A stretch of 64,000 nt of DNA from Styela clava. Taxonomy: Eukaryota; Chordata; Ascidiacea; Stolidobranchia; Styelidae. This document shows, in pieces, positions 1-64,000 of the stretch. Position numbers and translations under genes: made by a program. The stretch's first letter is position 1, and every line of letters begins with the position of its first letter. The notes beneath the pieces are model-generated. The model was given only the letters and a program-made list of their open reading frames with translations, did not search any database and had not been told where the DNA came from. The stretch lies in contig NC_135257.1 of NCBI RefSeq assembly GCF_964204865.1, positions 4,588,001 to 4,652,000 on the forward strand, read 5' to 3'.

Positions 1-884
1 AAAGCAGATGACAAACTACTGTTATTGGTAGGCCTAGGCTAGTCTAGGATAGTTATGTGCGAGAGAATTGCAGCTCTCCTCCCACTGAGGAGGGTCGATT
101 ACGACACCCCCCACCATCAAGTCCATGCTTCTGAAAACAAATCTTCATTAATGGTCAGAAGGTGTTGTCTGATTGTTTCGTTAGTTAGCAGGTAATCTAT
201 TACTGATCTGATACACAAACTTGAGCACTGTCAAATGATGGTTAGTGTTTAATTTCTTTTCAGGAAAAAGGAAAGATAACACATTATCAGCTGCTTATAA
301 AAGCCATCGTAGTTATTTTTGTCTATTGTGTACTTTTGGTATGTGATAAAATAAACTACTGACTGACTGACTGACATCAATATTTGAATTTTCGCTATCC
401 CCAGAGAGGAAAAGAGTAGTTAAAAAAAGAAGGATTTTAAAGAAAAGCAAAAGGCAGGACCATTTCAACAAAGTCTGTTAACTTGTATGCGTTGCAATAT
501 CACTTTGCAGTTGTTAGCATAAACATTTAATGTGTTATTCGACTATACCTACCACACTTTAGAAGAAGCCACCTACCCATTTTCACTAGGACCATAACAC
601 TGTAAAATATCTGATAGAAATTACCCCTACGGAATCATATCTTCCATTTGAAAGGGCTGTGCAGATACATTTTTTACCCTAAATTATGGAATGTTACTTC
701 CAGGTTACCTTATCTTTGCTTAAAGATATCTTGATGTTAGTGACTCCAACTGACCCATGCATGCCACACTGAAAATTCTTTTGTGTAAGCAGTTGGAGCC
801 TTTAGACCTTGAAAACAGTTGAATCTAGCACGATGGATTCAATTGAAACACGTAATATGCGTTTATAAGCAATAATATCCCATC
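1..884. other. Left flank, no gene recognised
   Basis: I see no supported coding region here. A (ACTG)n microsatellite at about 351-375 follows an A/T-rich stretch ending in AATAAAC, which resembles the 3' tail of a SINE or LINE copy. A short stretch near 112-140 (ACCATCAAGTCCATGC) recurs at about 34860, so both may belong to one dispersed repeat family. The remainder is AT-rich and unremarkable. Confidence 0.4.
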
Positions 885-1099
885 CTGACTGTTACATCGA
901 GAATCGCATTCACTTGATTTTTGTATTGACTTAAACATTGCGTCCGTTTAACACTTTCGATGCCAAGATCAGTTTTTTCAATTTTACCGTTCCGTGCCAA
1001 GGTGAAAACGAGAGAGTTCTCTCCTATTCATTCTCTCTCGTATTTAGTTTTTGATTCATCGGGAAAGGGGCGAACCCAGCGGTGTCATCAGTTATCGTT

Positions 1100-1442
1100 C
1101 ATTCCGACACTTCAGTCGTAGGTGAAAGAACTCACCTACACACGCGTATCTTGTCGGAATTGCTCTCTCATGCTATTATAACATAAGTTGATGATAACTT
1201 GTCTTGATCTCTCATTGCGATAAAGATTCAATTCGAACATTTTATTCAGCAATCAGAATCATTTTATTATACGAAAATATCAAATTTGAACAAAGAAAAC
1301 AAAATCGTTTACTAGCATAAAAATATATCCTTCATTCGCTATATATTCCAATAACATTAATAATGGCCAATTATTGTCACTCACAAGGATAACATATTGC
1401 ACAATAAACAAAGTAGTCACATTGCATATTCATACAACTGTA
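1100..1442. repeat. Left arm of a ~340-bp internal inverted repeat
   Basis: This arm reads, in reverse complement, as 1764-2105. Matching landmarks include the paired GTAGGTGAA/TTCACCTAC ends, the GCTCTCTCATGCTATTATAA block and the sequence around 1340-1400. Arms are near-identical with a few substitutions and enclose a spacer of about 320 bp, so the transcript or single strand could form a long hairpin. Confidence 0.9.
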
Positions 1443-1763
1443 ACTGTAGCAAAGTTAAAATCCAGGTGCGTTGGCGCCAATCGGACTCCGCACATATTTT
1501 TTATATTTCTATTTGCGATTCATCGGCCAAGCTAGATATGTTGATAGTTTAGTGCATGGTAGACGCTAACTTCACCAAACCATAATTCGAATGAGGCAAC
1601 ATATTGACTACGTCTGTGATTCCATAGCGTTTTTGACAAATTCCTCGATTGATGTATTATTTTATGCACCACCATACTGCACATTAATTTTTTATAATGA
1701 ATTCCGATATGGAAGCCCGATAATAAATTTACTATGTTCGTATGTTTCAAGTACATATGTGTT

Positions 1764-2105
1764 ACAGTTGTATGAATATGCAATGTGACTACTTTGTTTA
1801 TTTTGCAATATGTTATCCTTGTGAGTGACAATAATTGGCCATTATTAATGTTATTGGAATATATAGCGAATGAAGGATATATTTTTATGCTAGTAAACGA
1901 TTTTGTTTTCTTTGTTCGAATTTGATATTTTCGTATAATAAAATTATTCTGATTGCTGAATAAAATGTTCGAATTGAATCTTTATCGCAATGAGAGATCA
2001 AAACAAGTTATCTCCAACTTATGTTATAATAGCATGAGAGAGCAATTCCGACAAGATACGCATGTGTAGGTGAGTTCTTTCACCTACGACTGATGTGTCG
2101 GATAA
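1764..2105. repeat. Right arm of the ~340-bp internal inverted repeat
   Basis: Reverse complement of 1100-1442. Pairing fades at about 1764 (TACAGTTGTATG) on the inside and at about 2105 (CGACTGATGTGTCGG) on the outside. It lies within the TTAA-flanked element. Confidence 0.9.
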
Positions 2106-3327
2106 TACCGAAACATGCGTAATACATTTCAGGTGCGTTTGTATCTTAGTATTGCTCCTGAGTTTTCGTCGGGCGCTTCCAGATTTGGTGGGTTCAGTCA
2201 GTAAACGATGAAATTCGAAGTCTTTACTTGCCTCGGCAAACATTTCATTCAATCTGGTATTTATAGCGAGCAAATACTTATTTGTGTGGATATTTGAACT
2301 AATATTGGCGTGCAAATGAAGTATTTCCAAATGCAATTTCAATATTCATTATACGCATCCGGTGTCTCTAAGTTGACATAATAAAAAGGTTTAAAGCTTC
2401 ATCGAAATTCGTCAGTTGATCTGTCAAGAACACGATTTTCCGAAATTGTCATCTCACGCAATTTGCTACGCAAGTCTTCTCGACTGCACGTAGTCCCGTC
2501 TTCGTGGCGCCAGACACGTGATCGCTATTGCGTAGCTACGTAATCAGTACGCCATGGCTGCTTATTGAATTTGTTCATCCGACACAAAGTCGTAGGATTG
2601 CATATTTTGCTATAATTATGGTTATACAATAGCTACGGAAGTAATTCAATATGAGCTGAAAGCATACGAGGGGCTCTGTGTTATTGGTAATATATTTCCC
2701 ACTAAATTACTATATCATGGATCATATCTCACTGACAAGTAGAAAAATATATGTTCCGAATAATATCAATTTCTCACTTTATTATTTCAAAATGTAACAT
2801 TTCACCTCTCAGGACGATAAAATTTGCTTTCGTTGCAGATGTCCGTCAATCCGTTACCCAAAAATGATAAAAAATTAAAAAAACGTTCAAAAATACCAAC
2901 ATTTTGAATCATTTCATCGTCCTGCCAATAAGACGACGATCATGCATATAAAAATATTCGAATTATTTCCCGGTTTAGTAATGTTTTTCTACATCTTCGT
3001 AACATGATTGATAATATTATCATCTCTCCTCACACCTTTCAATCATTTCACCGTAAAAAGTTGAAACCGTGTGTTGGCGTCAGTCGGTCTCGTACAAATT
3101 TTTGATGATAATTTGCGGCTAATATGTACCTCGGCCATGCTAAATAAGTTGATAATTTACTTCATGGCAGACCCTCCTTCCATCTTGGTATTTCTTGAAT
3201 GACGCGATTGGCTGACGACGTCATTCTTTCCCCCCAACTTGACAACAAGAGAGAGAGAGAGAAGAAAAAAGACGGCAAATACCTGAACTCGACCTTCTTC
3301 TATCTATTAAACTTTTTCCTTTTCGAA

Positions 3328-3397
3328 TGACGTATATATACGTCATTTTGCATTGATGGCACGGAACGGTTGGCGCCAAATGACGTATATATACGTC
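3328..3397. repeat. Two perfect palindromes near the right end of the TTAA element
   Basis: TGACGTATATATACGTCA at 3328-3345 is an 18-bp perfect palindrome, and a 16-bp palindromic core of it (GACGTATATATACGTC) recurs at 3382-3397. They flank GGCACGGAACGG, the reverse complement of the subterminal motif at the left end. Repeated palindromes next to a transposon end are candidate protein-binding sites; that role is inference. Confidence 0.7.
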
Positions 3398-4182
3398 CTT
3401 GGCATCGAAAGTGTTAACTTGTGTAGTAATTTATTTGTTATTGTTGACGCCGTAATTTCCCTTGATTGACAGTGTGCTTCTACACACTTTGTTACGAAAC
3501 AATTGAGAGAGTCTTCGTGGCAATTGCTTGCCCAGACATGTCTCGCTTAGACAGGGATAGTTTCGGTAATTTGTTTTAGATAGCGCTTTACTTTTGCAGA
3601 GAATGGCGTTAAACTTGTTCACGACCTTGGCGTTCTGTTTTGACTGTAGGACGATTAAATAATGTAGATTATGGCTGCCCACATAGGCCTAGTTAAGGAT
3701 ATTTTATGAGCATTAAATGGCCTTTTGTGATTGTTTTTACAGTTATAATTTTATTTAATTGATTTGTTCGGATTTCGTTGACGATTGATTTCGTGTTCAA
3801 CTTATGATAATTAAAGCCTGGAATAGAAGACAAATTCGGTATGTTATAATTTGTAACTCTTTCTGATTTGAAGGCTGCAAGTTATTCAATAGTAATATGG
3901 TTCGACTTAATAATTAACTATGTTTGATAATTGTGTTCATAAATTTGAGTAGGCTTTCTAAAGGCCGAATTGTGTATGATTATTTATTTATTGCAAGTAT
4001 TTTGTATTGATTTGTTTTTACATTTGTATTAAGATAACCGTGTCAACTGTATACTTCGAGTTGTGTGATTTTCTGGATTGAGGATACAAACTTGGGGCTT
4101 GAAAGACCGCGTTATTGAACTGTTAATAAATATCTAGTGTGCAGTCGGTGTCGTCCAGGTCGCAAAGAACGGCTGTTACATT

Positions 4183-4273
4183 AAAGTTATCGAATTTCCG
4201 CAAATAAAGTTATCGAATTTCCGCAAATGAAGTTATCAAATTTATGCAAATAAAGTCATCTGATTTGCATAAC
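4183..4273 (+). repeat. 23-bp tandem repeat in the BEL leader
   Basis: About four head-to-tail copies of a 23-bp unit (AAAGTTATCGAATTTCCGC then AAAT) begin two bases after the 5' LTR, at 4183, 4206, 4229 and 4252. The first two are identical and the last two diverged. They lie where the primer-binding site and packaging leader would be. I could not assign a tRNA primer. Confidence 0.75.
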
Positions 4274-4392
4274 AAAAGTATCGTCGAATGCCGGCAGGAG
4301 TTCGGTAAATCGTCAAAATTGAAGAAATCATCCTAGTGTTGAGCATTTAAACTTTTGTGTTGCATGTTTGATGAGCACTGTAATTGTACATT

Positions 4393-6193
4393 ATGGATGC
4401 GCAATCTGTTTCGAAATCAAATTTAGAAGAGTTACGTGCTCGTATGAGGGAATTATATCAAGATGCTGAGAGACTTATGTCAGACTACAAAAATCGAGAT
4501 TTGTTGAAATCGAAAAGTGCTGACATTGACAAACGGTTCACAGAGTATTCAAATGCGCACGAAATTCATGTGAGTACTTTACGTTCTGAAGTAGATCGGA
4601 GAAATGTCAGTGAATTTTTCCAGTGTGAACTGCGCGAGTTTCAAGAACTTAATGTGCACTTACGTGATTGGTTCAAAAAGAGTGACGCTGATGGTCATAA
4701 ATCATCGACACATAGCCCTGAAGCACGTTCTGTAATTTCTGGAAAAAGTTCCCGTCGTTCATGTGCAAGTTCGAGTACTAAACGTACAGAAGCTATTGCC
4801 ATTAGAGAACTTGCTCATGCCAATATTTGGCAGAAAGTAGAAAAAGATGCCGCAAAAAAGCGAGAACATGATGCTAAAATGGCAGCGGATAAAATGAAAT
4901 TAGATGCTCAACTTGAAGCTGAAAGACTAGAGCAAGAAGCGCAAAGACTTAAACATGAAGCTATGGAAAATGCTAAAAGGCTGGAACGCGAAGCTATGGA
5001 AAATGCTAGAAAACAAGAGCAGGAAGCCCGAATGAAGGCTGAAAAGCTTAAACGTGACGCTGAAATAAGAGCTAGACAAATTGAAGAAGATGCTCAAAGT
5101 GGAACAAAGCGTTTGGAATTGCAGCATGCATATGAATCAGCCTGTATAGCAGCCGATGTATGGGAAAATGCTTCTCAGGGAGGCGAAGGTATGTCATTAT
5201 ATGAAAATATGTCTCGTTCACATTCACCTAATCAAATCCAAGAGTTGAATGAAATAGTGGTTCCAGTATTAAAGCCTCCTGATGTAAGACCTAAATTGCC
5301 AGCATCAGATTTGTTATCACAATCTCGAGTCAGAATGGAAAATCCTGTACTAAATGTTAGAAGACCTGCTTCTACTGATAATGTGCGAGATGCTGCGAAT
5401 GTGAATATTCCTGATCAGTATGAATCAGTGAACGACCTCCGTACACAGAACCACACATACCACAACAAAAAACACGTATGATCAATCGTCACCGAATGTG
5501 GAAAGTTTATTGGGCAATATGGCATCTATGTTGCAAGACGGAATTGATAGACCTCGACCTGAATTATTGCATTTTAGTGGAATAGAGACTGAATATGTCC
5601 GGTTTATCACTAACTTCAACTTAAATATTGATAGAAGAGTACATGATACAAGTACAAAGTTGTCATATTTGATACAATACTGTGAAGGTGATGCAAGGGA
5701 ATTGATTATGCACTGTACTATGTTGCCACCCGATGAAGGTTTTAAAGAGGCATGCGATTTGCTCAGAAAGACATACGGTCGACCAATGCTTGTGGCTAGA
5801 AAATATTCGGAAAAGTTGACTAAAGGACCATGGTTGAAACCTGGAGATAACGAAGGTTTGTTACGTCTTTCTCAGACATTAGAAGAATGTTTAGTCACTT
5901 TGACACATTTGAAATATTTTGGGGATTTGGATAATTTTGATACTATTTTGTCCATCGTATTACGACTTTCTCTCAAGTTGCAGAACAACTGGGAAGAATC
6001 AGTGGCAGAATTAGATGGACAAGATAGAGAAGTGAGATTTAAAGATCTTGTTCGATTTATGAAGAAAAAAGCTGCGGCTGCAAATACGCCTCATGGAAAA
6101 GCCTTGAGAGCTCGAAGGGACAAGAACAGCAATATCGTTTACGATTGCAATCATCGAATAGGCGAAAGTTTCACGCTCATTCTACTGCTGTGA
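4393..6193 (+). pseudogene. BEL/Pao gag, frameshifted
   Basis: Gag is the structural protein that packages the retrotransposon RNA. The first frame runs from ATG 4393 to 5481 and contains a long Lys/Glu/Ala-rich, heptad-like stretch (about residues 140-240, EAERLEQEAQ type) predicted to be coiled coil, then a Pro-rich tail. Reading resumes in another frame at about 5470-6193 with a DUF1759-type domain (LLHFSGIETEYVRFITNFNL, then a GDARELI motif), as in BEL/Pao gag. The change of frame falls in an A-run near 5466-5471, so a single-base deletion is likely. A second shift near 6117 leads into the zinc-knuckle and pol frame. Confidence 0.85.
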
Positions 6194-9100
6194 ATTCAGC
6201 TGTTGACAGCAGTGTTACCAGTGCAAAACATATTGAAAAGGGAAGAGATGTCTGTCCTGACTGTTTAAAGACGTCACACAAACTTGTTGACTGTTACAAA
6301 TTCCTGCAGAAGTCACACGGTGACCGCTTGAAGATTGTTAGAAAGGCAAGATTGTGCGATAATTGTTTTGTATATGGTCATATGTCGAGAAATTGTCGTA
6401 AGCCACCTGCTTGTACTGTTGACGGGTGTAGGTTGAAACATAATACTTTATTGCACAGAAAAGAACAAGAGACATGTACCCAGACAGAAAATGCTGCTGG
6501 TATGCATGAGTCAAAAGTTGAAGCATATGCGACTTCAAAAAGCTCAGCAGGATGTTTTTTTAATATTGTACCTGTCAAGATCTGTGCCAACAGAAGAGAA
6601 ATAGAAACGTATGCATTTCTAGATGAAGGCTCTACTGCTTGCTTGTGCGATGAGCGACTTCTAGATCTATTGAAGTTGAGAGGCAAGAAAACTCAGTTTT
6701 CGTTGACAACTGTGAATGCGGTACAAACATCACAAGATGGTTATGCGGTTGATTTTACTGTAAAATCACTTGATGGTAGAGAAAGTGTTGATTTATCTCA
6801 TGTGCTAACTGTTGACAGACTGCCTGTTAAAGCTAATGAAGCACAATTTGATGTACAAAGTTATGCACATTTGAAGGGATTGAAGATTCCTACTCTGCCG
6901 TGTAAAGACGTGATGTTGATGATTGGGGTAAACGTCCCTAAAGTGTTTTGGTCAATGGATGAGAGACGAGGGAAACACAATGAACCTTCGGCAAAGAAAT
7001 CCATTTTGGGATGGTCATTGGTTGGACCCGCTTTATCTTACGAGAGAAACAGTGATGTTCACATTCATTGCGTTCAGGTGCAGGAGAAGGACTTGCTGAG
7101 TCAGCAAATCAAATGTTTGTGGGAAAGTGATTTTAAAGATGCTTCACTGTCGCCTATTCCATCAATGTCTAAGGAAGACAAATACGCATTGCAATTGATG
7201 GAAGATTCAGTTGAGATCGTGGACGGACATTATCAGTTACCATTGTCATGGAAGCCAGGATGTCCTGATTTGCCAGACAATCGAAGTGTTGCGATGAAAC
7301 GCTTAAAGTACATTGAACGAAAATTGAAGAGTGATCCTGTTTTGAAAAAGAAGTACTGTGATACTATGGAGAAATATATTAGTCTTGGATTTGCAAAACG
7401 TATCCCGAATGAATATAAAGTTGGCCGTAAAGGTGCAGTTTGGTACTTGCCTCATCACCCTGTGTTTTCTGAACAAAAGCCAGGCAAGGAACGCGTTGTC
7501 TTTGACGCTGCATCACGTTGTATGAATACTTCCTTGAATGACCAACTATTGAGAGGCCCGGATTCGGCAAATTCTCTACTTGGAACTCTTCTCCGCTTTA
7601 GACAACCAGAAATAGCTATTGTGGCTGACATCGAAGCAATGTTCTATCAGGTGAAAGTGCACCCGAAGGATTGGAATGTATTGCGATTTATGTGGTGGCC
7701 TGGAGGTGATTTGTCACAGGATCCATCAGATATTTTATGGTCAGGCACATATTTGGTAGCGTCTCATCTCCATTTTGTGCTAATTGGAGTCTGAAGAAAC
7801 AGCTCAAGATCATCAAGATGAATTTGACGAAAATGTCAAAGGAGTTGAGCGAAATTTTTATGTTGATGATTACCTGAATGGCTCATCTACTGTAGACCAG
7901 GGAATTCATATTGTTCGACAAACGAATAAATTGCTGGAAAAAAAGGATTTCATCTAGCAAAGTGGAAAAGTTCCAATCCTGAAGTTCTGTCAGAGATTCC
8001 TGCTAAAGACAGAGCAGACACTGCGTCAAGTGTAAACTTAATACCTGAAAAGATCGATCGAGTACTCGGAATAAAGTGGAATATCCAAGAAGATTGTTTT
8101 GGATTTGATGTTAATGTGAAATCAAAACCCGCAACAAAACGAGGGATTTTGTCTGTACTCAGTTCGATATTTGACCCGATGGGAATAGTGGCACCTGTGA
8201 TACTAAAGGCAAGGATATTGATGCAGCAGTTATGTCGAAATAATTATGGATGGGATGATGAAATATCGAATAGTGAAAATTTATTGTGGAACAGATGGCT
8301 CGAAGATATTCCTGAACCTGAGAATATATTCATGCAAAGATGTTTTGCGCCGTCTGGTTTTGGCAATATTGTGACTCGTCAAATACACCATTTTGCAGAT
8401 GGCTCTGCAGTTGCTTATGGAACTGTATCGTATTTGCGACTAATCAATGAAGATGGGACAATTCATGTTGCCTTTCTCTTAGGAAAAGCTCAACTTGCAT
8501 CCATTAAAACTGTTTCAATACCACGACTGGAGTTGACTGCTGCAGCTCTTGCAGTTAAATTAGATTTATTTCTGAGACGTGAATTAGACTTCGAAGAAAT
8601 AGAGTCGATGTTTTGGACAGACTCAACTTCCGTGCTTTTGAGTATTAATAATACATCACGAAGATTTCCAACATTTGTGGCAAATCGATTGAAGATGGAT
8701 CGAATGCTTTGCAGTGGAGATATGTACCTACAGATTTGAATCCCGCAGATGATGCATCCAGAGGATTGTCAGTACAATCGTTGATGGATGAACAATGGCT
8801 AAATGGACCATCATTCCTCCAAGAGCAAGAGGAACATTGGCCTAAACCACCAGTACAGCTACCTGAGCTTCCTGATGAATTTGTAAGATGCAAGCCACGA
8901 GTTGTGCAAATTATGTTTCTGATTCCGCTTTGAAGCCAATTGATAAATTCATTTCATATTTCTCAACATGGTATAAGTTGAAAAAAGCAAGTGCATGGAT
9001 GATTCGATTCAAAGACTACCTTCATAAGAAGAAGAAGGATTATAAGTGTAATGAGAAACTTGAAGTTGAAGAATTGCGAGTTGCTGGAGACGACATTTTG

Positions 9101-10783
9101 AAATACATACAGAGACAAGAATTTGGCGAAGTTATTGATGCATTGTAGAAAGCCAATCATAGAAGTACATCTGGGAAACAAGTACTGAAGAGATTGAAGA
9201 TTGCAAATTTCCTGCATAAACTCAATCCGATTATGAAAGATGGCTTCATCAGAGTTGGTGGGAGATTGAGAAATGCACCGGTTGATTTCGATGTTAAACA
9301 TCCGATTATACTTCCACATAAACATCATGTAACTGAGATGATTATAAGAGAACATCATGTATCTACACATCATTCTGGTATGGGGAGTACATGGACTTCT
9401 CTGAGACAACGATTTTGGATCGTTAAAGGAGGCGCTATGGTGAAATCTGTTATCAGAAAATGCATGTTTTGTCGAAGAAGAAGTTCACCTGGGAGTAAAC
9501 AGATCATGGCCGATCTTCCGAAGGAAAGAGTCACACCAGGTGAAAGACCATTTGCCTATGTTGGAGTGGACTACTTCGGACATTTTCTTGTAAAGCAAGG
9601 ACGAAGTACTGTCAAGAGGTGATAGTGAAAATTTATTGTGGAACAGATGGCTCGAAGATATTCCTGAACTTGAGAATATATTCATGCAAAGATGTTTTGC
9701 GCCGTCTGATTTTGGCAATATTGTGACTCGTCAAATACACCATTTTGCAGATGGCTCTGCAGTTGCTTATGGAACTGTATCGTATTTGCGACTAATCAAT
9801 GAAGATGGGAAAATTCATGTTGCCTTTCTCTTAGGAAAAGCTCGACTTGCACCCATTAAAACTGTTTCAATACCACGACTGGAGTTGACTGCTGCAGCTC
9901 TTGCAGTCAAATTAGATTTATTTCTGAGACGTGAATTAGACTTCGGAGAAATAGAGTCGACGAAGTACTGTCAAGAGGTGGGGCTGTATATTTACATGCA
10001 TGACAACTCGTGCCGTACACTTGGAAGTTGCATACTCGATGGATGCAGATTCATAAATGCGTTAAGAAGATTTATTGCACGTAGAAGTAGACCATTCAAG
10101 TTCATCTGTGACAACGGTAGTAACTTCGTTGCAGCAAATAAAATCCTACCTAAAGAAATAGAAGTTTGGAATTCAAGCAAAGTTAGACAATTTTTGCGTC
10201 AGGAGAATATTAAATTTAAATTCAATCTTCTGCTTCTAATTTTGGAGGATGTTACGAAAGATTAATTCGATCAGTTCGAAAGATTTTGGTTGCTCTCTTA
10301 CACAATCAGTTGGTGTCAGATGAAGCTTTGGCTACAATTTTTTGTGAAGTGGAATCACAGTTGAATTCCAGACCCATCACTCCAATAAGTTTTGATCCGA
10401 AAGATGATGAGCCACTCACTCCAAATCACTTGCTATTACTGAATCCTGCAAGTAATTTACCTCCTGGCATATTCGAAAAAAAAGGATTGTTACACTCGAC
10501 GAAGATGGCGACAAATTCAGTATTTAGCTGATCAGATGGACTGAAGAACACTTACCCACACTTTAGACACGACAGAAATGAACCTCTAAAGAACGTAATA
10601 TGGAAGTTGGTGATATTGTGCTACTTGTAGACAGTACCCAGAGAGAAGTGGCAGACTGGACGTGTTATGGAAACTACATCTGATAAACTTGGAGCTGTGC
10701 GTCAAGTTACTGTGAAGACATCCAGGGGTTTATTGAGAAGGCCAATTGCAAAGTTGTGCTTGATTCATAGAGTTAATGAGTAA
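6145..10783 (+). pseudogene. BEL/Pao pol (protease-RT-RNase H-integrase), multiply disrupted
   Basis: The longest intact piece is 6145-7794. It holds CCHC knuckles (CDNCFVYGHMSRNC), a DUF1758-type aspartic protease (FLDEGSTACLCDE) and the start of reverse transcriptase (VADIEAMFYQVKVHP). Frame changes near 7729 and 7797 precede the RT catalytic YVDDY at 7859-7873. Another frame change near 7941 falls in an A-run. RNase H lies at 8116-8933 (WTDSTSVLL, then YVPTDLNPADDASRG), with breaks near 8700 and 8890. Integrase follows with the zinc-binding part (HHVSTHHSGMG, then CMFC), a TAG at 9146-9148 and a duplicated segment at 9622-9980. It continues through FICDNGSNFV and [10 protein letters not shown] to LTPNHLLLL. 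The C-terminal DUF5641-like part (GRVMETTSDKLGAVRQV) ends at TAA 10781-10783. Confidence 0.88.
9622..9980 (+). repeat. Ectopic duplication of pol segment inserted into integrase
   Basis: Positions 9622-9960 repeat 8270-8608 (RT/RNase H region) with roughly eight substitutions in 339 bp. The 21-bp sequence ACGAAGTACTGTCAAGAGGT+G occurs on both sides, at 9601-9621 and 9960-9980, so integrase reading resumes exactly where it stopped. The insertion splits the integrase catalytic core. Confidence 0.92.
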
Positions 10784-10856
10784 AATGTTTTCAAGTGTGT
10801 GATATCCTCGATATAAGAAATTTGTGAGTAAGATGTTTTCAGTGGGGTCCAACATC

Positions 10857-10868
10857 TGGCTGGGGGAA
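10857..10868 (+). promoter_or_regulatory. Candidate polypurine tract of the BEL element
   Basis: A G/A-rich stretch (CTGGGGGAA) lies immediately upstream of the 3' LTR, where plus-strand DNA synthesis is primed in LTR elements. The assignment rests on position and composition. Confidence 0.5.
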
Positions 10869-11718
10869 TGTTACATCGAGAATCGCATTCACTTGATTTT
10901 TGTATTGACTTAAACATTGCGTCCGTTTAACTTGTGTAGTAATTTATTTGTTATTGTTGACGCCGTAATTTCCCTTGATTGACAGTGTGCTTCTACACAC
11001 TTTGTTACGAAACAATTGAGAGAGTCTTCGTGGCAATTGCTTGCCCAGACATGTCTCGCTTAGACAGGGATAGTTTCGGTAGTTTGTTTTAGATAGCGCT
11101 TTACTTTTGCAGAGAATGGCGCTCGTTTCGTTGTAATTTGTAAATAAGTTAAACTTGTTCAGCGACCTTGGCTTTCTGTTTTGACTGTAGGACGATTAAA
11201 TAATGTAGATTATGGCTGCCCACGTAGGCCTAGTTAAGGATATTTTATGAGCATTAAATGGCCTTTTGTGATTGTTTTTACAGTTATAGTTTTATTTAAT
11301 TGATTTGTTCGGATTTCATTGACGAATGATTTCATGTTCAACTTATGATAATTTAAGCCTGGAATAGCAGACAAATTCGGTATGTTATAATTTGTAACTC
11401 TTTCTGATTTGAAGGCTGCAAGTTATTCAATAGTAATATGGTTCGACTTAATAATTAACTACGTTTGATAATTGTGTTCATAAATTTGAGTAGGCTTTCT
11501 GAAGGCCGAATTGTGTATGATTATTTATATATTGCAAGTATTTTGTATTGATTTGTTTTTACGTTTGTATTAAGATACCCGTGTCAACTGTATACTAGTT
11601 GTGTGATTTTCTGGATTGAGGATACAAACTTGGGGCTTGAAAGACCGCGTTATTGAACTGTTAATAAATATCTAGTGTGCAGTCGGTGTCGTCCAGGCCG
11701 CAAAGAACGGCTGTTACA
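10869..11718 (+). repeat. 3' LTR of the BEL/Pao element
   Basis: 850 bp, TGTTACA at both ends, uninterrupted. It gives the empty-site reference for the TTAA insertion in the 5' LTR. It contains AATAAA near 11666, a plausible polyadenylation signal. Confidence 0.92.
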
Positions 11719-11723
11719 CTGAC

Positions 11724-12120
11724 CAGCACCGATCCACAACCTCCTGCCTATGGAATCGAAACATTAGACAAATTGGTGTACTGTGCGCATTCACAAATCT
11801 TTGCGAATCAAGTGTGCCTTTTGACTAAGGAAAATTTAGCATTGAAATGGTCAATCTCAATATAAACCTGGTATCTGCAGATAAAACCAATTTTTTGATG
11901 TGCTTTTTTTTTAAATATAATTTATAATTACTGTAAAATGTGTGATACATTTGGTACCATGAATACCATTTGCAAATTAGCTTGGGTTACACTCTTTCCA
12001 CCAAAGACTCTTTCAAGTCATATCTCATAATATTCTTTAAACAAAAGGTTGCGGCTAGCCGGCTACCCATCATAATTTTCTTTCAGATCACAAAGTCGCA
12101 ATATTACCCCTCGCTAAGTT
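11724..12120. other. Spacer between BEL element and YqaJ fragment
   Basis: AT-rich sequence continuing the pre-insertion locus; joined to the left of position 889 it would be the original target. No supported gene. Confidence 0.4.
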
Positions 12121-12351
12121 TCATTGGCAAGTGTATTTGGTTGTAGTATCGGTGTCCAACTTTAGACTGAAACCTTCACTACCAGACCCACCGAAACAAA
12201 AAAAAATTCTTGATAGGGTCGTATTGAAGTTGCTTTCGTTTAAGCACAATGGACACTTTATCTCCACCAATCCACAGTAATCACAAGTTACTTTGTCATT
12301 ACGATAAGCATCAATAAATGGATACCGAGGATGTATTATCAAGTCACGCAA
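12121..12351 (-). pseudogene. Fragment of a YqaJ-type exonuclease/recombinase domain
   Basis: The minus-strand reading gives HPRYPFIDAYRND, then CDYCGLVEIKCPLC, then a serine/glycine-rich stretch and a Lys/Asp-rich end. The GLVEIKCP block, preceded by a cysteine pair, resembles the E-x-K nuclease motif of YqaJ/lambda-exonuclease domains, which are widespread in invertebrate genomes, often in mobile elements. Only about 76 codons remain. No proper start, N-terminal part or downstream partner is visible, and the gypsy element lies only 72 bp from its upstream end. I regard it as a relic; the family call is from motif memory. Confidence 0.5.
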
Positions 12352-12422
12352 GCTGAGGTCTTGTGCTACTGTGGTCTTGTTGCAACTTGTACTTTGCCAT
12401 CCATTTATTCCATGGTAGTAGT

Positions 12423-12640
12423 TGTTATATATTATGTTGAGCTTACTATCATAGCTTGTTTACTACTCTATCTGCTTGTGTGCTATATTGTTACGTCACA
12501 ATGCTGTCTAGTGCCGTAAGTTGTTTTTCCTCTGTTTAGAGGTCTTTTGTTCTGAACTAAGTTGGCGGACGGATGTCCAAATAAATCGCGTGCAGTTTTG
12601 TAATGAGTCTGTATTCATTACTTGTTATAAAGATATAACA
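12423..12640 (+). repeat. 5' LTR of the gypsy element
   Basis: 218 bp, bounded by TG...CA. It differs from the 3' LTR visibly only at TTGGCGGACGG against TTGACGGACGG. The AAATAAA at about 12579 is a plausible polyadenylation signal. Confidence 0.92.
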
Positions 12641-12836
12641 AATTGGCGACGAGGATTAAAAAGCCGTCACAATGCTGTCTAGTGCCGTAAGTTGTTTTTC
12701 CTCTGTTTAGAGGTCTTTTGTTCTGAACTAAGTTGGCGGACGGATGTCCAAATAAATCGCGTGCAGTTTTGTAATGAGTCTGTATTCATTACTTGTTATA
12801 AAGATATAACAAATTGGCGACGAGGATTAAAAAGCC
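12495..12836 (+). repeat. 171-bp tandem duplication of LTR end plus primer site
   Basis: 12495-12665 is followed directly by an essentially identical 12666-12836. The unit contains the last ~146 bp of the LTR, the primer-binding region and the following AAAAAGCC. The element thus carries a second, 5'-truncated LTR piece in its leader. Only the first copy has a complete LTR. Confidence 0.93.
12641..12660 (+). promoter_or_regulatory. Candidate primer-binding site of the gypsy element
   Basis: TTGGCGACGAGG begins three bases after the LTR end. TGG at the start is expected for pairing with the 3' CCA of a tRNA. I cannot name the tRNA with confidence. A second copy lies about 171 bp downstream. 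Confidence 0.6.
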
Positions 12837-13100
12837 TTTTTGTGCCGTTTTGTAGCCATTTCTTGGGGAAGGAAGGAAAATATATCGAAGTTACAGCTTA
12901 ATTTCGAGGATAGATAAGAGAACAGTCGCTGGACTGCGACGGAGTTAGAACTGATTATTGCAGCATAATCAGTGACTTTGGATATTCATAGTGAACAGCA
13001 TTCACTGGACTGGGAACCCAAGGCCTGTTATTATATTGAATTAAACGGCAGTAAATTATTTGAGCATCGTTGAAGCACGATTGCAACTGTTAACAGAATA

Positions 13101-14123
13101 ATGACGTCAGCACCATTGGAAGTTGCGCAATTCAACATTAATCGCCCAGACGAATGGTAACAATGGCTGCGACGATTTGAAAACATGTGCCTCGCCATGT
13201 CGGTTGACAACGCAGAGAGAAAGAAAGCGTTATTATTACATTTTGCGGGACCTGAAGTTTTTGACCTGTATGAGAATTTGCCCGCACCGCCGAATGCAGA
13301 TGAAAATGATAATGTTTATGCCAACACCGTTAAGAAATTGGATAATTATTTCGTGCCAAAGATAAACATTGATTTTGAATGTGATATTTACAGGAATGCA
13401 AAACAGAAATTTGGCGAAAATATTGATACTTATGTGGCACGTTTGCGTAAATTAGCTGTTACCTGTGATTTTACGGATGCTGATCATGAAATAAAACAGC
13501 AAGTTATTTCTGGTGGATGTGATTCTCGAGTTAGGGAAAAAGCTCTACAGCAGCGTATGTCTCTTCGAGAACTTCTGGATTATGCAAAAAGTATAGAACA
13601 AGCAAAGCAACAAATAAAACAAATTGAACAACGTCACACGAGACCAGAGAAATTATATGAAACTGATGTGCAGCGTGAAAAGAATTCCGATAGCAAATCC
13701 AAGCCTAGAGCACCACAGCTTTCTTCGGCTAGAGGGGGTAAGTCTCTTAGATGTTTTCGCTGCGATAGTTCTAAGCACTTTGCCCGTGAATGTCCATTTA
13801 AAGATGCCAAGTGTTTTTGTTGTGGTAAAAAGGGCCATACCAAGAGTGTGTGTCGATTCAAGAAATCAAGTCAGTATAGACACGGCCAGAAAAGTAAGCA
13901 ATGTAATTCTCAATGTTGTATCGCTGGTGATAAGAATACGCCGGGCGAAAGTGAAACGAATGAAAACTCTGGTTCATCATACGAATTACATCATACAGTG
14001 TCGTCCGTGCAAAATAACAATGTGGGTGTGAAATGCAATCCAATCTATCTTGATCTTGACATCGATGGCAAAAACATTTCTTGGGAAGTAGATACAGGGG
14101 CTACACTATCTGTCATGTCTTAA
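13101..14123 (+). pseudogene. Gypsy gag-protease region with two in-frame stops
   Basis: The ATG at 13101 opens a frame interrupted by TAA at 13158-13160 (codon 20). The same frame continues without break through the gag core to TAA at 14121-14123. The core includes an ENIDTYVARLRKLA helix region typical of Ty3/gypsy gag. It is followed by two CCHC zinc knuckles (CFRCDSSKHFAREC and CFCCGKKGHTKSVC), then the protease active site VDTGATLSVMS. Pol continues in the same frame after the second stop, so gag and protease were probably one polyprotein. The stops look like single-base substitutions. Confidence 0.88.
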
Positions 14124-17080
14124 GTGCAATATAAAAAGTTGTGGCCAAAAGCAGAATTGAACCACACCGATGTTAAACTGTCTACATACACGGGGGAGTC
14201 TATTACAGTAGAGGGAGAAAGGGATGTTACTGTAACGTATCAAAATGGTAACCCAATGGTATTGCCAATCACTGTGGTAAGAAATAGTAACCGCTGTAAA
14301 CCATTGCTGGGGAGAAATTGGTTGAAACATATCAAACTTGATTGGAATTCAATTTTCAAAATTAACTATTCTGATGTTAAAATCAGTACACTGCTTGATA
14401 AGTATCCTGAATTGTCTTCACCTGGATTAGGTTGTGCAAAAACTGAAGCTAAATTGGAGATTGATGACAGCGTTAAGCCTAAATTTTATAAACCACGACC
14501 TCTCTTGCACTCAAAGAACTGGTCGAAGCTGAACTTGATAGACAAGTTGAAATCGATGTTTTGAAGCCATGTAAAACATCCGATTGGGCTGCACCTATGG
14601 TTACCGCATTAAAAGCTGATCAGAAGTCAGTTCGGCTCTGTGGAAGTTATGACTTGACTGTAAATAAAGCAAGTCGTCTTGAGCAGTATCCATTGCCAAA
14701 GGTGGATGAATTATTGGCTAAATTTGCTGGTGGGGAAAAATTCTCTGTTATTGATCTGAAAGAGGCATATCTGCAGATACCATTGGCAGAAGAGAGTCAA
14801 AAGTACACAGTAGTTAATACACATAAGGGATTATTCACGGCAAATCGTCTTGTTTATGGAATATCAAGTGCCCCAGCTATATTCCAGAGATATCTTGAAA
14901 CACTGCTGGGTGACATAGCAGGTGTATGTGTTTTCCAAGACGATATTGGAGTGACCGGTTCTTCTGATAAAGAAAACATAGCCAGATTGGAAGAAGTTTT
15001 CAAGCGTCTTACAAATGAAGGTCTAAAAAAATTAATCCAAACAAATGTAAATGGATGGTTTCAGAAATTACTTATCTTGGATATCGTATAAATAAACTTG
15101 GAGTTCAACCAACTGAAGATAATCTGAGAGCTGTTCTGAATGCCCCAGAACCACAAAATATACATCAGATGCGCTCATATCTGTGGATGCTTAATTATTA
15201 TGGTAAATTCATTAAAAATTTATCAACTGTTGCTGCTCCTTTGTATGAACTTCTTCGTTCGAATGTTCGATGGCACTGGAATAAAAGGCAAGTGGAAGCT
15301 TTTAAGAAAACGAAATCGCTATTGTGTAATGCTCCATGCCTTGCTCATTTTGACGTAAATGCCGCCGTCATTGTTTCTGCAGATGCCAGTCCTTCTGGAA
15401 TCGGAGCAGTTTTATCTGTAATAACGCAGGAATGAGAACGTCCTGTGGCTTTTGCATCCAGATCTTTGTCAAAACCAGAGCGTAATTATAGCCAATTGGA
15501 TAGAGAGGGATTAGCTCTAGTATTCGCTGTTACAAAGTTCCATTCATTTTTATATGGAAGACCGTTTGTTATGGAAACTGATCACAAGCCACTTCTCGGT
15601 TTACTTGGGAAGAATAAGCCACTTCCTGATGCAGCTCCACCGAGAATGATTCGTTGGAAAGTATTACTTGATGGATATCAATACGAATTAGTGTATGTTC
15701 CAGGTAAAAACCAAGCCAATAGCGATGCACTAAGTCGTTTGCCTTTGCCTGTTAAACCGGATTATATACCGCCTTGTGGTGATGTAGTGAATCTTCTTGA
15801 AGCAGTCGATTCTACCCTTGTTAAAGTTGATGTAATTCAGTCTTGGACGAGAAGAGATCCTGTACTGTCCGCAGTTATGCATCATACTCAAATGGGCTGG
15901 CCAAAATCTTCTGACATAGACCCAGAATTACAAATTTATAGAAGCAAAGAGACGGAACTAAGTGTCCATGAAAATTGTTTATTTTGGGGTTGTCGAGTAA
16001 TTATTCCGCCACAAGGAAGACAGAAAGTGTTGCAATTACTTCACGATGGTCATCCTAGTATTTTTTCTATGAAAAGAATTGCTCGTAATCATGTATGGTG
16101 GCCTGGGGTTGATGCTGATATTGAAGAGTTGGTAAAATCTTGCAGTTTGTGTCAACAGTTACGTCCCAGTGCACCTCAAGTTCCTGCTAGCCCATGGTCT
16201 TATCCTCATGGTCCATGGCAAAGAATACATATGGACTATGCCGGTCCAGTTGATGGGAAAATGCTTCTTGTTATTGTTGATGCGTTTAGCAAATGGCCAG
16301 ATGTGTGGATTACATCGTCAGTTTCTGCTCATGAAACTATTGAAAAAGTCAGACTTTCATTTGCTACACACGAATTACCACTAGTTGTAGTCACAGACAA
16401 CGCTGGTTGTTTTGCAGGAGACGAATTTGCAACATTTCTAAAGGCAAATGGAGTGAAGCACTTGTTTTCACCACCGAGACATCCGGCTTCTAATGGCCAA
16501 GCTGAATCAATGGTAAAACAAGTTAAACTTGGATTGAAGAAACAAGCACCAGCATCTTTGTCAGTCAGACTTGTTCGGTGGTTATTTAAATACCGAACTA
16601 CACCACATACAACGACTGGTCAGACTCCGTCGGAATTACTTTTTCGTCGTAAGATTAGAACGCATCTTGATCTAATCGCACCTTCATCACGTTTGAAGAA
16701 GTCAGCAGAGAATGTTCCAAGTGGAATAATAAGAACTTTTCACATTGATGACCCAGTTTTTATTACAGAAGTCGTTGGATCTTGTTTCAAATTGTTACCT
16801 GCCACAGTAACTGAAGTTATGGGTCAAATGTGTCGTGTTCGTTTGAACGATGGGAGAATTTTTAGACGTCATCTTGATCATATTCGACATCGATGTTGAT
16901 GTGGGAGATAGAAATTCAACTCCCACCTCTACTGCTACTGAAGAGACTGATGAATCTCAAAATGACAGAGACAATGTAGACCCAGTTCCTAATTTTCCAG
17001 AATCGCCCAGTAATTCAAACATACCTTATAAAACAAGATCTGGCAGAATATCAAAACCGCCAGAAAAACTATCTCTATAA
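14124..17080 (+). pseudogene. Gypsy pol (RT-RNase H-integrase) with frameshifts
   Basis: The protease tail and RT start lie at 14124-14564. A probable 2-nt gain in a CT-rich microrepeat near 14507 moves the frame to 14561-15091. This piece carries RT motifs VIDLKEAYLQIPL and the catalytic VFQDDIGVTG near 14930-14950. A 1-nt loss in an A-run near 15022 leads to 15055-15435, containing the RNase H start ADASPSGIGAVLS. TGA at 15433-15435 is followed in frame by 15436-16899. This holds RNase H (LDREGLALVF, TDHKPLLGLL), the integrase zinc region (HDGHPS, CSLCQQ) and a complete D,D,E core (MDYAGPV, VVTDNAGCF, NGQAESMVKQ). A last frame change near 16895 leads to a tail ending YKTRSGRISKPPEKLSL at 17080. 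Confidence 0.9.
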
Positions 17081-17283
17081 GAAGTTTTATAATTTTGTAC
17101 TGGACAGAATTATAGTTGTAAAAGTTTCTTTGAATTTCTTAGTTTCTTTGTGAAATTCTGTACGTTGCTTGTATATTTGTTTTTGCAATATTTTATACCA
17201 TTTGATTGGGAATGTTGGAATTCGGGTAATTGTGTTGTACATTTATTTTTAATATTTGGTTCTTGAATTTGTACAATATTTCC

Positions 17284-17300
17284 AAAAAGGGGGGAAGGAG
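17284..17300 (+). promoter_or_regulatory. Polypurine tract of the gypsy element
   Basis: AAAAAGGGGGGAAGGAG is an uninterrupted purine run directly adjoining the 3' LTR, the standard plus-strand primer position. Confidence 0.85.
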
Positions 17301-17518
17301 TGTTATATATTATGTTGAGCTTACTATCATAGCTTGTTTACTACTCTATCTGCTTGTGTGCTATATTGTTACGTCACAATGCTGTCTAGTGCCGTAAGTT
17401 GTTTTTCCTCTGTTTAGAGGTCTTTTGTTCTGAACTAAGTTGACGGACGGATGTCCAAATAAATCGCGTGCAGTTTTGTAATGAGTCTGTATTCATTACT
17501 TGTTATAAAGATATAACA
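17301..17518 (+). repeat. 3' LTR of the gypsy element
   Basis: 218 bp, same ends as the 5' LTR, followed by the GTAGT target duplication at 17519-17523. Confidence 0.93.
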
Positions 17519-17649
17519 GTAGTATATATTTACGGTTAGACAACCCCTGTGTAACTCCGGATATTTGGTCCCGATGTTGGATTTGCCGTCACGCCCGACT
17601 AGGTTCAGGCATATTATTGCTTCGAAAATCAACGCGCGACCTTCTGCAT

Positions 17650-17836
17650 TTATATAGGGACGTGTAAAAAGAGAAATAAGCAAATTTGGCATACTAAAAT
17701 ATGTGAAATTGAAATTTATAGGGACGTGTAAAAAGAGAAAAAAGCAAATATGGCATACTAAAAATATGCAAATTTGAAATTCATAGGGACGTGTAAAAAG
17801 AGAAATAAGCAAAAATGGCTCCCAGGCTCTGCTGAA
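17650..17836. repeat. 64-65-bp tandem repeat, about 2.7 copies
   Basis: TAGGGACGTGTAAAAAGAGA recurs with its GGG at 17657, 17721 and 17786. Each copy is followed by AAGCAAA and a GGCATACTAAAA-type block; the third copy is cut short. The small minus-strand ORF across it is a by-product. Confidence 0.85.
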
Positions 17837-19660
17837 ATTTCGGAATACAAGTGTCAAATTTGACATGGATGGATATAAGCTAGATTAAATTTATGCCTTA
17901 CAAAGTTGGTAGGAATTAGCAGGATAAAAGTAAAAAGTAAGGGCAAATGCTTTCAATTCTGTAAAATATTTTTTGTGGGTGAGCCCATCAAAAATTGAAA
18001 ATCGCCGAAGGTACAAGTGAGAAGGACCGCGGCCTGCAGAAAAAGTTCTTCACAGCTAGTGATGATTAAATTTCTTTCTTGTATTGATTTTATAACAGTG
18101 TTATTTTGAAGTATTATTTACAGTCGCTCTGACTTTTGCATGGGGACTTTCAGCTTTTTCCTGACAGTCTCCAGTTGTTATATTTCTGTTCACAAATCTT
18201 AACTTCATTTGGATTATCAGCTTCAACGGTGAAGTACGACAAGCTTGGGGCTTGCGTGAAGTGGTGAACTGAAATGTAAAACGATACAGATGTTTAAAAG
18301 GCTTTCAAACATAATGCAAAAGGTATTAGGTAGTGAAAAGTAATGCCGTAATATATGGCAATATTATGGGTTACTGATGAAACTTCAACGTGCAAAATGA
18401 CTAAACCAGTGGTTCTCAACCTCTATGTGCTTGGGGACCCGCAAAAGTTTCAAACCGGAAAAAAAATAGAATAACATAGCATAATGCTATTCAGACGACA
18501 TTTAAATTAGCTGCCACTACCACTCAACAAAAAAAACGTATATGTACTGATTTATCTCATATAATCTTGCACAACAAGTTTGTTCCTTGTTTTCGTCTAT
18601 ATTTGAACAAGTGTAGAAAACCCATGTCCACATATGTAAGTTGAGACGAAAGGGATAATGATTTTCAATGCAGTGGCGTTATGCTCACAACTACTTGTTT
18701 TTATGCGATATAATCATGAATATGATATTAAAAAACTGAATTGTTTTGATACGGAAAGCCTGAATTAGAATACGTCTTTGTCGTATTTTCTCTGTTTAAG
18801 TAAAAGTAATAGCCTTCTAGCAACAATAACAATCTTTTCTTCTGAAAATTTCGAATCATTTGATTCTGTAGGCTTCATAAACGGAAGAGCGATTACTACA
18901 CAACAAGAAGAAGAAAATGCAAAATGACAATGTTAGCCTATAACACCAAAACTAAAGAACCATCTAATAATTCGAATTTGGAAGTAAAATGACTTACTAG
19001 GTTCAGATTAATTGCTAGATGGCTTACTGGTATTTCGCTTTTACATGGATGAATGTTGTATCTCTGGTAAAAGTTATTTTTTATATTAGGTGTCATGGTA
19101 CCACCGGTATCTATACCGAATCAAATTAATAAATTCTACTTGTTTTTTTTCACAAGCTAGACCAAATACCGGTGGTGCTTACCTGACTTCCAAAACTTGA
19201 TTTTTCGACTTATGTGCATAACACGTTTTGTGTTATCCGTTTCCAAGTTAATGGCTAAACCACCAACAATTGCGTGAAAATACACTACGACGCGCAGAAC
19301 GATGAATTACCTCAAATTATCTTACATTTTGCACCGTTGACACGGCATATCCAACCTACTCCTTGCATCCGCAAGCAGAAAGTCGCGCTTACCAAGATGG
19401 CCGCCGCGACCTTCAATTAAGCACAACATTTTTGCTCCCATGCGCATTCTAGGTATATACACCTCAATGGGTAAGACCGATGATTGATTGACCGAGGCTG
19501 ATTTTTATAAATAGGAATGAGAAAGTCCCAGCATTCAGATACAAGTCTTCTTAAGAAAGGTGGTTTGTATTTCAACCAAATGATCCATGTACAATTAGAC
19601 AGCAACTATGACTTTTTCTACGACTTTTTCTTCTTTATAATATAGTGTGCAGAGTTATTT
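17837..19660. other. Non-coding stretch with a hAT-like terminus
   Basis: No supported gene. At about 18410 the sequence CCAGTGGTTCTCAACCT is the kind of end carried by hAT-type elements and recurs at 35426 and 55312. I could not find its partner end. A small inverted pair (ACCACCGGTAT near 19101, ATACCGGTGGT near 19165) could form a hairpin. Confidence 0.35.
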
Positions 19661-20160
19661 TATAGGTGCCGCTGCTCGATAACCACCACTGATTTCCCTC
19701 GTCCTTTTCATCCTGTAATATGGCCTATTTATAATTCATTGCCATTTGCATGTTTGCGCCTATTTAAACTATGGTTATATATAAACTACTTATTAGTGTT
19801 TATAGTGTTCGCAATCAGGCTATTTCTAGCCAATATATACAACACGTATCAGCATTTCAGACCTTTATCTACCCGATTAATCAGGGAATATCCTACGAGT
19901 TATCCGGTGGGATGGGATTTTCAAACCTGTACCGTTACATTTTATTCTTAAAACATAACTTCCGAGTATCCAAATTAAATTAGATGACGAATCTTGGGTG
20001 TCGCTGCTCGATAACCAAATTTGGTTCCCCGCGGCTTCCCTTCCCCAGTAAAAATGTGTGTTAAATTTTGTTTATCTTTTGATTTTGTATGTTATTTTTT
20101 TGCTGGTTGGAAAAAATAAAATTGACTATGACTATTGACTATGTCTGTTGTACAAGCTCG
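19661..20160 (+). repeat. SINE-like repeat, two related copies
   Basis: GTGCCGCTGCTCGATAACCA near 19667 and GTGTCGCTGCTCGATAACCA near 19999 start two related blocks, each followed by a TTCCC-rich segment. The second ends in AAAATAAAATTGACTATGAC with a GACTATT microsatellite, like the tail of a retroposed element. The family is not identified. Confidence 0.45.
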
Positions 20161-23100
20161 AGCATGGAGGGGTGTAATTATGGATATTCAAATCGTGGAC
20201 ATCTGAAAAAATGTGATGTACTTTTACAACATAAGTCTGCCATTATTAATAATCACAGCTAGAACCAATCTTACCTTATACCATTTGCAAAAGTAAATAG
20301 GATAACTTTTATTCACTTTGGCATAGTTTTTGAGCTGATACCGGTAGCACCGACACCGGCAGACCTGAATTCATAAGCAACCATACCTCCCATTTCACCA
20401 CGTTATTTTACTCAAATGACATAATGCCTCAGAATACATTTCGTTTTTTTAAATAGTATATTTTATTTCCAGCTACGAAAAATCGTGACATTCCAGTATT
20501 CATAAGAAACATTGCATTGAGTGAGCGAACACGTACTACTTCTTTTATCAATACCTTTCCATCTAATATCTGTACGCCTCAAAATTTTTTTGGGGGTTTT
20601 GTTTACTCTCCCGATTCTATATATATTTAGTTACTTTTATGTTTTTGAAAGAAGGGTTATGAGCTAATTCCAGGACATTCTCTTCCCGATTTCTTTTATT
20701 TTAATACAAAGCAGGGCGCATTGAAAAGCAAAATAGAATTTACTAACATAAATTTACAACGAGTTACGTAAAATTTACCGACGGCTATCGCCAACAGGCA
20801 GAAACGATGAATGTGATAATTTTTCATTTTGTGTCATTTTTGCGCCATCATATCTTTCAATTTCTAATTTTGCGTAAATCGCGTCAACATCGTTTTTGTA
20901 AATTTAGAAACGTTGAATCAGATAAGCAAGGCATGTGAATAATGTATTCTATGCAAATTCCCCGAGATATTGCGGAGAAATAATATTTTGACCACGTAGA
21001 AATGCCATTTTGCTGATTTATTCACGTGTTAAGTATCAGTGTTTTAAACCAAAGCTGAGTTACGTGAATACTCAACACTGCTGCACATCAACACAAATGT
21101 ATTTCTGTAATGTTTCGTCTGACCAGAATCAGACATACTCAGACAAGCAGTTTACGACAAAGAACAGCGTTATAAGAAGTTGCATTTATTTTAAAGAAGC
21201 CATCAAACGCATTTATTTTTAAACAATAAAGTCACAAATTAACATAGTGAGAACAAAAACACAAATTAATCGGTTGTTCCTCAATGAGAAATTTACCGAA
21301 AACGTCAAGAAAATCAAATGAATACAGTATATATGTTCATAACATAGTGAACAGAAATAATACAATTGGTCTTTTTTCAGTTTATGTGGTTGTGTATTTG
21401 CAACAAAGACAATATTATTTATAAAAACAGAACTTTCGACACTAACAGATGTCTGAAAAAAAAACTAATAAGTAATATTTATTGAATTAACTTCAATATC
21501 TAATTCACTTCCCTATGAATTGCTTCCGAAATCCTCATACTCGAAAATCGACCTTTCCTCTATTAGTGTACGGTGGTTTTTGTAGTCGACATAAAAACAA
21601 AAAAACAAAATTTTGTGCAATTTAGGTTGTTTTTGGCACACATGCAAAAATTATTGTGACACCAATTCAAGAACTGATTTGGGCGCTGAAAGTGGATACA
21701 TCAATCTAACCCGCACAACACCATCATCAAAAACCTATGGCCAATAGGTGGCGGAATAATTGGCTTTGGTTCTAGGCAACAGTGATGAATTCCTGTCTGG
21801 TAATTTGCCCCCAGACTCAGATTGTGAGCTACGAAACTGAAAGATGAACGGCCTCGTCTCGCGGCCTATATTTTTTTAAAACTGGCAAACTTATAGATGG
21901 CACTATGCCACCCAACAAAGGCTCGATAAAAAAGCATCTTAACCCTTTCATTCATGACTTTTTACAAGTATTTACGATGTCAATAGCATATATACTGAAA
22001 ATGATGACGTCAGCATCGAGTTCTGTAACGTTGTTCGGAAAAAAACATCATTAAAGAAAGGTGATGAGTGAGTTTCTTGAAACCCCCATTACTGCAATGA
22101 AACTGCTAATATTGAACACTAACATTGATCAACTTTACCACAAAATGGACTAAATGTTCTCTGAGTCCCGAAAAAAGCTCCTTTTTCCAGTTTATGTAAA
22201 AACATTTCAAACCATTTTTTCTCTTTTCCGATCATGAATGTTTTTTTTATAAATAGAAAATGTCCAAATATCGCCAGATTGAGATCTATTGGATAGTCTG
22301 GATAAGATGGGGACATTGATAACGATTGTCGTACTGGTTCTTTTTTAGATAATGGTGGGGAATTTTCAATAAGAGACTCAAATGTATACAGATTCAATTG
22401 ATTCTCTTAATGATTACCCGCACTAGCACGCAGTTTAAAATCGATGCATGGACGATAGCATATCATGAAAATATACACATTCCGTGTTTGCAATACACTC
22501 TGAACATCGTCCATGTAACTATTTTCAGATAATGATCTTAACTGTGGCCCATTTGTATGTGTTGAACTAGGCTCATGTGAAACTATTGGATATACGAGCC
22601 ATTATACGAATCCTCTTCTTAGTTGCCTCGCAGATTTATCATAATTTCATAAACATTTGTTCGCGATTAGAGCAACGCATTCTCAAATACCTAGTGGTTT
22701 TAGAATTAAATCGAATATTTTTGGAATCAAATCTCGAAAGATTGGTAATTGAATGCGACTTTTTTATTGAATTACTGAAAACATACACTCCATCATTTAG
22801 ACAATTGGTTTTGTGTTCACACAGAATAGATCCCTGTTTCATCAATAAATCACTCGCAATGACCGACCTAGATTTTGTGAACAAAAAAAGATAGCGGCGA
22901 TTCCAAATTTTCGTTTGACCGATTCCAAAAATTTTCTATTCGATTTAAAATGCCCAACCGTATTCAAACTTCACAATGTTAAAAATCAAGTGCATAGCAT
23001 GATTTATCATCCCCATTATTTTTTTTTCCGACTCATACTTTGCTTTAAAGCATAAAATCCAAGAGTTTTATGCAATTCCACCCACTACACATTTTGTTAA

Positions 23101-24183
23101 ACTTTTCAAATAAAAGTCCGACTTTTTGTTCTAAATACAACTTGAAGTGTTCTGCAAGATGAGACATTAAATTATCATCAAAAACAGCTTTAAAATAGCG
23201 GCTTGGGAAAGGGCCATTTCTGAAGTTGCGTGTGACATATAACCAGGGGAGTATCTAGGTGGGGGCAATAGGGGCAGCCGCCCAGGGAAGCACGATTCAT
23301 GGGTGAGTTTGCTGCTTAGTTAGATGATTGAAATAATTATAATACAAATATTTCACTCTTAATTGATCATTGATTGATTCATACTCATGTATAACACAAT
23401 CTATAATTTGTTAATCCTTCTTATTATTTTTGAAGACCCATTTCCTGATTTTCAATCAATCACGCAAATTTTCTACAAAATTGAAAAATAGTTGAACATT
23501 TTTTTTTTCATTCCAAGTTGTATGTGCCTAAATGATTGTAGGCCTGGTGTTTCTGCAATTTAGTTGTTCAAATAGGCAATCCTCTATAAATTGTACAACC
23601 TCTTAGTGGCATAAGTAAAATAAAATACTTTCCCAAAATTAATATATATATACTGCTAAATGTCGCCATCCCATAATTTCATGATGTTGTTTGTCAACAA
23701 CATTTACACATAAGTCAATTACCAAAGCAATGTAAACCAAAAGATTCCAGCATTGTTACAGAACTATAACTACCAACCACGGCCATATTTTTTATTTTCA
23801 TCAAAATTGGGTTATCGTACGAAATTTTGTTTCTAAACATGCTCAAATTTCAATCTGCATTAAAATGTTTTCAACCTACTTGTTTTTAAACTTGCCAAGA
23901 CAATCTTAAACTATTGAGGGTCACAAAACGTGCGTGTTACATGTTGTAGTCAGCGAACGCGCAGTTTGTAGGTTAGTGGGTATGTGGGCCAACCAATCAC
24001 AACAACTGTATTTGTTGTTGAGGAACAACAAAACTAGCGAAAGGGCTAATAGTAAACTACCAAGCGGAAATTTATAACCGTTGCTTCGAGCCAAAACCAA
24101 TCATCCCCACCAAAATGGTCAAAAATAGGTTGTTGCTGATGGTAGTCTGTGGGTTAAATGGAAGGATCTATGAACATGTAGCC
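20161..24183. other. AT-rich stretch without recognised gene
   Basis: Several ORFs of 80-105 codons occur on both strands (for example 22119-22397 minus, 22577-22894 plus). They overlap one another, have no recognisable motif, and the composition is repeat-like. TTAACCCTTTCATTC at about 21938 resembles a piggyBac-type end without a visible partner. CCAGGGGAGTATCTAGG at about 23245 resembles a hAT-type end. Confidence 0.35.
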
Positions 24184-24615
24184 CTGGGGTCGCCAACCTA
24201 CGGCCCGCCGAGTAATATAATCCGGCCCGCTACGCTTCACTGAACTATAGTAACAAAACAGCTGTTTTGACAATTATATTCTTTACGTAAGGGAATTCAT
24301 TGTGAGACACGTGTAGACTAAATTATATTATATTCTAACAAGTATATTTAATTCACAATTACTCGTTTAATGAGCCTATAATTTAATTATAATTAGACAA
24401 GTGGCAACAAAAGGAAGAAAAGTGGATGCTAAGTGAAAAAGGTTCCGTGGCGCCGAACATATTCAAATGGAATTTTTTGAGATGCAATGCAATAAGGAAA
24501 TAAATCTCTATTCTATTCGTGAGATGTATCACTCCTTGATTTTTATTATAAAAAGTATCATCCGTTCGGTTTTCAACTTTCTAAAAATATGTGCGACCCG
24601 CCAATGACTTTCAAC
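24184..24615. mobile_element. Probable hAT-type fragment
   Basis: CCTGGGGTCGCCAACCTACG followed by GCCCGCCGAG resembles the GGGGTC-CCAA-CGGCCCGC ends of other elements in this window (45273, 41900). The right boundary near 24615 is uncertain, and it abuts the next repeat. Confidence 0.4.
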
Positions 24616-24965
24616 CAGTGATGGAATTCAGCCGGTTCGCACCCATTCTATAAAACCGTCTCACGGAATTTTATGACATAAGCGAACCGGTTAGCATTAC
24701 CGGTTACTGTCAATGTTCTATTTGTAACAGAACCGGCTAAAAATATGAATTTTGTGATAGAACCGGCTGACAAAAACAAAATCTTTCTGCAAAAATGAAC
24801 ACTTTCACTTTGATAATTAGGATGAAAATTACCACTCAGTAGCAAAAAACAGCATCATCAATCATTGTTACTATATTCAAAATTAACAATAGTGACACAA
24901 ATGAAACTAGCAATTATTATGTCTGTGGCCCAGGAGTTAGCCATGGCCCACTGGTTGAGAGCGAG
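24616..24965 (+). mobile_element. hAT-like non-autonomous repeat, copy 1
   Basis: It begins CAGTGATGGAATTCAGCCGG and ends near CCCACTGGTTGAGAG. Its right two-thirds align by eye with 35520-35765. Shared pieces are ACACTTTCACTTT, ACTCAGTAGCRAAAA, ACAGCATCAT, GTGACACAAATGAA and CTGTGGCCCAG. The copies have diverged and have different left ends. Confidence 0.55.
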
Positions 24966-26685
24966 TGGTCTAGGCTTTTATATCAGATAACTATTATAGT
25001 TACTGAAGTCTGCTTTTATAAATAATATTATTATATTAGATACAGAAAGCAACCACAAAAGTTTAAAAATATATTAAGTTTATTTAAAAAAATATTGATT
25101 TGAGGTTCTTGTGGCTAGAAAGACTTTTCAGTGTAAAGTTGTCAGTGGAAAATTACCATATGAAATATCACATACACTGAGGTCAGTTACGAACATTCAT
25201 AGTTCTTATTCCCCAAGCAAAGAATATATTGCTTTCGTGTTATTTATCGCGCCACATCACGAGTTGATGGTAATTTTGATCAATTAGCACACCGCTCCGA
25301 CAATATTTACGATAGACCGGCTGGTTCATCCTTCGATTGACAGAGCGTGTTTCATTCTCACACTCAAGCCAACTATCAATCAAAAAAATTCCCGTTTACA
25401 GTAACTTATTGAACTTTGTAGAGAAGACATGCTTATAATCTACATAACGAAAACGGGCGTTTTTACTAACTCGGTTGTCACAATAACCTTCTGATCATAA
25501 TTATACATCTCAAAATGTTGCAACTCTAGTCATCGATATTGCTTCTACCACCAGCGGTTTGAACATAAGGCTCTAAACCCGTGGTTTTCAACCCCATTGG
25601 TGGAACGGAACTCCAATGAAAATTTATCCCCACGTTTCCCCGAGCATAGCCTTGTTTATTTCCGTAATATCGGCAATATATCAATCAAATTTGAAATTTT
25701 GGAAGCCACTTTGACACTCTTTTCACTCAGACGGGATTTTAGACGTGATTTTAATCATTATATCGATTTCGTTGTTTTGTTGGCAATTCTTCAGCTTTTG
25801 TCGTGTTTGAGAAATTTAGGTATAAATCAAATAACTCGGTGATCATTTTGTCCTCCAAGGAGTTTAGTTCAGTTACAGTAATCAAAATTTCGTTTCAACA
25901 AAGTCACGAAAAACTAGGCTGAAATTTGCTGTCAGTAATTTAAATGACAGGTGGTTGAATGTTATGAATGATAATGGCGGTTTTAAACCACGTTGTAAGA
26001 TCCGACCCGCAGAAAGATGCTCAGATTATACATCAAATATTTTGCAATGGTACGGTAAGTATAAAAAGAAATTATCTGGGGTCAAAAAGCGGAGAAGCGT
26101 CTATTGATTATATATATGTCTATTTGACTGTATGAATATATTTGTTACCATAAAATATGCCAATCAAAAAAATGTGAAGCAACAATTAGACGTGGAAGAC
26201 TTTGGGACCAACATTTCAGTGAGCTTTAAATAAATCTAACAATATGTGAACTGTGGATGGTTTCTCCGACCTTGGGCCCCTCAAAAATTCTCTCTATACT
26301 TCACCATTGCGAAATTTTACACGCTCATTTTGAAAGTATTTTAGCGAGTTGTCGCATGCAGACTGGTTTATATTTTCAAAATCAAAAAATCTCCCAAATT
26401 GATCAAGCAGCTGGAGCGCCAGATTGTTAATGTTATCATCAACATGCGTTCCTCTGTCGTTACATGCGCGCGTGCTTGATTTCGTGATCTGTGGTTGTGT
26501 GAATTTGTTCATTAATACATTCGATTCGTGGCTTCTGTTGGAGTACCGCAAATGTCCGCAATTGTGTTTTCTGTTCTCGCTTATACGACACTAGGCAAAA
26601 GAGTTTAGTTATATAATGTCGTGATGGCATACTTTGAAAACAAATTTCACGTTAGTACTTTAAAGGAATCTTCAAGGAGGCTGAA
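24966..26685. other. Non-coding stretch
   Basis: No supported gene. A hAT-like terminus (CCCGTGGTTTTCAACCCC) lies near 25578. The ORFs at 25597-25842 plus and 26294-26551 minus show no motif I recognise. Confidence 0.35.
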
Positions 26686-26900
26686 ATGACTTCACCGAAA
26701 GCTCCGAAACAATGGAAACTTAGCATGTTCGAAACCGTCAAATCATTTGAATCGTGGCGCCAGAACCTGCTATATATATTTCGGCATTAGACAGAAAATT
26801 TAGTCGATTATTCACTGTTGAATTTACCTCGGAGAAGAAGACTAACTCTGTCGTTAAAAGGATTCACCGACGACAGCGACAACTCTGATAATTATATTGT
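26686..26900 (+). pseudogene. Gypsy-type gag N-terminal scrap
   Basis: ATG 26686 opens a 34-codon frame with the motif SFESWRQNLLYIF, characteristic of the start of some Ty3/gypsy gag proteins. It ends at TAG 26788-26790. A GFTDDSD-type motif follows in another frame near 26862. Nothing else of that element is recognisable nearby, and LINE sequence starts about 160 bp later. Confidence 0.45.
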
Positions 26901-27062
26901 TGGAAAAAGCTTCAATCTTGTGCTTAATACCTAACCTGCTCATCCTAATATTAATGCGATAACTACTCTATTGAATGTTATGAGTGAGTTCATGTATACG
27001 ATGCCTTCGGGAAGTTTCATCCAATTAAACAAATTTATACACATTTTGACGAAGCGGCTAAT

Positions 27063-27910
27063 ACCATGTCTAGAATAGATTTTTTCTTTGTTTCTCACCA
27101 AGTTATTTCTAAAATAAATGACGACGATATAATATATAGTGTTAGAACTGATAATTCAGTGTGTAGTCTTCAGACTGATTTAAACCCACCACTAAGAGGG
27201 CAGGGTTATTGGATGTTTAATGGTGTATTACTACGAAATCAACAATTTGTTACCCAAATGAAGCAACTAATACAGAATGGAATGCAATTCATGATCACTC
27301 TCGTTAATACGTAGACCCAATTATATTTTGGGATACCTTTAAAGTTTAAACAATGATAAGAGGAGAAACCATTGCATATTCAAATTTAATTCAATTGAAA
27401 AAGGGCAATAAATGATATAAAAGAGGTGTTGAAACAATTACAAGAATCCTAAGCTCGCGTCAATTGAGAATACATTTGAAAGAATCATTGAGGATCAAGA
27501 AAAATATAAAAACATCCAATCGAAGATCAACCAGGGCCATTTGATAAGAAGTCGGTTAAAATCAGTCGAAGATGGTGAAAAAGCTTTCACGTTTTTTTAC
27601 CTGGAAAATTTTGAATATCAAGATAGAATGAATAAAATAATAACATACTGAGGTGAAATACTTTAAGAAATTCAAGATTACTGTGCTAAACTATATTCAA
27701 AATTTGATATGTGTACCGGAATGTATAAATAAGTCAAATTAAGATTTCCAAATTAGACAGTGATAATGAATCGTGCAATGATGAGATCACTGAAGACAAA
27801 CTATATGCAGCATTAATGTTCATGAATGATAATAAAAGTCCAGGATTGCATGGTCAAAGCGGTAAATTTTGTAAAAACATTTTGATTCGAACTTTAAAAA
27901 GCATTAATAG
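27063..27910 (+). pseudogene. Decayed LINE fragment (L1/Tx1-like), endonuclease end to RT start
   Basis: The reading at 27066-27314 gives SRIDFFFVSHQV and RGQGYWMFNGVLL, the end of an apurinic-type endonuclease domain and the linker found in L1-like LINEs. After a stop, scattered frames give RSRLKSVEDGEKAF near 27550-27590 and LMFMNDNKSPGLHGQ near 27815-27860. The latter corresponds to the conserved (N)KSPGxDG block of LINE reverse transcriptase. The catalytic FADD region and 3' end are missing. Clade assignment is by motif impression. Confidence 0.65.
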
Positions 27911-30900
27911 ACCTCGACCATACCGGTAGACTCTGACAAAATTCTGTCACCACAAGTAAGAATAAAATTTCGCACATTGCATTTGAAACATGTTAATACT
28001 TTTTAAACGCATAGGGTCAGGTTATAACAGTGATTTGGGCCGTTTTTGGCCGGCCGGTACATTTACGATCCCATTGCTTAATGTTTTTAGCCATTCCAGG
28101 CACAATGAGATCAGATCAGTTGAACGTCTGGCAGCCAACCGTAAATATATACTACTACTAGATGTCCATCTTCGCTCGCCGTATAATAAACAAACAAAGG
28201 CGATGTTGCACATCCAAGTGGCGGGCGTCACGGTTGGTTTTGTTCAGACAAGATGCTTAACGACGACGACGCTCCTGCATCACAGCTCGAAAACTAGCCC
28301 TGTTCATTGATGACTGATCGAAATATTTGCTGAAGGACGAAGAAATTTGATAAAAATGAACAAAAAATTGTGAAAATGAAGACACAGTCTGTCTTGCAAA
28401 TGACCAGGATGATGTGACAACTTCCTTGTCGAAAGATAGCAAGGCATCAAAAATGCGATGCATTGCAAAAAATGTCAGTCAGATGTAGGTAAAGTGGTGA
28501 CGAAAATGAATACTTTGCACTTTATATAAAAAAAAAAAACGCTTAGTAGCACAGCATTTTGGTCTCACTCCATCTCAAGTATTGTAGCTTTCACAGAAGT
28601 TTTTTCTCCACTTGACCTATAATAAGGGCTGCCATAAAGTCCTTATTTTTAAAATTTGTCCTTATTTTGAAGGTCTCTGTTTTAGGAAATATTTTTGTCC
28701 TTATTTCTAAGAAACATCTTTATTTTGACGTGTGTCCTTATTTTCAACCTTATAAATGAATATACCAGTAGATTAAACTTTGAATTTAGTTTAGATCTGG
28801 AACTTCATAAGAGATAAAATGAGTAAACGTAAAAAATTTGCCGTGATGATTATGAGAAAGAATTCAACGACGTCAAACGAAACGAAGGGCCAGTGATTTG
28901 CGCACTGCAGCTTTTGTGAATATAATGCAACCCAGAAACACAAGGCTCTGCTAAAGAAATTAATCAAACCAATCTATAAATAACTTTTTTAAGGGTCAAT
29001 GATTATACAAAGGCTATCTCAACACTGCAAGCAGCTGAAATTTATTTCCATCATCACATCATTGAACATCCGACACTTAATATAAAAGAAAAATATTTTC
29101 AAATCATTCATGAGCGAATACCTATTAAACAGTGTAACTGAATGTCAAGATGTAACAACACTACTTGAGAAAGTATTCAAAAAATTTGAGCAAATGTATA
29201 CGCAAAGTACTGCAGCCAAAATAATAACAACAAGATGGACAATATGACTCACGGAATACGAAAACAATTGAAGAAACACAGCAGCTGGAACGGAGATTAA
29301 GATGTATGTGATTACAGTCAAGTTTCCGTATTCCTGAAATCTTTAATTGACAAATTAGACCAAAACACCTAGCAGGTATGATCGCATATGTTAGTTTATA
29401 ATAGTCCCGATGGTCTAACTCTAAAAAGTGTTTCAAGCCACGAATAATTTATATGTATGATATAGTAAAACAATTAAGAAGACTTTTATCTTACACTTAA
29501 AGGGGGGTCTGACAGATGTTTGGTCTAATATGGTATATCACATGTTGAAGGTACCAGTATCTGGAGCCCTACATACGCTGGAGAAGCAATGAAATGTTGT
29601 TGTTTTTTAAATATGACTACAGAATGTGTTGCATGTAGCTGTATAGCATTTATTTTGTTAAAAAGTCCTTGAGCTAATCACCTGCTGTAGACTTCCAGTG
29701 TGTAAATTAATTTATGAAATTTTAGCTGATCTACTGCAGTCTTTTGTCTCCAGATGTTTCAGAGAGTAGTAATAGATTTCCGTTTTTGAGGGAAGCCACG
29801 TCAGTAGTGCTGTTGCATATGTCAAATAAGGTATTTTGCAGTTTGCAAAACTTGGCGTTGCTTCAAATTCAGACATCTTCAAAATCCTAGCAACAGATGC
29901 AGGAAGAACCTACAAAGAAAAATTTCCCCGGTTCATCTGTTATTAATGACCTGAATACTGTTGGTAATTTTAGAAATAATAATCATGATCCAAGTATGTA
30001 AATGCTCAATAGGAGATAGATCTAATAGGAAAATACAAATGAATTAATACCCAAAACAATTCTTTGTGCTATACCTGTGCTTGATATTTAACAGACATTT
30101 TTAACAAGCTATTGAGTTAAACATGTTGGTCTGTTAGTTTACATGGCTGTTTCAAATGTTTTTTTAGACATATCTTCATAAATTCCCTCTAATGTGTTTC
30201 CATGCCAAAACCCCATCTGGTGACAGCAAATCATTCTTCACAAGTGAGTTTCGAGACGTCTGCAAATATTTATATTTTAGTTACGATATATATATCGAAA
30301 TAAATTGCCCACAACGATGGAACCTTGTCTACCATCTAAGCATGTATGTGTTTATATATAAGTATAACAGCCACTTTGACAAAGTATTATTGGAAACAAA
30401 AATGTGAATACCCCATAAAACAAATTGGAATTAATAAAATGTAACGGTTCCAGGAGAAATATTAATGCATTCAATAAATGTGGTGGATTTTGCAGTAGCA
30501 AAAAAGTTATTGCTATTGATCACAAATCAATAATTAAAAAACACTCGACAAAATAATTCAAAACTTTTTGGCAAATCTAAAATTATAAATATATATATAT
30601 GTTGAAGCCATGTTTAGATAATAGCAATAATAGGTATCCAATTTATGTGAAAAAAGTTATTAGTACCAGCCTGAAATCAAGCAAAATGGATTATCATGGC
30701 AAACGTAAAACACCTCTTATGTTGTAATATGCAGCTGGTGACTTTGTATACAATGACAGAATGAGTCTGGGAAAAAATTATCAAGATCAGTAGAACTCCA
30801 TCATAAAACACTAATTAATTGAAGTTAAAATATGTGTGTTTAATTTAAGTTTTTCATACAGACTTCACAATTTCAATCACCCATCAGTCAATTTATATTC

Positions 30901-31300
30901 TTGCTTACTGCTTTGATCACACAGCATAAATCCTCACACTGCAACTTTTTTATGATCCGAAAATACACATATCTCTTATCAAAATTTACATTCCTTGACA
31001 AATCATTACTGTATTGGGTACCTATAAGAACATTTACAACTTACTCGTTTTTATGCTGACAATCGTAGCACAAATCGGCTCTACTAGACTACATCTACTC
31101 ATGGGAGCTTTAAAGTGAATTTAAAATCTTACTGTCAATGTGCTTTCGAGTGCTGAACCGGTCCTAGGGCCTTCCCATTCAATTGATTGTTCTTCTATTT
31201 TGTTTTGTAATCTGCATTCTATCAGTTCTATAGTCAAGTATATCGTGTAATATTCCATGTGCACAACTAACTTGAATATTTATAAGTCACTCACTTAATC
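27911..31300. other. Non-coding stretch with repeat debris
   Basis: No supported gene. GTCCTTATTTT recurs five or so times between 28638 and 28750, like a short internal-repeat terminus. A weak SKRKK start with a hAT/zinc-finger flavour near 28820 cannot be extended. A short (AT)n lies near 30588. The 27990-28310 ORF shows no motif. Confidence 0.35.
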
Positions 31301-32455
31301 GGGGCAATTGCGGCCCGCAGGACAATAGTTTGTGGCCCCCGCCTTAGTATGAAAGTTTAATGTTAGTGTGGCCCGCAAGTCACTTAGCATGATCGGTCCA
31401 TTTAATATAACAGCGTTTCCCAAACTGTGTTCCGCGGAACACTAATGTTCCGCGAGCATCTCCGAGTGTTCTGTGGAAAGGAAGCGTAAATACGTCTAAA
31501 TTAGTCGTCATGGCGATCTGAGAATCGTGAGGTTGTCGCCCAAATGATCGTTTAATATGGCGTCACCGTCGGCCTAAAGCGGACTGACTAAGTTAGGGTA
31601 GTGGCATTTTCGTTAACTGTCGGACTAGATTTTTAACTGTTAATTTCATTATCAAATTTACAGTAGGCCTACTCCTTTTGGTTTTGTTTTTGGACACGTT
31701 TAGTGGACATAACAATTGTTTTGTTGTTCTTGTTCATTGACACGTTTTGAAGAAATTGCTTTTCTCTTTGATTACTGGACCAATTTTCAGTGGTTAAAGA
31801 TGGAATTTTCTCCAGAAGGCTATTACTTTTAATTTTTGTCATCAAAATTATGTGGCGCTACGTGTCCATATATGTGAGCATAGATCTCTTGTTCTTTATC
31901 AATTTAACCCTTTCATTTTTTGGTGTTCCGCGAGGTGATATAAAAAGTGTTTTATTATTTATCCTCCAAAAGGAATATGCGGTGCGGTAACCTACCAGTA
32001 CCGTACGTGTAGACCTGATATTCGATCGCGGGACCGCCTGATATAATTTTAAAACAGTTTTCCATGATTTTTGACGTCACAATCACTAACACTTAGACTT
32101 ATCTTGATACTTTGTAACCATGTTTTCCATGTGGTGAAACATCACTGTCCATCGGCTAAATACTTGATTGAAACATCAGCGCATCATTTATAACAAGGTA
32201 GAAATTTATAATTTCGCACATACCTAAACGTGTCGTTTGAAGTGTCAAGAAAACTGGGGGATGAAATATTTCTTTGTTGAGCATAGGAGCATCCCGACAC
32301 GTCTTATCTGCACATTTAAAGTTGCAGTGCACAAGGAATACAATTTAAACGAGTTGCTTAGCTTTTATTGTGGAAAACCTAATGCGGCCCGGACTCACCC
32401 AGACTCTGCTCCAGCGGCCCCAAGTAAATTGAGTCCGAGACCCCTGGTTTATAGC
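31301..32455. mobile_element. Composite of hAT-type ends
   Basis: GCAATTGCGGCCCGCAGGAC near 31305, CAGCGTTTCCCAAACTGTG at 31414, and GTCCGAGACCCCTG ending near 32448 all resemble hAT termini. The middle one matches the start of the complete element at 50387. No matched pair with a target duplication is evident, so boundaries are uncertain. Confidence 0.4.
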
Positions 32456-33717
32456 AATCATCGCAATGAATAGGGCTGTGAGACCGACAGAAAAAAAATT
32501 TGATTAATCGAATGAAGTTTCATACGACATCAGTCTGTTTTCTTGTACGACTTCACATTGGGACATGATAGAGTTGTGTCATCATCGTCGCATATGTAAT
32601 TGCATGTATAGTCTATAAAGTCAAAAATCACAATCAGTGTAGGTCAAATATAATTTATAATCGAAAACTATACTGCTTAGCTGTTATATTTGAGTTAGAT
32701 AGTTAGTTTATTTTAAAAACTCCATAATAAACCCAATTTAAAAATGGAGAATTCTGGAGAGCGAGCAAAACCTTTAAAAGTTTAAAAAGTTCAAATCATA
32801 ACGAATATCATGTGCTGCTCACCAGCACACACTCACAATAAAAAACCACAAAAAACACAAACTTAAGCTAGGCTTGGGCCAGGAATAAACGCAAAAAAAA
32901 TACGCGAATGTATAGAACTTTCAGGCTGTTTGCTACTTTTAAAATAATTTTCGCTAAAAAGGACCAATCTGATACAAAGATAACTTGTGGAATGCAATGT
33001 GACAAGGATGGTCAAAAGCCATGAAAAACTACACTGATTGGCAAATTGGTTCAAGATACATACAAACCTAAATCAAAACTATGCTGGTAACCTCTGTGCA
33101 CGGTCACTCGTAAAAACATGTATCAGGAAAAACACTAATCACTCATAAACAGATCTGTAATTGTTGAGGCCAATATTCTCGAAACAGTATGCCCACAGAA
33201 CAAAACAAAAACAATTATATATATGCCATTAATGAATGTTTAAAAACGCAGCGAATTGGAATGGTCGTATCGTGTCACAATACAAATTGTTTATGCATAA
33301 ATAGTACCGAAAGAAATTGTTTGAATTCTCATTTATTATTTAGGTAAAATTTGCAGTACCGGTGATTGCATTTGCAGTATTATATCTGCTAACAGTTAAT
33401 TTCAATTCCATACTCTTTTTGATATTCCTGATTCATTATTTTTCGATTCTGTTATGTTGCCTCAATGTCATTCTCATCCTTGCATCGTCTGTAGGCCCAG
33501 TCCTTCCGCAGCGCGGAAAACGTGACCACACCCGGCGATGTTAAAAAACTTGAGTTAATGAGATGTTCAAATAATTTGCTATTAATCAACCAAAGACCAA
33601 TAAAATAAATCCAGTCATTTTTTCGTAGATACCCAACCTGTTTACATTAAAATTACAATCCAAACGTATAGTGACGCAATCTCATTCACGCCGATTTATT
33701 CAACTTAAAAATATAGG
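32456..33717. other. Non-coding stretch
   Basis: AT-rich; short ORFs only (for example 33362-33544, hydrophobic, unsupported). Nothing recognised. Confidence 0.35.
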
Positions 33718-34194
33718 TAGGTTTACCATACGTCACGATTTAGGCGGGACAGTCCCGCTTTTTAGCGTCTTGTCCCGCCAAATCATCCAAAAGTCCCGCT
33801 TTTGCGTTCAGCCATCCAGCATACTACACGAACATGTTCTCGTTACTGTTGTTTCTGTTTAGCGCAGCGATAGCCTACTTACTGAAGGCGAATGCGTTAT
33901 TTCACGCTAACATTGTTAGCAAACGTATCGTATGTAAAACCAATAGTAATTGGACTAAATTCGAATTATTTGTACCATATCGTTAACGTCAATTCCTTTC
34001 TATTTTTCGAACTGAACCCGATATTTGGACAGAGAATATGCGAATGAACTCTCGATGACTATATGGTCAATGAAGACAGATGTAGGCCAATGTAGTAAAA
34101 CCGGAAAATGTAAAGTTAGAAAATCACAGCTAAGGGGTCGTTCGTTGTCTTTGGAGGCGTCCCGCTCTGAAGTCACAAAAATATGGTAACCCTA
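33718..34194. mobile_element. Non-autonomous hAT-like element (TAGG...CCTA ends)
   Basis: Left end TAGGTTTACCATACG and right end TATGGTAACCCTA form imperfect inverted repeats. AGGCGGGACAGTCCCGC near the left and GGCGTCCCGCTCTGAAG near the right extend the symmetry. Flanking octamers AATATAGG (33710-33717) and AACATGGG (34195-34202) match at 6 of 8 positions, compatible with an old 8-bp duplication. It lies just upstream of the candidate first exon. Confidence 0.65.
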
Positions 34195-34365
34195 AACATG
34201 GGGGAACTCTCCGAAGGTTCACTTTCGAACTAACTATAGCGTAACAATAGTAAGACAATGATGTCACATAGATGTTCTAATGGCAGGCCGCTAGCGCTTC
34301 GAGTTTATCTTTATCGGTTGTCTGTTATCATGGGGTTTAGGTGTCTGTGATTTAGGGAGGCGAGC

Positions 34366-34462
34366 ATGATGAACCTTAAGGTTCATACATGTATTTCTGT
34401 AATAAATACTCTTCACTGGGTGAGCAGTGTCTTGATCTGCATCATCACACCTTCAGACGCAG
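34366..34462 (+). CDS. Candidate first exon: signal peptide
   Basis: ATG ATG at 34366 encodes 32 residues with a hydrophobic core (HWVSSVLICIIT) and a small-residue end (PSDA), like a secretory signal. It stops at a consensus donor, GCAG|GTGAGT, in phase 1. The first CCP exon begins in phase 1, so joining gives an in-frame valine codon. The intron would be 2.3 kb. Evidence is the fit of signal, donor and phase; no transcript is available and another first exon could lie elsewhere. Confidence 0.6.
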
Positions 34463-37400
34463 GTGAGTGTTTTGGTTGTAATGTCAACCCTACCGCAATC
34501 AGTCAACTCCCAGCAATTCAGGACAAATTGGATTTTTCGTTAAAGAACGCCCTGTGAAACTATTGGTTTGACTTTTTATAACATGGCTTTACCGGATCAT
34601 ACCAAACAAAACACCAATAACTAAAGTAGACTTTCCAATTAATTAGGATAAGATTGTAACTGTCGAAATGAAGACCTAACGTTAATTACACTGCGAACTG
34701 AGTACGGCTCAGTGGGTGGTATATATATGAGCCGTATATATGCTTTGTTACGGCCTTTTCTGTGAGCGAAGATTACGTGCGAAACAGCGAGAGGATTGCT
34801 CGACTCTTCACCGTCGTAACGTCGCTCACTTAACTTCTGATCCGGTTATGGCTTCCTCTACCATCAAGTCCATGCATCTGAGAAAAAAAACTGTCGGATT
34901 AATCCCATACCCAACATGGACAGGTAACCGAACGAGAGCCCGTGGTACCGTACGTCATATGATTAAGCCGTGCTGTCGGCTCCCAACCCCCGGGATGAAT
35001 AAGAATATGTATCCTGCTTAAACATTCCAGATGTATGGCCGTGAGCAATAGGAGCAATTGAAATTTATCATAGATTCAAACTGAAATCTTGCATACACGG
35101 CTTACAGTTTGTATATATCGTACATTTTTAGCGCTCGTGGGATATTATTTTCGATATTTTTTAATATATTATACTTGATGAACAGTTGAGCACTACCAAC
35201 ATATCCGCGAAATTCTCCCATTATAGTAAAACACGTGATGGCGCTTAACCGTCGCTAACAGTGGTTATTAGGTCACAAACGTAAGAATTGAATATTTGCG
35301 ATTCAATCCAATGTTAATATTTTATACAGCACAATGTTAAACACATTTTTAGATAGATGCTTCATACTTTTGGCCGACCTTTCGTTTCCAACACGTGAAA
35401 CTTGGATAGTTTTTCGAGATTACCGCAGTGGTTCTCAACCTGGGTTCTTTCGCGGCCCATTTTCGTTGCATAAAAAATTCGGTGGCACTCTAACATTTTC
35501 ATCCCAGTGAAAAATGACAAGAAACTTTTCCCAAAAATAAACACTTTCACTTTAATTATAATTAGAATGAAAATATTTAGAATTAAAATCACAACTCAGT
35601 AGCGAAAAGACAGCATCATAATTCATTGCTGCTACAATCAAAATTCAACTATGGTGACACAAATGAACTAAATTTATCAATAACTCTAGTAATTTTTAAG
35701 ATTTTGTTGCGCCTGGAAATGTTTCTGTGGCCCAGCAGTGGCCCTTTCCTCACTCGTCGAAAACCCATGGTTTAGCTGGATCGTAACCTTCGCAATGTTT
35801 TTTGATGTGTGAATTTACTCAGATCAGAGAATTCTTTGTCAGGGCTATCAAACTGCGGGGATTATTCAGAGCGATATTTAATTGGCCTTGATCACCTGGA
35901 CTGCCTGCCCTAGCTTTCACAGGTCACGTGACAATGATGATTCATGCATCTTGTGCCAATGTGGATTGAAATGCTAATTGATTCGACTCACAACTGTAGT
36001 ATTAATTAATTTGAAGTACTTTTCCTTCTACAGTAAGTTACCGCACCCATCTGCAGTGCGTCACCGGTATCGAAAAACTTACCACTTTTGCGTCGCAAGA
36101 TTTTGCAAAATCGAAGCGCTTCGCGGATCAAAAACCGTGTTCCCTTGAATAAAAAAATTATACAACGAAATATCAGATCTCATAGGATTCATAGAAAAGT
36201 TAGGAATTTTACAATATTCAACTGAAAATTTCAAAGCAGTTGTTCCCGTAGTTAATTAAAAATGCGATTTTTTTCATACGGTAACAACGAGAAAGAGAAT
36301 TCTAACAACAACAACAACAACAACAACATAATAATAACAATAATAACGAAACGATCCATAGCTCCACTTCATGTCCAAAAAAAGGGCCGGTTTCACAACC
36401 TTATGTCCCGACGACTACTGCGCTACAACAGACGGTAATGCTCTGTAAATAATACAGGTTAGGGGTCGTTATATAACAGGTTGCTATCGTTAGAAAATTT
36501 TATTTAACTGATAAAAGATTTTTATCAGTTAATGTATTGTTAATTTGCAATGAATAAATGAAACGAAATTTTCAGTGTTTTTTGTTTATGCAATAGACAT
36601 GAATTTCTCATTAATTATAAACCTTTTCTCATTGGTTTGTACCAATCTGCTGATAAACTACGTACGTCGCTGTCGTGCCGACATTGCGTGTTTGGAAATG
36701 CATATTTCAGACCAAATTACATATCCATGGTAGCCTATGAAGACTGATGCGGTATATTTGACAAACATATTTTCACATTCATGTTATATCTGTTTTTAGT
36801 TGGAGGTAAAACACCGAATAAACACTGCATCCCCCATTACTCCGCATTTGCAGTATTCGTTAATCAACCAGGGAATTGGGTCATGACATGTGAAAATAAA
36901 AATGGCGAGGTCGGATATGGAACGGTATGCAGATATCACTGCAACGACAAAACCATGATACCTGGAATTCGGCCCCATCGCCATATGCAGTGTTGGATGA
37001 TATGGGATACCAAGAATTCAATTGTGACCACTGCTTGGCGAGGAGGACTAGGGGCATGTAGTAGTGAGTATTATTATATATAATGTGTATATACAGTACA
37101 TATGTATTATTATTTATCTCAAGTTGCTGGTCAGAAGAAAGCAGAACATGCCAAGTTATTTCATATTGAAAGTTACTATACTTGGTATTTTTTTTTTAAA
37201 TAAACTTTTACCATCTTTTTCATGAATATGGAAAGGCAACTTAAATTCAAAATTTATTTACTGTTTAATGGAGAAATGAGGTAATTATTAGATAGATAAT
37301 TATTTTTGCCTGCTTTATTATGTTAGCACTTACACTTTTATTACGTGTTCACCATCCATTGTATTTATAAGTATATTATATTTTATATTATCATTGTTCA

Positions 37401-40400
37401 ATGTACATATAAAAGTTAAAAATCGATAATTGATACTACTAAAATACAATATCATCAATTGAACATTCCAAGAAAGTATCGAATTCAAATTTTGAATTTC
37501 ATATTTGCCCAGATCTACTTTTAAGTTCGTAAATGTGATTTGAATATGTCAGTCACTCTGCAATGATTATAAATTCAACAATTTTTTTATGCATCTTCAC
37601 ACCCACCCTAACGCTCATAACCCCTGAATATGGTATTTTGCTATGTCTTTACAAGCTTGTTATAATGACACACAGCCTCTAACTAAATAAAGCATTTTCG
37701 GGATTTGTCTTATCAATTTGGTAATTTTTCCAAATCATGGATTAGTCTTTAATTTATTTCTTGACGCTTCTATTTCAAGTATTACAGTATTATATTCCAA
37801 ACATTTAAATTTTCTTCACTATTATGCTTCCTCAAAAAAGTTTCTATGTAAATAGAAAATATAATACAGTCTAAAATTATTAATATGTATCGTATCCATA
37901 TTTACTTTTGCTTCACAGACGTTTTTTGTGGAAACTCTCCATTGCTCTATGGTGTACGTGAGCCAGAACTTTGTTATCCACCAAGGAATGAAGAGTATGG
38001 ATATATTCTTAATGCACTTTGTGATTTTGTATGTGCAAAGGGTGGACTAAATACTGTTGTTTGTGTTAAAAGAGATCCAAATACACCAGGGAGAATAAAT
38101 CATGGAATATGGAAGACTTGGGTAGCTCAATGTAAACGTGAGTTTTTCTGTTATATCAAGAATGCTAGAAATTGTTGATTCCTATTTCAGAAATATTTTT
38201 TTTAGCTTACGATTGTACTGCACCAAATCTTATGCCTGGCACATTTCTTGAAAGCTGTGACAAGGAGATTGATGAAGCCAACAATGTTTACAGATTTAAC
38301 ACTACCTGCAAAGTGACATGTGATGATTATTCATATAATGTGACACATAGAAAGCCAATAAGCTGTATTAACCGCCAGTATGACATGGGTTTATTGTCTG
38401 AATGGTGGCCTGAACCACCCAGTTGTGTCAGTAAGTATTCACTGTTGTACAACATTCTTTGTTACATGACTCACTATACTGGTTTAATAAGACGGTCGAA
38501 TAGTAAATTCAAGGTTGGACTATTCTATGTAATAGGGTTAATCATGACCGTCAGATGTTTGATAGAACCATATTTGCCATATTTAATTTTTTACAAATGA
38601 AACGAATTATTATAGTATTGGAAAAAAATGTTCATTTGTTATTCAAACAACTTTGATTAAATATTTTTTAATTAATGGAGGATTCAAACAAACATATCAA
38701 AAAATATTACCAGAGGCTTTAAATTGATACTTTCAATTTATTTAGTACATGATACATGCACTCGCAAGCATTTTTGGAAATCACAATATTTACCAAATAA
38801 GTATTTGAATTTATCACAGATAGTTATAATGGATATTATATTTATTAGACTTGTGAATTTTTTGCTGTTGAGCAATGCTAATATATTAATGTTCATGCAT
38901 TTAATATCCGTGTCTATTTCTGACTATATTCTCCAATATTCTAAGAGCAATATACAGTAATACTGCAATATACAGTAAGTACACAGTTGTATTTGAATAT
39001 AGTGGTTGGCGTTTTGAGTCAATTCGTATAGCTGAGTGTAAAATTCTTGCACATGAAAGGTAAAAGGTGTCATTCATTATAAATATATTGTTGGTTTTGA
39101 GTAGGGAATGCTTTAATAAACAAGAGAGAAAATTTAAAATATGTCATTAGCAGTTTTATGAAATATGATTTCAAGCCGATTTCCCATATTAATATACCGC
39201 TAATACAAACACTTAACTTTCCAAACAGTATCAAATGTAATGCATCCTCTCTCATTTCATTTCTCAATCCGCTTCAAAAATGATTTTTAGGATCCTTTAA
39301 ATTTCTGATATTACCCTGATATATTATAATGAAGCAAAACTTCATTAAAATACAGAACATATTTATTTGCGGTTTTATCAATTTATATTCATTTCAATAC
39401 TGATGAAACTCTTATAGTGATCTCAGGTACTTTTCAAATTACATCAAGTGAATGCCATTTTTTTTTTAATTACAAAATTAACCTTTTTAAATTTCAGGGA
39501 AGCCTGTTTTATGCGCTCCCCTTTATGATCTAAAAAATCCAATTGAAGAGACATTTCATTGTTTACATGACAATGAATTGGCATGCAGACTTTCCTGTCT
39601 TGAAGGGCGTGCTGTTTTTGGCCCTCGATTACTGACCTGTAAACAAACTGGTGACTTTGATGAATATGGACTTAACGGTGTATGGACAAGTGAAGGATTT
39701 AAAGATGGAATGATGCCAAATTGCGTTGGTATAAACATATTACTATTGCACATTTTTGTTCTTTCGAATCTAATCTTTAAATGTATCTAACTTTTCGAAT
39801 GATCAAAACCTTGGTGATGACATATTCTGAAATTAAATTTTGTTTGATATTCATTTGAAAAAAGAGCATGTCACCCACTTTTATAACGCCAATCTATAGT
39901 ATCAGACATTGATCGATTAGTATAATGCTGTAGCATTATTGTTGAAAGTCATTAATTTGGTCATTCAAAAATAGCAAGGCCCTATGTGTTTGAAAAGGGC
40001 ATATTCAAAGAGTCTCTTAACTAATCGTAACAACAGTAGATGGAGTTTTTGTTAATTAATTGATTAAATAAACCATTGCCTGGATCGAAAATAGAATATA
40101 GGAATAGGGCCCTGAGATCATAACACATTCAATAATAAAGGCATATTATAAAAGTATCTTTGTAGGATTACTGTATAAGTTTATTTTGAGTCTAAAATCA
40201 GCATAACAGATGATAAAATAATTGATAAAGACAAATATGAAGAAAATAAATATATAATCAAAAGAGCAAATAATACCTTAAGTAGATTGAGTAAGTAAAA
40301 ATGTGTGTGTCAATCATTATCAATCAGTGAATAATATTTAATTGCTGTAAACTTTCAGAAATTATTTCACACAAATAGAAAACAAAAATAATTTTAAGAT

Positions 40401-43400
40401 ATGAAGCAGAAGTAAGTAAATCTGAGTTCTTAAATAAACCAGATCTATTTTATACTCTTGTTAGATACATACACGAAATATTTTTAAATTATTGTGATAC
40501 ATTACCCAAAACTTGGACACCAATTTATTTCAGACCTCTTTTCAATAGCTATTGTTTTCAGGCTGGTCCCATCAGCTACTGATAATTATTCAGTCAAATT
40601 ATCTAAATTTTGATACTTGAATGTTTAATTAAGTTCAGTAAGCCATCCTTTTTATGTTTCAAGACAGAGTATGCCATGATATGTCTCATTTCCCTGGAGG
40701 GGATTTGTATTCATGCACAAGTAACATATATTTGGTTGGAACTGAATGTGAGTATCATTGCCCACTCGGTACATACACCGTTCCTAAAGGTGAAAAAATC
40801 AAAGTCGTTTGTGAAAATGATTATCTGGAAAGTTACATTCCAGCTTTTGATGGCATAGTGAGAGTGGAGTATTATCCATGCATTGGTAAGTAAACAACAA
40901 CAACATATTCTTGAATTAAACTGATTACTTCCATGCACGAAAAGCTTAATTTTATCATGTTATTCTAATTTGGTTCAAGTCCAAATTTACAGAAAATGCT
41001 TGTAACAAATAGTCTCGCGCATGCCAATTTACATCTCAAACTCAACATCTGTATCATACAGTTACGAAAAAGAAATTGAAATATAGTATTAGCGATATTA
41101 GCAGATACATGTTTGTTGCACAGTTATAAAAATGTTAAAATCTTTAATTACAGATATTGTATGTGAGGAAATTCAAGTAGATAATATTGATGTTGAAGTA
41201 ACATGTACAAACACCATTTATTATGACTCGCGCTGTAATTTTGCATGCAAAACTGGTTTAATTATGACTGAACACACTGAAGTTACTTGTGTAGATTCAG
41301 ATGATGATGGAAATGGAGAATGGAATCTAGATTTTCCTGACTGTACTGGTTTGTGTTTTTATTGTGCCATTTTAACTTTGTATTTAGCAATTTTCATGAA
41401 TATTCAATTTTCTTTAAAAATTGTTTACAATTAAAGGTGTCACATGCCCTGAAATTGCGCTGTCGTCGGGTTTGCAACTAGACTGCACAAATTCTAATAA
41501 TCTTGGATCTTCATGCACTTTCACTTGTGATTCTGGATATATTCTGACTTCTGAGCAAAACGCAATTACTTGTATCGATCCTGATGATGACAGAAGGGGA
41601 AGTTGGGATTTATATGTGCCTGCATGTAAAGGTATATTGAGTACAATTTTTGTTTATTCCAAGTTTAATTTGTTCCTAATTTGGGTTATACTAAAATCAA
41701 GAATAGACTCGGGATGGCACATATCTTGGATTGTTTAGATGAAAATTATGATTTTTCTTGAATGCATTTGACTAATTACCTCAAAATATTTTTATTCCAT
41801 GTATTTACAATCAAGTGGGTGGAACTGGTATGTAGAAAAATTTTTATTTGTCCATTGTGGGATGGATTATCATTGGTATTTATATACTCCCATCTATATC
41901 AGGGGTGGGCAAATTAAGGCCCGCGGGCCAGATCCGGCCCACCGGAGTGTTTCATCCGGCCCACTTGTGCCCGCTGAAATTATGACCATAGTTTTTAGGA
42001 ATATAGATATTCGTTGAAAATATCGATGATATAAATTGAAACTGATCGTCGGCTAAAGTAAATACCGTGATTCATCGCGTATTATAAGCACCTGAATATG
42101 ATGTGCAAAATTCATCCATCCGAATTATTTAGGTCATTAAAAAAACTCAAGCTCCTGGTATATCAGCATTTGGGCCTGAAAATTTTTTCGTGCGTTTGTG
42201 AATGCCCCAACATATGTTCTTTACTTTTGTCTTGTCTAGCGCAACGATTCCCAAAGTGGGGGCAAAAAAGATAGGAAACGGGTCGACAGGGGGCAATTGC
42301 GCATTCTCGGCGAGTAAAATTAAGTTAAAAACACCAATTGTTTTCCTGACGTGGGTATTTAAGCCGAGAACATCGAAATTATGTCGGTAAACTAAATTAT
42401 CTCGAAATTTTCAATCGGAAACTATTGCTCAGTCCAGCGGTTCCCAAACATTTTGTTTGTGCGGCGCCAGTTTACTGCATTGGAGTTATAATGCTTTTAC
42501 TTTATCGTATTAAATTGTACTCAGACATTGGGATTTTGCAAATGGTGATATCCTAAATTTATCTTAAACCAAAATTCAGATTGTAGTATTTCAGAATAGT
42601 GAAATTTTCATATATTGTAACTCGGCGCTACGGCGATTCACGTTGAAAATAATTGAATTAATATCGCGAGACAATTTTAATGCTCGTATCGGCCATGAAC
42701 TGAATATTTTACGCAACAGAAAATCATCATCGGTGACAAAGTCGGCAATTTTAATGAATGTCGTAAGCGCGACGACTCGTTTCCCCTGTAAATGTACTGA
42801 AAATATAGTAACCGCAAGTCATCTGGCATTTTTGAGGAAGTAAAAAGACTGATAGACTTGCGAGTTGCGAATTTGCAAATAAACCGTTTTTGATCATATT
42901 GAGTTTTGATCATCCGGCCCAGTAATCCAGTCTATTATCCACATCTGGCCCACTCAGGAAAGTAATTGCCCACCCCTGATCTATATCTTGTGTTAAAATG
43001 ATGTTGATATCTTTTAATAATATTTTGTTATATTGCTTCTTATATGTGTTCATAACTACAAGAATTGATCCTTCTATTTGTAATAACAAATACTTTTTTA
43101 TTTATACTTGACAATGCATTTTCTTTATTGATATATTTTAGGTATAACTTGTCAAGAACTGGATGAGCTTTTCATTCCTGATGACACCTATGTAAGTTGC
43201 ACGTCATCAAATAATTTAGACTCTGTGTGCACCATAACCTGCCCTGAACAAATGTCACTGAAAGGTGCACCAGATGAAGTGGCATGCTTGGATGAAGATG
43301 GAGATTCAATTGCAGAATGGAGTCGAGAGTTTTCACTTTGCACTTGTAAGATTAGTTATAGTTGTTGGCCAAGTTGTAGTTTAAGATGTTTCAGTATGAC

Positions 43401-46400
43401 ATGGTCAGTTCATCCAAGAATAATAAATACTATTTTGGTTTGATACTAGTTTAATTCAAAGCATAACTAAATATTGGATAATTACAAACATGATAACAAC
43501 TGGCAAGACACACAAATTTTAGTTTCTCAAATATTTTAATGCTATGCAAGTTTTTACATAAGTTATAACATACCAATATATATATATATTCTTTGAAATA
43601 AATTGAAATTTTTTAAAACCTGCTAATGAGTTGGTATATTGCTTTACATAGCACAGATCATTTATATAGATTCCAGTAAATGGTCTTTTGATTTGCTGTG
43701 ATTCTCCACTGGCTATCTTTGCACACATTTGTAAGTATTGATTCCATTATGCCAAGATGCTCATCGGAGTTTGGAAATACGTAGAAACAGACTTTGCAGT
43801 TCCGAAATCTTGATCCTTGAAAGCAGGCAATGGCATATGCCCACCTAAAACTTAACTGTTTTTGTCATATTTATAGTATTATTTTTCATATATTTGTGTT
43901 TTTTAGTGATTGAATGTGAACCTCTGGAACAATCTCAGTTTACAAGTGAGACTTCATTTAGTTGTTCTAATGAAGCTGTCATTGGCTCTGAATGTGTCTT
44001 TCAGTGCCAAGAGGGTACCCGATTACCTGTATCTTCAACTTCATTTTTTTGTAAGGATATTGACAGTGATCGTATTGCAGCTTGGGATCCTCCTGTTGAA
44101 AGTTGTGTCTGTAAGTAGAATTGGATTAAAGTGATGATATGCTATGGTAGTACAGTGATACCTCTGTAGTTGAACATAATTCGTTCAGGATTGGTGTTTG
44201 ACTAACGATTTGTTCAAGTACCAAATTTTTTGGGATATGGGAAACTATCATACATATTTCAATACATTGCTTCGTATTCCCAAAGACCTAAAATATTAAT
44301 AAAACGTGTACTTAAACAACAATAATTGCTGTCGCTGCCTGCGCAACATTAGCTTTCTTTATCATATCCTTATTTTTCAAAGGCGTTGAAATGGTAGACT
44401 TCGCTATGTACTGTAAGACAAAATCAGACACTCGAAACACCTTAAATATTTCACAATGATTTCTTTTTTCAACTCGATAGTAGTCCTCACTGTTTTCAGC
44501 ATGCGGCCGTGTGCTCGGGTCGGCATGGATGTTCAAGCTTCAAATTTTGTCCGAGTACTGCAGCATTTTCGTCTTGAATTTTTTGGTCGGCTCCCAAATT
44601 GTTCGAGTTTCCAATCCTTAGCTTTACCGATGTATCACTGTACGTGGATTTTGTATTCATTCATTTATGTCAAAAGCACAAGTTGAATACTTCAAATTTT
44701 TCAATGTATCAATCATAGGTTTCAGAAATATGCATTATGTTTTATCTTTTATTTCACTTATATAATTTAGACTTACCTATTGAGTGCACCAGCCATTTGA
44801 GTGGACATTCAGTTGAATGTATTAATGCTATTTGGATTGATGGTGGTTGCAATAATGACGGTATTGATGCTCCACCAAAGCTTTCTGCTAGTAGGATATC
44901 AGAATTGGAAAACATACCATTAAGGTTTGATTACAATTATTTACAGGCCTAGGCTATTGTATCTATTTATGTTGCGTCTATCATTCAATTTATCTTATGC
45001 TGTCCATTATACTGCTGTCTGTTTTGCCAGTGACTTGCTGCAGCAATTTGAAGGTTTGAAATCAAGTGCAGTTAATGGGGATTCAATATCGCAAAGGAAA
45101 TGCGTAGGATTTGGTGAGTTTAGGAATATATAAAGTATTTTTACATCGCATTTTTTGGACTGCTTCATTGAAGTACTTCTTTGAAAGATAAGTAAGTACA
45201 AGTTCTAATCTTAATATTGTTATCGTAAACTGTTAATTTGAAATAGTAAATGAAATAGGAGACAAATTAGAACAGGGGTCACCAAACTACGGCCCGCGGC
45301 GTAATTTTCCGGCCCGTAATAACACGCAAAAATTGCGAAATTTTTTTTTCAATGGAAATTTTTCCGAGCATTGTCTTCCTTGTTTATTTGATAATAAGGG
45401 CCAATCAGCAAGATGCAAAAAAAGTGACTTAATAATAGGCCTTTTCGCATCCGCTCAGACACTTTTGTCACCTTGATAGATTCAGTCTTGGTTGTAAACA
45501 TTACTTCGTTTTTGCGATTTTGAATGCTATTCGTTAGTTTTTGGTTGTGTTTGGAAAATTTGAATCAAATAAGTCAATCATTATTTGCCTCCTTAAGAGT
45601 TTTAGTTTTAATAGTAGTGATGAAAAATTAGTTTAGAAATAGCTCTGACAAATTAGACTAAAATTATCTATCGATGCGAAACGTTTTCCGCGAAAGATGC
45701 ACTCGTATACTTGTGGCGCGTGCTTTCGACGAAACTGTTTACGTTTCTTGCGCTGAAATGAACGACGAATGTGCATGTTGCGCTAATAGTACTGTGATTC
45801 CTCGCGTACTGCTGCAATTTCACAAGTCACACTAACTTTTGTACTGCCTAAATGCGGATATTCATGTGGGTATGTTACAAACAAATTAAAGTTCATTCGA
45901 TTTAAATAAAAACTGCACCAGTGGATAGATCTGAGTGAAAATAAGAAGACAATATCAAGTTTATAAAAAACGGTCTAGAAGTAACAAAGATATCGGGATT
46001 TTAGTACCGCCCGACAGGCCAATTTTTTCCATAAGGATTGTATTACTTTTTGGATAATAACTGTAATAAATATGAAAAAAGAACACATATTAATTTCTAA
46101 TCTTTCAATCTGCGTCACATCTATGGAATATTGAGACTATTTCAGGATTTTATTCTGGCAACGGTCATTGACACCGCCGAAAGTTCGTCACAAATAAGCG
46201 CTGGAGTTGTGCATGTTAGTTTGACATTGGTTCATTGTGGGTAATAATTAAAGATGTTCTGATAGAACAAACTTCATAAAAATTGGTAAGTATCAGGGAA
46301 ATACACATGTTCACATAAATTTAATTGGTGTCCATAGACAATATCAAAATTTGCACTACGTATAACTTGAAATTTATGCGCTAATGAAAAAAATCAAATA

Positions 46401-49400
46401 CCAGATAATAGTTGTTTATTTATCTAAATTATGTCAAAATTTCATGGAATTCCAAGGTACCGCAGGCAGTCCGTAGTCGTTTATATGAGCGGTATTCCAA
46501 CGCGACGTAAAGGTACATAGCAGAAGTGATGCGTACATATTTTTTGGCGCGAAAAAGTGGATTTTTTAACATGTCTAATTCATGGCAGCAACAATTTGCT
46601 AACAGCTAAACTCAGGATAGTTGAATAGATATAGAAATCTTGTATATTTGTTTCCCTAGGATGTTCTCGACCTATTAAACCTTTATAAAGGTTTTGCCAG
46701 TTTTCCCAATCTTCTGTGTGTTCATTGTTTATGTTTTGTGTATGATTTTTTGCGGGAAAATCAAAATGTACTTGTTATACTCATATATTCTGCGATAGAG
46801 ATAGAATTTAATATTCAAGTCCTCAGAAATGTAGAATATATTTATTGTTGAATAAATTGAATGGATTTCCAAACTTTTGTGAATTTATTGTATTGCATTG
46901 ACAAAAATATTTGTCCGGCCCGTTTCAACACAGTTTGAGTCATACCCGGCCTGCGGTCAAAAAAGTTTGGTGACCCCTGAATTAAAAAAATGAATAAATA
47001 TCTTGAAAAGCATACACCCAGATATTGCAGCTATATTTTTGCATTTACAGCCTATCCGGAGACTTGTACCAATCTTGATGGACCCCATACTGATGCATGT
47101 CTGATATCACTTTGGCTGATTGCGGGCTGTTCGCAAGAGGGTACCAGACATCCCCAGAGCCTCGCAAGTGCTCAACGTGAGGAATTGAATTCAATGAGTT
47201 TAAGGTATCACTGAATAAAACTTCTCAAGTGCATTTTTCAATAGATAGTTAGATACTAATTTATTTTGAATGTTATTCCACAGGAATGTAATTGATGATT
47301 TTAATAAAACCTACGAAGATGCAGCCAGTGGAATTGATTTAAAGCAACTCCAATGTTATGGATTGGGTATGCTGTAGTTTGAAGCATTTTTGTGAGATCA
47401 TGAGGTATCTTGAAATAGAAAATACTAAACTAACACTGGTATACATTATTGTGTTAATACCGTATATTGATAGCGGACATATTATATTTGCTCACTGATG
47501 TTTGTGTTAAACGTATTGTATTATATAATGGTAGGTGGCAGATTGATATATTTAACTGCAATTAATGAAGCTCCAAGAATTTGTCAAGGTTGTACTCTCT
47601 CGAATCATGTTCAAATATAATAATTGCATCACATCATTTATCTGATTTAGTGTCATGCTTAGATCATGCTATTATTAGCATTCAATATGTAGCCTCTTCT
47701 TGAATTCCAAATGCTCCATGAGAAAAAATAACTGCACACCCATGCTAAATTTTATCTTGGTTTTTCATGGCTCTCCGATAAAAGTATGGTGAAAAATACT
47801 TCTATACTACCTCAACTTTGCATGTTGTTGATTCGATTGAAATTTTTTTTTTTTAGTCTTTCCTACCCATTGTATGAATTACAACGGTCCACACTCTATT
47901 GAATGCCTTGAAACCATATGGCTGTCTGCAAAATGTTTAGAAGAAGGAAATGACTCTCCAGAAAAGAGAGATGAAATAGAATTTACTCGATTAAATGGTT
48001 TGAATTTGAGGTGCATGGGATATTTGAGTTTGAATTATGTGGTATTGTTGTCAAACATTAAAACCTACATTATCTCAATTCTTATTGAAAAGTATTGGTA
48101 AATGACATTCACTTGAATACTTCCCTTGATGTATCAAATGTAAATAAATATAATGTCAATTAATTTATCTGAATCAAAAAATTTTAAAGTGAGATTTTTT
48201 TCAGAGATATTATCAATGAATTTAACAACACTTTTGCATTGGCTGATGGTGGAGATGAAGACAAGCAGATGTCCTGTTTTGGAATGGGTATGATATATTG
48301 CCACCTATATAATATGCTATTTTTCAGGCTTTTTCTCAACAAATGTTGTTTTAATCATGATCGAAATATATTTCTAGTGTACCCCACAAGTTGTATAAAT
48401 TATTATGGTGCTCATAGCATTGATTGCTTAAAAACAGTTTGGAATAGTGCAACATGTACACCTGAGGGTTCCGAATATCCAGAGAAACTCAGTACTCCAC
48501 AACATGAAAATTTGAATAATAAAAACTTGAAGTAAGTTTCAGACCTACTATACTTCATTTTAGTTTTATTTAGTATTTTTAAATACAACTGGAGGGAATA
48601 TTATCTATTAGAGTATTAAAATAATTTTGCATCATATTCTAAGAAGAACAGCTTGTTTGAAGTGTAATAATCAAACCACAGGTTTTCCAAGCATGTTCAT
48701 TTTCATTATATTGCTTTTTTGATTTAAATCATTCATTTTATTCTCTATATTTCTGTATGTGACCTGGGTTGTTTGGATGCTTTACCATGGTGGATACAAG
48801 ATTTTATAGTAGAACGGAATTACTTTTTTCCACCAATAAAATATATGTGTTAGCAAAAGCTCATACATGCAATCTTGATAACATTTTTATTGTTTCCATT
48901 TGAATAAATTTATTTGTATGTGTTGCGGTAATGTCTTTGCCATAGTTTAATTAAATGTTCTTGCATCTACTTTTCAAACAGAGAACTAGCAACTTTATTT
49001 AATGCATTAGCACAATCAGCAAATGATGGTAGTGAAGAAAATCAACTCAAATGCTTTGGAATAGGTAATGGCAATAATGACATTTACAATCTTTTTATAT
49101 TTGAACAATAAAAACTGTTTTAGTTATATTGAACTAATGTGTAATGATGTTTTAGTTTATCCTGAAAACTGTGAAAATTATTATGGATCTCATTCTGTCG
49201 ATTGCTTGAAGACGATGTGGTTATCTGCAAAGTGTACACAACAAGGAAGCAAATATCCTGAAATTAGAGACACAGCTGACTTGGCACGTTTGAATGGCTT
49301 AAATTTGAGGTATTGGAATTTTATAAAAATCAATATTAGTAATATATTAAAACAAAATATTTATTTTTTAATTTATGTTGCTTTTGGATTCAGGGAAGTG

Positions 49401-52400
49401 TTATTGGAGTTCAATGAGACGTATAATGCTGCAGAAAGTGGTGATTCAGCCAATCAAGATTTTTGTTTTGGGATGGGTATGATACGAATAATCGCACATG
49501 TTTTCTTCAACAATATCTGTTAACTAATTTATACATTAATTTATGGTAGTTAACAAAACAAAATGAAAAGATATAAGCTAAAAGATGTTAATTTATATAC
49601 AAAAACTTTTTTCCTGATTTTGTCAAGGTAGTAGTCACAAAACCACACTAATATGCTTATCTATATTTTTGTTTCATTTCATACACATGTACATGACCAA
49701 TGAACATAGCATCATATATTAGTTTAATTTTTATTAAATATCCATATCATATTTTTTAGCTTATTTTATTTTTTCTTCATATACTTGGGGAATGATAGAG
49801 TATATTATTTTTTTCAGCATATCCCATTAACTGTGCAAAATACTATGGCTCACACTCTCTCGAATGCCTTGAAACTATATGGTTGTCTGCAAAATGTTTA
49901 GAAGAAGGAAGCAAATATCCTAATAAACTTGATGAGACAGAATTGAACAAATTGAATGAACTGAATCTAAGGTTAAACATTATAAACAAAAGTACCATAT
50001 GGATTTTGACCAGTCTGTTATAATTGTAATTCTTTTTCCTTGCACTTTTAGGGAAGTGTCTCTGGAGTTCACCAATATATTTGATGCTGCGGAAAGCGGT
50101 GATGTAGATAGTCAAGGCTATTGTCTTGGAATTTGTAAGTGTGAATATTAGAAGTCCAAAAAACATGCTGTTGAAGTATGCATTTGTTTGTGTGATCCTA
50201 TATTTTGTGGATCAATTGTGTTTTTGTATGAGGAATAATTTGAAGTTATGTATATATTAGTATTTTGCTAATTATTTATTAAAAGATGTAATATTATTAT
50301 CAAAAAATTGATGGACACAAACTCAAGTTTCACTATTGTTATTTTATGTTTAAAGTATTATTTTTTTCAGTTTTATAACTCTATAGCAGGGTTTCCCAAA
50401 CTGTGTGCAGCCAAATATAAAGATTTCTTATTTAATGTCTGCTGATAGGTGATGTATTTCGTAACAATATATATATATATATATATATACAGAGTTTTTA
50501 ATTTTGCCACAAATTCTGTTAATTAACTTCGACACTATTTATATTTTTTGTCATCAATTTCAGAGAGCGAGTGTTCAACGATTGTCATTAGAAATATATA
50601 TTGGTACAACACATACAATATACAGTACACCAAAGTAATTTTTTAATTTTTTCATGATTCTGCGAATATTAGTTTTATGAGCTTACAAAAATTAAGAGCT
50701 AAAAACGATAAAGACAAGGAAATCTTGTTTCAATTTTTTTTACAGATGAAACGCATAATGTTTGCGGAAAAGGGATGAAATAAAACTTTCATTAGCAATA
50801 GGTGTGCCGTGACTTTTTTTTATCTCGTAGTTAGTGTGCAGCATATTGTAAAAGTTTGGGAAACCCTGCTCTATAGCATAATTGTATCGAGGAGGATATT
50901 TAATATAATACAAAATCTACATTGAGAAGATTTAGTATTGATGATCATACTCGATATTATTTTCCATTGCCACTGATTATCTTAAAAAATTTGCCAATGT
51001 ATTATTTTATTTTAGCCTATCCCGAAAGCTGTGTTAATTACTATGGGCCTCACGCTCTTAATTGTCTAAATACAATGTGGTTAACTGCAAAGTGTTTGTT
51101 GGAAGGGAGCAAATATCCAGAGAAAAGAGATGAAACTGATTTGTCTCGTTTAAATGGATTAAATTTGAGGTAACCTTTCTGCATACCAATTGTGATTGTC
51201 ATCTTTTAATTCAATGGTGGTATTATGTTTTCAGAGAAGTCATAATAGAATTCAACAATACTTTTATTTCTGCTGAAAATAATGACCCAGATAATCAGAA
51301 CTACTGTCTGGGATTAGGTTTGTTAATGAATATCTTTTTTTTAGTTTCTTTTTTGCCTCTGGTTCGCTGATCCATTTTTTTTTCAGTTTATCCTGATGAA
51401 TGCACAAATTATTATGGTCCGCATCCTGTTGACTGTTTGAAAACAATTTGGTTCTCTGTGAAATGTTTGGTAGAAGGAACCTGGTTTCCAGAGAAAAGAG
51501 ATGCTTCTGAGATAGCTCGTTTAGGAGATTTGGATATCAGGTATGGGCTAATCATTGATGATAGTAATTCAATCTGGAATGAAGTTTAAGTTCATTATGT
51601 TTGTCCTAGTGTGGATTGTGATATTTGATTTATGTTACACCTCTTTTTAAAAAATTATTTTTTAATCATTTCACAACCCTGTATTACATACAATGTCCAT
51701 AATTTTCTAATTTAATGTATTTAATTTGAAATAATTCCATTCTGTCTTCTGTCCCTCAATTCTGTGCCTGTACTGGAAAGAAATCGAATTGAAATTTTGA
51801 GTCAATGCTTTATATCACCTGGGTAAAGCTAGCAGTCAGTTCTAGAAGACAGTTATTGTTTGAGTACTGAATTTTCAAACTTATCATATTTGTATGCATC
51901 AGAGAATTAATTTTGGAGTTCAACAACACCTTCAATACTGCTGAAAATGGTGATGTCAATAGCCAAGAGCATTGTCATGGAATTTGTGAGTATTGTGTAT
52001 TTATGTGTGATAGTGGTTTACAATTCTTCCATCTTCCTGAAGTTCATGCAGCAAATTTATTGTTAAATATTTTACTATTTTTCCAGCATATCCTGAAAAT
52101 TGTCAAAAATACTTTGGCCCCCACTCTCTAGAATGTCTTGAAACGATGTGGTTGTCGGCAAGATGTCTGAGGGAAGGATCTAAATTTCCAGCTAAAAGAG
52201 ATTCTAATGATTTATCACGTCTGGATGGCTTGAATATTAGGTAATTTTTTTCTAGCATGGTTCAACAATGTTTGGTGTTTAGAACTAGCTCCAGTTCGCT
52301 GGATAATTCTTAGCTCAGTTTTGGATAAGTTTACATGTTTGACTTTGTTTTTATAGAGAAGTGGTCTCTGAATTTAACTATACATATCTTGTTGCTGATA

Positions 52401-55400
52401 ATGGAGATTCAAATGAACAAACTTTCTGCTTTGGAATTCGTAAGTTTTTTTTATAAAGTAGTTTCAATCCTTGCGATAAACTTCATCATTTATTTCACAA
52501 ATTTTAAGTGAATACTAAAATAGCCAGAAGGGAATTATTATTTTCCCTATTTTTCCAGTCTATCCTTCAAACTGCGAGAAATACTATGGCCCTCACACTG
52601 TTGAATGTCTCGAAACAATATGGTTGTCTGTAAGTTGCTTGGAAGAAGGCAGCAAATATCCAAGTAAACTAGATATGACAGAACTTGATCGACTAAATGG
52701 TTTAAATATAAGGTAAATATTAGGATATGGTGACCGTACATTTGAACCCATGTACATTTGAACCCATGTGTATATCCGCGGGTTCAATCTATATGCGGGT
52801 GTTAAACCCATGGGTTAGGGTTAGTATGGGTTCAAATATCCGTAAAACAAAAAAAAATTCCATAGGTGCAATAGTAGGCAGGTGCAATTGCCATGGGTCC
52901 AAATGTACGTGGGTTCAAATGTAATGGAACCTTAGGATATATGCACACATGAAAGTAAAAATATATTCTTTATGCAATATTTTTCTATTTAGAGAAGTGG
53001 TATTGGAGTTCAATGACACATTTGCTGCTGCTGATGGAGGCGATGCCAAATATCAGGAATTTTGTCTTGGAAAATGTAAGATTTTTTTTTTGAATTTCTA
53101 TTTTACTGTCAAAAGTGATTCATTCAATGGCATTTAGGTGTAATGCAGATTTATATATCTATATTTTTACTCTATATATAAAACAAATCATATAATGTAA
53201 AATTCAGCTTACCCTGTGAATTGTGAAAATTACTATGGCCCTCATTCTGTCGAATGCTTGAATACAATTTGGCTGTCTGTTAAATGTTTGGAAGAAGGAA
53301 GCAAATACCCTGAAAAGCGAGAATCTTCAGATTTAACTCGATTGGATGGCTTAAATATCAGGTATTTTGCATAATTTTTTATTGACATTTTTTTTGTAAA
53401 TAAACTATAAAGTTATCCTTTTTCCATAATTCAGAGAAGTTATTACAGAGTTCAATAATACTTTCATAGCTGCAGACAATGGAGATCAAGATAGTCAGAA
53501 TCTCTGTCTTGGAATTGGTGAGTCTACATATTTATCTTAATGTCACTTTCATGGTGACTTCATGGTAGACGGAACAAGGGTATTAAATTTTATCATGATT
53601 TGTTCTTCTGTTTAAAAAAAATACACGTAGTACGAGTTATAATGTATATTTAGTTTATCCAACAAATTGTATCAACTACTATGGACCACATCCTGTTGAA
53701 TGTTTGGAAACAATGTGGTTATCAGCTCGATGTTTAGAAGAGGGGACCAAATATCCTATGAAGCTACAATCTGCAGATTTGACTCAATTAGATGGTCTAA
53801 ATATCAGGTATTTTGGAATACACAATTTATTATTGAGGTTTTATTTGTAACGTGCCATTGACAACTTCTAGGCTCTGCTGGTTTTGTGTGTTTGTATATT
53901 CGTTATAAAATATTAATATTCAAAATAACAAATATTTCATTTTCAGGGAGGTGATTCTTGAATTCAATGCAACATTCAATGCTGCTGATAATGGTGATGC
54001 CGATAATCAAGAATATTGCCTTGGAATTTGTGAGTAACTGTAGTGAAATTGACCATATACCTAAGATTGGTAGAAAATTGTTTTTTATTTTCGTCTGTCA
54101 TTTTAGCATATCCTGAAAATTGTCAAAACTACTATGGTCCACACCAAATGGAATGCTTGAAAACGATATGGTTATCTGTGAAATGCTTGGAGGAAGGAAC
54201 GGAGTATCCAGAAAAAAGAGATTCTTCTGACTTGGCACGCTTGGATGAACTAAATATAAGGTACGGTAGTTTTCTGATAAAATTACAAAACAGCTAAACG
54301 ATTAAGCAACAAAATTATGATCATGGATATAGGTTATTGTTTTCAGGGAAGTGATTTCAGAATTTAATGACACATTTAATGATGCTGATAATGGGGATTC
54401 AAATAATCAAGAATTTTGTCTTGGACTTGGTGAGTCTTGATCATATGATATAATTAAATCATGTACTCTATTCATTTGCTATAAATTGTTGTTAAATTAT
54501 TTTACAGTTTATCCTTTTCACTGTTCGAATTATTATGGTCCACACACAGTTGAATGTTTGGAAACAATATGGTTATCAGCAAAATGCTTAGAAGAGGGAA
54601 CAAACTTTCCAGAGAAAAGAGATTCTTCAGATTTGGCTCGTTTGGATACTTTAAATATAAGGTACCAAATTTAAGAGAAGGGCGATTAGGACTAATGAAT
54701 TAATTTACTTTTATTTATAACCGGATTGATATTATTGTAACTATTTTTACCTGTTGTATGCTGCCGGCAAACATAGTTAGAAAACATTGCCAACATTGAT
54801 ATTTAGAAAGTTCAATAAATTTTTCTGCTAGTCAAAAGATATAATTGTTGCCTTTTATATTAAATTGAAAACATCAATTTACATAGGTAAAATTTCAAAT
54901 ATTTACAGATACTTTTACCTCTTATCACAGCCATCATTCATTGGTATTTCAAGTGTAGTATGAATGTAAAACATATTGACATACTGACATGCCATGCAAT
55001 TTGTTCTGTATATTTTCTTTTTTCTTTGAATTGTTAGTTTGCCAAAAGTTTGTTTTATACTATTTTAACAGAGAAGTAATTTTAGAATTCAATGAGACAT
55101 TCACTGCTGCTGATGATGGAGATAAAGTGAAACAGGCATATTGTCTTGGAATTGGTATGTTTTTTGCACTCATGAATAAAAGATAGCATGTTTAGAATGT
55201 TATGGAAAATTTAAATTTGGTTTGCATCTAACAACATGCAGACTTAGTGTAGGATTGAGAATATTAATCCTGTTTAGATCTAATAGTATTGAAATTTGGG
55301 TCCTGTTACATCAGTGGTTCTCAACCTTTTACCGCGTACCACTTTGCTGTTATTTTAACTCTGGCCGCGTACTACTAAAAAAGTCTCTTTTTGGCGCGAG

Positions 55401-58400
55401 GAACAATGGCACAAGACACGCGTTTTTATAATGTAATAGAGATTTATGGGATTTTTGTTTGTTTTGATGTTCAATAGATTACCCTCTTCACTGTGAAAAC
55501 TACTATGGCCCTCATTCTATTCCATGTCTAACAACAATATGGTATTCTGCTAGATGTTTGGAAGAAGGACTAAAGTTTCCTGAAAAAAGGGATGAAGTAG
55601 AACTACTACGCTTAGATGATTTAAATATAAGGTTTGCTTGAATAACTATATTGATTATATTTTTGTAGGCAAATCCTGCGCATATTGTGTACACATACAA
55701 GTTCAATGCATTAATATACTAGTTTTCATATAAATTAGGATACCTTCTATATTTGAATTGTCTTTTTTTACAGAGAAGTAATATCAGAATTTAACAATAC
55801 TTTCATTGCTGCAGAGAATGGTGATTTGGAAAATCAAACTTTTTGTATTGGTTTCGGTGAGTCAATGCTAACCGACAAGCAAGTTTTTATTTTGCACAAA
55901 TAAATTTTTAGACTTTTTTGCCGGAAAGTCAGAGATTCCCATGATTTCAAATAATGTTCAGGTTATCCGGAAAATTGTGTGAATTTGTACGGTCCTCACC
56001 CTGTTGAGTGTCTGGAAACAATGTGGTTGTCTGCTAAATGTTTGGAGAAAGGTAGTAAATACCCAGCTAAAAGAGATGAGACAGAATTGCGTCGTTTAGA
56101 TACTTTGAATATTAGGTAGGTAATTAGTTTATTAATTATGATAATCGTAAATTTTGGAATACTTGGAAGTAGCTCAAATAACTCTCTCCAATTTTTACAG
56201 GAACATTGTTGTTGAATTTAATAACACATTCATTGCTGCTGACAATGGTGATCCAGAAAATCAGTCTTTTTGTCTCGGGATTAGTAAGCAATTTTGTGAT
56301 ATTTTCCTAATTGATAATGATAAATACAGTTTTCAATTGAATATCATTTTTAAAATTTAAAATAATAGTACTTAAAGTATAATTGTGATGGTGAGGCATA
56401 TTTTTACTCTTCTATGAGGCGACAAATGCAAAACTGAATGCTGAAAATGTTCCTTGAAAATATGTTGAAAATGTTGCACTATATAAATAATAATATTAAT
56501 CATTGTTTTTAATTTATTTTCAAAATAATATTATTTATTAGGTTATCCTACTAATTGTGTGAACTATTATGGTCCTCATTCCATTGAATGTCTGAAAACA
56601 ATATGGTTGTCTGTAAAATGCTTGGAAGATGGAACTAAATATCCAGAAAAAATAAGTACAGCTGAAGTGGCTCGAATAGACAAGTTAAATATAAGGTCTG
56701 TCATTTTATTAACATCTGATATGTTCTTGTTTATTCTATTATGCTTCAAATAAGAATTCATAACTTTTATTTTAGAGATGTTATTGTGGAATTTAACGAT
56801 ACGTTCATTTCTGCTGACAATGGAGATACAGATAATCAAACTTTTTGTCTTGGCATTGGTATGTGATAAAACACAACAATATTTAGGATGTTGTCTTAAT
56901 TGATCTACTCTCTGGTAGAAGTTTTTTTTTAAATTGATCAACTTTATGCTATTACTTAAAAATTTTAGTTTGTGTCTAATTTTTAAGTTATTAATTTATT
57001 GAAGGGTTTGAATCAAATTTAATTGTCCAATGATAATTGTTATCTGTTATTATTTATCACTTGTTTTTATAATATACTAATATACAATAATGACTTGAAT
57101 CTCATTATTGAATAGATTCTAGTTTGAGAAATTTTTAAAATTTTGTATAAATATGTACATTACAAATTAACGCAAAAATTTGACAACGGTATTGTTTTAA
57201 TTATTACAGGTAAAGCACATTATTGTCATTGTCTGATTTCATCTTTTGTCTGATTTCAATTACTCGTGATGATACTTTTTCAAATTATTAACAATAACAG
57301 GAATTTTATACATTCAAATAATTTAATAAATTTTGTCATACCGTTAGTGCCGCCTGATATTTTTAGGAAATTGGAGAAGCAACATATCAAGATTATTTGC
57401 CATTCCTTTTAGGAACACCTACTTGGTTTCACTTAGCGAATATCACATCCATCTAAGTGTAATTTGTACTTGATTTGTTTGCATACACAAATCATAAAGT
57501 ATTTTTCAATCAGTGAATGTTACATCATATTATTCTTGCTCATGTTGTTCCACAAGTTACTAAAAAATAATTTTTATTTGCATGTTTTTGTTTTCAGCAT
57601 GATTAAACCTTTTTCTACTATGTTTTAGCATATCCCAATGGCTGCACCAATTATTATGGTCCTCATCCAATTGAATGCTTGAAAACAATATGGCTATCGG
57701 CTAAATGTTTGCAAGAAGGAATTAAGTACCCTGACAAGAGAGAATCTTCTGATATTGCACGGTTGGATATTCTTAACATAAGGTATATTGGATTGTTTTC
57801 AAACTATTATTGATAGAGAATCATACTGTTTGAAGTTTATTCTGATTACCTATTTTAGAGAAGTGATCTTGGAATTCAATAATACATTTCTTTCTGCTGA
57901 TAATGGTGATACAGATGGTCAGACTTATTGCCTTGGAATTGGTAAGTGAAATTTTTTTTAATTTCAATGAAGATTTTTTGTTATATTTAAAACTATTTTT
58001 CATGCAGTTTATCCTTCTCATTGTGTGAACTATTATGGTCCTCATCCAATTGAATGTTTGGAAACTATATGGCTAGCTGCTAGATGTTTGGAGGGAGGTA
58101 CTATGTTTCCAGAAAAGAGAGACTCTGCTGAATTGCTACGTTTGGATGACTTGAATATAAGGTTGTTGTTTGTCATTTGTTCTTTTTTCATATTTTCTAC
58201 AATTGTCATGTGGCGACGTAGTAGTCCCATTTTCTTGCAATGTAACTTATCTGAAGTGGTTAGGAACTTCATTTAAACGAAATTCTCATTTAACTCTTCA
58301 TTTGTAGTATAATTTTATATGAGGTTGTATTTTATTTGTATCCAATATGTTATTTTTCTGTTTGTAATCGCAGGAATATTTGTTAGATTTATTAGTTTTC

Positions 58401-61400
58401 TCAAGTATTCCCAAACTAATCCTTTGCAGGGAAGTGATTTTGGAATTCAACAATACATTTGTATCCGCTGACAATGGGGATGTGGATAATCAGACTTTTT
58501 GCCTCGGAATTGGTAAGCGGTTAACTGTTAACATGTACCATGATAAATGCTATTTTTATGATGGTTATACTTGTAGGTAATGTTTACAGGTTAACTGTTG
58601 CAACTTCATATAAATTTTGTGTGTATTTTGTACGCCATCAGATCAACGGTAACAATTTAAATATTTTTAAGCACATGAAGAAATCTTCATTTTCTCAGGT
58701 TTTCTGTTGCTCAGTGCTTGTCCTAATATTGTACTAGTATTTTATCTACGAAATATGTTTGTATAAATTGATCAGTCACAGTCATACTATGCTAGGTATT
58801 GTAAAATATAGATAATCACTGGGAGTGGGGCCAATTTGCTAAACTGATCTCTTATCAGCACAGCTGATTTATGGAACTAGGACTAGAGATGTACCAATGT
58901 ATTGGGTATCGGTTATCAGTATCAGCATGGATGGCCAATTTGAATTTAATATTCAAATATCGTTTTTTGTTTTGTTCATAAGAGTGCTGAATATCGCATA
59001 CACATCCTACCACCTACTACGTTTTGATTAAAAATATTTCACAATTATTTTATTCACTTTTTATCTTAATCGAAGAAAGACATGTGACAATAAATTACAG
59101 CCAACATAAAAGGATTTCAATTAGCGTCAACTTGAAGTGCTCATAACACTGCAACTTACGGTAGTCCAAAATAGTTTGTGCAGCAGCGGCAATAAATCTA
59201 GAAGCAAATTGTGTCGTAATTATTTGTTCTCATCTTTGGTTTCGAAAGTGACCGAACATAAAGGGAAATTTTTGCATTTCATGCAAATTGATAGCTTAAA
59301 AAATAGCTCTTAGATATTATTTAGTATTTATCGCGGATTTTTTCAAGAGCATGGTGTTGTTGATGACAATATCGTTCAGTTGAAGTTGGCTGTATTAATT
59401 TATAATCCAAAATCAAAGCATAACCGCTGTCATGAAATATATAAATCCTTGCCGACTCGAAAAATAAATTACGATTTTCGGTCTTATTATTTCTTTGTCA
59501 GTGGCCAATGGAAATTTGGGAATCGAGTTCACTTATTTGATTATGGCGATGATCGAATATTAATATTTATATTTTCAGAATTAACGAATGGTTTCGTGAG
59601 TAAAATAAAAATCAAAGTCTGTAGAAGCAGAACAATTAATTCTTGTGTAGAGGAATACCGGTAATTGTGGCGATAAACAGTCAGAATTTATATCAAAAAT
59701 TAGCTGTATCAAAAAGTGTGTGTGCTGATAAGGACTTTGATTTTCCTGTATAATTTAAAACATTCCACTGGGCGCATAGTTGCTCTTTCTTCTGTGCTTT
59801 CCAAGATACATCACAATTCATAGGAATGAATACCGTAATGTTTATTAAGTCTCTCTTCTTAGAAGCGAGAAGACATTAATTTCAATATTATCACACATGT
59901 CATTTGTATTCATAGCTGCTTCACAATGATAATATTATTAAGCTTAGATTCTATGTCCCTGGATTTTGAAAAAGTTAAATAAATTTATGTGGTGGATTTT
60001 AGACTGTTTTCGCAATTCGAGAGCCGAAAATATATTTTTTGAATGTATTTGAAATAGTCAAGTAATTGGTTATGACCATCCCTGGGTATCAGCAATATCG
60101 GCCATTTTTTCGGTATCAGTAATGTATCGGTTGAATGTAGACCGATATTCCCGATATATTCAGCTTTTTAATCTGGCCAAGAATTATTTAAAAATTAATT
60201 TAGAATACAAATGTGGAAATAATTTTTTGCCTGGAGAGATCATGTTAGTGGCATTTGCCTCGTTAACTCCATGCCCGTTCACACCTCCCCGCGAATAGAA
60301 ACGGTAACAAGATTCTGCTCTGTTTTCAGCTAATTTGGCTATTTTTGATGCCAAATTTTATTATATTATTATTATCATCATTTGTTATTATTGACTTTCT
60401 AATAGGACATGGTGATTATAAAGAAATATACCAATTGAATATTTTCTAATATGTAAAATACAAAATACGATGTTATATTTGCACAAAATCCTGCACAGGC
60501 AACTCAAGGTATCAGTTTCCTAGGTTAAGTAAAAATTTATTTACTTTACCATCTACCGTAGCCAAACCCTAGAATATATTTTTTTCGAGCTGAGAAGGCT
60601 ATCGTTGTAACCCGTCTACCCTGTAATTACATAGTATCGAAATATTGGTATTGGAATATCAACAACATCAGCGTTTTTTTGTTGGTATCTGATTGGTATC
60701 AGTGACAAAAGTAGTACATCTCTAATAAGGACATGACTGACCATGTATTCAAGTTATGTCATTTGTTTTCCATTGAGAAGGTATAGATATAAATTATATT
60801 TGATGCTCCATTCTTAGGGAGACTGAATAAGCGAGTGATTATGTTTTCATATCGTACCAATTAGCTCAAATTTATTTTTCTCTAGATATAAAGCTTAAGG
60901 TACATGAATGAAACTTTATGTTTAAGCAAAAGTTTCAAACCATACCAGTGTTATATGACACACACACATTTTGATATTAAGACATGAGTGCTTCTATTTA
61001 ACAAGTATAGAAGATACAGTTTGGAGGATAGTTAGCATAATTTCTCATCTTTCATTCCGTGACTTACAATTTTCATGCAACCATGATTCTAAAAACAACT
61101 CCTCTTTCTAATATTACTTTATTAAGATAGTTACCTAATACCATGTAAATCACGATTTAATTAAGCCATCAGATCATCTTTCCTTAACATTGCAATAAAG
61201 ATGGAGTTTCCTCATGCTACATCATCGTATGACAAAAATTCACTGTTTTGTTTTATTTTCAGTTTATCCTGAGAACTGTACCAACTATTATGGCTCCCAC
61301 TCTGTTGAATGCCTAAAAACAATATGGTTTTTCGTGCAATGTTTGGTAGAAGGATCTAAATATCCTGAAAAGAGGAATGAAGATGAATTAAATCATTTGG

Positions 61401-64000
61401 ATACTTTGACTATTAGGTATTGATTATGCATGTAAATCATGATCTAGTTAAAATTGCTTTTAAATGCTCATCCTATATATTTTATAAGGGATGTAATAGT
61501 GGAATTCAACAATACTTATATAACTGCTGATGCTGGTGATCCAGAGAACCAAATGTATTGCATTGGATTTGGTATGTTCTTTTGTATTCAAATATTTTTT
61601 TGAATTCATTAATGATTGTGCAATTTTTACTTCATTATCCAGCATATCCTGAAAATTGTGAAAACTATTATGGTCCTCATTCTATCAAATGTTTGGAAAC
61701 AGTGTGGTTGTCTGCCAGATGTTTGGATGAAGGAAGCAAATACCCCGAAAAAAGGGATAAAATTGATTTAGCTCGTTTGGATACATTAAATATAAGGTAT
61801 GTGGTTCCAATTTTAATATTTGCTGTTTATGTTATAAAAATGAAATTTTCACATTGTTTGATTAAATTTTTTATGTATTTTAGAGAAGTGATATTTGAGT
61901 TTGACAACACTTTCATTGCTGCTGACAATGGTGAACCAAATAATCAAACTTATTGTTTTGGAATGAGTGAGCCAAAGTTTTTCTTGCTTTTTTAGTATTA
62001 TTTACCGGTATATGTTCCATATTATTTTTAGATTGTGATATTTATTATTTACCGTAAGTATTGACTTCGATTTTCTCATTTAACTCTCTCGCCGCTCGTT
62101 AGTCCATATGGGATTCTCAACGCTATTAAGTCTAGCACATGGTAACCTACTGTTAATATCGCTCTTAGCTGTTTATTGACGTAATGCCCTGATATGAGAG
62201 AAGCGATAAAACCTTCCAGCCGTGACGCAAAGTGCGAATCGTATAAATAGCGTGGATTTCAAAATCGCCTGTCAGACGTCTGAAAATGTCGACTCAGCTC
62301 AGACAGAAAATACTCCTTTATAACGACTTATTATTGCTTTAGCATGTATTTTCAGTCATACTAACTATCCCTGATCATTCCTGGCGCTGTGTTGTTTTGA
62401 TAAATATGATTTCGACTGCTCCATAGTTGGCAGAGGTATGGAGATTTTTTGTATGTAAAAAAAACGTAAAATTAATGGTAATTTTAACGCGTGAATGCGC
62501 GTATGAGATTGTTTACGTCGTTCTACGCGCATTTCCGTCGAAAAAATTTAATTTTTTTGCATTGGGGGTGGTCTGTGCAGTAATAATAAGAGCTGTGACG
62601 TCATCAGTATCGGTAATTTGACCTTGAACTTGACAATACTGTAAATACAATTGTGAATTTCAGAGTAATAACCATTTATGCTATAATAGTCGTTTCGGTA
62701 TTGTTATGTTAGGAAAAACTTGACGAAAACGTTGAAGAAAAAACTAATTAATTAGGAATTAATTATTAACCCTCTACTGTACACAGAATATCTCAAAGTC
62801 CAATTTTTTTTTTAGAAATTTTTGAAATTTTTTTGCAAAATTTTTTTTTTGAGGAGTGTGTTTTAAAGATATATTGCTGAATAGAACTCTAGCAGACGCT
62901 TTCAAAAAGCCATGATTGAAGCTTAAGGGCTTAATGGTTGACAAAAAAAAATAAGTTTAAAAATACCCATAAAATGGTCAGGGATTGGAGCGGTCGGAAG
63001 GTTAAGTACGAACATGTGTATTTTGTGTTCATGCTTTTAAATTTATGACATTGTGGAGTTTAAGATAAATATTGAACTGATCTGTTCGGTAACAACAGGT
63101 TTTGTTTCATAATATATTGGACAGCTTTTTATTATATTGATTTTTTTTAATTATTGCACAAAATTATTCATGAATTAACTCATCACTAGTTAAATCACAA
63201 GAGAATGATGCCTATGTATATGGAAATGAAGGGGAAATGTTACAAAAATATGACTTCACTTCAATTGTAGTAAAAATGTACTTTGGACTTCGTTGTTCAC
63301 CGTGTAGACTTATTATGTGAATATTTCAGTATTTCCCAAGAATTGTACAAACTATTATGGACCTCATTCAATAGCCTGTTTGGAAACTATATGGATATCT
63401 GCAAAATGTTTGTCGGAAGGAACTAAATATCCAGAGAAAAGAAATCCTTCAGATTTATCGCGATTGGATAATTTGAATATAAGGTAAACTGTCAGAAATA
63501 TTGATAGTCTTCAAACAAAATACATATGAAATGAATAAATACAGAAATGAGATTGTATTATTGCTGAGTTGATTTGTTGAATTAAATGCAGTGAAAGAAT
63601 AGGAAATTAATTTTCTAATATTATTTTTATAGAGAGGTCATTATAGAATTCAACTTCACATTTACTACTGCTGACAATGGTGATGTAGAAAATCAAACGC
63701 TTTGTCTAGGCATTGGTGAGATCTATTGCTATTTTGATTTTGTTGTTCATCGTATTCATTAATCTGTGCAGCTTGCATGGCATTACCAATTTGTAAAATC
63801 TTCCCAATTTTCAGTTTATCCTGCTAATTGTAACAATTACTATGGTCCTCACTCTGTTGAATGTCTTGAAACAATTTGGTTATCTGCACAATGCTTGGAA
63901 GAAGGAAATAAATTTCCTGTAAAAAGAGATGAAGTTGAATTGGGACGATTGGATGAATTAAATATAAGGTTTTATTAGATACATGCTTATATTTACGGCA
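34366..64000 (+). CDS. Large secreted protein: CCP modules plus 79-residue four-cysteine repeats (partial gene, 3' end outside)
   Basis: Model: candidate signal exon 34366-34462, nine six-cysteine CCP exons (36800-44110), then 23 repeat units from 44771 to beyond the window. CCP exons are symmetrical phase 1-1; repeat exons are phase 1-2 (154 bp) and 2-1 (83 bp), so every junction keeps frame. About 7.4 kb of coding sequence is visible. CCP modules mediate protein-protein contacts in complement, selectin and adhesion proteins. The 79-residue unit (consensus pieces NYYGPHSVECLETIWLSAKC, YPEKRD, LDxLNIREVILEFNNTF, ADNGD, FCLG) I cannot assign to a named family. No transmembrane segment is visible before the window ends. 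An extracellular matrix, coat, adhesion or immune-type protein is possible; function is inference. Confidence 0.85.
35426..35770 (+). mobile_element. hAT-like non-autonomous repeat, copy 2
   Basis: Starts CAGTGGTTCTCAACCTGGG and ends near AAAACCCATGG. The interior aligns with 24780-24960 (see that copy). It lies in the proposed first intron. Confidence 0.55.
36304..36346. repeat. (AAC)n/(AAT)n microsatellite
   Basis: A run of AAC triplets passes into AAT/AAC triplets. It lies in the proposed first intron. Confidence 0.9.
36800..37063 (+). CDS. CCP-like module 1 (exon)
   Basis: Acceptor TGTTTTTAG, donor GTGAGT, 264 bp, phase 1-1. Six cysteines (NKHC, VMTC, GTVC, RYHC, MQC, GAC) spaced like selectin-type CCPs, but with a long insert between the fifth and sixth. 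This is the most divergent of the nine. An in-frame ATG at 36781 lies inside the acceptor tract and is unlikely to be the start. Confidence 0.8.
37064..37918. other. Intron after CCP 1
   Basis: AT-rich intron of 855 bp; no repeat or exon recognised. Confidence 0.6.
37919..38137 (+). CDS. CCP-like module 2 (exon)
   Basis: 219 bp, acceptor CTTCACAG, donor GTGAGT, phase 1-1. Six cysteines (VFC, ELC, ALC, DFVC, VVC, AQC). The insert before the last cysteine is Asn/Pro/Gly-rich. A 68-bp intron separates it from module 3. Confidence 0.85.
38206..38430 (+). CDS. CCP-like module 3 (exon)
   Basis: 225 bp, acceptor TTTTTTTAG, donor GTAAGT, phase 1-1. Six cysteines (YDC, ESC, TTC, VTC, ISC, PSC) and a Trp-rich segment (SEWWPEPP) before the last one, where CCPs keep a conserved tryptophan. 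Sequons NTT and NVT are present. Confidence 0.87.
38431..39497. other. Intron after CCP 3
   Basis: 1,067 bp, AT-rich; short ORFs only, nothing recognised. Confidence 0.6.
39498..39728 (+). CDS. CCP-like module 4 (exon)
   Basis: 231 bp, acceptor AATTTCAG, donor GTATAA, phase 1-1. Six cysteines (VLC, FHC, LAC, LSC, LTC, PNC); GVWTSEGF supplies the conserved tryptophan before the last cysteine. Confidence 0.86.
39729..40663. other. Intron after CCP 4
   Basis: 935 bp, AT-rich, nothing recognised. Confidence 0.6.
40664..40885 (+). CDS. CCP-like module 5 (exon)
   Basis: 222 bp, acceptor TTTCAAG, donor GTAAGT, phase 1-1. Six cysteines (RVC, YSC, TEC, YHC, VVC, YPC). The usual tryptophan before the last cysteine is missing (VRVEYYPC), and the acceptor tract is weak. 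Confidence 0.84.
41154..41348 (+). CDS. CCP module 6 (exon), selectin-like
   Basis: 195 bp, acceptor TTAATTACAG, donor GTTTGT, phase 1-1. Six cysteines with the compact selectin-type spacing (EVTC, SRCNFAC, EVTC, FPDC). The DDDGNGEW block places tryptophan just before the last cysteine. Same length and pattern as module 7, 88 bp downstream, so these two probably arose by a local duplication. Confidence 0.9.
41437..41631 (+). CDS. CCP module 7 (exon), selectin-like
   Basis: 195 bp, acceptor AATTAAAG, donor GTATAT, phase 1-1. Six cysteines (VTC, LDC, SSCTFTC, ITC, PAC) and DPDDDRRGSW, paralleling module 6. Confidence 0.9.
41900..42978. mobile_element. hAT non-autonomous element, 1,079 bp
   Basis: Ends CAGGGGTGGGCAA and TTGCCCACCCCTG are perfect 13-bp inverted repeats. 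The 8-bp target duplication ATCTATAT is exact at 41892-41899 and 42979-42986. No transposase ORF. Internal CCAGCGGTTCCCAAACATTT near 42434 suggests a second hAT-like piece nested inside. It lies in the intron between CCP 7 and 8. Confidence 0.93.
43142..43345 (+). CDS. CCP module 8 (exon)
   Basis: 204 bp, acceptor ATATTTTAG, donor GTAAGA, phase 1-1. Six cysteines (ITC, VSC, SVC, ITC, VAC, SLC); AEWSREF carries the tryptophan. Same length as module 9. Confidence 0.88.
43907..44110 (+). CDS. CCP module 9 (exon)
   Basis: 204 bp, acceptor GTTTTTTAG, donor GTAAGT, phase 1-1. Six cysteines (IEC, FSC, SEC, FQC, FFC, ESC); AAWDPP precedes the last. Last CCP before the 79-residue repeats. Confidence 0.88.
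44153..44640. mobile_element. Mariner/Tc1-type non-autonomous element, 488 bp
   Basis: CAGTGATACCTCTGTA at the left and the complement of CAGTGATACATCGGTA at the right give 14 of 16 matching terminal bases. TA flanks both sides (44151-44152, 44641-44642). Located in the intron between the last CCP and the first repeat unit. Confidence 0.75.
44771..45113 (+). CDS. 79-aa repeat unit 1
   Basis: Exons 44771-44924 (154 bp) and 45031-45113 (83 bp). This is the most divergent unit: the opening Tyr-Pro is LPIEC and NYYGPH is replaced by LSGH. The second exon has QFEGLKSS in place of EFNNTF, so it lacks the sequon. All four cysteines are kept. Confidence 0.88.
45273..46979. mobile_element. hAT non-autonomous element, 1,707 bp
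   Basis: CAGGGGTCACCAAACTACGG at the left and AGTTTGGTGACCCCTG at the right are inverted repeats, with a GGCCCG-rich subterminus on both sides. Flanking octamers AATTAGAA (45265-45272) and AATTAAAA (46980-46987) differ at one base. No long ORF. Located between repeat units 1 and 2. Confidence 0.9.
47051..47366 (+). CDS. 79-aa repeat unit 2
   Basis: Exons 47051-47204 and 47284-47366. Also diverged (NLDGPHTDAC, LIAGC, CYGLG), but the pattern and lengths hold. The sequon is present as FNKT. The GD of the acidic loop is replaced by ASGID. Confidence 0.9.
47857..48287 (+). CDS. 79-aa repeat unit 3
   Basis: Exons 47857-48010 and 48205-48287. First unit close to the consensus (NYNGPHSIECLETIWLSAKC). 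Sequon FNNT; loop ADGGDED; ends CFGMG. Confidence 0.93.
48378..48531 (+). CDS. 79-aa repeat unit 4, first exon
   Basis: 154 bp. NYYGAHSIDCLKTVW with NSATC in place of LSAKC. It ends LNNKNLK, so the split codon is AA|A (Lys) rather than the usual Arg. Confidence 0.92.
48982..49064 (+). CDS. 79-aa repeat unit 4, second exon
   Basis: 83 bp after a 450-bp intron. LFNALAQSANDG replaces EFNNTFIAADNG, so the sequon is lost and the acidic loop altered; CFGIG is kept. The most altered second exon apart from unit 1. Confidence 0.9.
49156..49476 (+). CDS. 79-aa repeat unit 5
   Basis: Exons 49156-49309 and 49394-49476. NYYGSHSVDCLKTMWLSAKC; sequon FNET; loop AESGD; ends CFGMG. Confidence 0.94.
49818..50134 (+). 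CDS. 79-aa repeat unit 6
   Basis: Exons 49818-49971 and 50052-50134. KYYGSHSLECLETIWLSAKC; the second exon reads EFTNIFDA, losing the sequon. Donor GTAAGT; its last base gives a serine junction codon with unit 7. Confidence 0.94.
50387..50868. mobile_element. hAT non-autonomous element, 482 bp
   Basis: CAGGGTTTCCCAAACTGTG at the left and AAGTTTGGGAAACCCTG at the right. Exact 8-bp duplication CTCTATAG at 50379-50386 and 50869-50876. An (AT)n run lies at about 50466-50490. Located between repeat units 6 and 7. Confidence 0.94.
51016..51317 (+). CDS. 79-aa repeat unit 7
   Basis: Exons 51016-51169 and 51235-51317, separated by only 65 bp. NYYGPHALNCLNTMWLTAKC; sequon FNNT; loop AENND in place of ADNGD. 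Confidence 0.94.
51387..51985 (+). CDS. 79-aa repeat unit 8
   Basis: Exons 51387-51540 and 51903-51985. NYYGPHPVDCLKTIWFSVKC, ARLGDLDIR; sequon FNNT; ends CHGI, with histidine where others have Leu or Phe. Confidence 0.93.
52087..52439 (+). CDS. 79-aa repeat unit 9
   Basis: Exons 52087-52240 and 52357-52439. KYFGPHSLECLETMWLSARC; sequon FNYT; loop ADNGD; ends CFGI. Confidence 0.94.
52559..53075 (+). CDS. 79-aa repeat unit 10
   Basis: Exons 52559-52712 and 52993-53075. KYYGPHTVECLETIWLSVSC; sequon FNDT; loop ADGGD; ends CLGK. The intron inside this unit holds the TA-flanked element at 52739-52921. Confidence 0.94.
52739..52921. mobile_element. TA-flanked palindromic mini-element, 183 bp
   Basis: CATTTGAACCC at the left and GGGTTCAAATG at the right are perfect inverted ends, with TA on both sides (52737-52738, 52922-52923). 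The left end is doubled (ACATTTGAACCCATGT then ACATTTGAACCC), and the right end carries a mirrored variant. Mariner-type by target duplication; no coding capacity. Confidence 0.75.
53208..53517 (+). CDS. 79-aa repeat unit 11
   Basis: Exons 53208-53361 and 53435-53517. NYYGPHSVECLNTIWLSVKC; sequon FNNT; loop ADNGD; ends CLGIG. Confidence 0.95.
53654..54029 (+). CDS. 79-aa repeat unit 12
   Basis: Exons 53654-53807 and 53947-54029. NYYGPHPVECLETMWLSARC; YPMKLQ replaces YPEKRD; sequon FNAT; loop ADNGD. Confidence 0.95.
54107..54429 (+). CDS. 79-aa repeat unit 13
   Basis: Exons 54107-54260 and 54347-54429. NYYGPHQMECLKTIWLSVKC; sequon FNDT; loop ADNGD; ends CLGLG. Confidence 0.95.
54508..54661 (+). 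CDS. 79-aa repeat unit 14, first exon
   Basis: 154 bp. NYYGPHTVECLETIWLSAKC, SSDLARLDTLNIR; nearly identical in its second half to unit 13. Confidence 0.95.
55072..55154 (+). CDS. 79-aa repeat unit 14, second exon
   Basis: 83 bp after a 410-bp intron. Sequon FNET; loop ADDGD; ends CLGIG. Confidence 0.95.
55312..55415. mobile_element. hAT-like terminus in intron
   Basis: CAGTGGTTCTCAACCTTTTA followed by CCGCGTACCAC resembles hAT ends elsewhere in the window. No matching right end was found before the next exon; the stated end is arbitrary. Confidence 0.4.
55478..55856 (+). CDS. 79-aa repeat unit 15
   Basis: Exons 55478-55631 and 55774-55856. NYYGPHSIPCLTTIWYSARC; junction codon gives Asp before Tyr-Pro; sequon FNNT; loop AENGD; ends CIGFG. 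Confidence 0.94.
55962..56283 (+). CDS. 79-aa repeat unit 16
   Basis: Exons 55962-56115 and 56201-56283. NLYGPHPVECLETMWLSAKC; the second exon starts NIVVEF instead of EVILEF; sequon FNNT; loop ADNGD. Confidence 0.95.
56542..56858 (+). CDS. 79-aa repeat unit 17
   Basis: Exons 56542-56695 and 56776-56858. NYYGPHSIECLKTIWLSVKC; YPEKIS replaces YPEKRD; sequon FNDT; loop ADNGD; ends CLGIG. Confidence 0.95.
56859..57628. other. Intron between units 17 and 18
   Basis: 770 bp, AT-rich. No exon of either repeat type is visible on either strand. Confidence 0.6.
57629..57941 (+). CDS. 79-aa repeat unit 18
   Basis: Exons 57629-57782 and 57859-57941. First cysteine context PNGC; NYYGPHPIECLKTIWLSAKC; sequon FNNT; loop ADNGD. 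Confidence 0.95.
58008..58512 (+). CDS. 79-aa repeat unit 19
   Basis: Exons 58008-58161 and 58430-58512. NYYGPHPIECLETIWLAARC; sequon FNNT; loop ADNGD; ends CLGIG. Confidence 0.95.
58884..60724. mobile_element. hAT-like non-autonomous element, about 1.84 kb
   Basis: TAGAGATGTACCAATG at the left and GTAGTACATCTCTA at the right form inverted ends, with GGTATC/TATCGG-rich subterminal repeats. Flanking octamers ACTAGGAC and ATAAGGAC match at 6 of 8. A 94-codon ORF at 59380-59664 shows no motif I know. Located between units 19 and 20. Confidence 0.7.
61263..61571 (+). CDS. 79-aa repeat unit 20
   Basis: Exons 61263-61416 and 61489-61571. NYYGSHSVECLKTIWFFVQC; LTIR in place of LNIR; sequon FNNT; loop ADAGD; ends CIGFG. 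The acceptor of the second exon (TTTATAAG) is weak, but exon length and frame require it. Confidence 0.92.
61643..61966 (+). CDS. 79-aa repeat unit 21
   Basis: Exons 61643-61796 and 61884-61966. NYYGPHSIKCLETVWLSARC; EFDNTF loses the sequon by Asn to Asp; loop ADNGE; ends CFGM. Donor GTGAGC. Confidence 0.94.
62084..63001. mobile_element. piggyBac-type (TTAA) non-autonomous element, about 0.92 kb
   Basis: TTAA at 62080-62083 and 63002-63005. The left end (CTCTCTCGCCGCTC) and reverse-complemented right end (CCTTCCGACCGCTC) are similar inverted termini. No transposase. Its ends differ from the element at 952, so it is another family. Located between units 21 and 22. Confidence 0.6.
63330..63715 (+). 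CDS. 79-aa repeat unit 22
   Basis: Exons 63330-63483 and 63633-63715. VFPKNC-type opening, NYYGPHSIACLETIWISAKC; sequon FNFT; loop ADNGD; ends CLGIG. Confidence 0.94.
63815..63968 (+). CDS. 79-aa repeat unit 23, first exon (gene continues)
   Basis: 154 bp with donor AG|GTTTTA. NYYGPHSVECLETIWLSAQC. Its 83-bp partner and the rest of the gene lie beyond the right edge. Confidence 0.93.

Follow-up and report, generated by a model that had tools for sequence, protein, structure and literature searches.

The question raised by this locus is what kind of protein is encoded by a long run of similar cysteine-rich exons in Styela clava, whether the repeated module belongs to a known domain family and what such an array might do in an ascidian. 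A sequence-only reading of the 64,000-nucleotide stretch of DNA analysed here (the window) had proposed at least 23 tandem copies of a 79-residue, four-cysteine extracellular repeat, possibly an undescribed domain in a giant protein. Each unit was found to be split into an exon A (154 nt, acceptor phase 1, donor phase 2) and an exon B (83 nt, phase 2-1). A profile of exon A, seeded with six array units, was used to scan the window in all six frames and returned 23 first-half exons, all on the plus strand, with scores of 34.5 to 106 bits versus a top score of 13.0 bits in 10 Markov-shuffled control windows; all other printed matches in the window reached at most 5.6 bits. Second-half copies were recovered in near-complete form for 21 units, again all on the plus strand, and the divergent second half of unit 1 was matched partially. 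The 23 tandem copies at 44771-63968 thus comprise 22 complete units and the first exon of unit 23, and the proposed boundaries are exact, with exon A of unit 1 starting at 44771 and exon A of unit 23 ending at 63968. As proposed, every complete unit in the window is 79 residues long, and all 22 carry four cysteines at positions 6, 17, 27 and 76 (C-x10-C-x9-C-x48-C). Unit 23 has the first three of these, its second exon lying beyond the window.

The units and exons were placed by the profile scan together with exact splice sites and are given here as the total span followed by exons A and B, all on the plus strand. The array opens with unit 1, of an N-terminal type, at 44771-45113 (A 44771-44924, B 45031-45113), followed by unit 2 at 47051-47366 (A 47051-47204, B 47284-47366), unit 3 at 47857-48287 (A 47857-48010, B 48205-48287), unit 4 at 48378-49064 (A 48378-48531, B 48982-49064), unit 5 at 49156-49476 (A 49156-49309, B 49394-49476), unit 6 at 49818-50134 (A 49818-49971, B 50052-50134), unit 7 at 51016-51317 (A 51016-51169, B 51235-51317) and unit 8 at 51387-51985 (A 51387-51540, B 51903-51985). 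It continues with unit 9 at 52087-52439 (A 52087-52240, B 52357-52439), unit 10 at 52559-53075 (A 52559-52712, B 52993-53075), unit 11 at 53208-53517 (A 53208-53361, B 53435-53517), unit 12 at 53654-54029 (A 53654-53807, B 53947-54029), unit 13 at 54107-54429 (A 54107-54260, B 54347-54429), unit 14 at 54508-55154 (A 54508-54661, B 55072-55154), unit 15 at 55478-55856 (A 55478-55631, B 55774-55856) and unit 16 at 55962-56283 (A 55962-56115, B 56201-56283). The remaining units are unit 17 at 56542-56858 (A 56542-56695, B 56776-56858), unit 18 at 57629-57941 (A 57629-57782, B 57859-57941), unit 19 at 58008-58512 (A 58008-58161, B 58430-58512), unit 20 at 61263-61571 (A 61263-61416, B 61489-61571), unit 21 at 61643-61966 (A 61643-61796, B 61884-61966), unit 22 at 63330-63715 (A 63330-63483, B 63633-63715) and unit 23, exon A only, at 63815-63968. 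The introns are mostly short (median 96.5 nt within units and 125.5 nt between units), and at least one long array intron carries an inserted element. Between units 1 and 2, the intron contains an insert of 1.7 kb (45273-46979) with perfect 16-bp inverted repeats at its ends (CAGGGGTCACCAAACT), presumably, by its looks, a DNA transposon of the hAT type.

The array is under coding constraint. Among the 22 complete units, pairwise identity averages 55% (range 23-75%), unit 1 being divergent with 34% identity to its nearest neighbour in the window. Unit-to-unit divergence at codon positions 1, 2 and 3 is 0.32, 0.24 and 0.53, and dN/dS between units has a median of 0.18 and a largest value of 1.22 over the 171 of 231 pairs with dS between 0 and 3, the other 60 pairs being dropped. 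That the repeat is dead or not expressed is extremely improbable: the 1789 array residues contain no stop, an AG acceptor and a GT donor stand at the expected base of all 45 array exons in the window (23/23 A exons and 22/22 B exons), the dN/dS median is a signature of purifying selection, and the four cysteines are kept in Ciona.

Three gene models extend the array beyond the window. The S. clava NCBI model LOC120346538 (P0004) comprises two exons upstream of the array (S8 and S9, described below), units 1-9 and exon A of unit 10, at which it stops, and matches the window over its whole length. The start of LOC120346537 (P0001) falls within unit 16; this model continues unit 23 past the window end and runs through units 17-37. 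LOC120346536 (P0016), taken from another source, overlaps the last 11 units of LOC120346537 and adds 14 more (units 38-51 of the tiling), with one irregular 90-residue step. Overlapping units matched at 97% or better in 10/10 cases across the tiling's first overlap, in 7/7 between LOC120346537 and the window and in 11/11 between LOC120346536 and LOC120346537, for which the next best register gave 6/17. The giant size proposed for the protein is borne out to the extent that at least 51 units are reached when the window and the NCBI models are tiled, and that one Ciona model has 48. If the models tile as they seem, the Styela array would have at least 51 units, about 4030 residues, in addition to a CCP-like part of about 650 residues. 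Two further Styela models, P0002 (21 units) and P0003 (15 units), were not placed in the tiling.

The split annotation could be taken at face value, with several smaller genes instead of a giant one, since LOC120346538 ends in unit 10 and LOC120346537 begins in unit 16. We consider this quite improbable: the intervening units 11-15 are intact and share strand and exon phases with the rest, their splice sites being AG/GT. Several NCBI models start or stop within units or in intron-like tails, so that the separate genes look like truncated pieces of prediction. In the explanation that we favour, taken as a whole and with somewhat better than even confidence, the window would be the 5' part of one giant S. 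clava gene in which CCP-like exons are followed by the array.

These upstream exons, nine in number and rich in cysteines (S1-S9, 36800-44110, plus strand), have lengths divisible by three and phase-1 junctions. S6 (41154-41348), S7 (41437-41631), S8 (43142-43345, the first full exon common to LOC120346538) and S9 (43907-44110, which splices straight onto unit 1) together exceed the cut-off of the Pfam CCP/sushi family (PF00084) with E 2.4e-14 over four stretches. S4 (39498-39728) and S5 (40664-40885) together gave a Sushi score of 20.3 bits, just below the cut-off of 20.7, with the best stretch in S5. S1 (36800-37063, 264 nt, AG/GT, phase 1-1), S2 (37919-38137) and S3 (38206-38430) had no match in Pfam; S1 is termed CCP-like by its position and exon phase only. 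The S7-S8 intron contains a second insert (41892-42986) whose 21-nt inverted ends are 90% complementary (GGGGTGGGCAA).

Upstream of S1, the interval 17901-36790 was scanned for an ATG followed by a hydrophobic stretch and a phase-1 donor, and one such donor, with two overlapping ATGs, was found. The resulting weak candidate first exon (34366-34462, plus strand) reads MMNLKVHTCISVINTLHWVSSVLICIITPSDA plus the first base of a phase-1 codon and is signal-peptide-like. As the same scan returned four donors in the other 45 kb of the plus strand and none in the 64-kb minus strand, this exon is only a candidate and may have arisen by chance. The proposed extracellular location of the protein is supported, as far as sequence features can indicate it, by the Sushi match, by the invariant even set of cysteines and by the N-glycosylation sequons described below, with the signal-peptide exon as a weak candidate addition.

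Several mobile and repetitive elements occupy the first part of the window. Fragmented frames of BEL/Pao-type retroelements (Pfam DUF1759 and Pao peptidase A17) lie at 5432-8736, and diverged stretches similar to such frames by eye near 9149-10262. Ty3/gypsy-type sequences at 13161-16896 contain reverse transcriptase, RNase H and integrase (Pfam) in several frames, together with a zinc-knuckle frame seen by eye that had no Pfam match at E 0.001. A 171-bp unit is present in two identical direct copies at 12494-12836, and a 65-bp tandem repeat in about 2.6-2.9 copies at 17653-17840.

To which family does the module belong? Twenty-six diverse natural units were scanned singly against Pfam and NCBIfam. 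The best Pfam match was DUF7666 in one of the 26 units (E 0.03, 15.2 bits against a cut-off of 27), followed by AAA_lid_At3g28540 in one unit (E 0.06), with no other Pfam family listed; the best NCBIfam match had E 0.047, also in one unit. The earlier view that the module is an undescribed domain therefore held, no strong match to a characterised Pfam family being found. EGF, LDLa, TSP1 and WSC, which had been set aside by cysteine spacing, were indeed not among the matches listed for the 26 single units (Pfam E <= 10, HMMER filters on), and neither were PAN, ShK, saposin or other extracellular cysteine domains. Sequence searches of the PDB gave no credible match, the best profile match having E 0.2. 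The domain family is thus apparently uncatalogued, with no convincing match at the sensitivity used.

When whole arrays of four proteins were scanned instead of single units, at least one Pfam model exceeded its whole-protein cut-off in three of them: Chromo_2 (PF18704) and TRI12 in P0001, these two together with Bclx_interact and DUF3898 in P0016, and Sfi1_C in the Ciona model LOC108950895 isoform X20 (P0017). Chromo_2, with a cut-off of 25, scored 49.5 bits in P0001, 46.1 in P0016 and 19.0 in P0007 and was not listed for P0017; its matches cover about 32 of 68 profile positions, no stretch passes alone and none of the 26 single units is hit. TRI12 (a fungal efflux pump), Bclx_interact, DUF3898 and Sfi1_C likewise lack any stretch that passes alone. 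That such unlike families each match a fragment of the unit many times points to summed weak similarity and not membership, and we read the Chromo_2 score as a probable repeat-summing artefact. The precomputed Pfam labels (Chromo_2 and others) on P0001, P0002, P0003, P0006 and P0016 look spurious and could mislead annotation.

Protein searches with queries of 1106, 316 and 2442 residues, the query length setting the candidate lengths, returned 18 different, partly overlapping proteins, all from Styela clava or Ciona intestinalis. The first search scored the best 7994 candidates by shared words. The suggestion that similar patterns occur in other invertebrates was not borne out by these searches; as they need shared five-residue words, more distant relatives or a wider distribution are possible. 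No relative was confirmed in viral contigs or prokaryote genomes. The Styela relatives are LOC120346536, -537, -538, -545 and -548 and LOC144425696, -697 and -906, and those of Ciona are LOC108950895, LOC108950586, LOC100175212, LOC113474930, LOC113475320, LOC144744930, LOC144745010, LOC144745367 and LOC144745395. All are uncharacterized NCBI entries that share the same 79-residue four-cysteine unit in head-to-tail arrays and have no function or domain name, most models being cut inside the array; LOC120346538 is the gene of the window. Ciona and Styela units are 39% identical on average. The Ciona protein P0017 consists of 48 units and nothing else but short ends; as isoform X20 of a 53-member cluster, it raises the possibility of heavy alternative splicing of the array.

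The spacing of the units is near-invariant in both species. Successive units in the 18 proteins are 79 residues apart in 220 of 226 cases, 78 in two, and in four they are separated by 11-30 extra residues that look like retained intron. The fixed unit length without linkers that characterizes tandem helical repeat arrays (solenoids) is therefore present. Blind 79-residue stepping through seven of the 18 proteins, chosen for uniform spacing, found C6, C17, W22, C27, G31, P35, C76 and G78 in 130/130 units. N-glycosylation sequons are present in 87/107 Styela units, mainly at position 59 (18/22 complete window units, 81/107 unique units), and in 67/113 Ciona units, mainly at positions 37 and 50 (49 and 30 of 113 units, respectively). 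As sequons recur at fixed positions, the spacing of glycans would be periodic, with their place differing between Styela and Ciona.

Structure prediction over a multi-unit string, as had been advised beforehand, yielded an all-helical module; its four main helices lie at about residues 15-24 (containing C17 and W22), 40-47, 51-66 and 70-77 (containing C76) of each unit. The AlphaFold2 model of a 313-residue Ciona protein, which contains three complete units and parts of two, was built on an 11-row alignment and has a mean pLDDT of 93.0 with no residue below 70; its pTM of 0.74 does not fix the unit-to-unit geometry. A second model, of a 176-residue protein, shows the same elements with a mean pLDDT of 87.1, three of its five runs averaging 61-71. 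Foldseek searches with the two models gave no match with E < 1 in the PDB and nothing significant among viral models. The module is thus confidently predicted to have an all-helical fold without known relative at the sensitivity used.

The fold need not be new, as a known domain, e.g. an EF-hand-like helix-loop-helix or a small helical disulfide domain, might have drifted past recognition. Among the weak Foldseek matches (all with E > 1) are a few EF-hand-type proteins. These few are a lead only, as no calcium-loop pattern was found with two patterns in the window array and one in all 18 proteins, and no EF-hand family is among the listed Pfam matches. Chromo_2 has no stretch that passes alone, and models as different as those of a BH3 peptide and a fungal efflux pump show the same sum effect. 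A drifted known domain seems unlikely to us. We see roughly even chances that both the fold and the class of extracellular repeat are new: each module would have four helices and two disulfides, and the array, in strict 79-residue register and with N-terminal caps, would be an expandable rod of thousands of residues that was independently re-amplified, as an alternating A-B pair in those long arrays of Ciona that were examined and in some of the Styela repertoire.

Such re-amplification is suggested by a tree built from 65 units over 79 columns and displayed with midpoint rooting, in which the bootstrap had not settled and many forks are open. Window unit 1 groups with units 1 and 2 of LOC120346548, a Styela paralogue (98/95 for the branch), and 35 of 36 other Styela units form one group (95/97). 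Unit 2 of the window is a long branch placed among the Ciona units with almost no support; the Styela units do not form a single clade, as unit 2 and the units of N-terminal type are placed apart. The 26 Ciona units form two groups of 13 with modest support that follow odd and even unit number within each protein, as expected from the two-unit period of three long Ciona proteins, one of which, P0017, has an identity of 0.42 at lag 1 and 0.74 at lag 2. In Styela, a period of six units is seen in LOC120346537 (0.91) and one of two units in LOC144425697 (0.85 vs 0.72), and window units 5-22 have no multi-unit period. The grouping of unit 1, the groups of the tree and the periods together indicate that the first units, adjacent to the CCPs, are distinct and conserved by position and that most of the array arose by separate amplification in each lineage. 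Growth would have proceeded by duplication of blocks of one, two and six units.

Known systems resemble the predicted protein in part. SVEP1/polydom is a CCP/sushi-rich secreted giant with CCP modules in phase 1-1 exons, and the Styela protein shares the exon phase and the very long extracellular design but differs in that its bulk is the helical module and not CCP. TPR, HEAT, ankyrin and spectrin arrays likewise combine a fixed repeat length with no linkers and divergent N-terminal units, whereas the present unit has 79 residues and four cysteines, is probably extracellular and lacks a significant Foldseek match. FCGBP and mucins, with many tandem disulfide modules in a secreted network, serve as a working comparison, but their vWD, C8 and TIL modules are not among the Pfam matches listed for the 26 single units. 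The oikosins of the Oikopleura house are, according to the accessible text of PMC3390340, tunicate-specific secreted proteins, about half of them without known domains and several with CCP; the domains named there include no such module, and no Oikopleura protein is among the 18 homologues.

What, then, might the array do? The joint explanation that we judge best, and hold to be somewhat more probable than all else combined, is a giant secreted four-cysteine helical array serving as a structural rod of ascidian extracellular material. The protein would be secreted, its four cysteines would form two disulfides that pin each unit, and neighbouring modules would pack in one fixed register. The near-invariant spacing without linkers argues for this register and hence for a capped array of helical repeats that forms a long rod or superhelix and carries N-glycans, and the distinct end units add to the expectation that the rod is stiff or springy. 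A fixed exon structure could also keep the module at 79 residues without tight packing. The CCP end might act as the binding head of the rod, which would most likely serve to build or cross-link tunic, matrix or mucous net, with rod length and glycan spacing setting the mechanics of the material. The accessible text of publications on ascidian proteomes, house proteins, the endostyle and metamorphosis names none of these genes (PMC13225635, PMC3390340, PMC9953650, PMC11988888).

The main rival is that the protein is a recognition molecule (immune, self/non-self or gamete), with the array as a diversifying surface varied by unit turnover and whole-unit splicing, and the CCPs acting as its effector or binding region. 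Immune proteins often contain CCP domains. Exons A and B of a unit together form a phase-symmetric pair, so that splicing could leave out entire units without loss of frame, and the near-identical six-unit blocks imply recent unit turnover. The isoforms point the same way (X20 of LOC108950895 represents a cluster of 53 sequences, and X2 or X3 appears in the isoform names of other models), but these counts are annotation and not read evidence, and the median dN/dS of 0.18 between units speaks against diversification. We regard a recognition role as doubtful, and a structural role in tunic, matrix or mucus as the likeliest.

The module defines a family of domains that is apparently not yet catalogued, from the sister group of vertebrates; its predicted fold is clean and its arrays reach thousands of residues. 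It accounts for a number of scattered, uncharacterized gene models of ascidians, some of which bear unrelated domain labels from summed weak repeats, and provides a testable model for the invention, capping and re-amplification of an extracellular repeat in separate lineages. It may also be a lead to the composition of tunics, mucous nets and ascidian matrices.
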